Assembly: GCA_029834535.1 (NCBI GenBank)
Contig: JAQMWT010000017.1
Location: 1 to 64,000, forward strand
Direction: 5' to 3'
DNA: 64,000 nucleotides
Origin: Chrysophaeum taylorii
Taxonomy: Eukaryota; Sar; Pelagophyceae; Pelagomonadales; Pelagomonadaceae
Shown: in pieces, positions 1-64,000 of the stretch
Layout: the number at the start of each line of letters is the position of its first letter
Numbering within the stretch: the first letter of the stretch is position 1
Position numbers and translations under genes: made by a program
Notes under the pieces: model-generated
The model's input: the letters and a program-made list of their open reading frames with translations, nothing else
The model's database searches: none
What the model was told of the DNA's origin: nothing

Positions 1-482
1 ATTTAAGCCTAAGTCCCATTAGTGCTCGAGACAGGGATTAAAACGCCGGGCTTGACAAACCGGAAGAACCAAGTAACATGACAGTATGGTGGCGGAGATT
101 GGCTCTTGTGCAGAAACACTGCGTGATAGTATTCGTGTTACGGCTGCGGAAACGCTGGCTTGACCAAAAACAAAAAAAAAATAACTTGTTCTGTTTTTCC
201 GAAGATTGAAGAACCAAAGGGCGAATCCACGGCGATCTGTAGAAAAAACTCTTTTGGGGTAGTATGTTTAGTTGTAGTATTCCCAGTAGATCCCTGTTTT
301 CGTGATCGCTTGAGCGGAAATGCGAGGAACGAAGTTCGAGTTGCTTGTCGCGAGCGATGTTGTAGGCGAGACAAGGGAGAGCGGGTAAATTACTGCCATG
401 TCGTTATGGAATACGTACATCTTTGTCTATGCGGCTCGTGACAGCGCTGAGCTTTGGCTCAGCTCGATCATGAACACAGTGT
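1..482. other. No gene recognised
   Basis: Only short open frames of fewer than 95 codons are present, on both strands, and none matches a family I know. It may be the decayed downstream part of the minus-strand copia-like fossil next to it, but nothing in the sequence proves this. Confidence 0.4.
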
Positions 483-878
483 TCAGTTTCGTTGGTTCCA
501 CTCGAGCATGCTCAGGATAGCGACATGTCGGTCGTGCACTGGCTGAAGACATAAAGCGAAGTCGATCTTAACATAGCCAACTGGTGGATGATCTGGTAGG
601 GGAACAACAATGTTACGTGATAACATCATGTGTGAGGCACGTTGTTGTCCAGTGGCTGTTTGAATAGCAATCGGCGCGTATTTGGAGTCCAGTGGAATAA
701 TATGATTTGGTATTGCAAAATCGTAAGTGGACATCAATGAGATGGTAGCACAAGAGTCAAAATATAGAAAGGAACAATGTGGAGGGACACTGTTTACCTT
801 CATGTAGTTGGTGAGGAAGGCGTTTTCCGAATGTGGGCAAGTAGTGGAGAGGCTGGCTGTGAAGAAGTTCTCCAGCAA
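483..878 (-). pseudogene. Copia-like protease region (fossil part)
   Basis: A 131-codon open piece containing the FDSCAT protease-like signature followed by hydrophobic strands, consistent with the retropepsin fold of copia polyproteins. It belongs to the minus-strand fossil and lies just downstream of the LINE insertion. Confidence 0.45.
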
Positions 879-888
879 TAACAGATGA

Positions 889-1170
889 CTAACTAACTAA
901 CTTCGGACATCCCCCGGGCATGGGAGCCAGGCTGGGCCGGTAGTAGCCGGTCCAGGATCACAGAGCAAAAAATCACACAGTTGGGGTAGAAGCTTGGGAT
1001 GAAAGTGCATGGATGGCGGACCGCCACTGCGCGCGGTCTTGTGCGAGGTCGTGCCACGAGTTGAAGGGGATGTCGCATTTCCGGAGTGCCTTGGCGAGCG
1101 ACCTCCCGTACGTCATCTGCGGAGCCCCCGGTGGGCGCTTGGAGCGGACCCAAGACGAGAGCATCTTGCT
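889..1170 (-). mobile_element. LINE (non-LTR retrotransposon) 3' end, 5'-truncated, with TSD
   Basis: The minus strand encodes the C-terminus of a LINE ORF2: a WHDLAQDRAQWRSAI motif like the A-x-DR-x-x-WR ending common in non-LTR elements. A short 3' UTR follows and ends in tandem TTAG units. It is flanked by a perfect 10-bp target-site duplication, TAACAGATGA, at 879-888 and 1,171-1,180 (plus-strand reading). The insertion therefore lies inside the older copia-like fossil. The length (282 bp) is that of a severely 5'-truncated copy. Its 3' tail is shared with the SINE-like units at 8.6, 17.7, 27.1 and 35.7 kb. Confidence 0.8.
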
Positions 1171-1586
1171 TAACAGATGAGTTGGAATAATAATCGGTTG
1201 AACAGGTGGTGATGGTTCGTCAGCCTCATCAGCCAAGCCGTGCTTTTCATCAAATGACGATAGCGAAGTATGATCGGCATCCCTTTAGGTTTCGGCTTGT
1301 GGTGGTTGGTTGAGGGCAGATTGGGCCTGTGAAGATAGCGAGGACAGTAACACTGGTGATAAAGCCGAGATGGCGGAAGCAGTAAAGAAGTTAGGCACAA
1401 TATTGGAGGGATTACCCTGTGTGTTGGAGGCATTCTTGGTGTCTGTAGTAGGAGGAGTTGCCTTTGGGGTGGGCGCAGTAGCAACAGTATGATGTTGTGG
1501 CTCCACGTAGTTTAACGACTTTTCGGTCGAGGATAGATGAACGTCTACATCATAAATGATGTCTTCTGCAAACATGTGTTGTTCGT

Positions 1587-2492
1587 TTAGACGAAGTAAG
1601 TTACTGTCGTCCTCGGTATATGTCGTTGACAGAATGTCAGCTGATTGCAATAGAGTCTCAAATAACTTCTTGATATTCTGTTGTAGCTGAGCCATGGTAT
1701 CATTTCTTTCACATGCTTCGTAAGTTCGCTACACTGCTCTCGCAGGGTGTTCAAGGTGTGATTTGTTCGATCTAACAATTTCATGTTAGACCGAGAGGAC
1801 CTGTCAAAAGTGCGGGGGTAAATTGGGCGATCATGGGACTGTCCTGTAGTTTTCTTGGTGACATAAGAATCACCAGAACGGTAGTATGATAAATCGCTGC
1901 GAGAGAAAGGCTGGCGAGCATCATTAGAGTTACGCAAGCGTCTAGCATTGAATGTGGAAGATGTACCAGGTTGAGACGCAGTGATGAAGGCGAGTGTGTT
2001 AGCAGTTTGAGTCAGACTTTTGTCTGCTAAATCCAGCGTGTTTGTAAGTAGTAACTTTGGCTTTGGTTGAGATGATAAACCTTCGACATAGGGTTGCCGA
2101 GAAACAGGGCGTTCTAAGCTTCTTTTGTTCGACCCATTTGATACTACATTATATAAGTCTAATGCGTATTCTAAAATGTAGCTAGGGTTGGTAGGGTGAC
2201 ACAATCGTTCAGCTTCTGGCACAGGCCGAGATGAAGATCGGGTTTCATACATATAACACCAATCTACCCAACCACGATCGTAACGATTGTTGCTGGTATT
2301 ATCGGCATAATGCCGATGTATCTCTTCATAAATGTTTATACAAAGAGTACCAAAGTCGAATTGAAGGTCAGTCTCTTCCTGGTTAAGTTGGTAAGAGATT
2401 TGCCTAAATGCTAGGACAGCTTCGATAAATACATGGACACGCCAGTTAGGATTATAAACAACAGAGTTAAACTGCTGTTTCAAATAGGACAC
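1587..2492 (-). pseudogene. Copia-like gag region, downstream piece (fossil part)
   Basis: A 301-codon open piece, acidic then basic and Ser/Arg-rich, without a recognisable zinc knuckle. It lies between the Helitron insertion and the protease-like segment, as the second half of a capsid/nucleocapsid region would. Assignment is by position. Confidence 0.4.
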
Positions 2493-3463
2493 ACAAGTGC
2501 AGGCCAGTTAGTTCACCTAGTCCCAATCTCTAACCCCAGTAAGTTCACCTGTTCCCGTTAAGTTCACCTAGTCCCAATCTCCAACCTCAGTAAATTCGGC
2601 GTACACCCACTCGTGCTCACATCCACTCACCCCACTTTCATTTGAACTCGTCGCTCTCACCCCCGCCAATCTAAGCTGCTTTGATCCGCACACGCCGCTA
2701 ACCTTTGAGTTTACTCTAAAAACCCCAGTAAGTTCACTTGGTCCCAGTAAGTTCGCCTGGTCACTAAAGTTCACCTAGTCCCAATCTCTAACCTCCGTAA
2801 GTTCACCTGGTTCCAGTAAGTTCACCTACAGTGCGCGTGTAGACGCCGGGAGGGGGCTTATCGGTATTGCGCAGCACGTGTGGGGTAGGGTGGAGTCGTC
2901 TACCCAGAAGAGGATATCCTCGGGGTTGCCGATCGACAGAGAGCCACGTAGAGCTGGATGTGGCAGAAGACGGGCTTGGGCAAGAGGACGCCGACCTCGC
3001 GGGGCGTCTGGCCCTGGCTCTTGTTGATCGTTGGCGTAGGCGGTCCTTGTGGGATACAGGTTGGAGGAGCCTCGGTGACAATGACACGATCGATCATGTA
3101 TCTGGTACCGTTGCAGTGGCCGTGCGACGGGTCGAGGTTGCGAAGACCTTAAGCTCGCGCTCAAAGTCAGCATGCCGTTGGTTGTCGGGGAGTTGAAAAC
3201 TCTACTGTAAAGAGCGAGGCGTCGTCTTCCGACCCAGCCTAGTCAGCCGAAAAAACTAAGACGCCTCGTCTCCGGGAAAGGCCGCGGTCATGCGCGCGTT
3301 GTCAGCATCGACAACATCGTTTCGACGGGGCGTGAGAATGGCGCGCTGAAAGAGCCGCCGCGGGTCGTGGAAATAGTCTGCGAGGTCGCCGTATACGGCT
3401 TCGAGGATCAATGGCTGGCTCGCGGGCCTACCTGATCCTTACCCTGAGTCGGGGACGCACCCC

Positions 3464-3486
3464 CCTCTTAGCAGTCGACATTTAAA
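3464..3486 (-). promoter_or_regulatory. Repeated TTTAAA / CTGCTAAGAGG motif (1)
   Basis: On the minus strand TTTAAA is followed at once by TGTCGACTGCTAAGAGG. The same block recurs at 3,853-3,875, 6,609-6,630, 21,678-21,700 and 53,306-53,328, in two unrelated transposon families. It looks like a TATA-like box plus a conserved start region, but this is inferred. Confidence 0.35.
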
Positions 3487-3852
3487 GACAAACAAACAAA
3501 CTTCACAGAGGCAAAGGCGGCCCAAACTCGCCGCATCTACCGTGAGTGTGGGATCGCCAACGCATTAGGCCGGGCTCGCTGTGCCCTCACCGCCCTCACC
3601 CATGTCGCCGCCTCGGGGAACCCCACCCAGGCCGCCCGATCCCAGCAGGACGTCACCCTTCGTCGCACATATGTCCGGCGGCAGCATGCGTACGACCTAC
3701 GGCGGGGCCCGTCCTCTCTTCGCCTGCCCCACGACTCGGCGATGACCCCGACTAGGTCCCGCGTACTTATCTCCGCCCGTCAGGCACATCCCTCCTACCC
3801 CACAAACCCACCCACATCCTTCATGCCCCCACACCCCCCTCTTAGCAGTCGA

Positions 3853-3875
3853 CCTCTTAGCAGTCGACATTTAAA
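3853..3875 (-). promoter_or_regulatory. Repeated TTTAAA / CTGCTAAGAGG motif (2)
   Basis: Second copy of the motif inside Helitron A, close to its 5' end. A partial third copy lies directly beside it at 3,839-3,853, making a short local duplication. Confidence 0.35.
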
Positions 3876-4282
3876 GACAAACAAACAAACAGACAAACAT
3901 CTGTCGATTAGTAGTAAGGATCAGTAGTCGCAACAGACTCGTAGTGACTAAAGGCGATGAGCATAATGGCTCGAGCCTTGTTGGGTAAATAACTTTTGTT
4001 ATATACCTCATTGATTGTGGGCCAGGCCGCAAGTGCTGGTTTTCCAACACTTTCGAGATTGAAGTAAGCATGCAAGAATGTAGCATACGTGTTCTGATAA
4101 GCGTGCCAGTCAGCAGCAGTTAACGAAAACATAGTAACAGGGGCACGAACACGGGTGTCGAAAGCTAGTGCTTTCGGGTGCGCGCGTTTTAAGATTCGTT
4201 CCTCTTCTAAGAAACGGGCATTGAGTTCAGGACGTAATGCCTTGACTTCATAGTCGTAACAGACAGTAGCTAGCTGAGCTAC

Positions 4283-4699
4283 TTATGCATCAGGTAAGTT
4301 GGGGAAAGCTTCGTTGGTGAAATGCCATTCCTGATCCTCAGGGGACAATTCATCAACAGCTAAACGGAGATCAGCAGCCCTATCGGTCTTCCATTCCAGG
4401 AAAACGCGATCGAGAATTTGATTCCGGAGGATCACGTAGTCCTTGCATGACCGAGTATATGCTTCGTACGAGTCGTACTCGAGGAAGGCATCGGCATGAC
4501 TGGACCGTAACAATTGCTTAATATGCTTGATTTGCAAGGATACCTTGCGAGTCTGAAGCTGAAATCGATTTCCATCGTTAAGAAACTCAACTACAGGAGC
4601 TTCGAGCTTCAATATATCCGCACCTGTGATCGCCTTGGGTGCGTCTCGTGCTGCGTGTTCTGCCATAGCAGTTGACGGGGAACCTGTGGGTTCAGTCAC
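4283..4699 (-). pseudogene. Copia-like gag start (fossil part)
   Basis: A 138-codon open piece with an ATG start, helical and charged (many D/E, K/R and L). It sits just inside the presumed 5' LTR, as a copia gag N-terminus would. No catalytic motif is expected here. The call rests on position and composition. Confidence 0.4.
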
Positions 4700-4904
4700 G
4701 CAGTTGACACTGTCTAGACATTATAAAGGGGTCTGTCTATCGGTGTCTATGTACACTCATCGTTTTCGATAGAAAGATGTCTATTTGACGACTGTGCGAG
4801 CTGTGAGTCCAGAGTAGTGTCGCTAAGCGTAGTCACTCAGGCAGCTGGTTAGTTTTGGTGCTCTCAAGGAGCTTGTTAAGTGCATTGCCATGGAATGTAC
4901 GAGT

Positions 4905-5505
4905 GGACGTACCCAAAATATTCCACAGCATGTGTGCAAGAGTACAGGTTAGCCAACTTACACACACATCAACATTGACATGACAATACGATACTATGAA
5001 CAGGTGCACACAAGGTTACACGACCACGTGTGCAAAATATGTTATATACAGCCCAATGGTAATGGCGTTATATTGACAAGCGTGTTTACGTGGCGAGGCT
5101 GAACCAACGCGGTAACTGTCCAAAACCCATAGGTTACGTGCGCGTTTTAACACATGGTTTATCGGGGACCCGCCTGGGCCCATAACCTGCAGAGCATTTA
5201 GCAAGCTGTGGTAAGTCACCTGGGAAACCATCCCGTCTCATCATGAACGTCTGGAAGTATTTAATTCGGGGAATGAAAAGGTATGTTCCCTATATCCTCA
5301 GAACACGACAGGCGGCATCTAGAACTACACGAGAAAGGTAAAGTGTATAGTGCTACATACCTCGGGGCGCGCTAGACCATGATGATGAGCTTGAGCACAA
5401 ATCAGAGGACTATTTGATTGTGTACAAAGGAAGAAGAAGGGTAAGGAAGAGATCACGTTCTCGACGGACGGAGAAGGGTAAGAGGCAGCAGGTTTCTCTG
5501 CAGGG
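4905..5505. repeat. ~600-bp direct repeat X, copy 1 (possible LTR)
   Basis: This stretch aligns along its whole length, at very roughly 70-75% identity by eye, with 6,958-7,545. Shared blocks include ACCCAAAATATTCC, GGGCCCATAACCTGCAGAG and TTCTCGACGGACGGA. The two copies are direct repeats on either side of a truncated hAT. It may be the 5' LTR of the minus-strand copia fossil. However, the second copy has the same orientation, next to plus-strand pol pieces, so they are not a simple LTR pair. Confidence 0.5.
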
Positions 5506-5541
5506 GGAATACGATGGATTGGTCTCAACTGCTCGGGACAT

Positions 5542-6331
5542 TTGCATAAAAGAACCGGAGAGGCGCTGCACGCAGTTCGCCCCACCGAAGGCTGTCGGCA
5601 ACCTAATGATGCTGAGCCCTTCGATCAATATTGTAAAAGTGCTCCCTGTTGCGCAGGCTACTTTAGTCAAGAGACTGGATTCGACAGTACATGGAGAGAG
5701 GCAGCGCGCGCGTTGGACTTGATGCAACCGGAGCCAACGCTGCCATCCCCAATGAAGCGACGCAAAACGAGTCATAGTGATGACAACGACGACGACGACG
5801 ACGATCTGCTAGATTTCGGTGACGACAGCGACAACTCGAAGGCCGCAACTGCTCCGCAAGCCCACAACGCAGATGCAGAAATGGCGAAGTTCCTCTCTAT
5901 GCCCAGGACAGAATGGTCACGTTTCGTCAGAAGAAGATGGCATTCGAGGCAAGCGAGTGGACCTGCTTCAAATGTACGCCGATCCCAAGATCCGGGCAGA
6001 TTACCCGACTGCGACGCTCGTGTTCGAAAGTAAAGGCAGCGCGACTCAAACTGAGGCGCACGAGGAACGTGTGTTCCGATTTGGCAAACTGATGAAAAGC
6101 GTGCTCCTTTCAAGTCTATCGCCGATAATTCTTGGTTCGTCTGTCGTCATTAAACACAACTACCCCTTCTGGAAGTACGTGCATGGCGACAGTGATTATG
6201 ACCGCCTGTGGGGAATCTACAAGAAGACGCCAAACACACTAGGCGATCATGATTTTCCAGGCGAAGAAACTGACGTCGATGATGATGATGACGGCGAAGA
6301 TGCGGAGGAAGAGAACGACAACGACTTCTGA
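5542..6331 (+). pseudogene. hAT transposase C-terminal half, broken
   Basis: Two overlapping frames (5,542-6,033 and 5,819-6,331) cover an acidic Asp-rich linker, then a block with an EERVFRFGKLM motif followed by LSPIILGSSVVIKHNYPFW. That order (S/E-ERVFS-like, then 'LSPxxx...xxxNxxFW') matches the hAT C-terminal dimerisation region, and the tail is very acidic. The reading frame changes between the two pieces, so this is not a working transposase. The equivalent region in the second copy is 21,977-22,598 on the minus strand. Confidence 0.6.
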
Positions 6332-6729
6332 CGACTGAGAGGCATCAAAACAACACGATATATATGACCGCCATGTTCTTCTCACATGCACCTGGTGCCG
6401 TGTCTCGGAACGTCGAAGACTCTAGGACATGCCGCAGCTTCTACCACCACCACCACGCTCCCTACTACCCCCTCCCCTTTACTCCTAACCCCCGCTCCCC
6501 TCGCTCTGCTCTCGCCTTGCTCAACGCTCTGGCTTTGATCTCCCCCCCGCTTCCTTCTTTGCCAGCCCCGCCTTATCCTTAGAGTTAACTCTGTAACCAA
6601 CCCCTCCCCTCTTAGCAGTCAACCTTTAAAAACCCCTCCCCTCCCCAAAACTGCCGCGCCCACAAACTGCGGCATGCGGCAGCGCAGTGGTACTACCAAA
6701 AAGTGAGTAAGACTTAGTGCAGAGGGCAG
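6332..6729 (+). other. hAT 3' noncoding region with C-rich tract
   Basis: Between the transposase stop and the subterminal array lie a pyrimidine-rich stretch (short runs of CCCC and CTCC) and one copy of the CTCTTAGCAGTC / TTTAAA motif. No gene is seen. Confidence 0.5.
6609..6630 (-). promoter_or_regulatory. Repeated TTTAAA / CTGCTAAGAGG motif (3)
   Basis: Same block as in the Helitrons, here inside the hAT 3' noncoding region and reading on the strand opposite to the transposase. Confidence 0.3.
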
Positions 6730-6935
6730 ACATTCGCGGTTGCGGACAGGCAGCGAACGCGAACTCGCCGCGAACGCGAACTCGCCGCAAACGCGAACCC
6801 GAGCGAACGCGAACTCGCCGCGAACGCGAACCAGTAGCGAACCCGAACTCGCGGCGAACGCGAACCGACTAATCGAACGCGAACCGGCAGCGAACGCGAA
6901 CCAGTAGCGAACTCGAACTCAAAACGAACGCGAAC
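6730..6935. repeat. Subterminal GCGAAC array of hAT copy 1
   Basis: Dense degenerate tandem units of GCGAAC, often as GCGAACTCGCCGCGAAC, directly inside the terminal inverted repeat. hAT transposases commonly bind subterminal repeats like these. Equivalent arrays lie at both ends of the intact copy at 21.4-23.4 kb. Confidence 0.8.
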
Positions 6936-6957
6936 CCTGGGTTCGTTGCTTCCTTTA

Positions 6958-7545
6958 CCCAAAATATTCCAAGCGCGCGTGCAACCAATACAGGACTTGT
7001 ACAGACCACACACACACTGACACTTTCACGACAATACGATGCTACAAACAAGCACACAGGGGGTACGCCGTCTTTAACGTGTGCGATGTAGCTATGTACA
7101 ACCCATTTTATAGCGTATACAAACAATTGTGTTGCATGGCGAGGCTAGATCGGCGCGGTAACGATCCAAAACCCAAAGGTAAACGTGCATGCAACACATG
7201 ATCCCTCAAGACCCCGCTGGGCCCATAACCTGCAGAGTATTCCGCTAGGCAGTGGTTAGATCACTGATAGACCATCCCGTCTCACCGCGTGAGTCTGGCA
7301 AGGTAGGTTTCAGGGAACTAAGGCAGTGGCCCCCCTAGCCTCGGTACACGACAGACGACACATAGCAACACATCAGTGTAACATGTAATTACTACGTAAA
7401 TGCGGGACGCGCTAGACCACGATGATGAGCCTGAGGCACAGATCATAGGACTAATTGACTGTGTAGAAAGGAAGGAGAAGGGTAAGGAGGAGATCGCGTT
7501 CTCGACGGACGGAATACGGGTAGGACTTAGCAGATTTCTCTGCAA
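6958..7545. repeat. ~600-bp direct repeat X, copy 2
   Basis: Begins exactly at the hAT right end with the 8-bp target site CCCAAAAT and aligns with 4,905-5,505. It contains the same GGGCCCATAACCTGCAGAG core. No long open frame. Confidence 0.5.
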
Positions 7546-7765
7546 TCTTGTATAACATTATGGGACGCTTGTTCCCTAACTCAATCACTTTACCTGTGTC
7601 TTTTCGTATTACCACGTTCGAAACTAACCAACCTTGACACAGGCTATTCCTATATAATCTTCAAGTTCTCCAATTATCTACATCACAGGTGGAAGACACA
7701 CAGGTGGTGACATCACCGTCGCCAACCCTTCCTCCAAGTATGACGCCCACATTAATTCTTTTGGT

Positions 7766-8317
7766 GTGACCTACACTCTGCAATCGCATGAGAGTGGAGG
7801 CGACAAAATGGCCATCCTCGAATCTGCAACTGGATTCATATGGCTTTGTCAAGCTTATCACCATGGTGGTGAACTGCGGGACACACCCTGCCTAATCCAA
7901 ACTCTGGTCTCGCGCAGTTCTCCTGTGCTTCAGGATTCACTTCTCTTCTACTCAAAAACCAACCATCTCGAGTTTGTCGACAGGTCCTTTGCTCTAAGTG
8001 ACATGCACTTGTCTCAAAGCAGGTATCTGGGCTTCATTACCTCTAGCGACAGGAAAATGGGCGCTAAAGTCCATTCCATTTATACACCCACTCCCACTAT
8101 CCGTGGATATGCAAATATGTTGGTGTTCGACCCAAGAGTTGGTCGTCTTCGACATTATTCGACACGAGAATTGGCACGCGCCAATAACTTCACCGCGCAC
8201 CAAATTAATTTTATTTTGTATATACCTCCTGATCTGTGTTGTGACATGACTGCTAATGCTATTCCAGCTGGCACCCTGTCATGTGTTGTATACCAATTTG
8301 TGTCCGATCGTTTATGA
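7766..8317 (+). pseudogene. Unassigned copia-like pol piece (fossil part)
   Basis: A 183-codon open piece. A stretch reading FVDRSFALSD-(4)-SQSRYLGFI resembles the 'DxSFAxx-x-LSxQxGFI' segment linking reverse transcriptase and RNase H in some copia elements. That would place it downstream of integrase in a normal element, whereas here it lies upstream. It may therefore come from a separate copy. Low certainty. Confidence 0.3.
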
Positions 8318-8627
8318 TTTGCGTAAATTAACGCTATCTCCATCTTTCGATCCCGATCATGCCCCACTAGCCAAAACATACAGGTCACCTTTCTTCACCA
8401 ACATCTTTACAACTGATCACTCACAACAATTTACTCAAAGTTTTCTTACAATGCAATATTTAAACACTAAAATCGTCGAGTGTTGTGAAAATCTGTCCTC
8501 TAATCCCGAACTTCCTTTGTTTGATGTCGACTCTGTCGCAGGTGTATTTATGTGCAACATCTCGTCTTTAGATGATACATCACCTTCCTCCTCTAAATCC
8601 AAACTCAAGCATAACTACCTAAACTAA

Positions 8628-9020
8628 CTAACTTCAGACCTCTCCCGAGCATGGAAGCCAGGCCGGACCGGCAGGAGCCGGTAGGGGATCTCAGAGCGAA
8701 ATCACGCAGTTGGGGCAGAGACGAGGGGCGAGGAGTGTTGATGGCGGACCGCCAGTGCACACGGTCTTGTGCGATGTCGCACAACAACGTCGCAGGCCGC
8801 GAACGTGCTGGTCCACAAACAATCGGCCTGTCTGTCGCGTTCTGCTTAACCGCGCGCACCCCATCCCAGCGCGGACTTTCCGGTTGCTAACCGGCCCGCC
8901 CGGGAGGCGAGCAGGCACCGTCTCACTCCGAGACGGCCGGGGCCGCCGCAGGGAGCAAGCGTGTTAGGCGCCGTCCTCCATCGCAACCACGTGGTTAGCG
9001 ATTGCAGTTTAGGAGCATAT
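8628..9020 (-). mobile_element. SINE-like unit with LINE-derived tail, copy 2
   Basis: Minus-strand element of about 390 bp. Its 3' part matches the LINE 3' end at 889-1,170, including the coding-like block for QDRVHWRSAI and the tail CTGAAGTTAGTTAG. Its 5' part (GATGGAGGACGGCGCC and neighbours) is shared with the units at 17.7, 27.1 and 35.7 kb. It splits the copia pol fossil. Target duplications are not clear here, so the limits are approximate. Confidence 0.6.
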
Positions 9021-9046
9021 TCCCCTAATAACTCCAAGGCAAGAAC

Positions 9047-9934
9047 ATGAGAAACATGCTTCCTACGACAGAAAGGTGCATTCTCCTGGTACACTCTCAG
9101 GTCAGATCAAACCCTGGTCATCATCCTTCTGACGTACCATATCTGATATTTTGTGTGGATTGCACTTTACACAAGAAGAAGTTCCCGCACTCCCATCACT
9201 TAAAGCACCAGCCTTCCTTCGAGAAAACATTTCAACCCGGCGAAGCATGGGCATGTGATGGTGGGTATGTTTCAGTACTCTCCGAGTGGGGTCACTTCCG
9301 CCATATCTTGGTCTTCAAGTGTCTTGTTTCAAAATTTGTGTTGGTTTATTTTTGTCGCACAACAAATGCTAGCGAATTTTGCAACGCTCTCGAGTTTGTT
9401 CGTATTTTTTGTTCCACTTATGTTCGTGTGCAATTAAAACAAACCTACTGTGGCTCCTTTAAACCCTATCTGTCCCAGTATGTCACCACTCCCTATCGTG
9501 TTGAGCATGGCATTAATATGTCTGCCTTCCCGCCTTACTTGCATGTGTTCAATCATGAAGTAGAAGCTGCTGTCGGTCACATAGCAACTGCTGCATTCAC
9601 TAGACTTAGGAACCTACTGAATGTGTCATACAAGGGTCACCTAATAACTGACCCTGCTCCACACTATCCGTGGGCTGTAATTCATGCTTTTCAGTCGTAT
9701 AACCTCCTTCCTAATGTCTCTCTTGAACGCACTTATAATAAAGTGTTAAGTCCCCAACAAATGTTGCTAGACCAGTGTAATGTTCCCCAACAAGACTACG
9801 TAAAACTGTTTGGCTCTGTTTGTTATTTGCATTTGGAACCTACAGAATTTCGCAAATACGAACCTCGCTGTCGTCCCTACATCTACTTATGTGGCGCTAA
9901 TGTCCTTAACCCCTCTTGTTACGCCTCATGTTAA
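9047..9934 (+). pseudogene. Copia-like integrase (fossil part)
   Basis: A 295-codon open piece. It follows the copia integrase plan: a 'PGEAWACDGGYV' start of the catalytic core, a conserved TTPYRVEHGIN block, the HVFNHEVEAAVGHI region, and a 'P-x-x-YVKLFGSVCYLHL' C-terminal segment equivalent to the 'HLRVFGC-AY' motif of copia integrases. A divergent copy of the same domain sits inside the gypsy element at about 29,745-30,235. Part of a dead element. Confidence 0.65.
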
Positions 9935-10228
9935 CCATTTAGCTGGCGTTGTTCTTAATCCCGAGACCGGCCAAGTCACGTCTCTTATAAACTTACTTTC
10001 CCCTATTAAACTTCTAAAGCCCCTCCCGATCACTTACAATCCCCACCACCTGAACCTTCTCCTGAGGTTCCCTTTTCTGTTCAAAGCACCCCCAGTGATG
10101 CGTTGCAGAGGGAGATTGCTGTGTCAACCGACACTGAACACGAGAGGGGGCCTACCACTACAACTTCACCAGCTCCAGCTCCTGCTGCCGCTTCTGCTGC
10201 TCCAGTCGAGACACCTACGACATATGAG

Positions 10229-11359
10229 TCCTTACTACTAATCGACAGATGTTTGTCTGTCTGTTTGTCTGTTTGTCTGTTTGTTTGTCCCCCGATTTAG
10301 GGTAAGGATCAGGTAGGCGCGCGAGCCAGGCAGTGATCCTCCAAGCCGTCTACGGCGACCTCGCAGACTGTTTCCACGACCCGCGGCGGCTCTTTCAGCG
10401 CGCCATTATCACGCCCCGTCGAAACGATGTTGTCGATGCTGACAACGCGCGCATGAATGACCGCGGCCTTTTTTTCCCGGAGACGAGGCGTCGGAGTTCT
10501 TTTCGGCCGACTATCGGCCGACTAGGTTGGGTCGGAAGCCGACGCCTCGCTCTTTACAGTCGAGTTTTCAACTCCCTGACAACCAACGGCATGCTGACTT
10601 TGATCGCGAGCTTAAAGTCTTCGCAACCTCGACCCGTCGCACGGCCACTGCAACGGTACCAGATACATGATCGATCGTGTCGTGTCACCGAGGCTCCTCC
10701 AACCTGTATCCCTTAAGGCCCGCCGACGCCAAACGATCAACAAGAGCCAGGGCCAGACGCCCCGCGAGGTCGGCGTCCTCTTGCCCAAGCCCGTCTTCTG
10801 TCACGTCCAGCTCTACGCGGCTCTCTGTCGATCGGCAACCCCGAGGATATGCTCTTCTGAGTCGACGACTCCGCCCTACCTCACACGTGCTGCGCAATAC
10901 CGATAAGCCCCCTCCCGGCGTCTACACGCGCACTGTAAGTGAACTTACTGGGACCAGGTGAACTTACTGGAACCAGGTGAACTTACGGAGGTTAGATATT
11001 GGGACTAGGTGAAATTAGTGACCAGGCGAACTTACTGGGACCAAGTGAACTTACTGGGGTTTTTAGAGTAAACTCAAAGGTTAGCGGCGTGTGCGGATCA
11101 AATCAGCTTAGATTGGCGAGGGTGAGAGGGACGAGTTCAAAGGAGCGGCGTGTGCGGATCGAAGCAGCTTAGATTGGCGAGGGTGAGAGGGACGAGTTCA
11201 AAGGAGAGGGGTGAGTGGATGTGAGCACGAGTGGGCTTACGCCGAACTTACTGGGGTTAGAGATTGGGACTAGGTGAACTTACTGGGACAAGGTGAACTT
11301 ACTGGGGTTAGAGATTGGGACTAGGTGAACTTACTGGCGAACTTACTGGCCTGCACTTG
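10229..11359 (+). mobile_element. Non-autonomous Helitron, copy B
   Basis: Begins TCCTTACTACTAATCG after host '...CATATGAG' and ends GGCCTGCACTTG before a host T, with no target duplication. From about 10,330 it encodes a decayed Pif1-type helicase C-terminus: 'LFQRAI-x-TPRRNDVVD', then NLDPSHGHCNGTRYMI in another frame, then TINKSQGQTPREVGV-LLPKPVFCH. A polymorphic (TGTC/TTTG) run lies near the 5' end. It lacks the extra block of copies A and C. It is inserted in the copia pol fossil, in the linker after integrase. Confidence 0.78.
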
Positions 11360-11604
11360 TTCCCGCAAAATGCTTTGCCAGTTATGAAAGCATTTCGTGA
11401 GCTGTTCTCCCAGGACCATCTCCATCTCACCCAAGGTCCTAATCAACCTCAACCTCGACGTAAAACTTATCCAAGCAGTCCAAGCTCGCCTTGCTTCGCC
11501 CACTATCGCCAATTACAAGCACGCCAGTGGTACTTTGGCCGATTTTAAATATGATCGGTCCAAGCACTACATCATCTTCTTAGATCCCACCCTCCACTCC
11601 CTGC

Positions 11605-12311
11605 ATGCTGCTGGTGGCATCCACTGGACGGCTATGCCTCCAGGGGGGGGAATTCACACAGACCCTTCATCATCACGTTCACCAAGCTCTTTCGCGATCA
11701 TCTTCACGTGCATCTTCCGGTGTGGATCAGAACAGTCATATCCATCCATGGTCTGCCTCGCCAGCTCACTTTCTCGACACCTCCTGCCTCTCGGATTTCC
11801 ATTCGCCACGTGCACTTGTTCACTTAACCACTGAACATGCTCAAGCATTTCAAGTGTCCACCGCTCAATATGCTTATGCATTATTGACGCCCCACGCCAT
11901 AATGGCACATAATAACGCCTCCTATGGAGATTCCGAACCCCACCTCTCTGACATCGAGGACTACATCACCGTGCAGGCTCACTATATTGAGTCCCACCTA
12001 CAAGCTGATCCTCTACTCGTTGTTCAACTAGTCGAAATTCCCGAACATGCTTCCGCTCATTCTGATGCCGATTCTTGTGCTATCACATATTTGACCCAAT
12101 ATCAAGACCCTAGCACTGTCGGTCCTGATGAGTACAAGATTCAAGCCAAAGACATCAAGATCGATGAGTATGAGTTGACCTGCCTAAAAGGTCTCTCAGA
12201 TACCGATCGCATGGCCTACATCTCCGCGATTTCCAAGGTGATCTTCGACATCGTCAAGTTCGGCTGCTTTAAATTATCGCTGCCGGTGGCCAACTCCAAG
12301 CCCATTGATAC
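11605..12311 (+). pseudogene. Copia-like linker and reverse transcriptase start (fossil part)
   Basis: The end of this open piece contains 'DEYELTCLKGLSDTDRMAYISAISK', 'VKFGCFKLSLP' and 'SKPIDTR'. This matches the copia RT entry (helix with ...I-x-KE, then 'LVxLPxxxKPIxTR'). The reading continues beyond 12,311 into the LTR of the R element, which cuts the gene. Part of a dead element. Confidence 0.55.
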
Positions 12312-12496
12312 TAGAGATATAAAATTCCATTTAGGGTTAGGATCCCCCCCTTAACCTCACACTCACACTAAACAACCCAAAATCGCTGTGTCGAACACCG
12401 TGCTGCTCTTTGTGTCGTTAGAGACAGGGCAATAAGAGTGGCACTACCACTGCCACCATTCTCTACCAGAGGCACAGTGATTTTTACTGTTCTCTA
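12312..12496 (+). repeat. 5' LTR of R copy 1
   Basis: 185 bp, inverted ends TAGAGA...TCTCTA, closely similar to the LTRs at 37,991-38,177 and 45,092-45,278. It contains the shared block CCATTTAGGGTTAGG and ends ACTGTTCTCTA. Confidence 0.85.
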
Positions 12497-12654
12497 GGTT
12501 TGGACCCAGTCCGGTACTGGTAGAGAAACGTCCACCAAAAGACATCGATCTCGATCGACGTCTCGGACAGAGACTCTGGATTTCCAGGTAAAAGCAGTCT
12601 CCTGAAGTTCCTGGAAGTTTTAAGACCGTAGTCAAGTCTCATCGCTGGCTACTG

Positions 12655-13332
12655 GTGAACAAGTGTGAACAAAGTGTGAAAGGCAAACAACAACGCGCAA
12701 AACGCAACCCCAAAACGATGGCGACTCACGACCCACAAGTCCCGAGTCTGGAAGTAGCGACGCAATTCGCTACACAACAAGCTCTCATGCATCAGTTCGC
12801 CGCCGATTACCAACGGCTCAAAGCTAATTTCTTAGCCAGAATCGCCGCCAATAACGCTGCCTTAAGAGCCAAACACGCTGCCGAAAAAGCTGCGCTCGCC
12901 GGAAAATTCGCTGCCACAATCGAAGCTCGAGACGAGCAACTTGATCAGGGCGTGCAACTCGATCAAGACGAGCAACATGAACAAGCTCCTCAACCAGTTG
13001 TTCTTACGGCAACCCCCCTCAAGCTGACTTCTCACGAAGTCGCGACACAAGAACCGATCATCTCGACGGTCACCCCCCCTCCTGCCGACAACTCCACCGG
13101 ATGTCAAACACCTCACGGAAAAGTCTCAGACCCCACTGCCTTCCCTCCGGACCCAGGCATAGCCAAGGTTACTCCACAACCTGGCACACCCCACATTCAA
13201 GAGGACACTCCACCCTGTTCGAATATCGCACCAGCAATGTTGAACACTCCACCTCACTCCACCATCACTCATCATTACTCCCTTCACTCCACCAACTCCA
13301 CCGGAGCCTCCACCTCCTTCACTGGAGCGTAA
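12655..13332 (+). pseudogene. R-family protein, N-terminal region (copy 1)
   Basis: The family start MATHDPQVPSLEVATQFATQ lies at 12,718. A coiled-coil-like stretch follows, built on A/K/L/E repeats (ANFLARIAANNAALRAKHA...), then a Pro/Thr-rich region with TPP and PPxP runs. No enzyme motif. The product resembles no gag I can name; its place right after the LTR leader is where gag would be. Confidence 0.5.
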
Positions 13333-13933
13333 CTCCCCACTATCGGCGACTCTCCCTTCACCACCTATACAAGTTCCCCAATAACCTCGTCAACCCCCTC
13401 GCCGTACTACCCATCCCCTTCCTGACGATCATGCCACCTACGGCCATGATGGCCCCGGCACCGTCATCCCTGACCAAGCCCCCATCGCGGCTCAAGCTCC
13501 TGCCGCCCCACCGTCGGATCCTCTTGTCCGATATCCATCATCTTCCGCAAGTCACTCTCCTCGGGACTTTCCTCTCCATCCACAAGACCATGCCACCTAC
13601 GGCCACGACGGCCCCGGCACTTCCACTCCTACCCCAGCTCCTTCCGCGGCTCAAGCTACTGCTGCCCAACCATCGGACCCTCCTGACAGACCTTCATCAC
13701 CTTTCGAAAGTCGCTGTTCCCCCGATTTGCTTATCCACCCGCGTGACTACGCACTCCACGACTACGACCATTCCCCCGTCTCCACCCAAGCAACACTCCA
13801 CATCCTTTCTCCAAGTTCCAATGCACCTACGTCTGCGCTCCAACGCGAGTTGGCCACCACTAAGGCTGCATTACGCTCCCAAACCGCTGAATAGGCCGCA
13901 ACCAAGGCCACGCTCATTCGCAAGGATGACGCT

Positions 13934-16900
13934 TTGTCCTCCGCAGCCGCCACACTCACCATCACCGACGCCGCCCTAGCTTTCGCCACTGCCCAGCTCG
14001 CCATCCAAGCCGACGAACTGGTCTCCACCCACGCGGAACTCCATCTCACCCACACACAGTTCAAGGCACTCGAAGCTGCCCACGCTGATATCCGCAACTC
14101 CCACTTTGAAACCAACGCCGTCCTCCACACCATTCTCGCCTCATTAGATGCCACCCACCCCACCAAAAGATGCTGCATCGCATCGTTCACCTCCTTTCCC
14201 CATCCACAACCAACCCTCATCCCCTTCCGAACCAACCTCCAATGCCTCACCCCCGATTCTCCCCGAGTATCATCACCACCTCCACGGATGCCCTGGACCC
14301 GGTTCTCCTGGTTCACCACCCACTCCGTCTCTCAGTTCTCAACCCCCCGCCATCTCTGGCTCCTCCTCCTCTGCCAAATCACTCTTCGCCTCTCTGGCAC
14401 CCCCTGAACCCTTTTGCACCCGCTCGCCTTCTCAGCCACCTGGTTCATCCCAACTCGACCACATCCCCGCGTCCGAGTTGCGAGGGCGTACATCCAACAC
14501 CGGCGACCGTACCCCTACCACCAGCGACGATCACCACGCGCAAAGTCCCACCAAGAAACAAGACCACCCACATCAAGAGTCGACAAGTTCCGAACAATCA
14601 AAAGACAACTCTTTACCTGACGGTCATGCTCACCATCATGTTGCCAAAACATGCACAAGGGCTTCTTCTCTCTTCGGGCACAACGGCCCAGGAAGCAGTC
14701 TTGTCGAAGGAATACCAAGCCACCTCGATCCCACTTTCGACAACTCGAAGAACAAGACACCTCGAAATGTTCCCGAGTATTATGCCTACATCGACTATGG
14801 CAACCACACCCAAGAACCTAATACTCCGCCGTATTCTATGCCCCAGGCACAAGAGCCACAGGCCACTGACAACATCCCCTCGGATTCAGCCCCCTGGTAT
14901 GATGCATACATCGAAGAAGCAAGACCCCCTTCACTAGTCTCGAAGGTGGTCTCCTCGACCATTCCAGATCAGCCGCCTGATCCAAGCACCATCAATGACC
15001 CTGCAATGCCGTATCCACAAAGACAAGACACGCTGTCAACGGTCCCACGGTCAACATACTCGCAGGCACTCACCGCACCTGCAGGTATCAGCTCAGATTC
15101 ACCAGGCACTCCCGCCTTGTTCGATATCTCTCGATCAGCAGCTCCCGATCACTTCGAAGCTGGTTCCGCCTCGCCGCCTCCTCTCCCCGAAGACAGGCGC
15201 GCACTGCCGCTCACCGGCGCTCGCTGCTGCACCCACCATCCGCCTTCTCGGCCGGATGCACTGGATGACACTGCTCAGCAGGTTGCATGGACCCATCTGC
15301 GACCACCATGTCACGATTCGATGGATGTCTTCGCACGAGCACCAGTCGCAGCACCTGATCACCCGCCCTACAACTTTCAATCAGAGGACGCAGTCCCTTC
15401 GGCTGCTGATCCTTATGTCGCACCGCGACCAGGCTTCTGGCAAGCTTTCCCCATGGCGGCAGTAACAGACACAGATTTCGAGAGTTCTGAACGACCCGAT
15501 CAGCCGCAAACTATGCACGATTCCATTGCGACCACTTCGGGCCTGTATGTCCCCTTGCATGGCTCTCTTCAGGACGCCACACGCTTGCGCTGCCTCCGGA
15601 AACTCGACGTTGCGCTCTCAGGAAACATTCTCCGCGCACTATGCACAGACTCGCACCACCTGAACCATTTATGTAAGCATTTTCGCATCACTTGAATGTA
15701 CGACAAACGTTCCACGCCAGCTGCCGGCACCACCACAAACATGCACCCAAGTCACGTACGTTGCCTCCCTCAAAAGCATCTTATCTCTCAGCACGTCACT
15801 CCTCATTTGAGGACGCATGTCACATGCCCGCACCTTCGACTGACCTACACGCCTAAGGGCAACCTGGTCACTACGGCACTCACTGCTCTGGTCCCAGCAT
15901 CTCCGATATTGAGGATGCACCCAGCCGGACTGACCCTTACATCGCCCTTGGTTCTACTGCACTCTCCTTCGGCGACCCTCTTTTCGAATTCCCGCACTGG
16001 ACCCCAAGCATTCCAGGCCGGATACTCTCCACCACGGGATCTCAGCTCACGCGCCCATCTGCCCTACCTTGCAGACAGGTCAGCCGCGAGCCACACTCCT
16101 TTTGGCACTGACATCGGACCACCCGTATCACGCGCTTTTGCTCTTGGAGCATGACACGTTTTTCGATGCTCTCCGCGTCACCGCCTCTAACACCACGACA
16201 TTCGTCATTTCCCCCGACGCTCCGCGCCGCAGCGTATGTCACGACCCTCAGATCACCAACATAAGTCGCTCGCGCCCGCACCACGTCGCGCACGCCTTAC
16301 GAGGACGTATTTCAATTGGTGACCTCACAGGTCTATCGATGCATTTTACGACGCCCGACTTTGAACTTACCAGTCACTATAAGGCAATCCCCAATGCCAA
16401 GACGTCTGAAGCTGCGCAATCATGTCCCTGGAACTCCAAAGCCACAGAAACTGCAAGGCAAGAGAGCACTCGGCTCTCAACAGCTGCTCAACAAACAGCT
16501 ACTTATAGTCTCGCATATAGCAGTGTGTGTAACACCACGACATTCGTCATTTTTCCCGACGCTCCGCGCCGCAACGTATGTCACGACCTTCAGATCACCA
16601 ACATAAGTCGCTCGCGCCCGCACCACGTCGCGCACGCCTTACGAGGACGTATTTCAATTGGTGACCTCACAGGTCTATCGATGCATTTTACGACGCCCGA
16701 CTTTGAACTTACCAGTCACTATAAGGCAATCCCCAATGCCAAGACGTCTGAAGCTGCGCAATCATGTCCCTGGAACTCCAAAGCCACCGAAACTGCAAGG
16801 CAAGAGAGCACTCGGCTCTCAACAGCTGCTCAACAGCTACTTATAGTCTCGCACATAGCACCGAGTACTATCTCGCAGTCTCTATTGGACGACAAGACGA

Positions 16901-16945
16901 AAGATAAGACCACAACGGCCAGCTACACCAGCCAGCTCGTTGATG
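13934..16945 (+). pseudogene. R-family protein, coiled-coil and Pro/Ser/His-rich region (copy 1)
   Basis: Several open pieces cover a second coiled-coil-like block (ALAFATAQLAIQADELVSTH...) near 13,960-14,160, then more than 800 codons of low-complexity sequence rich in P, S, H, T and D. A 342-bp unit is tandemly duplicated in frame at 16,189-16,530 and 16,531-16,872, seen only in this copy. No polymerase, integrase or protease motif is visible. Confidence 0.5.
16189..16872 (+). repeat. 342-bp tandem duplication in R copy 1
   Basis: Two adjacent near-identical units, both beginning AACACCACGACATTCGTCAT (16,189 and 16,531). 342 is a multiple of three, so the repeat keeps frame (114 codons). 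The sister copy at 40.8-41.2 kb has one unit. Confidence 0.85.
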
Positions 16946-17640
16946 TAGCAGACGACTGGCTAAGATCTCCTCCGAGCATGGTTCCCCTCCTGGACCCAAG
17001 TCACACTATCCCCGACGATCTCTGGATAGCAAACCCCGCCCTTCGTGGCACAGTGACCCGCTCCACATTGGACTACTACCAGAACAAAGCCACATTCTCG
17101 TACGCACCCGCCAACGCAGCTCAACTCTCGATTTCCGAGAATGCACGCATCTGCCAAATGCTTGCACGCTCGAAGAAGCCCTTCACGGATCTAGGACTCG
17201 ACGCCGACGGCACCCCCTATGCCTCGATGACCAATGTCTCCCATCTCTTGGCATTCACATTGCTGCACAATCATTTGTCGCAACACCCTACTCTCACCGC
17301 ATGGAACACACTCCGCTGCTTTCACGCCTCTGAGTCCCAATGTGCTTACCATTTTAGATGGAGCCATCACCGGCACTGCCGTTACCGCCGTCGCATGTGG
17401 CTACTTCCCGCGCGCATCCCTCACCTTGCATTCACGGCCGCCTCAGATATTGGACTGTTCCCACCAACCCGCAGTCTTCTCCCCAACGCACACCTTCTCC
17501 CCGGATGTTCCCAAGGGCACCGCCTTTCTGGTCGTCGCCTACACCAACTCCTTGGCAGCCGCTCACAGCTGCTCGCGCCCCTCCACGTGGGTCCACTACA
17601 TGAATCGATCGCGGCAAAGCCGCGATTAGGCACGGTTTGA
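16946..17640 (+). pseudogene. Unidentified coding fragment
   Basis: From 16,946 the sequence no longer matches the R family. It is open for a further stretch (…ALRGTVTRSTLDYYQ…, …MTNVSHLLAFTLLHNHL…), then in another frame ends 'PKGTAFLVVAYTNSLAAAH...STWVHYM' before a stop. The alternation of short hydrophobic strands is β-rich in character. I do not recognise the family. It joins the S element at about 17,641. Confidence 0.3.
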
Positions 17641-17717
17641 AATTCAGAGCGGGGTGAGGCTTGAGGTGAGCCCGAAAGTTGCGCTCGAAGGTGGAGATAA
17701 CCGTGATGCGGGCGATC

Positions 17718-18081
17718 TAACTAACTAACTTCAGACCTCTCCCGAGCATGGGAGCCAGGCCGGACCGACAGGAGCCAGTCCGGAATCACGGGCCTGTAGA
17801 CGAGGAGCGCCGAAAGGTCGGTCGGCGGAGAGTGACCATCAAGCTTGTCGCCATGCGACGAGGAGACCGCGATGTGACTGACAACCAACTCGTCGATAAC
17901 CTTCCGTCTTCGCCCCCCGGCCATACCCCGTCCCACTGCGAACGTTCCGGCTGCCAACCGGCCCTCCCGGGAGGCGAATAGGTGCCAACCTACGCCGGGA
18001 GGGCGGATGCCCTCGCAAGGCTCAGGATTCATGAGGCACCGTCCTCCATCGCAACCGCAGTCGGCGATCAGGGTAAGGGTA
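17718..18081 (-). mobile_element. SINE-like unit with LINE-derived tail, copy 3
   Basis: About 364 bp, close to the plus-strand copy at 35,737-36,101. Element sense starts ACCCTTACCCTGATCGCC and ends GAGGTCTGAAGTTAGTTAG. It lies inside the S gag region. A target duplication longer than three bases is not evident. Confidence 0.65.
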
Positions 18082-18256
18082 ATCAACTTGGGCAAATGGT
18101 TTGTCGCGTCTTTGTCTTCGTCGAGTAACAGCGAGTCGTTGGGGGTGCGAAGGCAGTTGGCAAGACGAGTGAAAGCTTTTATGTGCGTTGGGGCGCGGGA
18201 GTCAAGCAAGCTTGGAGGGTATTTGAACCGTAGGATCTGGTGGATTTCCTTGAGGA

Positions 18257-19029
18257 TCATTTGGTCGGTAAGTTGGAGAGAGGCATCGTCGGTGATTTGG
18301 CGATGCCGTCGGTGATTTGGCGATGCTGTTGTTGAACGTGACGCATATAATATATAAAATGCGCAGGTTCGTGGGTTTCTGGGTTGAACGGCGTGTCCAG
18401 GAAGGCATTGTATACGTAGTGCGCATGGTGGACGTGGTTCTGGCCCGTGTGCTTGTCAAGTGCAAGACGGACTTGTAGTACGAATTCGAGTCCTGTCGGA
18501 TGGGATGATCCGAGTGCATATATTTCGTCGTATGCTGGGTGCTTGACGGAGTCGCTACCGGCATGCAGGAAACGGCGAAAGAGGGGGTGCACGGTCTCGC
18601 GGAGGTACACTATGAAGTCGGCTTCTTTTCGTTTGAGGTGAGGTTGCGTGGTCGAATATAACTTTCCTTTCGTCGTGTCGGTCGTGTCTTTGTCTTGGTC
18701 TTAAGTTCTTGGAGCTTTGGCTCATATACGTTATCAAGGAAGTGTTTGCCGAACTTGCGGTAGACGCCTTTGTAGTAGACATAACGGTCTTGCAAATCTT
18801 GTGTGTTGCCGGCAGTGGCATGGTTGTCGGGGTCCTTGTCATATTCCTTGCTGCAGTGGCTTAGGAGAGCGTCAGCTAGATCATTAGGTCCGCGTAAGAT
18901 TAAGGATTCCCACGTGTAGAAGCCCCACAAGAAATATTGCGCTGTGCCTGCTTCAGGCATGAGATGTTCGACGAACAACTGCATAACGCGAAACGAGAGC
19001 ATTTGGGGGGTGACTTGAGCGGAGTCCAT
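18257..19029 (-). pseudogene. S-family gag-like pieces (fossil parts)
   Basis: Two open pieces (18,610-19,029 and 18,257-18,610). The first reads MDSAQVTPQMLSFRVMQLF... with a 'GFYTWESLIL' block. The second has HPLFRRFLHAGSDS and a helical tail. Composition is that of a capsid domain (helical, W/Y/F-rich), with no enzyme motif. The call depends on position behind LTR and leader. Confidence 0.4.
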
Positions 19030-19345
19030 TGACTTGAGGACGGCTATAGGGGGGTCAGTGAAGGTGTTTGGCTTGGTCTAAGGGTCTTGTGGAGCTGTGG
19101 GGGGAGCAGTCGCAGCGGCGACGGCAGGTGGTGTTGCGACGTTCGTAGCTTGCATTTGCCTGATCATGTCGCGAAGGTCTTGAATGTCTTGTTGTTGGAT
19201 GGCTGCTTGTGCCTGCATGTTGGTCAACTCTTTTTGGAGTTCTTGATTTGTTGGCATCTTCTTGTTTTGGATCAGGAACGTCAGGGAGCGGAACTCGTCT
19301 GGAAATCCTGGTACTCTGCTGATACCGGGACTGGTGCCCAATACC

Positions 19346-19542
19346 TAGAGAACAGTAATTTCAACTGTGTTACCCTTCAGCAGAGTGAGAGCAGTGGTAG
19401 TCTGCCCTCGTATCTGTCTCTAACAACGAGGACAGCACGGTGTGAATAACACAGCGTTTTCTTAAAATAAAAGGTGCTAAAAGTAAGAGAGCTAACCCTA
19501 GGATAGGGGGGTACTAACCCTAAATCAAATTTTGTATCTCTA
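19346..19542 (-). repeat. 5' LTR of S element
   Basis: 197 bp; element sense starts TAGAGATACAAAATTTG and ends AATTACTGTTCTCTA. It shares with the R LTRs the ends, an ATTTAGGGTTAG-x-ACCC block, a CACACCGTGCTGTCCTC-like block (CGAACACCGTGCCGCTC in R) and the ACTGTTCTCTA terminus. Confidence 0.7.
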
Positions 19543-19789
19543 GATTTTAAGGTCGCCCCCCCAATACATATAGAATCCAACGTTGCCCCCCCCCCAATAG
19601 CTACACCACCCTAATTTATAATGTTGTCATCGTTAGGTTGGGTTAAGGAACCAGGTGGTTACGCGCGCAGCCCCCCCCCTGCCACTGAATGCCCGGGGAA
19701 AGTCGATAGACGTCGAAAGGGGCTTCCAACTGGCCACTTTGCTCCTGAGGCCACCCTCGTAGCTCCCGCACTCGTGATTTTATGCTGCT

Positions 19790-20531
19790 TTGTTTCCTAG
19801 AGCCCCGCTGATGAGCGTGAGCAGGAACCGGCTGCTCGAGTTTACGTGGAAATCCAGGTAAAAACGCATGAAAGCGAACCCACTCGACAATGTGGTTCCT
19901 CCGAAGAACTCCTGACCAGCACACGGTGCGAAGTCGACCATTTGGGCGGCTGGTTGGCCGTTGGCGACAGTCGGCCCGTCAATCGGCGAGCTCGTCGGTG
20001 AAAGAAAACGCCCATGTCCTCTTAAAAAAGGTGCCTCCCGCCGTTTCATCCACATCCTCGTCGTGTTCGTTGGTGTCGAGCTCGAAGCGCCAGGAGCCAG
20101 GTTTGGTGCCTTAAAAAAAAACATCGGGCGATTTGCCTTAAGCCAACCGGAGGATGAGGAGTATTCATCGTCGTAGCCGAGGAATATCCATCCAGTCCCA
20201 AGTTTTCTGCGGCCATCCTTTTAATTCGCATCCGAGACGGGTCTCGCCTTGCATCCAATACGCCCATAGGCTTTCCCTCGAGCTCTCACAACACCTCGAC
20301 TCGCTGCCCAACAAGAGAGTCGACAATCGAAGGCAGCTGGTCTCGTTTCGCCACTCGCTTGCGCTTTGCTCGCTTTGCGGCCAGAGCAGCCCCGGCTTTT
20401 TCCTTGAGCTCAGCGTCGCTCACAATGCGCCGAGCGTCCAGGGCCCTGCGCTCCTGTGTTGCCGTACCAAGCACCGGCGGCGGTCGTCGCTGCGGAACAA
20501 CAGGCTCATCCGTCAACGCCCGCATCTCCAT
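19790..20531 (-). pseudogene. D-family protein, C-terminal Tudor-like region (copy a), broken
   Basis: Pieces equivalent to the intact 248-codon frame at 50,936-51,682. They begin with EPVVPQRRPPPVLGTA and a basic stretch (KRAKRKRVAKRDQLP), then SLVGQRVEVLWELEGEP, and end FAFMRFYLDFHVNSSSRFLLTLISGALGNKAA. The frame is interrupted in the middle of this copy. Confidence 0.45.
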
Positions 20532-21351
20532 TTTGATCTTGCGGTAGATCTGCTTGAGATACTTGGTTTAAATAATCATTTGCTTCTGAACCAGACTGGC
20601 CGACCAGTGCGTCCTTTGTCGAAGTGAAGGACTTGGGCTCGAGGTCACTCATGCCCATGCCGTGGGTGTAGCGAGTAATGTTGCTGACGAGAATCTTGCA
20701 TCGACCACTGTTGCTACGGAGCTCGACGAGTTCGGCGTCGAGCTTTCTTTCCACCTGTGCGAGCGTGCTTTGTCCCTCCAGCTCCTGGTTGCTGACAAGG
20801 GGCACCTTCTCGATGGCATCCATGGCCCTCGTCGTGTCGTTTACGGCTCGATCGAGCGCCGCTGCGATCGTTTCGGCATTTCGCGCACGGTGCTGATCGA
20901 TCGCTGCTTGGTGACGAGCGTCGGCTCTCGCCGTGAAGTCCGGCCGCCCCATTCGCGCTGCTTCAATCAAGGCCGTCCCAGTCTTGTCGTCGTGCTTGTC
21001 GAGACAACCGGGGGCGGATTTCCTTCCACCACTACTAGTGGCACTACCACCTCTGTGTGTTCCTTCGGCTTCGGTGCTGGATCCGCGGTGACACTTGACG
21101 GCATGCGCATCGGCCTGCCGAGGGAAAATTCCATCCTTTCGGCGCGCATTAACGCCAGCAAGATTACCCAAAGCCGTGTTTGGGAAGACGTTCCCGTAGT
21201 ACTTGATCGCACCGAACTCCGATTCTTGTCGATTCGTGTGTCGGTACGTTCCCGCAAACGCCGTTTGCATCGCCGAAGTCTGCTGGGAGAAGGCGAGGTC
21301 TCCGTTGCCAATGCACCGCGCCCCCTGGCCATTTTGGAGTGTGCTGGCCAT
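20506..21351 (-). pseudogene. D-family protein, downstream core (copy a)
   Basis: 281 codons resuming on the far side of the hAT. Blocks TYRHTNRQESEFGAIKYYG, AARMGRPDFTARADARHQAAIDQHRARNAET and SNQELEGQSTLAQVERKLDAEL match the second copy at 51.7-52.5 kb. Rich in coiled-coil sequence. Confidence 0.5.
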
Positions 21352-21353
21352 TC
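21346..21353. repeat. 8-bp target-site duplication, left (GGCCATTC)
   Basis: Left half of the duplication flanking the hAT; the right half is 23,384-23,391. The uninterrupted site is present once in D copy b, at 52,488-52,495. Confidence 0.95.
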
Positions 21354-21369
21354 TAAAGGAAGCAACGAA

Positions 21370-21575
21370 CCCAGGGTTCGCGTTCGCTTTGAGTTCGAGT
21401 TCGCTACTGGTTCGCGTTCGCTGCCGGTTCGCGTTCGATTAATCGGTTCGCGTTCGCGGGTTCGCTACGGGTTCGCGTTCGCGGCGAGTTCGCGTTTGCT
21501 CGGGTTCGCGTTTGCGGCGAGTTCGCGTTCACGGCGAGTTCGCGTTCGCTGCCTGTCCGCATTCGCGAATGTCTA
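21370..21575. repeat. Subterminal GTTCGC array, hAT copy 2 (3' end)
   Basis: Degenerate tandem hexamers GTTCGC / GAGTTCGCG directly inside the left terminal repeat; the reverse complement of the array at 6,730-6,935. Confidence 0.85.
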
Positions 21576-21677
21576 CCCTCTGCACTAAGTCTTACTCACA
21601 TTTTGATACTACAACTGCGTTGCCGCAGGCCGCAGTTTGTGGGCGCGGCAGTTTTGGGGAGGGGGGGGGGAGGGGTT

Positions 21678-21700
21678 TTTAAAGGTCGACTGCTAAGAGG
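21678..21700 (+). promoter_or_regulatory. Repeated TTTAAA / CTGCTAAGAGG motif (4)
   Basis: TTTAAAGGTCGACTGC followed by TAAGAGG, within the hAT 3' noncoding region and reading towards the transposase gene from behind. Same block as in the Helitrons. Confidence 0.3.
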
Positions 21701-21976
21701 GGAGGGGTTGGTTACAGAGTTAACTCTAAGGATAAGGCGGGGCTGGCAAAGAAGGAAGCGGGGGGGAGATCAAAGCCAGAGCGTTGAGCAAGGCGAGAGC
21801 AGAGCGAGGGGAGCGGGGGTTAGGAGTAAAGGGGAGGGGGTAGTAGGGAGCGTGGTGGTGGTGGTAGAAGCTGCGGCATGTCCTATAGTCTTCGACGTTC
21901 CGAGACACGGCGCCAGGTGCATGTGAGAAGAACATGGCGGTCATATATATCGAGTTGCTTTGATGCCTCTCAGTCG

Positions 21977-22598
21977 TCAGAAGTCGTTGTCGTTCTCTTC
22001 CTCCGCATCTTCGCCGTCATCATCATCATCGACGTCAGTTTCTTCGCCTGGAAAATCATGATCGCCTAGTGTGTTTGGCGTCTTCTTGTAGATTCCCCAC
22101 AGGCGGTCATAGTCACCGTCGCCATGCACGTACTTCCAGAAGGGGTAGTTGTGTTTAATGACGACAGACAAACCAAGAATTATCGGCGATAGACTTGAAA
22201 GGAGCCCGCTTTTCATCAGTTTGCCAAATCGGAACACACGTTCCTCGTGCGCCTCAGTTTGAGTCGCGCTGCCTTTACTTTCGAACACGAGCGTCGCAGT
22301 CGGGTAATCTGCCCGGATCTTGGGATCGGCGTACATTCGAAGCAGGTCCACTCGCTTGCCTCGAATGCCATCTTCTTCTGACGAAACGTGACCATTCTGT
22401 CCTGGGCATAGAGAGGAACTTCGCCATTTCTACATCTGCGTTGTGGGCTTGCGGAGCAGTTGCGGCCTTCGAGTTGTCGCTGTCGTCACCGAAATCTAGC
22501 AGATCGTCGTCGTCGTCGTCGTCGTTGTCATCACTATGACTCGTTTTGCGTCGCTTCATTGGGGATGGCAGCGTTGGCTCCGGTTGCATCAAGTCCAA
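21977..22598 (-). pseudogene. hAT transposase C-terminal region (copy 2)
   Basis: Two frames, 22,275-22,598 (Asp-rich linker DDNDDDDDDDLLDFGDDSD) and 21,977-22,351 (YADPKIRADYPTATLVFESK, EERVFRFGKLM, LSPIILGLSVVIKHNYPFW). These correspond to the hAT dimerisation region. The frames overlap but are not continuous. Confidence 0.6.
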
Positions 22599-22817
22599 CG
22601 CGCGCGCTGCCTCTCTCCATGTACTGTCGAATCGAGTACCTTGGCTAAAGTAGCCTGCGCAACAGGGAGCACTTTTTCAATATGGATCGAAGGGCTCAGC
22701 ATCATTAGGTTGCCGACAGCCTTCGGTGGGGAGAACTGCGTGCAGCGCCTCGCCGGTTCTTTTATGCAAATGTTCCGAGCAGTTGAGACCAATCCATCGC
22801 ATTCCCCCCATTAAACC

Positions 22818-23081
22818 TCATGGAACTTGCGCTTGTTCACGAGGCCCGTCTTGCAAATCGGTACCTGAAGTGTGCCTGCGTTTCTGCTTGTTGAGTGCGC
22901 GGACGGTGAAGGCGCGAACCATATCGACGACCGGGACGTCGCCTTCGGTTTGGAGTGTCAGCACATGCAGAGGCTTCATGAAGCCTTCCACTTGAGCACT
23001 ACATCTCCAGTCTCTTGACGACATCGTAGGGACTCGGGGCTGTGATGGCTTGAATGGCTTCTCCTCGTCATCCTCGGACAC
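22818..23081 (-). pseudogene. hAT transposase central region (copy 2)
   Basis: An 87-codon frame reading 'DWRCSAQVEGFMKPLHVLTLQTEG--VPVVDMVRAFTVRAL', which fits the hAT block 'W-x-x-L-x-x-L-x-PF-x-x-AT-x-x-L'. The catalytic N-terminal part of a full hAT transposase is not visible between here and the terminus. Confidence 0.5.
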
Positions 23082-23261
23082 GTCACAAGATTTTGTGCAC
23101 GAAATTAGTATACCCCGTTGATACGTGCGACGTCACGTAGTTACGGTGTTAGGATACAAGTAGGAATCTACACTACGTGTAGGGAGCTAAGGATATACGT
23201 GCGACTCGTATTCGAAACCACGGCCATCGCTGCGTGTGTACCTTCGAGTGCCTGCTGGCTG

Positions 23262-23365
23262 CGCGGTGAGTTCGCGTTCGCGGCGAGTTCGCGTTCGCGC
23301 GCTGTTGGGATGCGAACCACAGCGAACGCGGACCGAGTTCGCGCGTCGAACGCGAACCATGTCGT
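23262..23365. repeat. Subterminal GCGAAC array, hAT copy 2 (5' end)
   Basis: Short array of GTTCGCG / GCGAAC units next to the 5' terminal repeat, shorter than the 3' array. Confidence 0.75.
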
Positions 23366-23380
23366 GGTTCGTTGCTTCCT

Positions 23381-24520
23381 TTAGGCCATTCTGCGCCCCC
23401 ACTCTTCGAGCAGCTGCAGTATCAATGCCCATGCGTCGCTGTCGTGGGCAGGTGAATACAGACGGTAGCGAACGATGTCGACGTCACGTAGCCTCAAGGT
23501 CCCGTCCACTGACTTGCGAGTTGAGTTGGCCCGGGCATTCAGGAATTCGTCGTACTGCTTGATCGACCTGTCAAAGGCCTCGAAATTCGCCGTGGCAACC
23601 ACTGCTGGCTCGGTGCTAAGTCGCTCGAACAACCCATGCGCACGTTCGACGACGGACGCCATATGCAGCACAGACCAGCCGTCGAGATCGTTGGATGCGG
23701 CAAATAACCGCAAAGGCACTGTGAATTTGTCGTGAATAATAGCCCTGGCCCATAGCGCAGCCTTGATTTCGGCGCTGCTCGGCGTGGCGAAGAGATTGTC
23801 ACGGAGCACGTTGGCATCGGCGTAAGAAGAAGCATCGTCGAGATGCTCGAGAATGAGCGGGAGGTTGGCGAACAGGACCCAAGCAGCCTCGGTGCGTGCA
23901 TCTTGGCGCGTCCCCTTGTCGGTTCGGTCGAGCGTCGAGTGCAGTTCCCGAGGTTCCTGCTTTTCCAATAAGGCTCGCATTTGACTGCCAAACGATTTGC
24001 CGTACCGACCGACGCCCTCGCCGAAGCCCTTCGATGCCGCATGGATAACCTTGTTCACGTCGGCTGTAAGCCGGAGGTGTTTTGTATCCTTCAAAAGAAG
24101 CGAGGTCGCCAGGACCTTCTCAAGAAGCCGACTCTCGGCGGTGGCGCCACTGTCGAGAAAGGTGTTTCCGATATGACGTTGGCAGTTTGCCGACCAGACG
24201 CGAGTCGCCTCGCTACGCTGCGACTCGGTAAGCCTCTCCCAAGCTGGCTCACCCATGTTTTGGCGTACTTCTGCCGCCACGATGGTTTGCAGCTCTCGGA
24301 CGCTTGCCAAGGCCGCCGCTGCGTTGTCGGTCGTCCCGACAGCACCTGCAAGACAGCGAACGCCGACGTCACCAATCGCTGAAATTCCGTCCGCCGAACC
24401 ATGAAGCTTCGCGCGCATCCCACGGAACTGATCGAGGGCGCTCTGGATGTCGCCGAAGCGGGCTGCAATAGCCCGGGATTCGCCGTGAGCGGTCTGGTCG
24501 GCGAGCTCGGTGGCGCCCAT
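23381..24520 (-). pseudogene. D-family protein, helical core (copy a), cut by hAT
   Basis: 379 codons in the same frame as the upstream piece. Recognisable family blocks: CQRHIGNTFLDSGA, LTADVNKVIHAASKGFGEGVGRYGKSFGSQM, TRQDARTEAAWVLFANLPLILEHL and ALWARAIIHDKFTVPLRLF. The last natural codons before the insertion are ILQLLEEWGRRMA; the frame then runs into the hAT terminal repeat. Helical throughout, with conserved D, R, K and W residues that would repay a profile search. No DDE or HUH signature that I can see. Confidence 0.5.
23384..23391. repeat. 8-bp target-site duplication, right (GGCCATTC)
   Basis: Right half of the hAT duplication, identical to 21,346-21,353. Confidence 0.95.
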
Positions 24521-24604
24521 GGTCCAGTCTCGAACTCCATGGACGCTTTCGATTCGGAGTTGCGTGCCGATGAGCTCCTTGCCGTCGAGTTGCGACGCGT
24601 CCGA

Positions 24605-26149
24605 TTAGAACGCGCGCACCTCGCCCTCGCTGAGGTCGAGGGCCAAGAGGAGCTCGTGGAGACGTCCCATATCGCTTCGCAGGTTGCGGACGAAACGCAA
24701 GGATGGGAGCTCCATCTCGGCGGCGCGCTCTTCCCCGATGACCGCGATGACGATCGATGCGATGACTTCAGAGACCTCGGCCGGCGCGACGCGCAACGCC
24801 AACAGACGCATACAGAGGTGTCGCACCCACGGAGGCCAGGCCTGGCCCTTGCCAGCACCGACGCCTGCCGGCCGGCATGGAACTCGAATAGTGGCGTCTC
24901 GCTTCTCGAGCTCGGCGACGCGCGCCCGTAGACGACCGATCTCCTCGTCCCGCGCTCTAAGCTTGGCCTCGGCCTTGTCGAGCTCAAGGGCCAGCTGCTT
25001 CGCATCCCTGTTGACGTCGGCGTAGCCGCGCTGGAGCTGGCGCATCTTCGCCCGGTCGCACTTTTTAGCCAGCTGCGCCTTGGTCTGCTCCGTCGCCGCT
25101 GCCGCCGCCTCTGTCACTGCTCGCTTCACTTCGGCGCGGGCGTCGGCCACTTCGGCGCGGGCGTCGGCCGCCGCCTGCTTCTCTTCAGCCACCGCCTGCA
25201 GAGCGCGCTTCCGCTTCAACGCCGCAGCCTCCTCGCTCCGCGGACGCTGGACCTTGAGTTGTTGCTCTCGACAGGCCGCCTCCCGGGCCTCGGCATCAGC
25301 TCGGGCAGCGACAGCTGCCGCAGCCTCCAAGGCCTCGGCCTTCTCGACCTCGGCCTCGAAGGCCTCTTCGTTTGCCACCCTAATCGCACGCTCGGCCGCG
25401 GCGGCACGGTGTTGCTGGGACGCTCTTGCTGCCTCGAGCTGCTGGACTTTGACCCGTTCCGCCACCAACTGCCTCCGCAACTCAGGCGACTGCCACTGCG
25501 ATTGTACTGGCTGCAGCGCAGGCGGCCGCCGGAGCGAATCGGTCGATCGAGCGCGACGGGCGATGGCGTTCTCCTTGTCCGACGCTGCGTGGACGCCGCT
25601 CAAGCCCACCTTGATGGTGCCGTTGGAGACGCCCTTGACCGTCAGGTTGACCGAGCTCGTTGCCGCGTCATCGTGGAGACTCTGGACGGTAACCACCTCA
25701 GCGTAGACTCTGACGCCCGCCGAAAGGCTGCCTATCGTCTCGACTCGATCGCCGGGCCGGATGTCCGTCTTCAAGCACGTGGTCAACGCCGCCGAGATGC
25801 GTTTCTTGATCTCGAGCACAGGCCGGACGTCGGCGTACATTGGGGCAAAGTCGTTGCGGCAGCGCTTACTGCAGACGAAGAATTGAAGGGGCAGCTCGCC
25901 CTCGATGCCGAGCACTCGTTCCAGGTCAATCGCCTTGCCCGGATCCTCCGGTAGCACAGCGACGCAGCAGCAACACTCGCCTTCGCGGAGGTTTGACCGG
26001 CGTACGCGCCGCTCGGCCGGTTTCATTGACCGATTCTGCGAGCCCACTGCCTCAGGGAGCTCGGTGACCGTATCAGGCAAGATCTGAACGGCCGCCGGGG
26101 CCCCAGCCATCGTCCTAGAGCGCCTCGCGCTCGCCTTCACGCGTCCCAA
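24605..26149 (-). pseudogene. D-family protein, N-terminal part: Cys-cluster and coiled coil (copy a)
   Basis: 514 codons. Residues ~55-105 hold a Cys cluster (ECCCCVAVL... then FVCSKRCRNDF), likely a zinc-binding module. Residues ~215-430 are a long Ala/Arg/Glu coiled coil (EAEVEKAEALEAAAAVAARADAE...). The end is a helical block with WPPWVRHLCMRLLALRVAP. It ends at a stop where the second family copy has a Gln codon in the same reading (…EVRAF then Q-SDAS), so this copy is probably interrupted; the same frame stays open downstream. Expected product: a large nuclear DNA-binding or transposase-like protein, by inference only. Confidence 0.5.
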
Positions 26150-26235
26150 CGGCTCAAAAACGGCTAAACAGGCTCGATTTGAAATCGAGCCTGGCGCTTT
26201 TCGATTTTTGCAAGGGTTTCGCGCTCAGTGTCAGA

Positions 26236-26481
26236 AAATTAATTCACTGAATCCCAAAAACCTGGAATTTCCGCCGCGTCCGTTAGAATGACTATAAACG
26301 AGAGGGGTTCCACCGACAGGGAAGTGGGGGGGCACTCTACACGAAGATCTACAGTACGTATCCACGCTCTGCTGGTCATACCGAGTCGTACTGCTGGACA
26401 TACCGAGTCGCATCGTCGGAGTTTGAAATTGGCAGTGTACTGGAAGCGCAAAGCTCGCGACATGTCCGGCGCCATCGGCTC
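26236..26481. other. Spacer between D copy a and the gypsy LTR
   Basis: About 250 bp without a convincing gene. It contains a short internal repeat (TACCGAGTCG twice, near 26,377 and 26,400) and is the site into which the gypsy element inserted. Confidence 0.5.
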
Positions 26482-26816
26482 TGTGGCGTTGGGAGAAATT
26501 AGGCCTACCTCGCGAGCCTTCGAATCCTGGCTCGCCGCTCGCGTCCGTGCCCTTGATGGAGTCACTGGACGAGGAAGGCCGTTCTCTCGCCACAAAACCA
26601 CAAGCAACTTCCGTGCCTGGTCCTCGCAACTTGAGGGCCGGCTGTTGCTTTATGATTAAGATATTATCGAAACACAGAAATCAGGGTGACGCATGTCGCG
26701 GAAAAGGAAGATGATGTCATAAAGAAAACTGACATCATCATAGCGGAGTAGGGTGCCCTGATAAGGGGGGGCCCTAGAAGAGGGGTAAGCCTTACGAGGC
26801 GGGAGCTGCCGCCACG
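26482..26816 (-). repeat. 3' LTR of the gypsy element
   Basis: About 335 bp, matching 36,125-36,460. Element sense begins GTGGCGGCAGCTCCCGCC and ends CCAACGCCACA. A purine tract CCAGGGGAGTCC abuts its upstream edge, as a polypurine tract should. Confidence 0.85.
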
Positions 26817-26856
26817 GGACTCCCCTGGTAAGAATTCGAGCTGCCCCAGCGAGCTG

Positions 26857-27144
26857 CTAGCGCGAGGAGCGCGGCTTCGCCTTACGAGCATCTCGTGAAC
26901 GAATCTTCTTGTAAACGCGGGTGATGATCGGTTCGGGAACTCGACCACTGCGCAAAGTAAACTTGGGGATCAACACATCAATCTCGTGCGGAGCGATATC
27001 CGTGACACAAGGAGTTGTGTTGGATGAGATTCTGGACTTGTCGATGAAACTGCGACCTTCAACGCCCTTGAACTCGGGCTTGAGTTTGCGGCGCGAAAGG
27101 TGAGAGGTCGGCTTGAAATAAGCGACATCATCGTTCGGACCCAA
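26857..27144 (-). pseudogene. Gypsy pol C-terminal tail (fossil part)
   Basis: A 95-codon open piece between the SINE-like insertion and the 3' LTR, basic, ending RDARKAKPRSSR. Its position fits the tail of the integrase region. Confidence 0.5.
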
Positions 27145-27145
27145 C

Positions 27146-27548
27146 TAACTAACTAACTTCAGACCTCCCCCGAGCATGGGAGCCAGGCCGGACCGGCAGG
27201 AGCCGGTACGGTATCACAGAGGAAAATCACGCAGTTGGGGCAGAGGCGAGGGACGAGGACGGACTTGTTGATGGTGGACCGCCACTGCACGCGGTCTTGT
27301 GCGAGGTCGTGCGAAAGCGTCGTAGGCCGCGGACGTGTTGGTCCACGAACAATCGACCTGTCCGTCGCGTTCTGCCCAACCGAGCGAACCCCATCCCAGC
27401 GCGGACTTTCCGGGTGCTAACCGGCCAGCCCGGGAGGCGAGCAGGCACCGTCTCACTCCGGGACGGCCGGGGCCGCCGCAGGGAGCAAGCGTGTTAGGCG
27501 CCGTCCTCCATCGTAACCGCCGGTTAGCGATCGCAGGGTTAGGGTTAC
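27146..27548 (-). mobile_element. SINE-like unit with LINE-derived tail, copy 4
   Basis: About 400 bp. Element sense begins TAACCCTAACCCTGCGATCG and ends CTGAAGTTAGTTAGTTAGTT. It includes the LINE ORF2-end block QDRVQWRSTI and the shared GATGGAGGACGGCGCC head. A 4-bp duplication (TTGG) may flank it. It lies inside the gypsy integrase region. Confidence 0.7.
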
Positions 27549-28400
27549 CAAATCAGTGTAGAAATGTAGAGCAACACGATCATTTTGGTAATCGTAAGGC
27601 TCGTAAACTTCGGCAACATAAATCTTCTTGCGCCAATCAGAGCGCTTCCGGTCAGGAATCCGGAAAACAACAAACTTACCGTGCTGATAATCATCACGGA
27701 AGGTTTCTTCGGGTTTGCGGATGGTTTGATCAACGATCGGAGGTTCCATCACAGGCGTGATCTGACTAACATGAACACGTCGTTCTTCGGGCGGAGAGTC
27801 GAGAGACTCGATCCTATAGGTGACCGGGGAAAGGCGTTCCTTGATAATAAACGGTCCTCGCCATTCCGGTCGAAGTTTGTTCTGAAGGAAAGGAATGTAG
27901 AGCAAGACGCGCGATCCTTCCTTGTATTCAACATCGACATGATCGGCATTGTAGGCCAGTCGTTGTTTCTTCAAAGCTTTATCACGAGCCTCGCGGACGA
28001 TCTTCGTATAATACTTCAATCGCTCACGAGTTTCGGCGACTGCATCAGAGCGAGTCTTCGGCAACAATCGCGTATCAAAGTCCATAAGCGTGCAATCAGT
28101 CGGCAGCATCGGCTGACCGTTCAGGCGCAGCATAAAGGGAGAAATCTGCGTGCCTGGAATAAACTTGCGGTTGTAACAAAACGCATTATAATGAGCAAAG
28201 TCGGGCCAATCCGTGATGTTCCGGCCCTGAAGGCAAGCACGGAGGAAGGCCTTGATAAATCGGTATACACGCTCAGCGGGGTTCGACTGGGCATGATTGG
28301 GAATCGTAGTTTGGTGTCGTGTGTTGAAGAGATGGCAAAACTCGCGCATCAACTTGTTCACGAACTCTTTACCGTTGTCGGTACGAATCATCTGGGGCAA
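27453..28400 (-). pseudogene. Gypsy integrase core and GPY/F region (fossil part)
   Basis: Open piece with the retroviral integrase second and third acidic regions in context (RTDNGKEFVNKLM, then NHAQSNPAERVYRFIKAFL), followed by a GPY/F module (LRPEWRGPFIIKERLSPVTYRI). Typical of Ty3/gypsy integrase. The zinc-binding N-terminus is in the neighbouring piece 28,510-29,313. Confidence 0.8.
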
Positions 28401-28509
28401 GTAGAGCCCTTGAGGAGGATGTTAATGACAAATGGCTCCTGAATGGATTCAGCAGTCTTGTCGTTCAAAACATCAAAAATCAAGAAGTGCGAGAACGGAT
28501 CAAAGAATA

Positions 28510-29313
28510 CTAGAAGATACGTCTCGGGACCAGCGCTGGACAGTGGTCCAAATAAATCCATGCATAGAACAGCGTCATCACCATCGTAGATAGGCTGTTG
28601 CAAGAGTCCAGCTCGTTCGGCTCAGGCGTACGAGCATTCTGGCAAACTAAACATTCAGCAACGAAGACTCCGACTTCGTTCGACGTGTGGGGCCACCAAA
28701 ATCGTTCTTGGATAGCCTGGACAGTACTGTGACGTCCCATAAGACCACCGTTAACCGGAGTGTCATGGTAGAGTCGAATAATGCGCCTGCGCAACGTAGC
28801 AGGGGCAACAATCATCGGGTGCAAATCTGCAGATGTGCGGTAAAGAATGTCTTTAACAACTTCGCATCGTTCGCTCGCTCGGGAACGTCGCGGCGTCTGA
28901 CCTTGGGCCATTCGGTAGCGAATATCCTCGCAAGTAGCATCAGATTCTTGCTCACGTGCGATTTCGGCGAGGGTCATATTATCGGGTATCTTATCGATAT
29001 AATCTTTGTAAGCGGCTGCGTCCTTGAAGACCTGTGGCTCATCGCGCGCACGGTTCTTCCGACGTTGTCTCGTAGCGTGAGACGTAGCCAATCTCATCGG
29101 ATCCTTTTCAGGATCTTCTTCCTCGTCTTCCGGCAGTTCGGTCGTAACAAACGACATTATGAAGTGGCAGCCGGAGGCGGGAATTCCTCGGTCATCAACA
29201 GGCCGGGGAAGCTCTTGGAACACCAAATAAGCGTGGTTCAAAGGTTCTCCAAACTCGTCAGTCTCGATGACATGATCTATCGGATTGCGGGAGAGACAGT
29301 CAGGGATACTCAT
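28510..29313 (-). pseudogene. Gypsy RNase H-integrase junction and integrase zinc finger (fossil part)
   Basis: Begins SIPDCLSRNPID, the usual 'ADxLSR' end of the gypsy RNase H region. After a charged linker it has the HHCC integrase finger in order: LYHDTP--GGLMGRHST-x-QAIQERFWWPH and CLVCQ. Confidence 0.8.
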
Positions 29314-29406
29314 TCCCGTGACTTTCCCGGCTTGTAACCAAGTTCAGGGTCAAAATTGGCGAGGCGCATCGCCCAACGAGCAAGCTGCCCAGACGAGTGC
29401 GTCGCC

Positions 29407-29740
29407 TTACGTAAAAACGTCAAGTTTCGGTGATCGGTCTCCAAAACAGTCCGGTGCCCTTCGATGTAGGTAGGCTCGAAAGTGCTCTAGAGAAAGGATA
29501 ACTGCCAACAGCTCCAGCCGACGGGGCTCATAATTGCGCATCTCCTTCGGCACAGCTCGGCTCCAGTATTCAACCACTCGTTCTTCTCGAGTCACTCTCC
29601 CGGCATCGTCCTTGACTTCGACAATCTGGAAGAGGTATGCTCCAAGTCCATCCTTGGAAGCATCGGATCGGATCTGAAAAGGCAGATCACAATCGGGGTG
29701 GTAGACTCCTCGGGAATCAACCAAACAAGGTTGATGCCGT
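29407..29740 (-). pseudogene. Gypsy RNase H (fossil part)
   Basis: Reads 'CDLPFQIRSDASKDGLGAYLFQ', then 'VVEYWSRAVPKEMRNYEPRRLELLAVILSLEHFRAYLH'. These are the RNase H 'DAS-x-x-GxGAxLxQ', 'SR-x-L--E-x-NY' and 'ExLAVVxAxxxFRxYL' blocks of gypsy elements. Confidence 0.8.
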
Positions 29741-29744
29741 GCTC

Positions 29745-30235
29745 GACCCTGTAGGGAGTAGTGATGTGTTGGCTGAAGGACGGGCGGAACGCGTCGGAGT
29801 ATACTGTGCGTAGATGCACTTTGAGTTGTGTCTTGCAAAAGGCATGTAAGTAATCTAGTGCTTGCGTAAATTCGGTCGCGTTGGTAGTGCGCGTAAAATA
29901 GGCTAGTAGGAACTTTGATAGCAGTTCTTTGAAGACAACAATGTGGGTGAAGCCGCCCCACTCAGAAGGAAAGGTGACGTAGCCACCATCGCAAGCCCCG
30001 ACTTCACCTGGCCGGTGGGTCTGTTCAAAGCTCGGCTTGGTCTCGTTCTCTTGGTCGTGACGGTGGCGCTTGTTGCGGCAAATGCAGTCAATGCACATAT
30101 CTCTGTAGGGAATATCGGATGCTGAGAAGCCAGGGCGAGCAATGACGTCAGGGGCTATGGCAGCAACGTTGTCAGGGCAGTGGTGTACATTGTGGAAGCG
30201 ATTGGCTCTTTGTTTGGCATTTTGGTATTCAACTG
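29745..30235 (-). mobile_element. Copia-type integrase fragment lodged in the gypsy pol gene
   Basis: Between gypsy RT and RNase H lies a piece reading 'HRPGEVGACDGGYVTFPSEWGGFTHIVVFKELLSKF', ending TTPYRVEHGIN. It is a divergent relative of the copia integrase at 9,047-9,934, and no LTR or target duplication accompanies it. How it arrived is unknown; template switching during reverse transcription is one possibility. Limits are approximate. Confidence 0.65.
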
Positions 30236-31182
30236 TACCATGGGCGAGCGTTTTGCGGGGAATTGCCTTGACAGAGATATGTCGCTTCGAGGCATAATCG
30301 TCTCGGCGGTTCCACGATCTTCGAGTAGCCCTTCACATATCGCCGCCAATAATTACTCATGCCGATGAAAGAGCGTATCTGGGTCTTCGGCGAAGTATTC
30401 GGCAAAGTACCTGGAATCGGCATCTTCTGCAGTGCTTCCAGCGTCTTCGGATTCGGCTTCAAGCCTTCTGGGGTCGAAATGTGTCCCAGAAATTCTATAT
30501 CATCTTTGAGAAGGTGGAACTTCGCGGTTCGACCGCTGTACCCTCTCTGTGCCAAATGACACATCACTTCGATCAAAACTTGTAAATGTCGATGAAGATC
30601 GTCGGATCCCATCATAATATCGTCAACAAACGCAACCAAGTCTCGATACATCCATTTCGAAAGGTCGCTCGCCATTTGCTTGCAAAAAAAAGCTCCGGCC
30701 GTCTTCACACCTAGAGGTAATCGCAAGAAACTATGAGCGCCAAGTGGGCTAACCATCGTGACAGCGTCTTGCGCTGCCGGATACAGACGAAGGTTGTGGT
30801 ATCCCCGTCTAATATCAATGCATGTCCGCCATCGTCGCATGGCGAGAAAAGCTAAAGCATCATCTTGTCGAATGTTCGGCCAACTGTCATTGATCAATTG
30901 ATCGTTGAGCTGACGTAAGTCAACTGCAGCACGGAACGCGTTTGACGTTCCAATCTCAGCTCCTTTCTTCGGAAGCATCAACACAGGAAAGCCCCAAGGT
31001 GAGTTGGCCGGACGAATGACTCCATCCTGGCACCACTCGCTGATCTGCTTGCGGAGACAATCGAGCTTCGCAGGCGTCAATCGGTAGGGCGTCATCTTAA
31101 TCGGTCGCGGATTCGCGTCTCTGAATCGTAGAGACACAGGAGGCGAGTCCACAGGTCTCATAATCGGGTCGAAAAAGCCCAA
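30229..31182 (-). pseudogene. Gypsy reverse transcriptase (fossil part)
   Basis: An almost complete RT domain: MTPYRLTPAKLDCLRKQI, GVIRPANSPWGFPVLMLPKK, FRAAVDLRQLND, the FLRLPLGVKTAGAFF block, and the catalytic box as FVDDIM followed by HL-x-VL and FLGHISTPEGLKPNPKT. Clearly Ty3/gypsy in type. Confidence 0.9.
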
Positions 31183-31718
31183 GAATATTGCACACAGTGA
31201 CGGAGCATCAGTTTCGCATCGTCATCTAAGTGCGGATTGTCAGGAATCCCCAGCTCCTGGACAACCTTGTCGACTTCTTCCTTCGTAGGAGTTTTAACTT
31301 TCATTGCTTCGTTATCCTTGACATGCTCAGGAGTTTGTGGCAGCGGGGCACCCTCAGCATCGCGCGGCGCATCTTTCCATGGAACATCGAACTTCTTCTC
31401 ATATTTTAGTCTCACTTCCGGGTGGCTTTTGTTGATCCTCTCGCCTTTGACACGAACACTCGGCTCGCTCTTGATCTTCGGTTCCCGATCTCGCTCACGA
31501 TGTGGCGGAACGTCCAAATTTGGTTGTCGGGGGGGGGCAGCAGAAGAAGCGTGAGACGCCACCTGCTCATCTGTTACAGGCGGAATCAACGGTACATCTG
31601 GAGGTTTCCATTTGGTGCGATCTTGGAGATCATCAGTCGATACCCATCTTACGACACGTGTGCGCGTGTTTAACAGCGGAACTTGTACGTGACGACGGGT
31701 GGTTTCATCACTTTGCAC
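31158..31718 (-). pseudogene. Gypsy linker between methyltransferase-like and RT parts
   Basis: 186 codons, Pro- and charge-rich with no domain recognised (PPHRERDREPKIKSEPSV...). It ends in a short conserved-looking 'HLDDDAKLMLRHCVQYSWAFS', comparable to the segment that precedes gypsy RT domains ('L--LL-xYxDVFS'). Confidence 0.6.
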
Positions 31719-31882
31719 GGTCTGCAGGACTCAACGCGGACGGCAAAGCTTCGCCGCTCAAGTGAAAATCCTTGGTCACAGAGCTGTGCAGATCGAGTAC
31801 TAATAATGTCATTGTGTCTGGTGGCACGACGGACGCCAAGTGTTTCAACGAGGTCGTCCTGGAGAAGCCGGCCCAATCAAAA

Positions 31883-33778
31883 TCAAGGGGCATGGTCAGC
31901 AACTCCGAAGTCATTTTCAGATTCAGAGATCTGTAATCGGAACGGTGCGGTCCTACGCGAAGCGGGACGCGCGTAACGGTATAAGCTGCGTCTGTCGCTG
32001 CTCGTGATGATCCTAAATTGTTCATCTGAAGTAAATGTCGTTCGTCGGAGTAAATGTCGTTCGTCGGCGTAGCCAAGCGCGGCGGCGAACTCTTGCTGTA
32101 TATTCCTGCAAGTCATTGGAACTGCGCGCAAATGGAGCGGATGGCTGGAAACCAACAATCGCACGCGACAGCTCATCAAACTGGGCGTTGTGTCGTAAAA
32201 ATTGACGACGTACACGTAAGGGTGCAAACGTGCAACGTAAGAGATAATCGAGGCCTCCTGCTCCATCAACCACTTGAAGAAACCAGCCATCTTGCATAAT
32301 TTCATCGTCCAGTGGGTAGCGGTGACTCCCTTCCCAACATCTCTGGAAGTCAAGTTGCACAGAGCGGAGTGTACGCAGGGTGGCGACGCGATACACATCG
32401 ACGACGACCATTCCGCGTACGGTAAATAAGATTCGGTCAACCGTAAGGTTGTAACATAGCGACCACACAGTGTGTGCTGCACCACAGGAATATTCGGAAA
32501 ATTCGTGTGGTGGATCTGGTTGGCGGTGTCCGACGCATCGAGTGCTAGCACGACGCGAAACGACGTCCCACATATTTCGTTGGCTCGTTGGAGACCTAAA
32601 GTACTGCCTCCGGCTCCAATGAACAGCATCACTACCTTGCGACAAGTGATTGGAAGCCACTGAAACTTATCGTATCGGCGGCGGATCTCTGCTTCGGTGA
32701 TCTCGCGGCACTTCTTTTCATCTTCTTCCGACCTTCGAGCGAAATCGTCGTCGCTTTTGGGTCGTTTGAGGGAGGATTTGTCCACAGTAACGGCTGTAGC
32801 GTCCTTCTGCGCCGTGCTCAGCAACATCGGCGGGGGAGATTCTTCGCAACGCGTCAAATGACTAGCGACAGAAACGGTGAAAGAAAGGTTCCCCTTGTCG
32901 TGTCCTTCTTCACACTCTTTCGTAAGTTCGTTGATCGTATAAACGTTCAGCTCATCTTCGTACCGAACGATGTCGCCAATCGCGAGAACCTCGCCTTGAG
33001 TGACGACCGTAGGCACTTCTTCCGCGGAAGTAACGGCAACACGAGCAGCGGGCCGGTCGTGCTCTTCGCAAGAAGAACACATTCCTTCGACAACTCCCAA
33101 CTGCTCGTTTTCAGCAAACGTAGCGACGAAAACCTGTCCCATTTCCATAGGTTTCGACAAAATAACCGGTAGATTGTAAGTTCGACCGGGCTCGATTTGA
33201 AGCGCGCGCGCAGCGTAAGCAACTACTTCTCGCGCGGCTTCTCCCGGAGCTGGGGAGAATTTGGTCGTAGCATGTCCCCGCGTAGCCAAGGCTACCGTTC
33301 GTTCCGGCGGCGGGCTGCGGATATATTTAATCGTGCTCAAACGAGCGTAAACTCGAGTCTTGACTAGGTCGAGACTCTTCCGAAAGGCATCGTGTTGATG
33401 ATTGTAAATCGGCACGGTTATCGGGTCTCGATCGAAAATAGATCGAAAGGTCACGATGGGTGCGTCGACTCGTTCATCCTTGACTTTGATCTTCTTGCGC
33501 CCGTAGACGACTTGGGTTCGATAAAAACAGATCCGATCGGGGGGGTAGTCCACGACGGCTCCTAAAACTCGGATATCGCCCCCTCCCAACAGGAACAGAT
33601 AGATTGTACCGGCCACAATAGCGACAATGGGGGCGGCGATGTTGTCGGCGAGAGCGACCCGGATCGCGATCCAACGATAGATCGTCGTCGTATTCAACCC
33701 CGATCCGTACAGCTTGCGCTTAATTGGAAGCTCGCGTTCGTCGAAAATCAACTTGTCTTTGGCCAACTTTCTGACCAT
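31883..33778 (-). CDS. Long open frame with C5-cytosine DNA methyltransferase-like domain, inside the gypsy element
   Basis: 631 codons from an ATG. Residues ~190-290 look like the tail that follows gypsy proteases (LPVILSKPMEMGQVFVATF, then a 'TQGEVLAIGDIV' strand). A charged linker follows. From residue ~385: VMLFIGAGGSTLGLQRAN, the SAM-binding F-x-GxGG motif; VVLALDASDTANQIHHTNFP, the acidic motif II region with the usual following N-F-P; and IASPPCVHSALCNLTS, the PC catalytic-loop context. All three are in the order and spacing of C5-MTases. The target-recognition region is not recognisable. The ordinary role of such enzymes is 5-methylcytosine formation in DNA; in an element it could mark or protect copies. 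Activity is not claimed; the element as a whole is broken. It is not a free host gene, because protease and RT lie directly on either side on the same strand. Confidence 0.75.
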   Translation of the reverse strand: MVRKLAKDKLIFDERELPIKRKLYGSGLNTTTIYRWIAIRVALADNIAAPIVAIVAGTIYLFLLGGGDIRVLGAVVDYPPDRICFYRTQVVYGRKKIKVKDERVDAPIVTFRSIFDRDPITVPIYNHQHDAFRKSLDLVKTRVYARLSTIKYIRSPPPERTVALATRGHATTKFSPAPGEAAREVVAYAARALQIEPGRTYNLPVILSKPMEMGQVFVATFAENEQLGVVEGMCSSCEEHDRPAARVAVTSAEEVPTVVTQGEVLAIGDIVRYEDELNVYTINELTKECEEGHDKGNLSFTVSVASHLTRCEESPPPMLLSTAQKDATAVTVDKSSLKRPKSDDDFARRSEEDEKKCREITEAEIRRRYDKFQWLPITCRKVVMLFIGAGGSTLGLQRANEICGTSFRVVLALDASDTANQIHHTNFPNIPVVQHTLCGRYVTTLRLTESYLPYAEWSSSMCIASPPCVHSALCNLTSRDVGKGVTATHWTMKLCKMAGFFKWLMEQEASIISYVARLHPYVYVVNFYDTTPSLMSCRVRLLVSSHPLHLRAVPMTCRNIQQEFAAALGYADERHLLRRTTFTSDEQFRIITSSDRRSLYRYARPASRRTAPFRLQISESENDFGVADHAP

Positions 33779-34321
33779 TTATCGGCAAATATAAGAAACA
33801 TCTGCCATTCCATCGACACCGATGGTCGTCGAGAATTTCCGTCCGTCACGATTCCTGTAAATGCGACGGGCCATAAACGTAAGAGTACCCGTATCCAAAC
33901 AACTCAGGGTAACCAAATCATATTGGATCGTCTTAATATCTCGCGGAGTCAACGCAGTGTGAGCACATTGGGCTCTGACTCGCTCATCGCCGGGGTTGGG
34001 CATCGATACCGCGGCTTGAGCTCTCATATCATCTGTTGTCGGCTTCATCGACGCAGCGCTCGCGGCAGCCTCTTTATCTGGCGGCTTCCGCTCTTCCTCC
34101 ATGACGATCTCGGAGGGAATCAGTGCTGGTAGGTGATCCCGATCTTCGTTGTTCTCGGAAGCAAAGGACCTCTCCCATAACTCATTCATTTCGTCGTTCC
34201 AGAATGCATCCGTAGATTCATTCATCATCGATTGATCATCACCATCATCGGCGATCGGTTCCGTGTCGGCTGCGGCTTCGAGTCCGTAGCTGAGCAGTCG
34301 TTCTGGTGGCTTCTTGAGCAA
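33779..34321 (-). pseudogene. Gypsy aspartic protease region (fossil part)
   Basis: Acidic N-terminal half, then 'TLSCLDTGTLTFMARRIYRNRDG' and 'TTIGVDGMADVSYIC'. The DTG motif after two hydrophobic residues marks a retropepsin. It abuts the methyltransferase-like frame. Confidence 0.65.
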
Positions 34322-34412
34322 GAAGATCCGAGTTTTCGTCCACCAATCCTGCAGGTTCCACGTCGGCTCGTCTGCGTCCCAATCGAGAACGCTGCTAATC
34401 TTCTTCTTAAAT

Positions 34413-35115
34413 CTATCCTATTCTTCCGGCGGCGTGTCCGTGGCTGCGCAGGCTCACTGGCAGCAGGTACCGCAGCTTTTCCATGCTAATATGGTCTTCG
34501 GCTAGCGTACTCATCACTGCGCCCGCATCTAAATCGAACTGGTCCTGATCGCGCCCATCAAGAACCAATTTAAACGTTTCGGTCTTTAATCCGGAGGTCG
34601 GTCGCCGATCCTTGCTGCGATCGTGTTTGGCTAGCGCGCTGGCGAACCGGTCTGTGGAGTCTATGAGGAACTTCTGGTTGTCGATTCTTCCGTCGTCACG
34701 CGTCTCCTCCTTTTCTTCGTAATCGTCGTCTTCATAGCGCGGCTTCCTGGCTTTCGCGCGTGATCGTGTAGTTGGCGGCTCTTCCTCGGGTCGGGATCCC
34801 GGGCTGCTCTCGATCGACTCGGCGTACGTAGCTCGTCCCTTTCTCGGGTCATGAATTTGCTTGATCTTGGAGGTCATCTGCTCGAGCGTTGGCCTTCCGC
34901 ACTTGCTCTCGTAATTCTTCTGCCTCCTTCCGCTGTAGCCGCTCCTTTCGATTGCTTTCTTCCTCGATTTGCTGTAAAAGTCGCTCCTGCGAGCGTTCGT
35001 TTTCTTCCCGTAACGCACGTTGATGGGCTTCGTAGAACTCATTCATTCTCGTTATATCCGGGGTTCGTGCACGCGTTGACGGGGCTGTCGGTCGTCCTTC
35101 CGGCGGTCCTTCCAC
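34413..35115 (-). pseudogene. Gypsy gag-like region (fossil part)
   Basis: Two overlapping pieces: one coiled-coil-like (EENERSQERLLQQIEEESNR...), the other basic with an SRAKARKPRYEDDDYEEKEE stretch and a helical end (FKLVLDGRDQDQFDLDAGAVMS). No CCHC knuckle seen. Position upstream of protease gives the call. Confidence 0.5.
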
Positions 35116-35736
35116 CGGTTCGCCATTGTTTTTTTCTAGCTCTTCTTCCTCGTTGTCAACTTCGGTAGCGTGCTCTTCGTCATCATTATCATCATCTTAT
35201 TAATCATTCCTCTCGCTCGTCTCATCCTGACGGCTTGGCGGTTCGTCGTATCGAATCTGCTCGTCAGCAGCATCATCGTCTTCCATATCGGCTCTGGCTC
35301 GTTCTAATCGGCCGAGATCAGAGCGGGTCCAAAATGGCTGAGTCGTCGTCGTTCTCGTGCTCCTTCGACTCTGGGACTTCTAATCGTCCACGACACGCGT
35401 AATATCGTCGTCGCGTGCGTCTTCCACCGACCGATCTATCAGTCCGGTGGGCGGCAGAATTCGTCTCTGCCCGGCAATCAATGCCTCAGTGAGTTGCGAT
35501 CTCACTCCGTTCGCCTGCGGCAGCGGTACCCGGGTTGCGCGTCGGCTAGAACCGAATCGCGCGTCGTCACCTCCGACGACAAAGGTATCCGGCCCGGGAA
35601 CTTTCCCACGCCGATGGTCCTTCTGGAACTCTTCGTCGGCGCGCTTGATCAGGGCGCGCACGGCTTGTCCGGACCGTGTAGAGAATGCAAGATGCACTCG
35701 TCCGCTGCGACCGATATGGTCGCTCGAATCTCGTAT
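35116..35736 (-). other. Gypsy leader / start of gag
   Basis: Between the first clear gag-like start and the SINE-like insertion. Short open pieces only, acidic and Arg-rich. Probably 5' leader plus decayed gag start. Confidence 0.4.
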
Positions 35737-36101
35737 ATCCCTTACCCTGATCGCCGACTGCGGTTGCGATGGAGGACGGTGCCTCATGAATCCTGAGCCT
35801 TGCGAGGGCATCCGCCCTCCCGGCGTAGGTTGGCACCTATTCGCCTCCCGGGCGGGCCGGTTGGCAGCCGGAACGTTCGCAGTGGGACGGGGTATGGCCG
35901 GGGGGCGAAGACGGAAGGTTATCGACGAGTTGGTTCTCAGTCACATCGCGGTCTCCTCGTCGCATGGCGACAAGCTTGATGGTCACTCTCCGCCGACCGA
36001 CCTTTCGGCGCTCCTCGTCTACAGGCCCGTGATTCCGGACTGGCTCCTGTCGGTCCGGCCTGGCTCCCATGCTCGGGAGAGGTCTGAAGTTAGTTAAGTT
36101 G
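35737..36101 (+). mobile_element. SINE-like unit with LINE-derived tail, copy 5 (with TSD)
   Basis: 365 bp with an 11-bp target duplication GAATCTCGTAT at 35,726-35,736 and 36,102-36,112. It begins ATCCCTTACCCTGATCGCC and ends GAAGTTAGTTAAGTTG. It landed in the tRNA-complementary primer-binding region of the gypsy element, between the 5' LTR and gag. The duplication fixes both ends exactly, so this copy defines the unit. Confidence 0.85.
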
Positions 36102-36112
36102 GAATCTCGTAT

Positions 36113-36124
36113 TCCTCCACCACA
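36113..36124 (-). promoter_or_regulatory. Gypsy primer-binding site (next to 5' LTR)
   Basis: Directly inside the LTR; element sense begins TGTGGTGGAGGAA. The plus strand reads like a tRNA 3' end: TCGAATC (T-loop-like) left of the SINE-like insertion and CCTCCACCA right of it. This fits tRNA priming of minus-strand synthesis; the tRNA identity is not assigned. Confidence 0.6.
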
Positions 36125-36460
36125 TGTGGCGTTAGGAGAAATTAGGCCTACCTGGCGAGCCTTCGAATCCTGGCTCGCCGCTCGCGTCCGTGCCCTTGAT
36201 GGAGTCACTGGACGAGGAAGGCCGTTCTCTCGCCACACAACCACAAACAACTTCCGTGCCTGGTCCTCACAACTTGAGGATCGGCTGTTGCTTTATGATT
36301 AAGATATTATCGAAACACAGAAATCAGGGTGACGCATGTCACGGAAAAGGAAGATGATGTCATAAAGAAAACTGACATCATCATAACGGAGTAGGGTGCC
36401 CCTGATAAGGGGGGGGGCTAGAAGAGGGGTAAGGCTCAGGAGGCGGGAGTTGCCGCCACA
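36125..36460 (-). repeat. 5' LTR of the gypsy element
   Basis: 336 bp with inverted ends (TGTGGCGGC... and ...AACGCCACA in element sense) and TG...CA termini. Confidence 0.87.
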
Positions 36461-36479
36461 GGGTCTGCTGGCGGTTAGG

Positions 36480-37985
36480 ACGGCACGGGCGCCAAACAAA
36501 ACAATACGAAGCGAATCGTGGACGCGTTTCTGGCGGGAAAAAGGAATGCCGTCTTGGGGTTCGTTGGACGAGGCGACGGCCTGCAGTAGAGAGCTGTGCC
36601 ATGAGCTCGACCACTATCTGGTCAACGTGTACAAGTCCGAGGGGCGCGTGAACAGGGGCAAGGTTCCGCCGCATGGTCATCGACCTGCTCCAACTCGACA
36701 GCTCCAGTCCGGCCGAATTCCTGCGGGCTGGGTCGCTCTGGTCGATGACCGAGACCATCTTCGCGACTCTTGTCCTCTGGTACGAGCAGCGCGAGCGGGC
36801 GGGGCAGGCATCGTCGGTCATCACGAAGATGCGGGGCCATTACGACGCTGCCTTCTTTGGCGGAGTGGCAAATGCTCACGAGGTCCTTGTCGCCTGGAGC
36901 CGGGCGCTCCAAGCTCGCTTCAATTACGACAACCTCCATCTGACTTGGCGGTGGATCCCGGCCAACGCGCCGCCTCCTCCGTCGAAAGCGGGAATGGTGG
37001 AGCTTCGGGCGGAGGTGCGCGGACTGCGGTCGGAATTGCAGCAGCTACTAGCCCTCGCGCGACCCAGCCTCGGCATCATCGCCGCCCCAGCCACCCCGTC
37101 GCCTCCAGTCGCCGCCCCGTCGTCTGCTCCCTTCACTGCAGAAGAGGAGCTCGACCCTCTGCCGCCCTTTGTGAGTCTGTGGCAAGTACCTGAGGCTCCG
37201 TCACCACCGCCGGGTGCTTCCTGCGACTTCGTCTCCGTCTCCTGCGTTGGGGCCAATTTCGTCCTCGATGCAGGGAGAAACCCCGGGGACAGCTATGACC
37301 TCGGCTGCGGCTGAGGCTTCCGCTCCGGCGACGGCAAGGCCGCCCGTGTCTTCCTCTCCGTCTCGTGCATCAGCGCCGATTACTTCCGCAATGGTGTTGC
37401 AACCCCTGGTGCCAGCGGCGACTGCGCCCGCGACTGCGCCCGCGCCCGCGACTGCGCCCGCGCCCGCGACTGCGCCCGCGCCCGCGACTGCGCGCATCCT
37501 CCCGCCTTGCCGCGCCCAAGCTCGAGCTCCGACGCCGGTGGAGACGTTGAAAGGCATCGTCGCTATCGACTACTACCTCGATTTCAAGCGCCGAAAGAAC
37601 AGAGGCGTGCAGCTTTGGTTCTCGATTGGTTCGACAAGATAGCGACGGATGACGAGCGCATGAGCTCCGCGGAATCAACGGTGGAGCGCGGAGCACACCG
37701 CGCTCAAGTCGCTTTCCTCGGTCGACTCATTGTCGAGCGCCTCCAAGACGCCTTCTGCGCCTACCGCAAACACCACCCCAACTCCGGCTTCAAACCACCC
37801 AATACTCTCCTTTCCAATAACCTCGACCAGGAGTTCGGGATGAAACTGGATCTCGGACCGGCTAGACCAGCTCTACAAACTCAAGGACCCTCCTCACAAC
37901 TTGCGCATTGAGGCCACTCCCCAAAACTTCGCCGACCTTCGCGCGGCCTCCCGGTCGGAGAACGCCCGCGCAGCTAAAAGCAAAA
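36480..37985 (+). pseudogene. Unidentified coding family U, upstream part
   Basis: Open pieces on the plus strand: 'SWTRFWREKGMPSWGSLDEATA', 'ELDHYLVNVYKSEGRVNRGK', then 36,673-37,314 (WSMTETIFATLVLWYEQRERAGQ, GHYDAAFFGGVANAHEVLVAWS), a Pro/Ala tract and 'LDWFDKIATDDERMSSAES', ending 'YRKHHPNSGFKPPNTLLSNNLDQEFGM'. The helical, W/Y-rich first block resembles a DNA-binding helical bundle, but I cannot name a family. Frames shift more than once and a GCG-rich minisatellite interrupts it. The R element cuts its 3' end at GGACC (37,986-37,990). Confidence 0.4.
37424..37496. repeat. 18-bp GC-rich minisatellite
   Basis: Tandem units of GCGACTGCGCCCGCGCCC, about four copies, coding for an APAPAT-type repeat in the plus-strand frame. 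Confidence 0.85.
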
Positions 37986-37990
37986 GGACC

Positions 37991-38177
37991 TAGAGATAGA
38001 GAATTCCATTTAGGGTTAGCACCCTCCCCCCTTTAGTCTCACACTCACACCTAAACACCCCAAATCGTTGTGTCGAACACCGTGCCGCTCTTTGTGTCGT
38101 AAGAGGACAGGACGAGAAGAGTGGCCTACCCTGCCACCATTCTCTACCAGAGGCACAGTGATTTTTACTGTTCTCTA
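37991..38177 (+). repeat. 5' LTR of R copy 2
   Basis: 187 bp, TAGAGATAGAGAATTCC at the start and ACTGTTCTCTA at the end. Confidence 0.9.
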
Positions 38178-38397
38178 GGTTTGGACCCAGTCCGGTACTG
38201 GTAGAGAAACGTCCTCCGAAAGACATCGATCTCGATCGACGTCTCGGACAAAGACTCAGGATTTCCAGGTAAGAGCAATCTCCTGAAGTTCCTGAAAGTT
38301 CTAAGACCGTAGTCAAGTCTCATCGCTTGCTACTGGTGAACAAGTGTGAAAGTGTGAAAGCAACCAACACAAGCGCGCAAAACGCAACCCCAAAACG

Positions 38398-40197
38398 ATG
38401 GCGACTCACGACCCACAAGTCCCGAGTCTGGAAGTAGCGACGCAATTCGCTACACAACAAGCTCTCTGGCACCAGCTCCAAGCTAATTTGCAACAGCTCA
38501 AAGCTAATTTCTTAGATCAACTCGCCGCTGATAACGCTGCCTTAAAAGCCAAAATCGCCGCTGATTACGCTGATCTCAGAGCCAAAATCACTGCCGCAAT
38601 CGAAGCTCGAGACGAGCAACTTGATCAAGACGTGCAACTCGATCAAGACGAGCAGTTCGAACAAGCTTCTACAGGAGCTGTTCTTACGGCAACCCCCCTC
38701 AAGAAAAATGAAGTCGCGACCCAAGAACCGATCATATCGATGGTCACCCCCCCTCATGCCGACAACTCCGCCGGATGTCAAACACCCCACGGCAAAGTCT
38801 CAGACCCCACTGCCTTCCCTCCGGACCCAGGCACAGCCAAGGTTACTCCACAACCTGGCACACGCCACATTCACAAGGACACTCCTCCTTGTTCGAATAT
38901 CGCACCAGCAATATTGAACACTCCACCACCACCACCACTAAACATTACTCCCCTCACTCCACCAACCCCACCGGAGCCTCCGCCTCATTCACTGGAGCCT
39001 AACTCCCCACTATCGGCGACTCCCACTTCACCATCTATTCAAGTTCCCCAACATCCTCGTCAACCCCATCGCCGCACCACTCATCCCCTTCCTGACGATC
39101 ATGCCACCTACGGCCATGATGGCCCCGGCACCGTCATCCCTAACCAAGCCCCCACAGCGGCTCAAGCTCCTGCCGCCCCACCATCGGACTCTCCTGTCCG
39201 ATATCCATCATCTTCCGCAAGTCATTCTCCTCCAGACTTTCATCTCCACCCACAAGACCATGCCACCTACGGCCACGACGGCCCCGGCACTTCCATTCCT
39301 ACCCCAGCTCCTTCCGCGGCTCAAGCTACTGCCGCCCAACCATCGGACCATCCGGACCGACCATCACCTTTCGAAAGTTGCTGTCTCCCCGATTTTCATC
39401 TCCACCCGCGTGGCTACGCACTCCACAGTTACGACCATTCCTCCATCTCCACCCAAGCACAAACTCACCTCCTTTCTCAAAGTTCCAATGCACCTCCGTC
39501 TGCGCTCCAACGCGAGTTGGCCATCACTCAGGCTGCACTCCACCTCCAAACCGCTGACTTGGCCGCAACCAAGGCCATGCTCATTCGCAAGGACGACGCT
39601 TTGTCCTCCACAGCCGCCAAACTCACCATAACCGACGCCGCCCTTGCTTTCGCCACTGCCCAGCTCGCCATCCAAGCCGACGAACTGGTCTCCACCCACG
39701 CGGAACTCCATCTCACCCACACACAGTTCAAGGCGCTCGAAACTGCCCACGCTGACGTCCGCAACTCCCACTTTGAAACCAACGCCGTCCTCAACACCAT
39801 CCTTACCTCTCTGGATGCCACCCACCCCACCCAAGATGCTGCATCGCATCTTTTACCTCCTTTCCCCATCCACAACCTACCTTCATCCCCTTCTGAACCA
39901 ATCTCCAATACCTCTCTCCCGATTCTCCCCGAGTATCATCACCACCTCCACGGATGCCCCGGACCTGGTTCTCCTGGTTCACCACCCACTCCGACTCTCT
40001 GTTCTCAACCCCCCGCCATCTCTGGCCCCTCCTCCTCTGCCAAATCACTCTTCGCCTCTCTGGCACTCCCTGAACTCCTTTGCACCCGCCCGCCTTCTCA
40101 GCCATATGGTTCATCCCAACATTGGTCCTTGAGTGTGGTTGCCACAGTCGATGTAGGCATAATACTCGGGAACATCTCGAGGTGTCTTGTTCTTTGA
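38398..40197 (+). CDS. R-family ORF1: coiled-coil and Pro-rich protein (599 codons)
   Basis: Starts MATHDPQVPSLEVATQFATQ after a 220-bp leader. Residues ~20-75 are a coiled-coil-like stretch (LQQLKANFLDQLAADNAALK...). About 290 residues rich in P, T, S and H follow, with PPxP and 'YGHDGPGT' repeats. Residues ~365-475 form a second regular helical block (AAKLTITDAALAFATAQLAIQ...), then Pro-rich again. No enzyme motif. By place it could supply a gag-like structural function; this is conjecture. Three copies in the window keep the same two helical blocks. Confidence 0.55.
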   Translation: MATHDPQVPSLEVATQFATQQALWHQLQANLQQLKANFLDQLAADNAALKAKIAADYADLRAKITAAIEARDEQLDQDVQLDQDEQFEQASTGAVLTATPLKKNEVATQEPIISMVTPPHADNSAGCQTPHGKVSDPTAFPPDPGTAKVTPQPGTRHIHKDTPPCSNIAPAILNTPPPPPLNITPLTPPTPPEPPPHSLEPNSPLSATPTSPSIQVPQHPRQPHRRTTHPLPDDHATYGHDGPGTVIPNQAPTAAQAPAAPPSDSPVRYPSSSASHSPPDFHLHPQDHATYGHDGPGTSIPTPAPSAAQATAAQPSDHPDRPSPFESCCLPDFHLHPRGYALHSYDHSSISTQAQTHLLSQSSNAPPSALQRELAITQAALHLQTADLAATKAMLIRKDDALSSTAAKLTITDAALAFATAQLAIQADELVSTHAELHLTHTQFKALETAHADVRNSHFETNAVLNTILTSLDATHPTQDAASHLLPPFPIHNLPSSPSEPISNTSLPILPEYHHHLHGCPGPGSPGSPPTPTLCSQPPAISGPSSSAKSLFASLALPELLCTRPPSQPYGSSQHWSLSVVATVDVGIILGNISRCLVL

Positions 40198-40448
40198 CTT
40201 GTCGAAAGTGGGATCGAGGTGGCTTGGTGTTCCTTCGACAAGACTGCTTCCTGGGCCGTTGTGCCCGGAGAGAGAAGAAGCGCTTGTGCATGTCTTGGCA
40301 GCATGATGGTGAGCATGGTCATCAGGGAAAGGGCTGTCTTTTGATAATTCGGAATTTGCCGACTCTTGATGTTGGTGGTCTTATTTCTTGGTGGGACTTT
40401 GCACGTGGTGATCGTCGCTGGTGGTAGGGGTACGGTCGCCGGTGTTGG

Positions 40449-43400
40449 ATGTACGCCCTCGCAACTCGGACCCATGTCACAAGCCCGCACCTCCGAATGC
40501 CCTACACGCCTATGGGCAACCCTGGTCACTACGGCACTCACTGCTCTGGTCCCAGCATCTCCGCTATTGAGGATGCACCCAGCAGGACTGACCCTTACAT
40601 CGCCCTCGGTTCTACTGCACTCACCTTCGGCGACCTCTCTTTTCGAATTCCCGCACTGGACCCCAACCATTCCAGGCCGGATACTCTCCACCACGGGATC
40701 TCAGCTCACCCGCCCATCTGCCCTAACTTGCAGACAGGTCAGCCGCGAGCCACACTCCTTTTGGCACTGACTTCGGACCACCCGTATCACGCGCATTTGC
40801 TCTTGGAGCATGACACGTTTTTCGATGCTCTCCGCGTCACCGCCTCTAACACCACGACACTCGTCATTTCCACCGACACTCCGCGCCGCAACGTATCTCA
40901 CAACCTTCAGATCACCAACAAAAGTCGTTCGCGCCCGCACCACGTCGCGCACGCCTTACGAGGGTGTATTTCAATTGGTGACCTCACAGGTCTTTCGATG
41001 CATTTTCCGACGTCCGACTTTGAACTTACGAGTCACTTTATGGCAATCCCCAATGCCAAGACGTCTGAAGCTGCGCAATCATGTCCCTGGAACTCCAAAG
41101 CCACAGAAACTGCCAGACAAGAGAGCACTCAGCTCTCAACAGCTGCTCAACAGCTACTTATAGTCTCGCACATAGCCACGAGTACTATCTCGCAGTCTCT
41201 ATTGGACGACAAGACGAAAGATAAGACCTCAACGGCCAGCTACACCAGCCAGCTCATTGATGTAGTAGACGAAACAATGCAAACCAACTGCACCGTACGA
41301 CTCCAGACTATGCAGACGATGCTCAGGTCCAACGCTCAATTACTCGACCACGCACACGCTCTGTCACCTGACCTTGCACTGCTACTGGCTCCTATCTCAT
41401 TCATAGCTGATGCACTCCATCCGATGGACCAGTCCTTCAGATATGTCCCGCTCACAGAAGCACCACTACAGGACAAACAGGTACATCATGAAGATACAGG
41501 CAAACACACCACAATCACGCGCACAAGCTCATTGCGCCTATCCGATCACGACGAGACGAAGCTACAGCTCTGCTTGTTCCCTTCGCCTCTGGAAGACAAA
41601 GGCCGCCTTCCAGCCTCCCAGGCACCTGACCCGCCCCTGTCGCTGCAATCCGCATTAGCACAGACGATCTCGCCTCCCTGCACGACTGCAGATCAGGCAC
41701 AAGCAAATGTCGGTATTCTCCAGAGTTATGCGCACCCGCTGGAATCTTACCAGCACGGCTACCTCAGCCAGTCAGGTCACTGCACCACCTCGGTCTCCCC
41801 TGACACCAGGTCGACGCATCGCTCATTCGCGATCACCTCATATCACCTTTTGGACGAGTATGATCTCGAGCATAAACCCATCGCAACGCTTGAGTCATAC
41901 CCAAGAAGAAATCCTACTTCGGAGTCACCTCAGCCACTCCCACAGGAACTTTGGCCGCCAGACGCCACCCGTGTGCTCGTGGTTTCTCCATTGGTTTCCT
42001 CCAGAGCTTTTGACTGCAGCAGAGACAATATGCAACCTTCCCATGCGACTATAACCGCATTATCGTTTGGGACACTGGCATTTACTTCATGTCAGATGTT
42101 TACGCTCATAGTACCGCCACACACGGCAACCAAGATAGAAGTGGAATGCGTTCCACCCTCATCTCCGAGGGCTACCCCCGACATGCTGCCCCCGGCACAA
42201 CTAGCCAGTCCCATCACGTCTGATTCAGCTCCCATCGCCTTGTATGATGTCATACGTCATATTCCGATAAAAGCCCAGACACCGCACAGGCTCCTATGCA
42301 CTCGCGACGGCACGCTCACCGCCTCTCTCGGTTTAGACTACGAACATTGCGCCATACCCTTGGTACACTCACAGTCAACTGAGATGCTCGCTCGCTTGTC
42401 GCACAGTACGATTCCCGAACATCATTTGGTTCAGGATAAGCAGAACACTGTCGTCTCAGCCACCGCTGACGCGCCTCCTCCGACCGCCGCCCGGCTCTGC
42501 GCTCGTTCCGCAACCATGGTCTCTCCGTCTCACCGGCAATTCGAAGATTTCACCCAGTTCGAATTACGAGGGCGCATTAGTTTTCCGCCGACGACAAGAT
42601 TCGTTTCGATTCGCATCAGTCATGTCTCCTATGGCTACTCTGGCTATATCGGATCTCACTTCAAGGCACGTACCGAAGCCCCTCTTTCTAAGGACCTCTG
42701 TCACACGCCAAGACCTGATGAGCATTCGTCGTTCCTCCCCGCTTCAACGCGACTCCCGACGACCAAATCCCCGACGATTTGTGATGACACTAAGATCCGT
42801 CATCAATGCAATTCAGAGCCTCCCAACCTCTTCCATCAGTCTCTTGCAGGTCACACCTCTCAAGTTTCAGCTCGCTCGATTTTATCCTGCATGCTGCCGT
42901 ATGCAAACGAAGTTCTGTCACGTCAAAGCCACACGTCGCAGTTATCGCCAGTCTCGCGCAATAAACGCTCGCCACCAAATGATAGCCGCACGCAGAGTCC
43001 TTCGCTCACCTCTTTTAACGTCCCTCCCAGCACTATGCTTGACGTTGAAGTTCTGCACCACAATGGTTCGGTTACAACACAACTTCACGCGACATCCTCG
43101 CCCAGTTCTGACCATGTTTCGCATCTGTCGACTTTACTGTCAGAATACTGCTTCGGATATAGCCCCGACTACACTCGCGTATTACGCTCTTATGACGCAC
43201 CCAGTTGGCTCCTCTCCCTTCACACTGCAGGTTCCATCTTGCAGAACTCTGAGCCCAACAGCCACCATTGCGATTCGCACCCAGTCGACACTTTCCGTAG
43301 CACCCGCGAGGACAACCCCCAATCTCCACCTGTTGGACACGCGCTCTGCTCTCAGCATTCTACCGGATGTCACTGCCGCACACCGCTAGCCCCACCCAGT

Positions 43401-43997
43401 TGTGTTACGAATCAAGGGAAGTCAACTGCCATGCCTATCTCTTCCTTCATTCCCACACACTCGCTGCTAGCCACAGTCTCGCATGACTCATTGTCGGACA
43501 GTTCTCGCATTAAGGACATCACCTCACATCATGTTCATTCTTCGGACATCCCCCGTCCACAGACTAATCCTCTCTTGAAACATACGCTCCCAACACGTTG
43601 TATACTGTACAGCTCTTGCATCTCGACAACACCCTCCTGTCGAATGTCCCCCCTTTCCGTCACTGCACGATTCACCAGGGATGCACCACGCCCCCTCGCG
43701 TTTGTACATCAAGGGAAGTTTGATTCTGGTGAAAACGACTCCGGACATGTAATGAATACTGGATCAGTCGATTGTCACAGTTCAGGATTACTCTGCCGAA
43801 TAGAACACGAAAGATGCGACTTCGACCATACCTTCATAGTCAACTCTTCCCCAGGCAAGGACAATATCTTCAAGCAGTCCATCGCCTTCAGGCATTTTCT
43901 TCTGTTGCCCAGCTCTTCGACATTTTCTGCACAGGGCAACACTGACTATTCAGCACAGGACACGCGCCTGTATCCACCATCATACGTGATACACTAG
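40449..43997 (+). CDS. R-family ORF2: 1,182-codon low-complexity Ser/Thr/Pro/His protein
   Basis: Begins ATG (MYALATRTHVTSPHLRM...). The first ~230 residues match R copies 1 and 3, including HVAHALRGCISIGDLTGLSMH and FELTSHFMAIPNAKTSEAAQ. The rest is present only here in the window. It is rich in S, T, P, H and L with scattered single Cys, no transmembrane segment and no catalytic motif that I can see. Staying open for 3.5 kb despite low complexity suggests either past selection on the frame or a composition that avoids stops. Function unknown. Confidence 0.5.
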   Translation: MYALATRTHVTSPHLRMPYTPMGNPGHYGTHCSGPSISAIEDAPSRTDPYIALGSTALTFGDLSFRIPALDPNHSRPDTLHHGISAHPPICPNLQTGQPRATLLLALTSDHPYHAHLLLEHDTFFDALRVTASNTTTLVISTDTPRRNVSHNLQITNKSRSRPHHVAHALRGCISIGDLTGLSMHFPTSDFELTSHFMAIPNAKTSEAAQSCPWNSKATETARQESTQLSTAAQQLLIVSHIATSTISQSLLDDKTKDKTSTASYTSQLIDVVDETMQTNCTVRLQTMQTMLRSNAQLLDHAHALSPDLALLLAPISFIADALHPMDQSFRYVPLTEAPLQDKQVHHEDTGKHTTITRTSSLRLSDHDETKLQLCLFPSPLEDKGRLPASQAPDPPLSLQSALAQTISPPCTTADQAQANVGILQSYAHPLESYQHGYLSQSGHCTTSVSPDTRSTHRSFAITSYHLLDEYDLEHKPIATLESYPRRNPTSESPQPLPQELWPPDATRVLVVSPLVSSRAFDCSRDNMQPSHATITALSFGTLAFTSCQMFTLIVPPHTATKIEVECVPPSSPRATPDMLPPAQLASPITSDSAPIALYDVIRHIPIKAQTPHRLLCTRDGTLTASLGLDYEHCAIPLVHSQSTEMLARLSHSTIPEHHLVQDKQNTVVSATADAPPPTAARLCARSATMVSPSHRQFEDFTQFELRGRISFPPTTRFVSIRISHVSYGYSGYIGSHFKARTEAPLSKDLCHTPRPDEHSSFLPASTRLPTTKSPTICDDTKIRHQCNSEPPNLFHQSLAGHTSQVSARSILSCMLPYANEVLSRQSHTSQLSPVSRNKRSPPNDSRTQSPSLTSFNVPPSTMLDVEVLHHNGSVTTQLHATSSPSSDHVSHLSTLLSEYCFGYSPDYTRVLRSYDAPSWLLSLHTAGSILQNSEPNSHHCDSHPVDTFRSTREDNPQSPPVGHALCSQHSTGCHCRTPLAPPSCVTNQGKSTAMPISSFIPTHSLLATVSHDSLSDSSRIKDITSHHVHSSDIPRPQTNPLLKHTLPTRCILYSSCISTTPSCRMSPLSVTARFTRDAPRPLAFVHQGKFDSGENDSGHVMNTGSVDCHSSGLLCRIEHERCDFDHTFIVNSSPGKDNIFKQSIAFRHFLLLPSSSTFSAQGNTDYSAQDTRLYPPSYVIH

Positions 43998-45091
43998 CAA
44001 ACCTCAGTCCCAGCCCACTCATCTTTCGATGATAGCCACTGGCGACTTCCACTGGATCACAACTCCAAGTATACAGCAAATTTAGAGTTTTCATATCTAT
44101 GGCCACCCCCAGACACCTTTATCCCGATATCCTCATCGCGCTACGATTATCCTCATGTTATTCTAGACGCTCATAGTTTAGCTTCAGCTGTCCCACGCTA
44201 CACTCAGGACGACAGCTTCGACACGTATGTGACAGGCAGTTCTGGTTCCTCATCTCCCAGGAACAGCTCCGCCTTACTCGCTATCATTATGGCGATTACC
44301 TTACCATGTCGAAACCGATTTGGTTCAATGATCATATCTCTTCATGGCATAATGCTGCCACTCAGTCACATCGTCACACCTTTATTAGCCCAACATTAGT
44401 CACAATAGAATCTCATCCCTACGGCCACTCTCACTATTCGCCTTCCGATCAATTATTGGTCTGCTGCACAATTCCCGACTGCCGGTCCCATGATCCCTAC
44501 TGTTGTTGTCAGTTAGACCACCCGTTCTACTACGATGATCACCGAGTCACTTAGGATTTATCCATCCGCACGCACCGTCGTCTTACATCACGGAACACCC
44601 ACGACTTAATGCGTACAACTTTCGACTTCAACAATGACACTATTATACTCGCCTTTTCTTCGCAATATTGTCATTCCATCCTTCTTTCATCAGTCGCTGA
44701 ACAAGATGATGATCTGATCTCTCGTACAGAATTCGCCATACTTCGCCATTCGCCTACCTAGCATTTTTCTTCCTGTATCCTCTTAGCATCTTCCTCCACT
44801 TTTCTTCTTCCTCACGATCGATGCTTTTTCTTTTCCTTGATCATTCGCCTCTTCTTGCCGCATCCTTTTCATTCTGCTTCCCCTCTCAACCTATTCCACG
44901 TTCAACTTCGCGCGCTTTCTCCTTTCTCACTCACACTCCCCTGCTACTCCGCTCTACTCTATCTCTCTCATGCACTTCGCACACTTTTCCTTTCACGTCT
45001 CCTCACAACTCAACGTCTATTTGTCTCTGGCCAGACATTGGTTTTGTTTGTTCCAGATTCCGCTCATCACCGAGCTCAATCTGCGAGGGCG
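43998..45091 (+). other. R copy 2, 3' untranslated region
   Basis: About 1.1 kb between the ORF2 stop and the 3' LTR, pyrimidine-rich towards the end, with only short frames. Confidence 0.6.
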
Positions 45092-45278
45092 TGGAGATAG
45101 AAAATTCCATTTAGGGTTAGGACCCTCCCCCCTTTAGTCTCACACTCACACCTAAACACCCCAAATCGCGGTGTCGAACACCGTGCCGCTCTTTGTGTCG
45201 TAAGAGGACAGGACGAGAAGAGTGGCCTACCCTGCCACCATTCTCTACTAGAGGCACAGTGATTTTTGCTGTTCTCTA
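45092..45278 (+). repeat. 3' LTR of R copy 2
   Basis: 187 bp, directly followed by the target duplication GGACC. Confidence 0.9.
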
Positions 45279-45283
45279 GGACC

Positions 45284-45600
45284 TCTTCCTACAGTGTCTC
45301 TGCTCAGCCGCGGTTCTCCCTCCTCGTTTGCCCCCGAGTTCGGGATGAACAACTGGATCTCGGACCGCCTCGGCCAGCTCTACAAGCTCAAGGACCCTCC
45401 TCGCAACTTGCGCACTCTGGCCACTCCCCAAACCTTCGCCGACTTTCGCACGGCCTCCCCAACCTCTTCTTCGCCGACTTTCGCACGGCCTCCAGATCGG
45501 AGAACGAGCGCGCAGCTGAAAGGCAGAGGACCTCTTCCGCCTAAGGTGTCTCTCCTCAGCCGCGGCTCTCCCTCCTTGTCTCCTCGTTTGCTAACTACTC
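45284..45600 (+). pseudogene. Family U, downstream part with local tandem duplication
   Basis: Continues the interrupted U sequence and repeats its end: 'FGMNNWISDRLGQLYKLKDPPRNLRTL', then 'FADFRTAS' and 'KGRGPLP'. The block GGACCTCTTCC ... CTCAGCCGCGG occurs at 45,279 and again at about 45,529, so a ~250-bp unit is tandemly duplicated here. Confidence 0.45.
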
Positions 45601-45608
45601 CCGCCACC

Positions 45609-45764
45609 ACCTCCGTGGACACCTCCGTGGACACCTCCGTGGACACCTCCGTGGACACCTCCGTGGACACCTCCGTGGACACCTCCGTGGACACCTCCGT
45701 GGACACCTCCGTGGACACCTCCGTGGACACCTCCGTTGACACCTCCGTGGACACCTCCGTGGAC
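45609..45764. repeat. 12-bp VNTR, about 13 units
   Basis: Near-perfect tandem array of CCGTGGACACCT. In the plus frame it reads (SVDT)n, on the minus strand (STEV)n. One unit carries a T for G. It runs into the end of the U sequence. Confidence 0.95.
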
Positions 45765-45779
45765 CGTGTACCATGTGGG

Positions 45780-48057
45780 TAAGGGTCCGCCTGCGGCGGA
45801 ACTTTTGGTCGCGGCGGAATTTTCAAGGAATCAAATTTATGGTTCCTCAACCTCCTCTAATCAGATAAGAACCCGCCTCAGTGCTCATAGACCGAGGCGG
45901 CGCCATGGTATTGTGGTAGCGCTTTAGGCGGAAACGTTGCCTAAAAAAAAACGTTCGAACTTCAAGATTATGAAGACCGCCGGGGTCGGCGTCATTTCTA
46001 AAAAGGGGGCGCCTGTGGCGGTCACTAATTTATGTAGCGGAAAGTGCATGGTCAATCAGGCTAATCCGGAGAAGCCGCCCATACACTTTTATGGCGCTAT
46101 AATCCCCGCAGGAGACTCGCCGTCTTTCTAAAGACGCAAGAAAAATGAATCTTCAGACACTCGAGGCTTGCAAACATGGGCCTCCCACCACACTCGGCGA
46201 AAGCGGGGAAGTCAACTGAGTCTTGGGCCTTTCCACCCGTCGAGGTCTTCGAGAATCGGCGGAAGTTCTCACGAACGAGAGTGGGTTCCTCTTTGGTCGA
46301 CACGCGCGTCGTCGGAATCATCGAGCCCTCAGTGCCAGCGGGCTACTCTCTGGGCCACGTTGCGCGCCTCCTCCGCGGCCCAGTCTCGTGCGTCGCTTAC
46401 GTGGTTGCTTGTCCTTCGATTTTCCCATCGTAAGTCGGCAGGTGTAAGCAAGAGTTCGGTGTCTTCGGGGAATCTGCGACTGTGCGCGGGCGGCCAAGCA
46501 CGGCGACCAAGCACTCACTCGTCTCAACCGGCTGCGCACTGCGCGTTAAGGCTGTCGCGCTGCCCGCGTTTCAAGAAGGGCCCGGAAGGGTTTTGGGAGG
46601 CTCGGAAGGGCTCTGATTAGACCATCAAAAATATCCACCTAACTTGGCCTCTCATTGGTCGCTGCGACGTGTCGTGACGTGTCATATCCACCTAACGACC
46701 AAAAAGCGCTCGAGTTAGGGTCCGAGGATGGATGACGTCATTCGCAGTATCCCCTAACACTCCCCCCAAACCTCCGCCTAAATCTAACAATATATGCCGC
46801 GTTTGGCTAATTGACGTTCAGCCTACGACGCTGTAAAACCCCAAATGTAGGTTTCTCGGACAATTATTGGGTGCCTTTGCAGGTCTGATTACCAAAAAAA
46901 GGGCCCGGGTCCCCGGGTTTGAGCCCTGGCTTGGAAATCGTCCACCAGACCCAACGGTCCAGTGCCCCGGGGGAGGATACGCAAAACGCCTAGTGCCCCG
47001 TCGCTGGTGACGCATAGTTCCATGCCACGGTTCGAGGGTTTTCCCACCACTTGCGTTCTTATCAGGTACTTCGGGTAGAACCAGTGAGGTTATCGCGCCA
47101 CTCGCAGTATTTGCGCTACTACTGCCACACCTTCTAATAGTAACGACAACGACCGTGTAGCTAAGGAAAGTGTGCACTCCCGCTTTTCACGTCACGTCGA
47201 ACCGAGATATGCATCACACATGCCAAGATGGATATTTCCTGCGGGTAGGAACTACTACCTACGGACAGGTCTAATTCAACCTCGCGACTTACTGAGCAAA
47301 CGGACCGTTTTGCCTTCACCAGTGACCATTACACTAAACAGTGGCACAAGGCTTCGGCGAAAGGTGTGCTCGAATCACCACTAGTCTTGTTGGCGACACG
47401 ACGATCACTACTTGGCGCTAAGGTGGGCGCTCACCTCATCTTATGTGGTGTGCACCATGATGCATTCGACAAGCATTGCCATGTTGGGATACAATCGCCA
47501 AAGCAGGCGCATTCCACTGTTCGCGCGGGCTACTACAGGAGCAAGAGCATCGGGAGCAACAAGTTTTGGCCTAGAATGGCAGCTACATGCCCATCCATAC
47601 GGATTCACGAGCAGTCGAGCAGGTGAACTTGTGCACATCCCAGACAGTTCTGTGAGTCCGACTCGGACTCAAGAAAATATTCTCCATGTGCAAGCAGTGG
47701 TATTCGTTCGCACCAAGCTCCATAAGGCCCGTGCGGAGGTAGTAGCTAGCTTAAAAGTTGTGCATCGCATTCGATCGCACCAGGAAGACCGATGTAACGC
47801 TCGAGCACATGTGACTTAGGTTGTGTCGCAATGTGGCATATGGTGGCCACAGGCACAGCAAAACAACCAAATCATAGCGATGCCCAACAATCCCAGATCA
47901 TGGTGACGCCAAAACTCGACGTGCTTGCCAACGAACTCTCCATTAAGTCTGAAGCTAGGTGTGACGTTAAGCCCGAAGCTAGGTGTGACGGCATGGTCGT
48001 CGCGCACGAGGCACCAATTGAGTTGTATTTAACTGCCACTATGTTCATTCAAAAGCC
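45780..48057. other. Gene-poor stretch between family U and the V-ATPase gene
   Basis: About 2.3 kb. Contains a small Lys-rich frame (45,937-46,131), a stretch near 46,140-46,620 with a basic minus-strand start (MGKSKDKQPRKRRTRLGRGGG at 46,43x), GC-rich palindromic bases around 46,900 and, from 47.2 to 48.05 kb, overlapping short frames that I cannot assign. AATCAAATTTATGG near 45,831 recurs at the right end of D copy b (60,034). No convincing gene. Confidence 0.5.
45937..46131 (+). CDS. Small basic open frame, hypothetical
   Basis: Open for 64 codons; the first ATG is at 45,970, giving about 53 residues (MKTAGVGVISKKGAPVAVTN..., ending GAIIPAGDSPSF). Lys-rich N-terminus preceded by an A-run that encodes KKK. 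No family recognised; it may be chance. Confidence 0.2.
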   Translation: MPKKKRSNFKIMKTAGVGVISKKGAPVAVTNLCSGKCMVNQANPEKPPIHFYGAIIPAGDSPSF

Positions 48058-50703
48058 TTAGCACTTAAAAGGGGCAAACTTAAAACCGTCAGCTTTGTAG
48101 AACTTGTTCTGAAACTCTACCCAGTGGAGTCTCAACGCGTGGAGAAAACACTCAAGAAGGTCCATGGCGAGGAGAACTGCCGCAGTGACAGCAGCAAAAA
48201 TAGCGTAGGCAAGGAATATGGCGACAGCATCGTGGGTGTTGATGGCAACTCTCAATGTCTTCTCCCAGAAAACCTGGGCAAGTTCTGAGTGCGCGAGAGA
48301 CAGAGCCCAGAGCCGCAAGTAGGAAGCAGTGTTTGAGACCATGCCAAGGACAAACTCAATGGTCTCAATACATTGGTGGATGAGAGCTTCCGCGAAAGAG
48401 TGATCTTCGCCATGTTCAGTGGCATCATCACCTCCATGATGAGCAACATGCACCGTGGCTACCTCAGGGTCAGTCTGCATCTCGATCTGGGTATTGGTCG
48501 CATGGGCTTCCGGGTCGCTCACCACCGCACGACGCTGGAGATAGATGTATGAGGGGCGACCAAGGAGCAGGACTGGTACGCAGAGAAAAGCAACGATGAT
48601 TAGAGTGAGCTGGGTAATGGCCTGGCCGGAGTACATGGGCTCCTCCACAGTGCCAGGGTTGAGAGCTATGTTTATAAGCTGGTTTATGAGGTTGGGAGGA
48701 GAGCAACCATTCGACTCACCTCCCAGACCAAGAACACACTTAGCCTTCAGCTTATCTGACACTTCGCATTTAACTGCAGAACTGTCAAATGGGTAGGTGA
48801 GCCCACCTATACAGGTGCCCTTCAACATCCGATTGTCCCAGTTTATCGCCCACTTGGTGAAGATAAGGATGACCATGTACCCGAAGAGCGCCATGTCAAA
48901 AACAATCATTGGAACGAATTCAAATGCCAGGCCAATTTTGTCTCCGAAGTAGACAGCATTTACGCCCTTCAGGAGAATACCTAGGGTCATTTGCAGGATG
49001 CCGACCACGACAGCAGTTTTCATTTTCATCGAGTTATAGAAGAGGAGCTCATTCCCAGAAACATGCCACGCAGGATCCATACCGAACAGATACGGGAAAT
49101 TGGACTGGCGCTCAGCCTCCTGGTCGGCCTCGGGCTTGTCACGCCCATTTGAGTGCCACTTGTATGTCGATCCAAAGATGTTGAGGGCGAGCGAAAAGCA
49201 ATCGTTATACACAAGACCGCAATAAACTGCGCAGGCGCCCATCATGGTGAGCATGTACCGAGACGCATAAAGGCCGCATGTTATCTCGTCCACGGGGACT
49301 CTGTCACCACTTTTGTTGTGTGTCGCCAAGAGAGAGAGGCCTGCCAGAAAAACACACGAACCGTGACCAACATCGCCGTACATCATACCAAAGAGGAAGG
49401 GGAAGGTGATGGCGGTGAACAGGGCAGGGTTTATTTCCTTATATCGCGGGACACCATATGTGTCGACAAACTCTTGGTAGGCATATGTGAATGAGTTGGT
49501 CTCAAAGTAGGTGGGTGCCTGTGGCCATGGCTTGGGCACCGGAGCTAGCATGCTTGCACCAGCCAGGTCGACGGCTGCGTGAGCGCGCATGACTAGGGCC
49601 CGAGCTTCGGACTCAAGTTCAGCGACGATCCAGCCCTCGGCGCGAAGCATACCGCTAACGTCGGCCCGAAAGAGATTCAAAGCGTGATAGCTGGCCTTTT
49701 CACGGAAAACCGTCTGCTTCCAGGCCTCAACCTGCTCTGCGAGTCGAGAGCAGAGTGCAAGCCGCAGCTCGCGATTCTTGAGGAGAACTTCGCGCGCGTC
49801 GGCGAGCTCGGCACGGGTTTCGCGCACGACTTGGCCCAGTCTCGCTGCGTCACCCGGCTCAGTGCAATCAGGCACAGGGTAGCAGCGCGCTCCAAACGCC
49901 GCGCAGATTTTGTTCACGATCGATCCTATCACCTCCGACTTAAAAAAAACGATGAAGACTAATTTCTTCTCCGGCGCGCCCGTCGCAGCATCTGCGATTG
50001 GCCGTTCAATCTCGGCGAAGCGAACGAAACAGTTTCCCCTTGTTGATCGGAAGAGCATTCTTTCGAACCTCGCCTTCTCGACAGTTGCTACCACACCAAT
50101 TGTCGAGGCAAATTTCATGTCCATTTCAACGGCCCGTTGGAAACTCATGCCGACAGCGTTTGACTCGTCATCGAGCAGAGGCTGTGAACCATCATCATGA
50201 CCACGGAGTAACGGATTAACCATCGTTGGACGCATTGATGGCTCAGCTGTAGTAGAAAGCCTTGTTGCATCCTCGAAAAAACCCTTACCCTTCTCAAGGC
50301 ACTCGTGGTATTCAATCTTTTCATTGTATCGTAGGGTCAACTCTTTCGAATAGTTGTTGAGCTCGAGCAACTGCTCCTCGTACTTCTCCAACTCCGCCTC
50401 AAGTACATCAAGCAGCCCTGCTCCACGGAGTCGTTCGAGACCGGCGGTGACCTTTCCTGCATCGACTTTCATTAACCCAAACTCAGCCATCTCCTTCTCC
50501 ATGTAGCGCAGCTTCCGTTCGAGCTCATCGCACCGCTTAATGAAGCCTACATACCTTCGTTGAAAGGGCGTTTGGTCGGGATTTAAGTCAGTTAGCTGCA
50601 ATGCCCCTAACTCTCCCAAGCTTTGCACGCAAGAATGCGCTGCGTCTTCCGACACGATCACGCTCACGTACTTCATGTCCCGAGACCGCCACCATGACCC
50701 CAT
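48058..50703 (-). CDS. V-type H+-ATPase subunit a (Vo sector, 881 residues)
   Basis: Intronless frame from an ATG at 50,703 to a stop at 48,058. Subunit a forms the two half-channels through which protons pass as the V-ATPase acidifies vacuoles, endosomes and Golgi. The N-terminal ~400 residues are the cytosolic arm: MKYVSVIVSEDAAHSCVQSLGELG at the start, then coiled-coil stretches (FIKRCDELERKLRYMEKE). The membrane half begins near residue 425 with FPFLFGMMYGDVGHG, the family signature. Several hydrophobic spans follow, then FVLGMVSNTASYLRLWALSLAHSEL near residue 790, which holds the Arg needed for proton transfer, and the conserved end LHALRLHWVEFQNKFYKADG. Length is normal for the family (about 820-890). 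No break. D copy b begins only 94 bp upstream. Confidence 0.97.
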   Translation of the reverse strand: MGSWWRSRDMKYVSVIVSEDAAHSCVQSLGELGALQLTDLNPDQTPFQRRYVGFIKRCDELERKLRYMEKEMAEFGLMKVDAGKVTAGLERLRGAGLLDVLEAELEKYEEQLLELNNYSKELTLRYNEKIEYHECLEKGKGFFEDATRLSTTAEPSMRPTMVNPLLRGHDDGSQPLLDDESNAVGMSFQRAVEMDMKFASTIGVVATVEKARFERMLFRSTRGNCFVRFAEIERPIADAATGAPEKKLVFIVFFKSEVIGSIVNKICAAFGARCYPVPDCTEPGDAARLGQVVRETRAELADAREVLLKNRELRLALCSRLAEQVEAWKQTVFREKASYHALNLFRADVSGMLRAEGWIVAELESEARALVMRAHAAVDLAGASMLAPVPKPWPQAPTYFETNSFTYAYQEFVDTYGVPRYKEINPALFTAITFPFLFGMMYGDVGHGSCVFLAGLSLLATHNKSGDRVPVDEITCGLYASRYMLTMMGACAVYCGLVYNDCFSLALNIFGSTYKWHSNGRDKPEADQEAERQSNFPYLFGMDPAWHVSGNELLFYNSMKMKTAVVVGILQMTLGILLKGVNAVYFGDKIGLAFEFVPMIVFDMALFGYMVILIFTKWAINWDNRMLKGTCIGGLTYPFDSSAVKCEVSDKLKAKCVLGLGGESNGCSPPNLINQLINIALNPGTVEEPMYSGQAITQLTLIIVAFLCVPVLLLGRPSYIYLQRRAVVSDPEAHATNTQIEMQTDPEVATVHVAHHGGDDATEHGEDHSFAEALIHQCIETIEFVLGMVSNTASYLRLWALSLAHSELAQVFWEKTLRVAINTHDAVAIFLAYAIFAAVTAAVLLAMDLLECFLHALRLHWVEFQNKFYKADGFKFAPFKC

Positions 50704-50796
50704 CTTGAAAAGAACTTTTTGGTTCTTAGGCGATGCCCTCTCTCAGGCCCGTGCTCTACCTCTTACTGAGTCTTAGGCTGATCCTTATGATATGGG
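50704..50796 (-). promoter_or_regulatory. V-ATPase upstream region, 93 bp
   Basis: All that separates the start codon from the transposon-like D copy b. It contains an inverted repeat AAGAAC / GTTCTT (50,710-50,727) six bases upstream of the ATG. A C/T-rich stretch follows. No TATA box is obvious. The native promoter may extend into, or have been replaced by, D sequence. Confidence 0.4.
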
Positions 50797-50935
50797 GGGT
50801 TAAGGAACCAGGTGGTTACGCGCGCACCCCCCCCCTGCCACTGAATGCACATGGAATGTCGATCGACGTCGAAAGGGGCATCCAACTGGCCACTTTGCTC
50901 CTGAGGCCACCCGCGTAGCTCCCGCACTCGTGATT

Positions 50936-51682
50936 CTATGCTGCTTTATTTCCTAGAGCCCCGCTGATGAGCGTGAGCAGGAACCGGCTGCTCGAGTTTA
51001 CGTGGAAATCCAGGTAAAAACGCATGAAAGCGAACCCACTCGACAATGTGGTTCCTCCGAAGAACTCCTGACCAGCACACGGTACGAAGTCGACCATTTG
51101 GGCGGCTGGTTGGCCGTTGGCGACAGTCGGCCCGTCAATCGGCGAGCTCGTCGGTGAAAGAAAACGCCCATGTCCTCTTAAAAAAAAGGTGCCTCCCGCC
51201 GTTTCATCCACATCTTCGTCGTGTTCGTTGGTGTCGAGCTCGAAGAGCCAGGAGCCGGGTTTGGTGCCTTGAAAAAACGTCGGGCGATTTGCTTTGAGCC
51301 AACCGGAGGAGCCGTCGTCGTGGCCGATGAATATCCACCCAGCCCCAAGTTTTCTGCGGCCATCCTTTGAATTCGCATCCGAGACGGCCTCAATCTCGCC
51401 TGGCATCCAATGGGCCCCAGGTTCTCCCTCGAGCTCCCACAACACCTCGACTCGCTGGCCAACAAGAGAGTCGACAATCGAAGGCAGCTGGTCTCGTTTC
51501 GCCACTCGCTTGCGCTTTGCTCGCTTTGTGGCCAAAGCAGCCCCGGCCTTTTCCTTGAGCTCAGCGTCGCTCACAAGGCGCCGAGCGTCCAGGGCCCTGC
51601 GCTCCTGTCTTGCCGTACCAAGCACCGGCGGCGGTCGTCGCTGCGGAACAACAGGCTCATCCGTCAACGCCTGCCCCTCCAT
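50936..51682 (-). CDS. D-family C-terminal protein with Tudor-like barrel (248 codons)
   Basis: Open frame starting MEGQALTDEPVVPQ. A basic patch (residues ~45-65, KRAKRKRVAKRDQ) precedes SLVGQRVEVLWELEGEPGAHW, MPGEIEAVSDANS and GAGWIFIGHDDGSSGWL. This strand pattern with W/Y/F positions resembles small chromatin-reader barrels (Tudor-like). The tail is FAFMRFYLDFHVNSSSRFLL. Intact in this copy, broken in copy a. Whether it is a separate protein or the end of the larger D product is not clear from the frames. Confidence 0.45.
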   Translation of the reverse strand: MEGQALTDEPVVPQRRPPPVLGTARQERRALDARRLVSDAELKEKAGAALATKRAKRKRVAKRDQLPSIVDSLVGQRVEVLWELEGEPGAHWMPGEIEAVSDANSKDGRRKLGAGWIFIGHDDGSSGWLKANRPTFFQGTKPGSWLFELDTNEHDEDVDETAGGTFFLRGHGRFLSPTSSPIDGPTVANGQPAAQMVDFVPCAGQEFFGGTTLSSGFAFMRFYLDFHVNSSSRFLLTLISGALGNKAA

Positions 51683-51712
51683 TTTGATCTTGTGGTAGAT
51701 CTGCTTGAGATG

Positions 51713-53203
51713 CTAGGTTAAAAAGGCAACATTTGCTTCTGAACCAGACTGGCCGACCAGTGCGTCCTTTGTCGAAGTGAAGGACTTGGGCTTGAGGTCA
51801 CCCATGCCCATGCCGTGAGTGTAGCGAGCAATGTTGCTGACGAGCGTCTTGCATCGACCACTGTTGCTACGGAGCTTGGCGAGTTCGGCGTCGAGCTTTC
51901 TTTCCAACTCTGCGAGCGTGGTTTGTCCCTCCAGCTCCTGGTTGCTGACAAGGGGCACCTTCTCGATGGCATCCATGGCCCTCGTCGTGTCGTTTACGGC
52001 TCGATCGAGCGCCGCTGCGATCGTTTCGGCATTTCGCGCACGGTGCTGATCGATCGCTGCTTGGCGACGAGCGTCGGCTTTCACCGTGAAGTCCGGCCGC
52101 TCCATTCGCGCTGCTTCGATCAAGGCCGTCACAGTCTTGTCATCGTGCTGGTCGAGACGACCGGGGGCGGATTTCCTTCCACCACTACCACCTCTGTGTG
52201 TTCCTTCGGTAGCGGTGGTGGATCCGCGGTGACGCTTGACGGTATGCCAATCGGCCTGCCGATCGAAAATGTCATCTTTTCAGCACGCAACCACGCTAGC
52301 AAGATTCTCCGAAGCCGTATTTGGGTAGACGCTCCCGAGGTACTTGATGGCACCGAACTCCGATTCTTGTCGATTCGTGTGTCGATACGTGCCCGCAAAC
52401 GCCGTTTGCATCCCCGAAGTCTGTTGGGAGACGGCGAGGTCTCCGTTGCCAATGTACCGCGCCCCGTGGCCATTTTGGAGTGCGCTGGCCATTCTGCGCC
52501 CCCACTCTTCGAGCAGCTGCAGTATCAATGCACATACGTCGCAGTCGTGGGCAGGTGAATACAGACGGTGGCGAACGATGTCGACGTCACGTAGCCTCAA
52601 GGTCCCGTCCACTGACTTGCGAGTTGAGTTGGCCCGGGCATTCAGGAATTCGTCGTACTGCTTGATCGACCTGTCAAAGGCCTCGAAATTCGCCGTGGCA
52701 GCCACTGCTGGCTCGGTGTTAAGGCGCTCGAACAACCCATGCGCACGTTCGACGACGGACGCCATATGCAGCACAGACCAGCCGTCGAGATCGTTGGATG
52801 CGGCAAATAACCGAAAAGGCACTGTGAATTTGTCGTGAATAATAGCCCTGGCCCATAGCGCAGCCTTGATTTCGGCGCTGCTCGGCGTGGCGAAGAGATT
52901 GTCACGGAGCACGTTGGCATCGGCGTAAGAAGAAGCATCGTCGAGATGCTCGAGAATGAGCGGGAGGTTGGCGAACAGGACCCAAGCAGCCTCGGTGCGT
53001 GCATCTTGGCGCGTCCCCTTGTCGGTTCGGTCGAGCGTCGAGTACAGTTCCCGAGGTTCCTGCTTTTCCAAGAAGGCTCGCATTTGACTGCCAAACGATT
53101 TGCCATACCGACCGACGCCCTCGCCGAAGCCCTTCGATGCCGCATGGATAACCTTGTTCACGTCGGCTGTAAGCCGGTGGTGTTTTGTATCCTTCAAAAG
53201 AAG
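51713..53203 (-). pseudogene. D-family helical core (copy b)
   Basis: Frames 51,713-52,132 and 52,280-53,203 match copy a: LTADVNKVIHAASKGFGEG, TRQDARTEAAWVLFANLP, ALWARAIIHDKFTVPF and TYRHTNRQESEFGAIKYLG. The frame is interrupted near 52.13-52.28 kb. The first residues of the upstream frame come from the E element's LTR, so the true D start lies beyond 57.9 kb. Confidence 0.5.
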
Positions 53204-53256
53204 TTCGGTGATATCCACCTTGACCCTTGCCCTTTACCCTCCCTACTCCCCACTTG

Positions 53257-54470
53257 TCCTTACTACTAATCGACAGATGTTTGTCTGTCTGTTTGTCTGT
53301 TTGTCTTTAAATGTCGACTGCTAAGAGGGGGGTGTGTGTGGGGAGCATGAAGGATGTGGGTGGGTTTGTGGGGTATGAGGGATGTGCCTGATGGGCGGAG
53401 ATAAGTACGCGGGACCTAGTCGGGGTCATCGCCGAGGCGTGGGGCAGGCGAAGAGAGGACGGGCCCCGCCCGTAGTTTGTTTGTCCCCCGATTTAGGGTA
53501 AGGATCAGGTAGGCGCACGAGCCAGACAGTGATTCTCCAAGCCGTCTACGGCGACCTCGCAGACTGTTTCCACGACCCGCGGCGGCTCTTTCAGCGCGCC
53601 ATTCTCACGCCCCGTCGAAACGATGTTGTCGATGCTGACAACGCGCGCATGACCGCGGCCTTTTTTTCCCGGGGACGAGGCGTCGGAGTTCTTTTCGGCC
53701 GACTAGGTTGGGTCGGAAGACGACGCCGCGCTTTTTACAGTCGAGTTTTCGACTCCCTGACGACCACCGGCATGCTGACTTTGATCGCGAGCTTAAGGTC
53801 TTCGCAACCTCGACCCGTCGCACGGCCACTGCAGCGGTACCAGATACATGATCGATCGTGTCGTGTCACCGAGGCTCCTCCAACCTGTATCCCTTAAGGC
53901 CCGCCGACGCCAAACGATCACCAAGAGCCAGGGCCAGACGCCCCGCGAGGTCGGCGTCCTCTTGCCCAAGCCCGTCTTCTGTCACGTCCAGCTCTACGTG
54001 GCTCTCTGTCGATCGGCAACCCTGAGGATATGCTCTTCTGAGTCGACGACTCCACCCTACCCCACACGTGCTGCGCAATACCGATAAGCCCCCTCCCGGC
54101 GTCTACACGCGCACTGTAGGTGAACTTACTGGGGCCAGGTGAACTTACTGGAACCAGGTGAACTTACGGAGGTTGGAGTTTGGGACTAGGTGAACTTTAG
54201 TGACCAGGCGAACTTACTGAGACCAAGCGAACTTACTGGGGTTTTAAGAGTAAACATAAAGGTTAGCGGCGTGTGCGGATCAAAGCAGCTTAGATTGGCG
54301 GGGGTGAGAGCGACGAGTTCAAATGAGAGTGGGGTGAGTGGATGTGAGCACGAGTGGGTTTACGCCGAATTTACTGAGGTTGGAGATTGGGACTAGGTGA
54401 ACTTAACGGGACCAGGTGAACTTACTGGGGTTGGAGATTGGGACTAGGTGAACTTACTGGCCTGCACTTG
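53257..54470 (+). mobile_element. Non-autonomous Helitron, copy C
   Basis: Same ends as copies A and B (TCCTTACTACTAATCG ... GGCCTGCACTTG, host T next) and no target duplication. The 3' LTR of the same E element gives the uninterrupted target, confirming the limits. It contains the decayed helicase C-terminus (53,529-54,087: LFQRAILTPRRNDVVD, TKSQGQTPREVGVLLPKP), part of the extra G-rich block of copy A (53,330-53,475), and the 'GAACTTACTGG' near-repeats at the 3' end. Confidence 0.82.
53306..53328 (+). promoter_or_regulatory. Repeated TTTAAA / CTGCTAAGAGG motif (5)
   Basis: TTTAAATGTCGACTGC then TAAGAGG, 50 bp inside the Helitron 5' end, reading in the helicase direction. This placement would suit a promoter. 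Confidence 0.4.
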
Positions 54471-54500
54471 TTCTCTACTAACGCCATCATATGAAACCAA

Positions 54501-56597
54501 ATGGAAGCAACCGCTCCACCCCAACCAGATCAGCCACATCAACAAGTGAATGATTCCACTTCCTTGAAGGTTATGGGCACCTGGGCTAGCCCTGGGGACC
54601 CTCACCGTGAAGTGGGAGGACGATCGACACCTGCGCTCTCAGGCCGACGCACAAAATCCGGCAAAAGGTGTTCCGGAGTCAACCGGTCAAATCCTTTAGC
54701 GAAGAAGACCACCCAAGAAGACCTTAAGTCCCTCAAGGAGAACATGGAGAACGCCTTCGAGGCCAAGTTCGACCTCAAGGCGGAGCTTGCTGCACACAAC
54801 GAGGCCTTTCTCGCGTGCCTCAAGGTCCTGTCCCTCGACGCCAAGTCCGCCGCGCCCTACGATGATGTCTACGACGCCGCCCTTGCGGCTCACCGCGCGA
54901 AGCGTGCTCTCGACGCCCGCGACGCCCACGAAGCATCTTTTGCGGCCAAAAGTGCGAAGCGCGCTCTCGACGACCACGACGCTCACTTAGCCTCGGTTGC
55001 AGCTCACAGTGCACAAAGTGCTCTCCGCGACGCCCGTATCGCTTCTAATGCGGCACTCCGCGCCAAATGTGCCCTTCTCCGCGCCGCTCGCCGCGTCGCC
55101 CGCAACGTCTCCGCTGCGGCCGACCGCACCACTCGTGCTCCCCGCGACGCTTGCGAAGCGCCAGCTGCGGCCACACGGGCCAAACGCGCCCTCGACCGCG
55201 CCGCTCGTCGCGACGCCCGTGAAGCATCCGCTGCCGCCAAAGTGGCTGACGCCGTCAACGCCTCTGTTGCGGCCGATCTCGCTCGACGTGCTCTCGACGC
55301 CGCCTTTTCCGATGCTTCCGCAGTTTCCGTTGCCACCTTCCCCGCGACACGACCCCTCACACAAGCAGACGCAGTAGTTGAAGTCCACCACGCTGCCGTT
55401 GATGCAACCCAAGCTCACCGCAATCTCGACGCTGTCGATGCCCACGTTCCGGCCAACGACGCGCCCCGCGCCCTCCGTGATGCACACGCCGACCCCGCTG
55501 CGGATCCTCGCGCCCCAGGCGAACTCGACGTTGCCTCGCGCCCTCAACTTGAAGATCCCCGAGCCCAACGTGTCACTGCTTCGCTTCAACGCTCTCAAAG
55601 CGACACCGCAATGCTCGCCACCTCGGTACGTTCGCGCACGCAACCCCGCGCCACCCGGCACCACCGTCACTCGCGCCCCGACAAAGCGCACGGACTCGAC
55701 CCGACCGACTCCCGTGATCGGTTCGACGGGGAAGCAATACGTCTTTCTCCCGATCCTCCGAACCTCGCCACACGTACTCGGTCCGACGGGGAAGTCATAC
55801 ATCTCGCCCCAATCACCTCGACCCTCGACTCACGTACTCGGTCCGACGAAGAAGTCCCTCAGACCCTTTACCCGTGTCATCGGTCAGACAAGGAAGACGA
55901 GGAGGTTCACAGCCTCAACCTCCACGCGAACATCGACCCGCGTACCCGACTCGCCAAGGAAGTTCAACGCCCTAACTGCCTAGAACTCCCCAAGCACATA
56001 GATCCGCGTACTCGACCCGACGAGGACATCGATACCCGCGACACGCGTGTCCGAACCGACTCGGAACCCACCACCCGTACATGGCCTGCACCGGCTCGTG
56101 CTCCACCCGTTATGGACGCCCATCGTCTCCACGCGTATCAACCGTCACCCCGCACTCGGTCCACCGCGGACTATCCAAGTCTCGACCCACGCATTCGGTC
56201 CGACGGCCACGTTCACGGCCACGATCCGTCCGACTCGTACACCCAAACGGCACCCCACAGTGATTGTCGACCCAGCATCACTGCGCTGCCGCGCAATACG
56301 TTGATCTCGCAAGCCTCGCAACCTCCCCAGTCGCCTCTTCTTGCTGAGCAACGCCCGTATGACTCGACCGGTCTCCTTCCTCCCGACGAAGCCGGCGGCC
56401 TTGATCTCGACGAACCAGCCCCGGGTGACACCGACACGCCCCGGGTGACACCGACACGCCGGACACCATCTCCAGCGCCCATCCGGCCCTCACTCACCTG
56501 GTCTCCACACCCGTGTGGCCCGACACCAGCATCAACTCTGCTGTCACCACCACGCGCGAGTCGCCCCTCTCCCAAGAGATTCGACTCGAGGGGGTGA
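54501..56597 (+). CDS. E-family ORF: Ala-rich helical and Pro/Arg-rich protein (698 codons)
   Basis: The ATG lies inside the 5' LTR (MEATAPPQPDQPHQQ...). Residues ~75-300 are an Ala/Arg/Asp helix-forming region built from irregular ~17-20-residue repeats (AKRALDARDAHEASFAAKS, AKRALDDHDAHLASVAAHS). The rest is Pro/Arg/Asp-rich with repeats of 'THVLGPT / PRTRSDEE' type. No polymerase or protease motif. It occupies the gag position and may be a structural gag-like product; unproven. The high Ala content makes other frames open too, so the correct frame was chosen by length and by the start in the LTR. Confidence 0.5.
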   Translation: MEATAPPQPDQPHQQVNDSTSLKVMGTWASPGDPHREVGGRSTPALSGRRTKSGKRCSGVNRSNPLAKKTTQEDLKSLKENMENAFEAKFDLKAELAAHNEAFLACLKVLSLDAKSAAPYDDVYDAALAAHRAKRALDARDAHEASFAAKSAKRALDDHDAHLASVAAHSAQSALRDARIASNAALRAKCALLRAARRVARNVSAAADRTTRAPRDACEAPAAATRAKRALDRAARRDAREASAAAKVADAVNASVAADLARRALDAAFSDASAVSVATFPATRPLTQADAVVEVHHAAVDATQAHRNLDAVDAHVPANDAPRALRDAHADPAADPRAPGELDVASRPQLEDPRAQRVTASLQRSQSDTAMLATSVRSRTQPRATRHHRHSRPDKAHGLDPTDSRDRFDGEAIRLSPDPPNLATRTRSDGEVIHLAPITSTLDSRTRSDEEVPQTLYPCHRSDKEDEEVHSLNLHANIDPRTRLAKEVQRPNCLELPKHIDPRTRPDEDIDTRDTRVRTDSEPTTRTWPAPARAPPVMDAHRLHAYQPSPRTRSTADYPSLDPRIRSDGHVHGHDPSDSYTQTAPHSDCRPSITALPRNTLISQASQPPQSPLLAEQRPYDSTGLLPPDEAGGLDLDEPAPGDTDTPRVTPTRRTPSPAPIRPSLTWSPHPCGPTPASTLLSPPRASRPSPKRFDSRG

Positions 56598-57217
56598 AGC
56601 CTGCATCATCGTCACACACAAGTAATTCACAAGACTCACTTCTCGCCACGTGTACCGCCGATTCCTCCAATGATCGCGCAGACGCTGCCTACGCCAAAGC
56701 CGCGCCGCAGCCCCACGCGCATCCGCCTACTCCAAGCATGTCCGAGTTCTTGCCACTTGAAGGCACAACAGCTGGCCTGTGCAACACCCATGAGAAACAG
56801 CTCTTCAAGCCAGACCTCACCGCCAACGAGATCAGGATGTCAACACAACCTTTGACGCCTGTAGTCCCTGCATACACACAGGCGCAGCAAACAAGCGTCG
56901 TACGTGGACAACTGGAACCCACCGACTTTCACCAGCATGACCACTTGACCTATGATGACACTTGTCAGCGTACAACTACAGTCTCTGGCTCTACAGACGC
57001 TGAAGCCGTGATGAGCGCATTACTCACCCTGCACACAGATATGGTGTCGCGTGACATTCTCACCACCAAGTTCACCTACAACGAGTTTACGAGCGATTAC
57101 ACAGTCGAATTGAAACACGACTACCTTGTCACTGTACACGACATGCATACCGCTCACCTTAATAATCAGGTGCAGGTGGTGGCAAACCGCACACCAGGGG
57201 GTGTGAGATACACATAA
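56513..57217 (+). pseudogene. E-family downstream frame
   Basis: 234 codons overlapping the end of the first ORF in another frame. Mixed composition with 'LLTLHTDMVSRDILTTKFTYNEF' and 'HDMHTAHLNNQVQVVANRTPGG'. No domain recognised. Confidence 0.35.
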
Positions 57218-57736
57218 ACTCTGCTTTGAACAATACGACGATCTCACGAAGCACGTCCATCGCGTCAAAATTCAACTGCTGTTCGTACGCCTGTGAACAT
57301 TTTAAGTCAGACGCTGAAGCATACAAGTCGCATTCCCGCGCTAAAGACTCTGGACTACTTGCATCCCTCCAAGACCGTCTGCAAGTCCCAAGCAAGTTCG
57401 TATGGACACTACCAACCCACCACTTCACAGTGGGCCCCCCAGGCCACTGCACTGGTTGATCTGGACAAACCTGCACCCACAATCTTTTTTTACTACCCTT
57501 ATGGCACGTCAACAACAACAAGATCACCTGACGTTACCGTGCCTCCTGCTTAGTAGTCGAGGAAATCAACGCGAACCGCGCTCACAGCTCAGTTCACATG
57601 CATCGCTGTCTTGTGAAACGATTCCACCGCCCCTCACCTTTACGTCACCCATCGTCCGTCTTGACTGAGTCATGACACGTACGTACGAACGACCTTCCTG
57701 CTTACCCCGGGCACCGAAGTATCGTTCGAGGGGGTG

Positions 57737-57885
57737 TTCAGTGATATCGACCTCGACCCTTACCCTTTACCCTCCCTACTCCCCACTTCTTCTCGACTTG
57801 GTTTCATATGAAACCAAATGGAAGCTACCGCTCCACCCCAACCAGATCAGCCACATCAACAAGTGGATGATTCAATTTCCTTGAA
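57737..57885 (+). repeat. 3' LTR of element E
   Basis: 149 bp, starting TTCAGTGATATCGACC and ending TTTCCTTGAA, preceded by the purine tract GAGGGGGTG. Confidence 0.87.
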
Positions 57886-57890
57886 AGAAG

Positions 57891-59113
57891 CGAGGTCGCC
57901 AGGACATTCTCAAGAAGCCGACTCTCGGCGGTGGCGCCACTGTCGAGAAAGGTGTTTCCGAGATGACGCTGGCAGTTTGCCGACCAGACGCGAGTCGCCT
58001 CGCTACGCTGCGACTCGGTAAGCCTCTCCCAAGCTGGCTCACCCATGTTTTGGCGTACTTCTGCCGCCACGATGGTTTGCAGCTCTCGGACGCTTGCCAA
58101 GGCCGCCGCTGCGTTGTCGGTCGTCCCGACAGCACCTGCAAGACAGCGAACGCCGACGTCACCACGCTGAATTCCGTCCGCCAAACCATGAAGCTTCGCG
58201 TACACCCCACGGAACTGATCGAGGGCGCTCTGGATGTCGCCGAAGCGGGTTGCAGTAGCCTGGGATTCGCCGTGAGCGGTCTGGTCGGCGAGCTCGGTGG
58301 CGCCCATGGTCCAGTCTCGAACTCCATGGACGCCGTCGATTCGGAGTTGCCGATGAGCTCCTTGCCGTCGAGCGGCGACGCGTCCGATTGGAACGCGCGC
58401 ACCTCGCCCTCGCTGAGGTCGAGGGCTAAGAGGAGCTCGTGGAGACGTCCCATCTTGCTTCGCAGGATGCGGGCGAAACGCAAGGACGAGAGCTCCATCT
58501 CGGCGGCGCGCTCTTCCCCTATGACCGCGATGACGATCGATGCGATGACATCAGAGACCTTGGCCGGCGCGACGCGCAACGCCGACAGACGCATACAGAG
58601 GTGTCGCACCCACGGAGGCCTGGCCTGGCCCTTGCCAGCACCGACGCCTGCCGGCCGGCATGGAACTCGAATAGTGGCGTCTCGCTTCTCGGGCTCGGCG
58701 ACGCGCGCCCGTAGACGACCGATCTCCTCGTCCCGCGCTCTGAGCTTGGCCTCGGCCTTGTCGAGCTCAAGGGCCGGCTGCTTCGCATCCATGTAGACGT
58801 CGGCGTAGCTGCGCTGGAGCTGGCGCATCTTCGCCGGGTCGCACTTTTTAGCCAGCTGCGCCTTGGTCCGCTCCGTCGCCGCTGCCGCCGCCTCGGTCAC
58901 TGCTCGCTTCACTTCGGCGCGGGCGTCGGCCACTTCGGCGCGGGCGTCGGCCGCCGCCTGCTTCTCTTCAGCCACCGCCTGCAGAGCGCGCTTCCGCTTC
59001 AACGCCGCAGCCTCCTCGCTCCGCGGACGCTGGACCTTGAGTTGCTGCTCTCGACGGGCCGCCTCCCGGGTCTCGGCATCAGCTCGGGCAGCGACGGCTG
59101 CCGCAGCCTCCAT
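57891..59113 (-). pseudogene. D-family coiled coil and helical region (copy b)
   Basis: Open for over 400 codons: Ala/Arg/Glu coiled coil (AADARAEVADARAEVKRAV), then EIGRLRARVAEPEKRDATIRV and WVRHLCMRLSALRVAP. It stays open through the point where copy a has a stop (EVRAFQSDASPLDG). It then departs from the copy-a frame, so this copy too is imperfect. Confidence 0.5.
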
Positions 59114-59263
59114 CGCCTCGGCCTTCTCGACCTCGGCCTCGAAGGCCTATTCGTTTGCCACCATAACGGCACGCTCGGCCGCGGCGGCACGGTGTTACTG
59201 GGACGCCCTTGCTGCCTCGAGCTGCTGGACCTTGAGCCGTCCCGCCACGAACTGGCACCGCAA

Positions 59264-59994
59264 CTAAGGCGACTGCGACTGCGATTGTGCTGGCTGCAGC
59301 GCAGGCGGCCGCCGGTGCGAAGCGGTCGATCGAAGGCGACTGGCGACGGCGTTCTCCTTGTCCGACGCTGCGCGGACGCCGCTCAAGCCCACCTTGATGG
59401 TGCCGTTGGAGACGCCCCTGACCGTAAGAGTGACCGAGCTCGCTGCCGCGTCATAGTGGAGCCTGTGGACAGTAACCGCCTCAGCGTGGACTCTGACGCC
59501 CGCCGAATGGTTGCCTATCGCCTCGACTCGATCGCCGGGCCGGATGTCCGTCTTCAAGCACGTCGTCAACGCTGCCGATATGCGTTTCTTGATCTCGAGC
59601 ACAGGCCGGAAGTCGGCGTGCCATGGGGCAAAGTCGTTGCGGCAGCGCTTACTGCAGACGAAGAATTGAAGGGGCAGCTCGCCCTCGATGCCGAGCACTC
59701 GTTCCAGGTCAATCGCCTTGCCCGGATCCTCCGGTAGCACAGCGAAGCAGCAGCAACACTCGCCTTCCGGAGGTTGGACCGGCGTACGCGCCGCTCGGCC
59801 GGTTTCATCGACCGATTCTGCGAGCCCACTGCCTCAGGGAGCTCGGTGACCGTATCAGGCAAGATCTGAACGGCCGCCGCGGCCCCAGCCATCGTCTTAT
59901 AGCGCCTCGCGCTCGCCTTCACGCGTTCCAACGGCTCAAAAACGGCTACAAGGCTCAAGTTCGAGTTGAGCCTGGCGCTTTTTGATTTTGGCAA
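59264..59994 (-). pseudogene. D-family N-terminal Cys-cluster region (copy b), broken
   Basis: Frames 59,264-59,740 (LPEDPGKAIDLERVLGIEGELPLQFFVCSKRCRNDF...) and 59,566-59,994 (start region, VKASARRYKTMAGAAAAVQI). The equivalent region of copy a is a single frame, so the start here is frame-shifted. Confidence 0.5.
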
Positions 59995-60035
59995 GGGTTT
60001 CGCGCTCAGTGTCGGAAAATTAATTCACTCGATCA

Positions 60036-60240
60036 AATTTATGGTCCTCAACCGACCCTACTTATGACGAATCAACAAACTAAAGAGTGCTATAGGGTAA
60101 TCGTTGCATCATCCGTCCTTTGGGAGCGCCCGTTATGACTGAACTGAAAGTTAAGGTCGGGGTAAGGGTCGAGTTCCTTCATTTTGAACGACTTTCGCAA
60201 ACGTCCTGGCGGCGAAGACGCGCAACCGTGCTCCCGCTGC
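60036..60240. other. Short junction between D copy b and R copy 3
   Basis: No gene. Starts CGATCAAATTTATGG, a string also found at 45,831. R-family homology begins at about 60,240. Confidence 0.4.
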
Positions 60241-61961
60241 CCTCTCACGATGCCCGCGGCTGCGTTCCAGGGACATGGTTGCGTAGCGTCAAACGTCTTG
60301 GCATTGGGGATTGCCATGAAGTGACTCGCAAGTTCAAAGTCGGACGTCGAGAAATGCGCTGAAAGACCTGAGAGGTCACCAATTGAAATATGCCCTCGTA
60401 AGGCGTGCGCGACTAGGTGTGGGCGCGGGCGACTTATGTTGGTGATCGGAAGGTCGTGAGACACATGGCCTCGCGGGGCGTTAGTGGAAAAGACAAGTGT
60501 CTTGGTGTCATAGGCGGTGACGCGGAGAGCATCGAGAAGCGGGTCATGCACCAAGAGCAAAATCGCGTAATGCGAGTGTTCCGAAATGAGTGCCGAAATG
60601 GGTGTGGCGCGTAGCTGACCAGTCTGCAAGGGACTGCAGATGGGTGCGTGAGCTGAGATGCCGTTGGTTGTCATACCCGGCCTGGGACACGTGGGATCCA
60701 GTGCGGGAAATCGACAAGGAGGATCGCCGACGGAGACTGCGAGTGCGCTGGGGTCATAGTGCGTGAGTGCAGTAGAGCCAAGGGCGATGGAAGGGTCGGT
60801 CGTGCTGGGTGCATCCTCAATGGCGGAGGTGCGGGGACCAAAGCAACGAGTGCCAAGGTGACCAGGGTTGCCCATAGGCGTGCAGTGCATGTGAACGTGC
60901 GGGCTTATGACTTGCGCCCTCGAGTGAGAAAGGACGTGCCGAGCGATAAGACGCTGCTGAGGGAGGCATCGTGCGTGGCGATTGTGCGTGTCTGCCGTGG
61001 AACCGGCAGCTGGCATGGAACATTCGTCGTACATTCCTGTTATGTGGCAATGCGTAAAGAAGCGGCTCAGGTGAAGCGAGTCTGTGCAGTACACGTGGAG
61101 ACAGTCTCCTGAGAGCGCAGCATCGATTTTCCGGAGCCAGCGTTGGCGTGTAGCGTCCAGAAGAGAGCTACGCAAACGGACATAAAGGACCGGGGTGGTC
61201 TCAATATGAGCATGCACAGTTTGCGACTGATCGGAGCGTTCATAACTCTCGAAATCTGTGTCGGTGACTGCGGCCATGGTGGAGGCTTGCCAAAAGCTTC
61301 GTCGCGGTGAGACATAAGGGCTGGCATCCGAAAGGAGTGCGTCCTCTGATTGAGAGTCGAAGAGTGGGTGAGCATATGCTGCGGCTGATGCATTCGAGGT
61401 GACATCCATCGTATCGTAACATGGTGATCGCAAATGGGTCCATGCAACCTGCTGGGCAGTGTCTTCCAGTGCATCCGGCCGGGAAGGTGGATGGTGGGTG
61501 CAGCAGTGAACCCCGGTGCGCGGCAGTGCGTGCCTGTCTGCGGAGAGAGAAGATACTGAGGTGGAACCAGCTTTGAAGTGATCGGGAGCGACTGATCGAT
61601 AGATATCGAACAAGGCGGGAGCACCTGGCGAATCTGAGCTGATACCTGCAGGCGCGGTGAGTTCCTGCGAGTATGGTGACCGTGGGAACGTTGACAGCGT
61701 GTATTGTCCCTGTGGATGCGACATGGCGGGGGCATTGCTGATGGTGCGTTGATCAGGTGGTTGATCGGGAATGGTCGGGGAGACCATATTCGAGATAAGT
61801 GAAGTTGGGCTTGCTTCTTCACTGTACGCATCAGACCAGGGGGCGGAATCCGAGAGGATGTCGTCAGTAGCCTGCAGTTGCCTGGGGCATTGAAGACGGT
61901 GGGGCCATTGATCCTTGAGTGTGGTTGCCATAGTCGATGTAGGCGTGGTAATCGGGAGCAC
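60240..61961 (-). pseudogene. R-family ORF2 N-terminal relative (copy 3)
   Basis: Matches the first third of the 1,182-codon frame (VAHALRGHISIGDLSGLSAH, FELASHFMAIPNAKT), then leaves the family and ends in unrelated sequence. Confidence 0.45.
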
Positions 61962-63672
61962 CTCGATGTGTCTTTTTCGTTGCCTTGTCGACCGTGGGAA
62001 CTAGGTGGCTTGGCGTTCCGTCGGCAAGGCTGCTTCCTGGGCCGTTGTGCCCGTAGAGAGAAGAAGCCCTTGTGCATGTCATGGCAGCATGATGGTGATC
62101 ACGACCATCAGGGAGAGAGCTCTCTGTTGATAATTCGGAATTTGTCGACTCTCGATCTGCGTCGTTGTGCTTCTTGGTTTCGCTTTGCACGTCGGCAGGG
62201 CTGGTGTCTGGGCCGTTGTACCCAAAGAGAGAGGAAGCCCTTGTGCATGCCGTGGCAGCGTGATGGTGGTCGTTACCATCGTAGATAGAGCTGTCTGTTG
62301 CCGATTCCGAGGTTGTCGACTTGTCATCGTCGTAGTCTCGATTCTTGGTTTGTATGTGCACTTGGGGAACGTCGCCGGTGGTGGGGGTACGGTCGCCGGT
62401 GTTGGATGTACGCCCTCGCAACTCGAGCGCGGGGATGTCGAGTTGGTGTGAACCAGATGGCCAAGGAGGCGAGCGGGTGCAATGGGGGTCAGTGGGTGCC
62501 AGAGAGGCGAGGAGTGACTTGGCAGAGGAGGAGGGGCCAGAGATGGCGGGGGTTAGAGGACAGAAAGGCGGAGCGGGTGGTGAACCAGGAGAACCGGGGC
62601 CAGGGCATCCGTGGAGATGGTGATGGTACGCGGGTAGGTAGTGCGGGAGAGAGCCATCGGGGAAGGTGTGTGCGGAAGGGTATGAAGGTCGGTGGTGGGT
62701 TAAGGAAGGAGGAGAAAGATGCAATGCAGCATCATGGGTGGGGTTGGTGGCATCCAAGGAGGCAAGGATTTTGTGGAGGACGGCGTGGGTTTCGTGGTGG
62801 GAGTTGCGGGTGTCAGCGTGGGCAGTTTCGAGTGCCTTGAGCTGGGTGTCCTTGAGATGGAGCTCGGCGTGGGTGGGGGCTAGTTCGTCGGCTTGGGTGG
62901 CGAGCTTGGCGGTGGCGGAGGCTAAAGCAGCGTCGGCCATGGTGAGTTTGGCGGTTGTGGAGGACAAAGCGTCGCCCTTGAGGGTGAGCGTTTCATTGGT
63001 CGCGGCCAAATCGGCGGTTCGGGAATCGAGTGCAGCGTGAGTGGTGGCCAACTCGCGTTGGAGCGCAGACGAAGGTGCATGAGAGCTTGGAGAAGAAATG
63101 TCGAGTGATGTTTGGGTGGTGACGGGAGAAGCGTCGCAGCCGTGGAATGCGCAATCACGCGGGTGTAGGTGAAAATCGCGGGGACATGGGCTGTCGAAAC
63201 ATGGAGATCGGACAGGGGGGTCCGATGAGAGGGCGGCGGGAGCTTGAGCCGCGGAAGTGGCTTGGGTAGGAATGGAAGTGCCGGGGCCGTCGTGGCCGCA
63301 GGTGGCATGATCGTCGGGAAGGGAGTGGGTGTTGTGGCGAGTGGGTGGACGAGGATGTTGGGGAACTTGAAGAAATGACGAAGGGGGAGTCGCCGAGAGT
63401 GGAGAGGAAGGCTCCAGTGAAGGAGGTGGAGGCTCCGGTGGAGTTGGTGGGGTGAAGGGGGTTATGAAAAGTGGTGATGGTGGTGGGGTGTTCAACATCG
63501 CTGGTGCGATATTCGAACAAGGTAGAGTGTCCTCGTGAAGGTGGGGTGTGCCAGGTTGTGGAGTAACCGTGGCTATACCGGGGTATGACGGCTGTGAGGG
63601 CCGAGACTTTGACTTTGACGTGGGGTGTTTGACATCCGGCGGGGTGGATGGCAGAAAGAGGTGGTTGTCCAT
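61864..63672 (-). pseudogene. R-family ORF1 relative (copy 3)
   Basis: 602 codons aligning with the 599-codon frame of R copy 2, including TPPCSNIAPA-type (TLPCSNIAPAMLNTPPP), the 'HATCGHDGPGTS' block and the second helical block. It keeps open a segment that is rearranged in copy 2, so it shows the ancestral order of the family. Confidence 0.5.
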
Positions 63673-64000
63673 TTACGAGAACGTGTTGGACAGCAGGAGG
63701 GGGGTGACCATCGAGGTGATCGGGTCTTGGGTCGCAACTTCGAGAGAAGGTTGCTTGAGGGGGGTTTCCGCAAGAACAGCTGGTAGGGAGGCCTGTTCAA
63801 GTTGCTCGTCCTGGTCGAGTTGCTCGTTCATAGCTTCGATTCTTGCGGCGAGCTTGGTATTTGCTGCAGCGTGTGTTGCGGCGAGCGCATCACGTTCGGC
63901 AGCGAAATCCGCGGCGTGCCGAGCTTGAAAAGCATCGATCTTTTGCGAGATCCTGATCCGGAGAGCATGTTGTTGTGGAGTGGCGAATCGCGTCGCTATT

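Follow-up and report, generated by a model that had tools for sequence, protein, structure and literature searches.

A Ty3/gypsy retrotransposon of the pelagophyte Chrysophaeum taylorii with a C5-cytosine-methyltransferase-like domain between protease and reverse transcriptase

Known methyltransferase-bearing retrotransposons and the element in the window

Retrotransposons that carry DNA methyltransferases have been known since 2018, with LINE elements, DIRS elements and one Gypsy element among the carriers (de Mendoza 2018, PMC5890265; here and below we rely on the available part of the text), and the preliminary description of the present locus mentioned such captures correctly. KnitGypsy-Dnmt3 of Klebsormidium nitens resembles the gypsy element of C. 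taylorii in that its Gypsy-type Pol includes a C5 methyltransferase domain, that this domain evolves under purifying selection and that its copies are intronless (PMC5890265). By contrast, the KnitGypsy domain groups with Dnmt3 and is reported to retain key residues (PMC5890265), whereas the domain of C. taylorii is far more diverged and no class can be assigned to it; moreover, the repeats of KnitGypsy are arranged as in DIRS (PMC5890265), while the LTRs of the C. taylorii element form a direct pair. SymbioDIRS-Dnmt3 and SymbioLINE-Dnmt of Symbiodinium are likewise retrotransposon C5 methyltransferases that are present in very many copies, old and conserved, but their carriers are of other classes, a tyrosine-recombinase DIRS and a LINE, and the SymbioLINE copies are CpG-depleted (PMC5890265), which the C. 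taylorii gypsy element is not. It is noted that a 2025 paper, with reference to the 2018 study, assigns some DNMT3 members to "LTR Copia and DIRS" elements (PMC12344493, available part), whereas the available text of the 2018 study says Gypsy and states that Symbiodinium Copia elements are without the domain (PMC5890265); by "Copia" the 2025 paper perhaps means the Gypsy element of K. nitens.

The genome of C. taylorii, a stramenopile alga of the pelagophytes, was published at 71 Mbp in 702 contigs in a paper where the words "transposable" and "retrotransposon" occur nowhere in the main text as available (PMC10366177), and in the literature searched, in the parts accessible, we found no report of DNMT-bearing retrotransposons in pelagophytes. 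The stretch analysed here, called the window, comprises bases 1-64000 of contig C17, and the genome searched comprises 70.8 Mb in 697 contigs. The comparison of sequences confirms that the minus-strand element at 26482-36460 belongs to the Ty3/gypsy LTR retrotransposons and carries, between protease and reverse transcriptase (RT), a C5-cytosine-methyltransferase-like domain; the Ty3/gypsy assignment rests on the LTR pair and the order of the Pfam domains rather than on an RT tree. Its features are the following.

26482-36460, minus strand: whole Ty3/gypsy element, a broken copy; LTR pair 95% identical, ends read
36125-36460, minus strand: 5' LTR (TG...CA), 336 bp
36103-36120, minus strand: probable primer-binding site, resembling the complement of the CCA-bearing 3' end of a tRNA
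35741-36101, no strand given: insert of about 361 bp of a short repeat, absent from the copy in L021/L028
34413-35337, minus strand: remnants of the gag region, some 1.6 kb less than the L021 copy has
33524-33832, minus strand: retropepsin-like stretch with D-G-M-A at the active-site position, assigned by reading; an in-frame stop splits it in the window copy
32639-33523, minus strand: stretch of about 295 aa between protease and methyltransferase-like domain, matching no Pfam family
31777-32638, minus strand: C5-methyltransferase-like domain, in two frames in the window copy
32582-32638, 32531-32557, 32333-32404, 32048-32116 and 31777-31935, minus strand: within this domain, motif I, motif II, the SPPC loop, the LGY region and possible motifs IX/X, respectively
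30283-31179, minus strand: reverse transcriptase (RVT_1, E 1.8e-12; 96% to L021 by tblastn)
29461-29727, minus strand: RNase H (PF17919, 3.4e-16; PF17917, 6.4e-15)
27786-28803, minus strand: integrase, with zinc-binding H2C2 part (28627-28803), part of the rve core and C-terminal part
27145-27547, no strand given: insert of about 403 bp of the same kind of short repeat, with a 97% match at 555775-556165 of contig C5
26482-26816, minus strand: 3' LTR, 335 bp

The element is flanked by GGCTC and GGGTC, with no perfect target-site duplication. A TGG... site of the primer-binding type follows the 5' LTR in the two copies read, with no tRNA matched to it; the 64-kb window holds no tRNA gene. The integrase is matched by PF17921 (9.5e-14), PF00665 (1.3e-5, under its cut-off) and PF22938 (1.5e-6), and the Pol order RT - RNase H - integrase is seen by Pfam both in the window and in the frame of L021. 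The gypsy RT that had been described downstream of the methyltransferase-like domain and inside one pair of LTRs is thus present, together with RNase H and integrase. The window copy is damaged by the stop in the protease-like stretch, by a break in the methyltransferase-like domain, by more frame breaks downstream, by the shortened gag and by the two repeat inserts. These inserts, about 360-400 bp each, lie in opposite orientations, and pieces of them are 74-92% alike.

The 631-aa frame at 31883-33778 on the minus strand, on which the preliminary description was based, reads as described, with KVVMLFIGAGG (32582-32638), RVVLALDAS...NFP (from 32557 down) and SSMCIASPPC (32333-32404) in that order. 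Its 5' limit is the in-frame stop inside the protease-like stretch and its 3' limit is the break inside the methyltransferase-like domain, the last third of which lies in another frame (31708-32112), and the frame is therefore a piece between two lesions and no gene. The protease was only partly as described: a protease-like stretch does lie upstream and, of the 15 copies that extend far enough (the window copy among them), only 12 have the DTG, but the part that reads as the active site is D-G-[ML]-A-D in all 15. The active-site pattern of retropepsins is usually D-[ST]-G. No Pfam match to a retropepsin was found, and at the active-site position, as assigned by reading, D-[ST]-G is absent and D-G-[ML]-A stands in 15 of 15 copies. 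Note also that, beside this position in the gypsy copies (33782-33832 in the window), residues ~81-90 of a copia frame of the same genome (L026, see below) read D-G-G-A.

Elsewhere in the window, a repeat-rich unit on the plus strand (37831-45459) holds frames of 615 and 1189 aa without Pfam match and has two blocks (90% and 97% identical) at both ends in opposite order; parts of it recur at 15934-17637, beside a copia-like fragment (16936-17611). Just past this unit is an array of a 12-bp tandem repeat (45572-45764), and a host gene for the 116-kDa subunit of the V-type ATPase lies in one open frame on the minus strand at 48061-50742 (PF01496, E 3.9e-249).

The gypsy domain and its copies

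The motifs are numbered, and their roles understood, as is usual for C5 methyltransferases (I, II, IV, VI with ENV, VIII with QxRxR, IX and X). The window copy by itself matches PF00145, the DNA_methylase profile against which a search had been proposed, at E 0.016 with 15.1 bits under the cut-off of 22 (residues 381-436), and two DNA-methyltransferase families of PHROG at 2.5e-5 and 0.0011. When the copies are taken together, with 5 of 32 excluded for a stop and E <= 1 accepted, PF00145 is matched by all 27 stop-free copies (best 1e-6), with L021 over the cut-off at 24.9 bits; the two PHROG families are also matched by 27 of 27 (best 7e-8), while NCBIfam TIGR00675 is matched at 0.0016 with 18.1 bits, far under its cut-off of 100.65. 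In the one member for which the range is given, the Pfam match spans motifs I-II only, and these two motifs are present in 27 of 27 copies.

For profile comparison by hhalign, the reference consisted of 66 C5 methyltransferases, namely 60 viral-contig loci (from 80, of which 20 were set aside without a fixed criterion, most of them partial or near-duplicate), 4 phage or bacterial enzymes and 2 host genes. From motif I to SPPC, the first profile gives 87% with none of 24 shuffles as good, and the two-subfamily profile, to which five subfamily-B copies were added, gives 90.7% (E 1.2e-6) with none of 40 column shuffles as good; the cysteine of the catalytic loop (motif IV, SPPC) is aligned and is invariant in 27 rows. 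These data and the matches to PF00145 bear out the C5-methyltransferase-like domain that had been proposed between protease and RT. Against a profile of 4 C5 sequences the gypsy domain gives 22.5%, and none of the 6 PDB sequences hit by an hmmsearch with the gypsy profile is a methyltransferase.

Beyond motif IV the sequence similarity is marginal. Shuffles as good are 7 of 40 for the whole remainder, 1 of 40 for VI-VIII and 2 of 40 for IX-X; in earlier runs two pieces had 0 of 24, a global comparison of VI-VIII had 22 of 60 and IX-X had 4 of 60. The possible motifs IX-X are colinear with those of C5 methyltransferases, but 2 of 40 and 4 of 60 shuffles reach their score. Motif VI ENV and motif VIII QxRxR are not recognisable in the gypsy domain, and the alignments disagree, with VNF, VSS or EQE at the position of ENV. 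Judged from its sequence, the domain appears too diverged after motif IV to be assigned to any of the subclasses Dnmt1/2/3/5/6.

A structure was predicted for the window's own broken fragment, folded with an alignment of 22 C5 methyltransferases, and has a mean pLDDT of 59.7 and a pTM of 0.57, with the blocks over motifs I-II averaging 80-88. The first three Foldseek matches in the PDB are DNMT2, DNMT2 and MET1 (E 1.2e-3 to 4.8e-3), followed from rank 4 by adenine and other methyltransferases, with no match below E 0.001. Since the alignment behind the model consisted of C5 enzymes, the model is biased and lends weak support.

At least 128 matches to the domain are found among the matches listed (1021 candidates, 128 scored), falling in two groups of ~86-100% and 79-83% identity, and at least 150 matches to the RT (1007 candidates), 92-100% identical among the matches listed; a search with the RNase H lists at least 150 of 628 candidates, some perhaps of other families. 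The preliminary description took copies lacking the domain at this position as a refutation; among the 10 best-scoring RT places, that of L021 itself included, domain sequence lies upstream in all 10, with L145 alone being without motifs I-IV, so that the proposal withstands this test in the sample examined. The copy at 544100-554379 of contig C5 has LTRs 98.2% identical, also a direct pair, and one open frame of 3063 aa, of which 2890 aa were scanned by Pfam and which holds all Pol domains, the methyltransferase-like domain with RT, RNase H and integrase.

The gypsy domain is under purifying selection. Among gypsy copies that are stop-free over 95% of the part compared, an exclusion of stop-bearing copies that lowers the ratios, the domain has a dN/dS of 0.21 (28 of 34 copies), close to the 0.19 of the RT (15 of 34), and the protease with its linker has 0.30 (32 of 34). 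Between the two subfamilies, L021 against five subfamily-B copies gives dN of 0.11-0.14 and dS of 1.8-2.1 in the 5 comparisons, so that dN/dS is ~0.07 there as compared with ~0.2 within.

It had also been proposed that the element may define a distinct lineage. Since the searches made find no relative of the gypsy domain outside this genome, the proposal is plausible within the limits of these searches: among proteins of similar total length there is none at E <= 0.01 for the gypsy domain (2972 candidates), nor for the copia domain considered below (4250). IMG/VR, searched with both domains, and GTDB contigs, searched with the gypsy domain, gave no relative either, and a viral or bacterial donor is therefore not supported.

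A second domain in a Ty1/copia element

A PF00145 search of the genome gives at least 57 matches (474 candidates, 123 scored), which are a Dnmt2-like gene (L001), a DNMT5-like gene (L002) and 55 others. The DNMT5-like gene (L002/L135, contig C621) encodes a C5 methyltransferase with SNF2 and is identical to CTAYLR_010750 over the 1408 aa searched. Eight of the 55 others were read (L003-L008, L025, L026) and have one common domain that is distinct from the gypsy one; the other 47 are judged alike from the matched range only. The type of the carrier was read in L026 alone (60000-69000 of contig C96), where a frame of 1952 aa has the methyltransferase, then a weak rve (0.0061) and then RVT_2, which is the Ty1/copia order. 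A direct repeat in L026, whose two units measure 208 and 196 bp and are 89% identical, may represent the LTRs of the copia element.

All 8 copies of this second domain that were read have PCQ and 7 of them ENV, and its dN/dS is 0.11 (8 copies, motifs I-VIII). A profile search of the PDB with it lists 9 sequences, all of them C5 methyltransferases (E 0.04-0.13), and hhalign against C5 methyltransferases gives 97% in an alignment that begins after motif I, with 0 of 40 shuffles as good; for the last part (206-360) 11 of 40 shuffles are as good and the similarity is not supported.

The copia element thus resembles the gypsy element of the same genome in carrying a C5 methyltransferase in Pol past a protease-like stretch, under purifying selection. 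Both domains sit between this stretch and the next Pol enzyme, with sequence without assignment after the protease. By contrast, in the copia element the integrase precedes the RT, PCQ and ENV are present, and the two domains compare at 0.2% in a profile comparison, with no detectable similarity. Because of this value, two captures are likelier than one, and a single capture shared by the two domains is not supported. A scenario that we put forward tentatively is that in one genome a Ty3/gypsy and a Ty1/copia element each captured an unrelated C5-methyltransferase domain between protease and next Pol enzyme. The copia domain would have kept PCQ and ENV, while the gypsy domain would have become a pseudo-methyltransferase, with the S-adenosylmethionine (SAM) site and the loop cysteine kept, ENV and QxRxR lost, and preservation by selection up to the saturation of synonymous sites, its fold having turned into a structural or targeting part of the polyprotein.

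What the gypsy domain may do

The preliminary description suggested that the domain methylates element copies, hiding them or steering host silencing. A footprint of decay at CpG was looked for in the copies and did not clearly emerge. For CpG, the window element has an observed/expected ratio of 1.25 and the loci of three further copies have 1.24-1.32, as compared with 1.00 and 1.06 in the window flanks and 1.26 and 1.46 in two host genes. In 32 aligned gypsy copies, stop-bearing ones included, the C-to-T rate is 0.024 at CpG, 0.032 at CpT, 0.013 at CpA, 0.010 at CpC and 0.014 at GpC, and the G-to-A rate is 0.023 at CpG, 0.033 at ApG, 0.020 at TpG and 0.021 at GpG. With 0.024 at CpG versus 0.018 at other C there is a mild excess on that strand, and the rate of A-to-G/T-to-C, 0.022, is near that of C-to-T at CpG; with both directions summed, the values are 0.0234 at CpG versus 0.0214 elsewhere. 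The 32 copies thus show no depletion of CpG and at most a mild excess of change there. Because, moreover, the match after motif IV is marginal and ENV and QxRxR are unrecognisable, the suggestion is unsupported. Note that brief methylation may be compatible with these data, since CpG depletion would not then be expected.

What is established is the domain order, the presence of the domain in the sampled copies, the similarity to C5 methyltransferases from motif I to SPPC and the purifying selection. Based on these, we consider it highly probable that C. taylorii has a gypsy family of the order Gag - protease-like - C5-methyltransferase-like - RT - RNase H - integrase whose domain would act in the particle, with a role in binding or assembly, or an altered catalysis, at least as likely as CG methylation because the later motifs are unrecognisable and the copies are not CpG-depleted. 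In this mechanism the element's protease would release the domain along with the Pol proteins, the domain would ride in the particle with RT and integrase, and it would bind SAM as well as nucleic acid of the element, either ahead of integration or at that step.

As to what the domain does there, several readings can be weighed. A possible one, which we hold with reserve, is that it would be a non-catalytic pseudo-methyltransferase, retained in Pol because it binds SAM or nucleic acid, as a scaffold or in contact with the target site or the host DNMT; DNMT3L follows a comparable logic. The conserved SAM site together with the unrecognisable motifs VI and VIII, and the dN/dS of ~0.07 between subfamilies, are consistent with such a part, but a pure scaffold has no need of the invariant SPPC cysteine, and the motifs could exist while being too diverged to align.

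It is somewhat unlikely that the domain is a working C5 DNA methyltransferase which, prior to integration, methylates the cDNA of its own element, the role proposed for SymbioDIRS-Dnmt3. In favour are the conservation of motif I and SPPC, the strong selection, the DNMT5-like gene of the host, and a C-to-T rate at CpG that mildly exceeds those at other C and at GpC; moreover, the SymbioDIRS enzymes methylated CG in yeast, but those of KnitGypsy and SymbioLINE produced none in that assay, a result described by the authors as inconclusive (PMC5890265). Also against a working enzyme are the unrecognisable ENV and QxRxR, the CpG ratios of the four loci being above those of the flanks, and the C-to-T rate at CpG being below that at CpT and near that of A-to-G/T-to-C.

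Methylation of RNA rather than DNA, with the element genome or the primer tRNA as substrate, would agree with the little or no footprint of decay in DNA and with DNMT2 being the first PDB match of the model, weak as the model is. DNMT2 methylates tRNA. However, DNMT2 keeps ENV, as does the host's Dnmt2-like gene (L001), and nothing points to RNA directly, so that we regard this reading as improbable. Finally, that an ordinary gypsy spacer has GAGG and SPPC by chance is very hard to believe, for although by itself the window copy falls short of the Pfam cut-off, all 27 copies match PF00145 and the two PHROG families, none of 40 shuffles reaches the profile score, and the dN/dS of the domain is close to that of the RT.

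With the host class, the direct-LTR gypsy element with the domain between protease and RT, the divergence of this domain and the second capture in a copia element being new here, the capture of DNMTs by retrotransposons is, as far as our searches show, extended to stramenopiles. Moreover, since unrelated gypsy and copia domains are present in one genome, the question of why retrotransposons want a methyltransferase becomes a comparative one, with an internal pair. In addition, because the host, which possesses a DNMT5-like gene, has already been cultured in the laboratory and sequenced, the methylation of new versus old copies is directly measurable.
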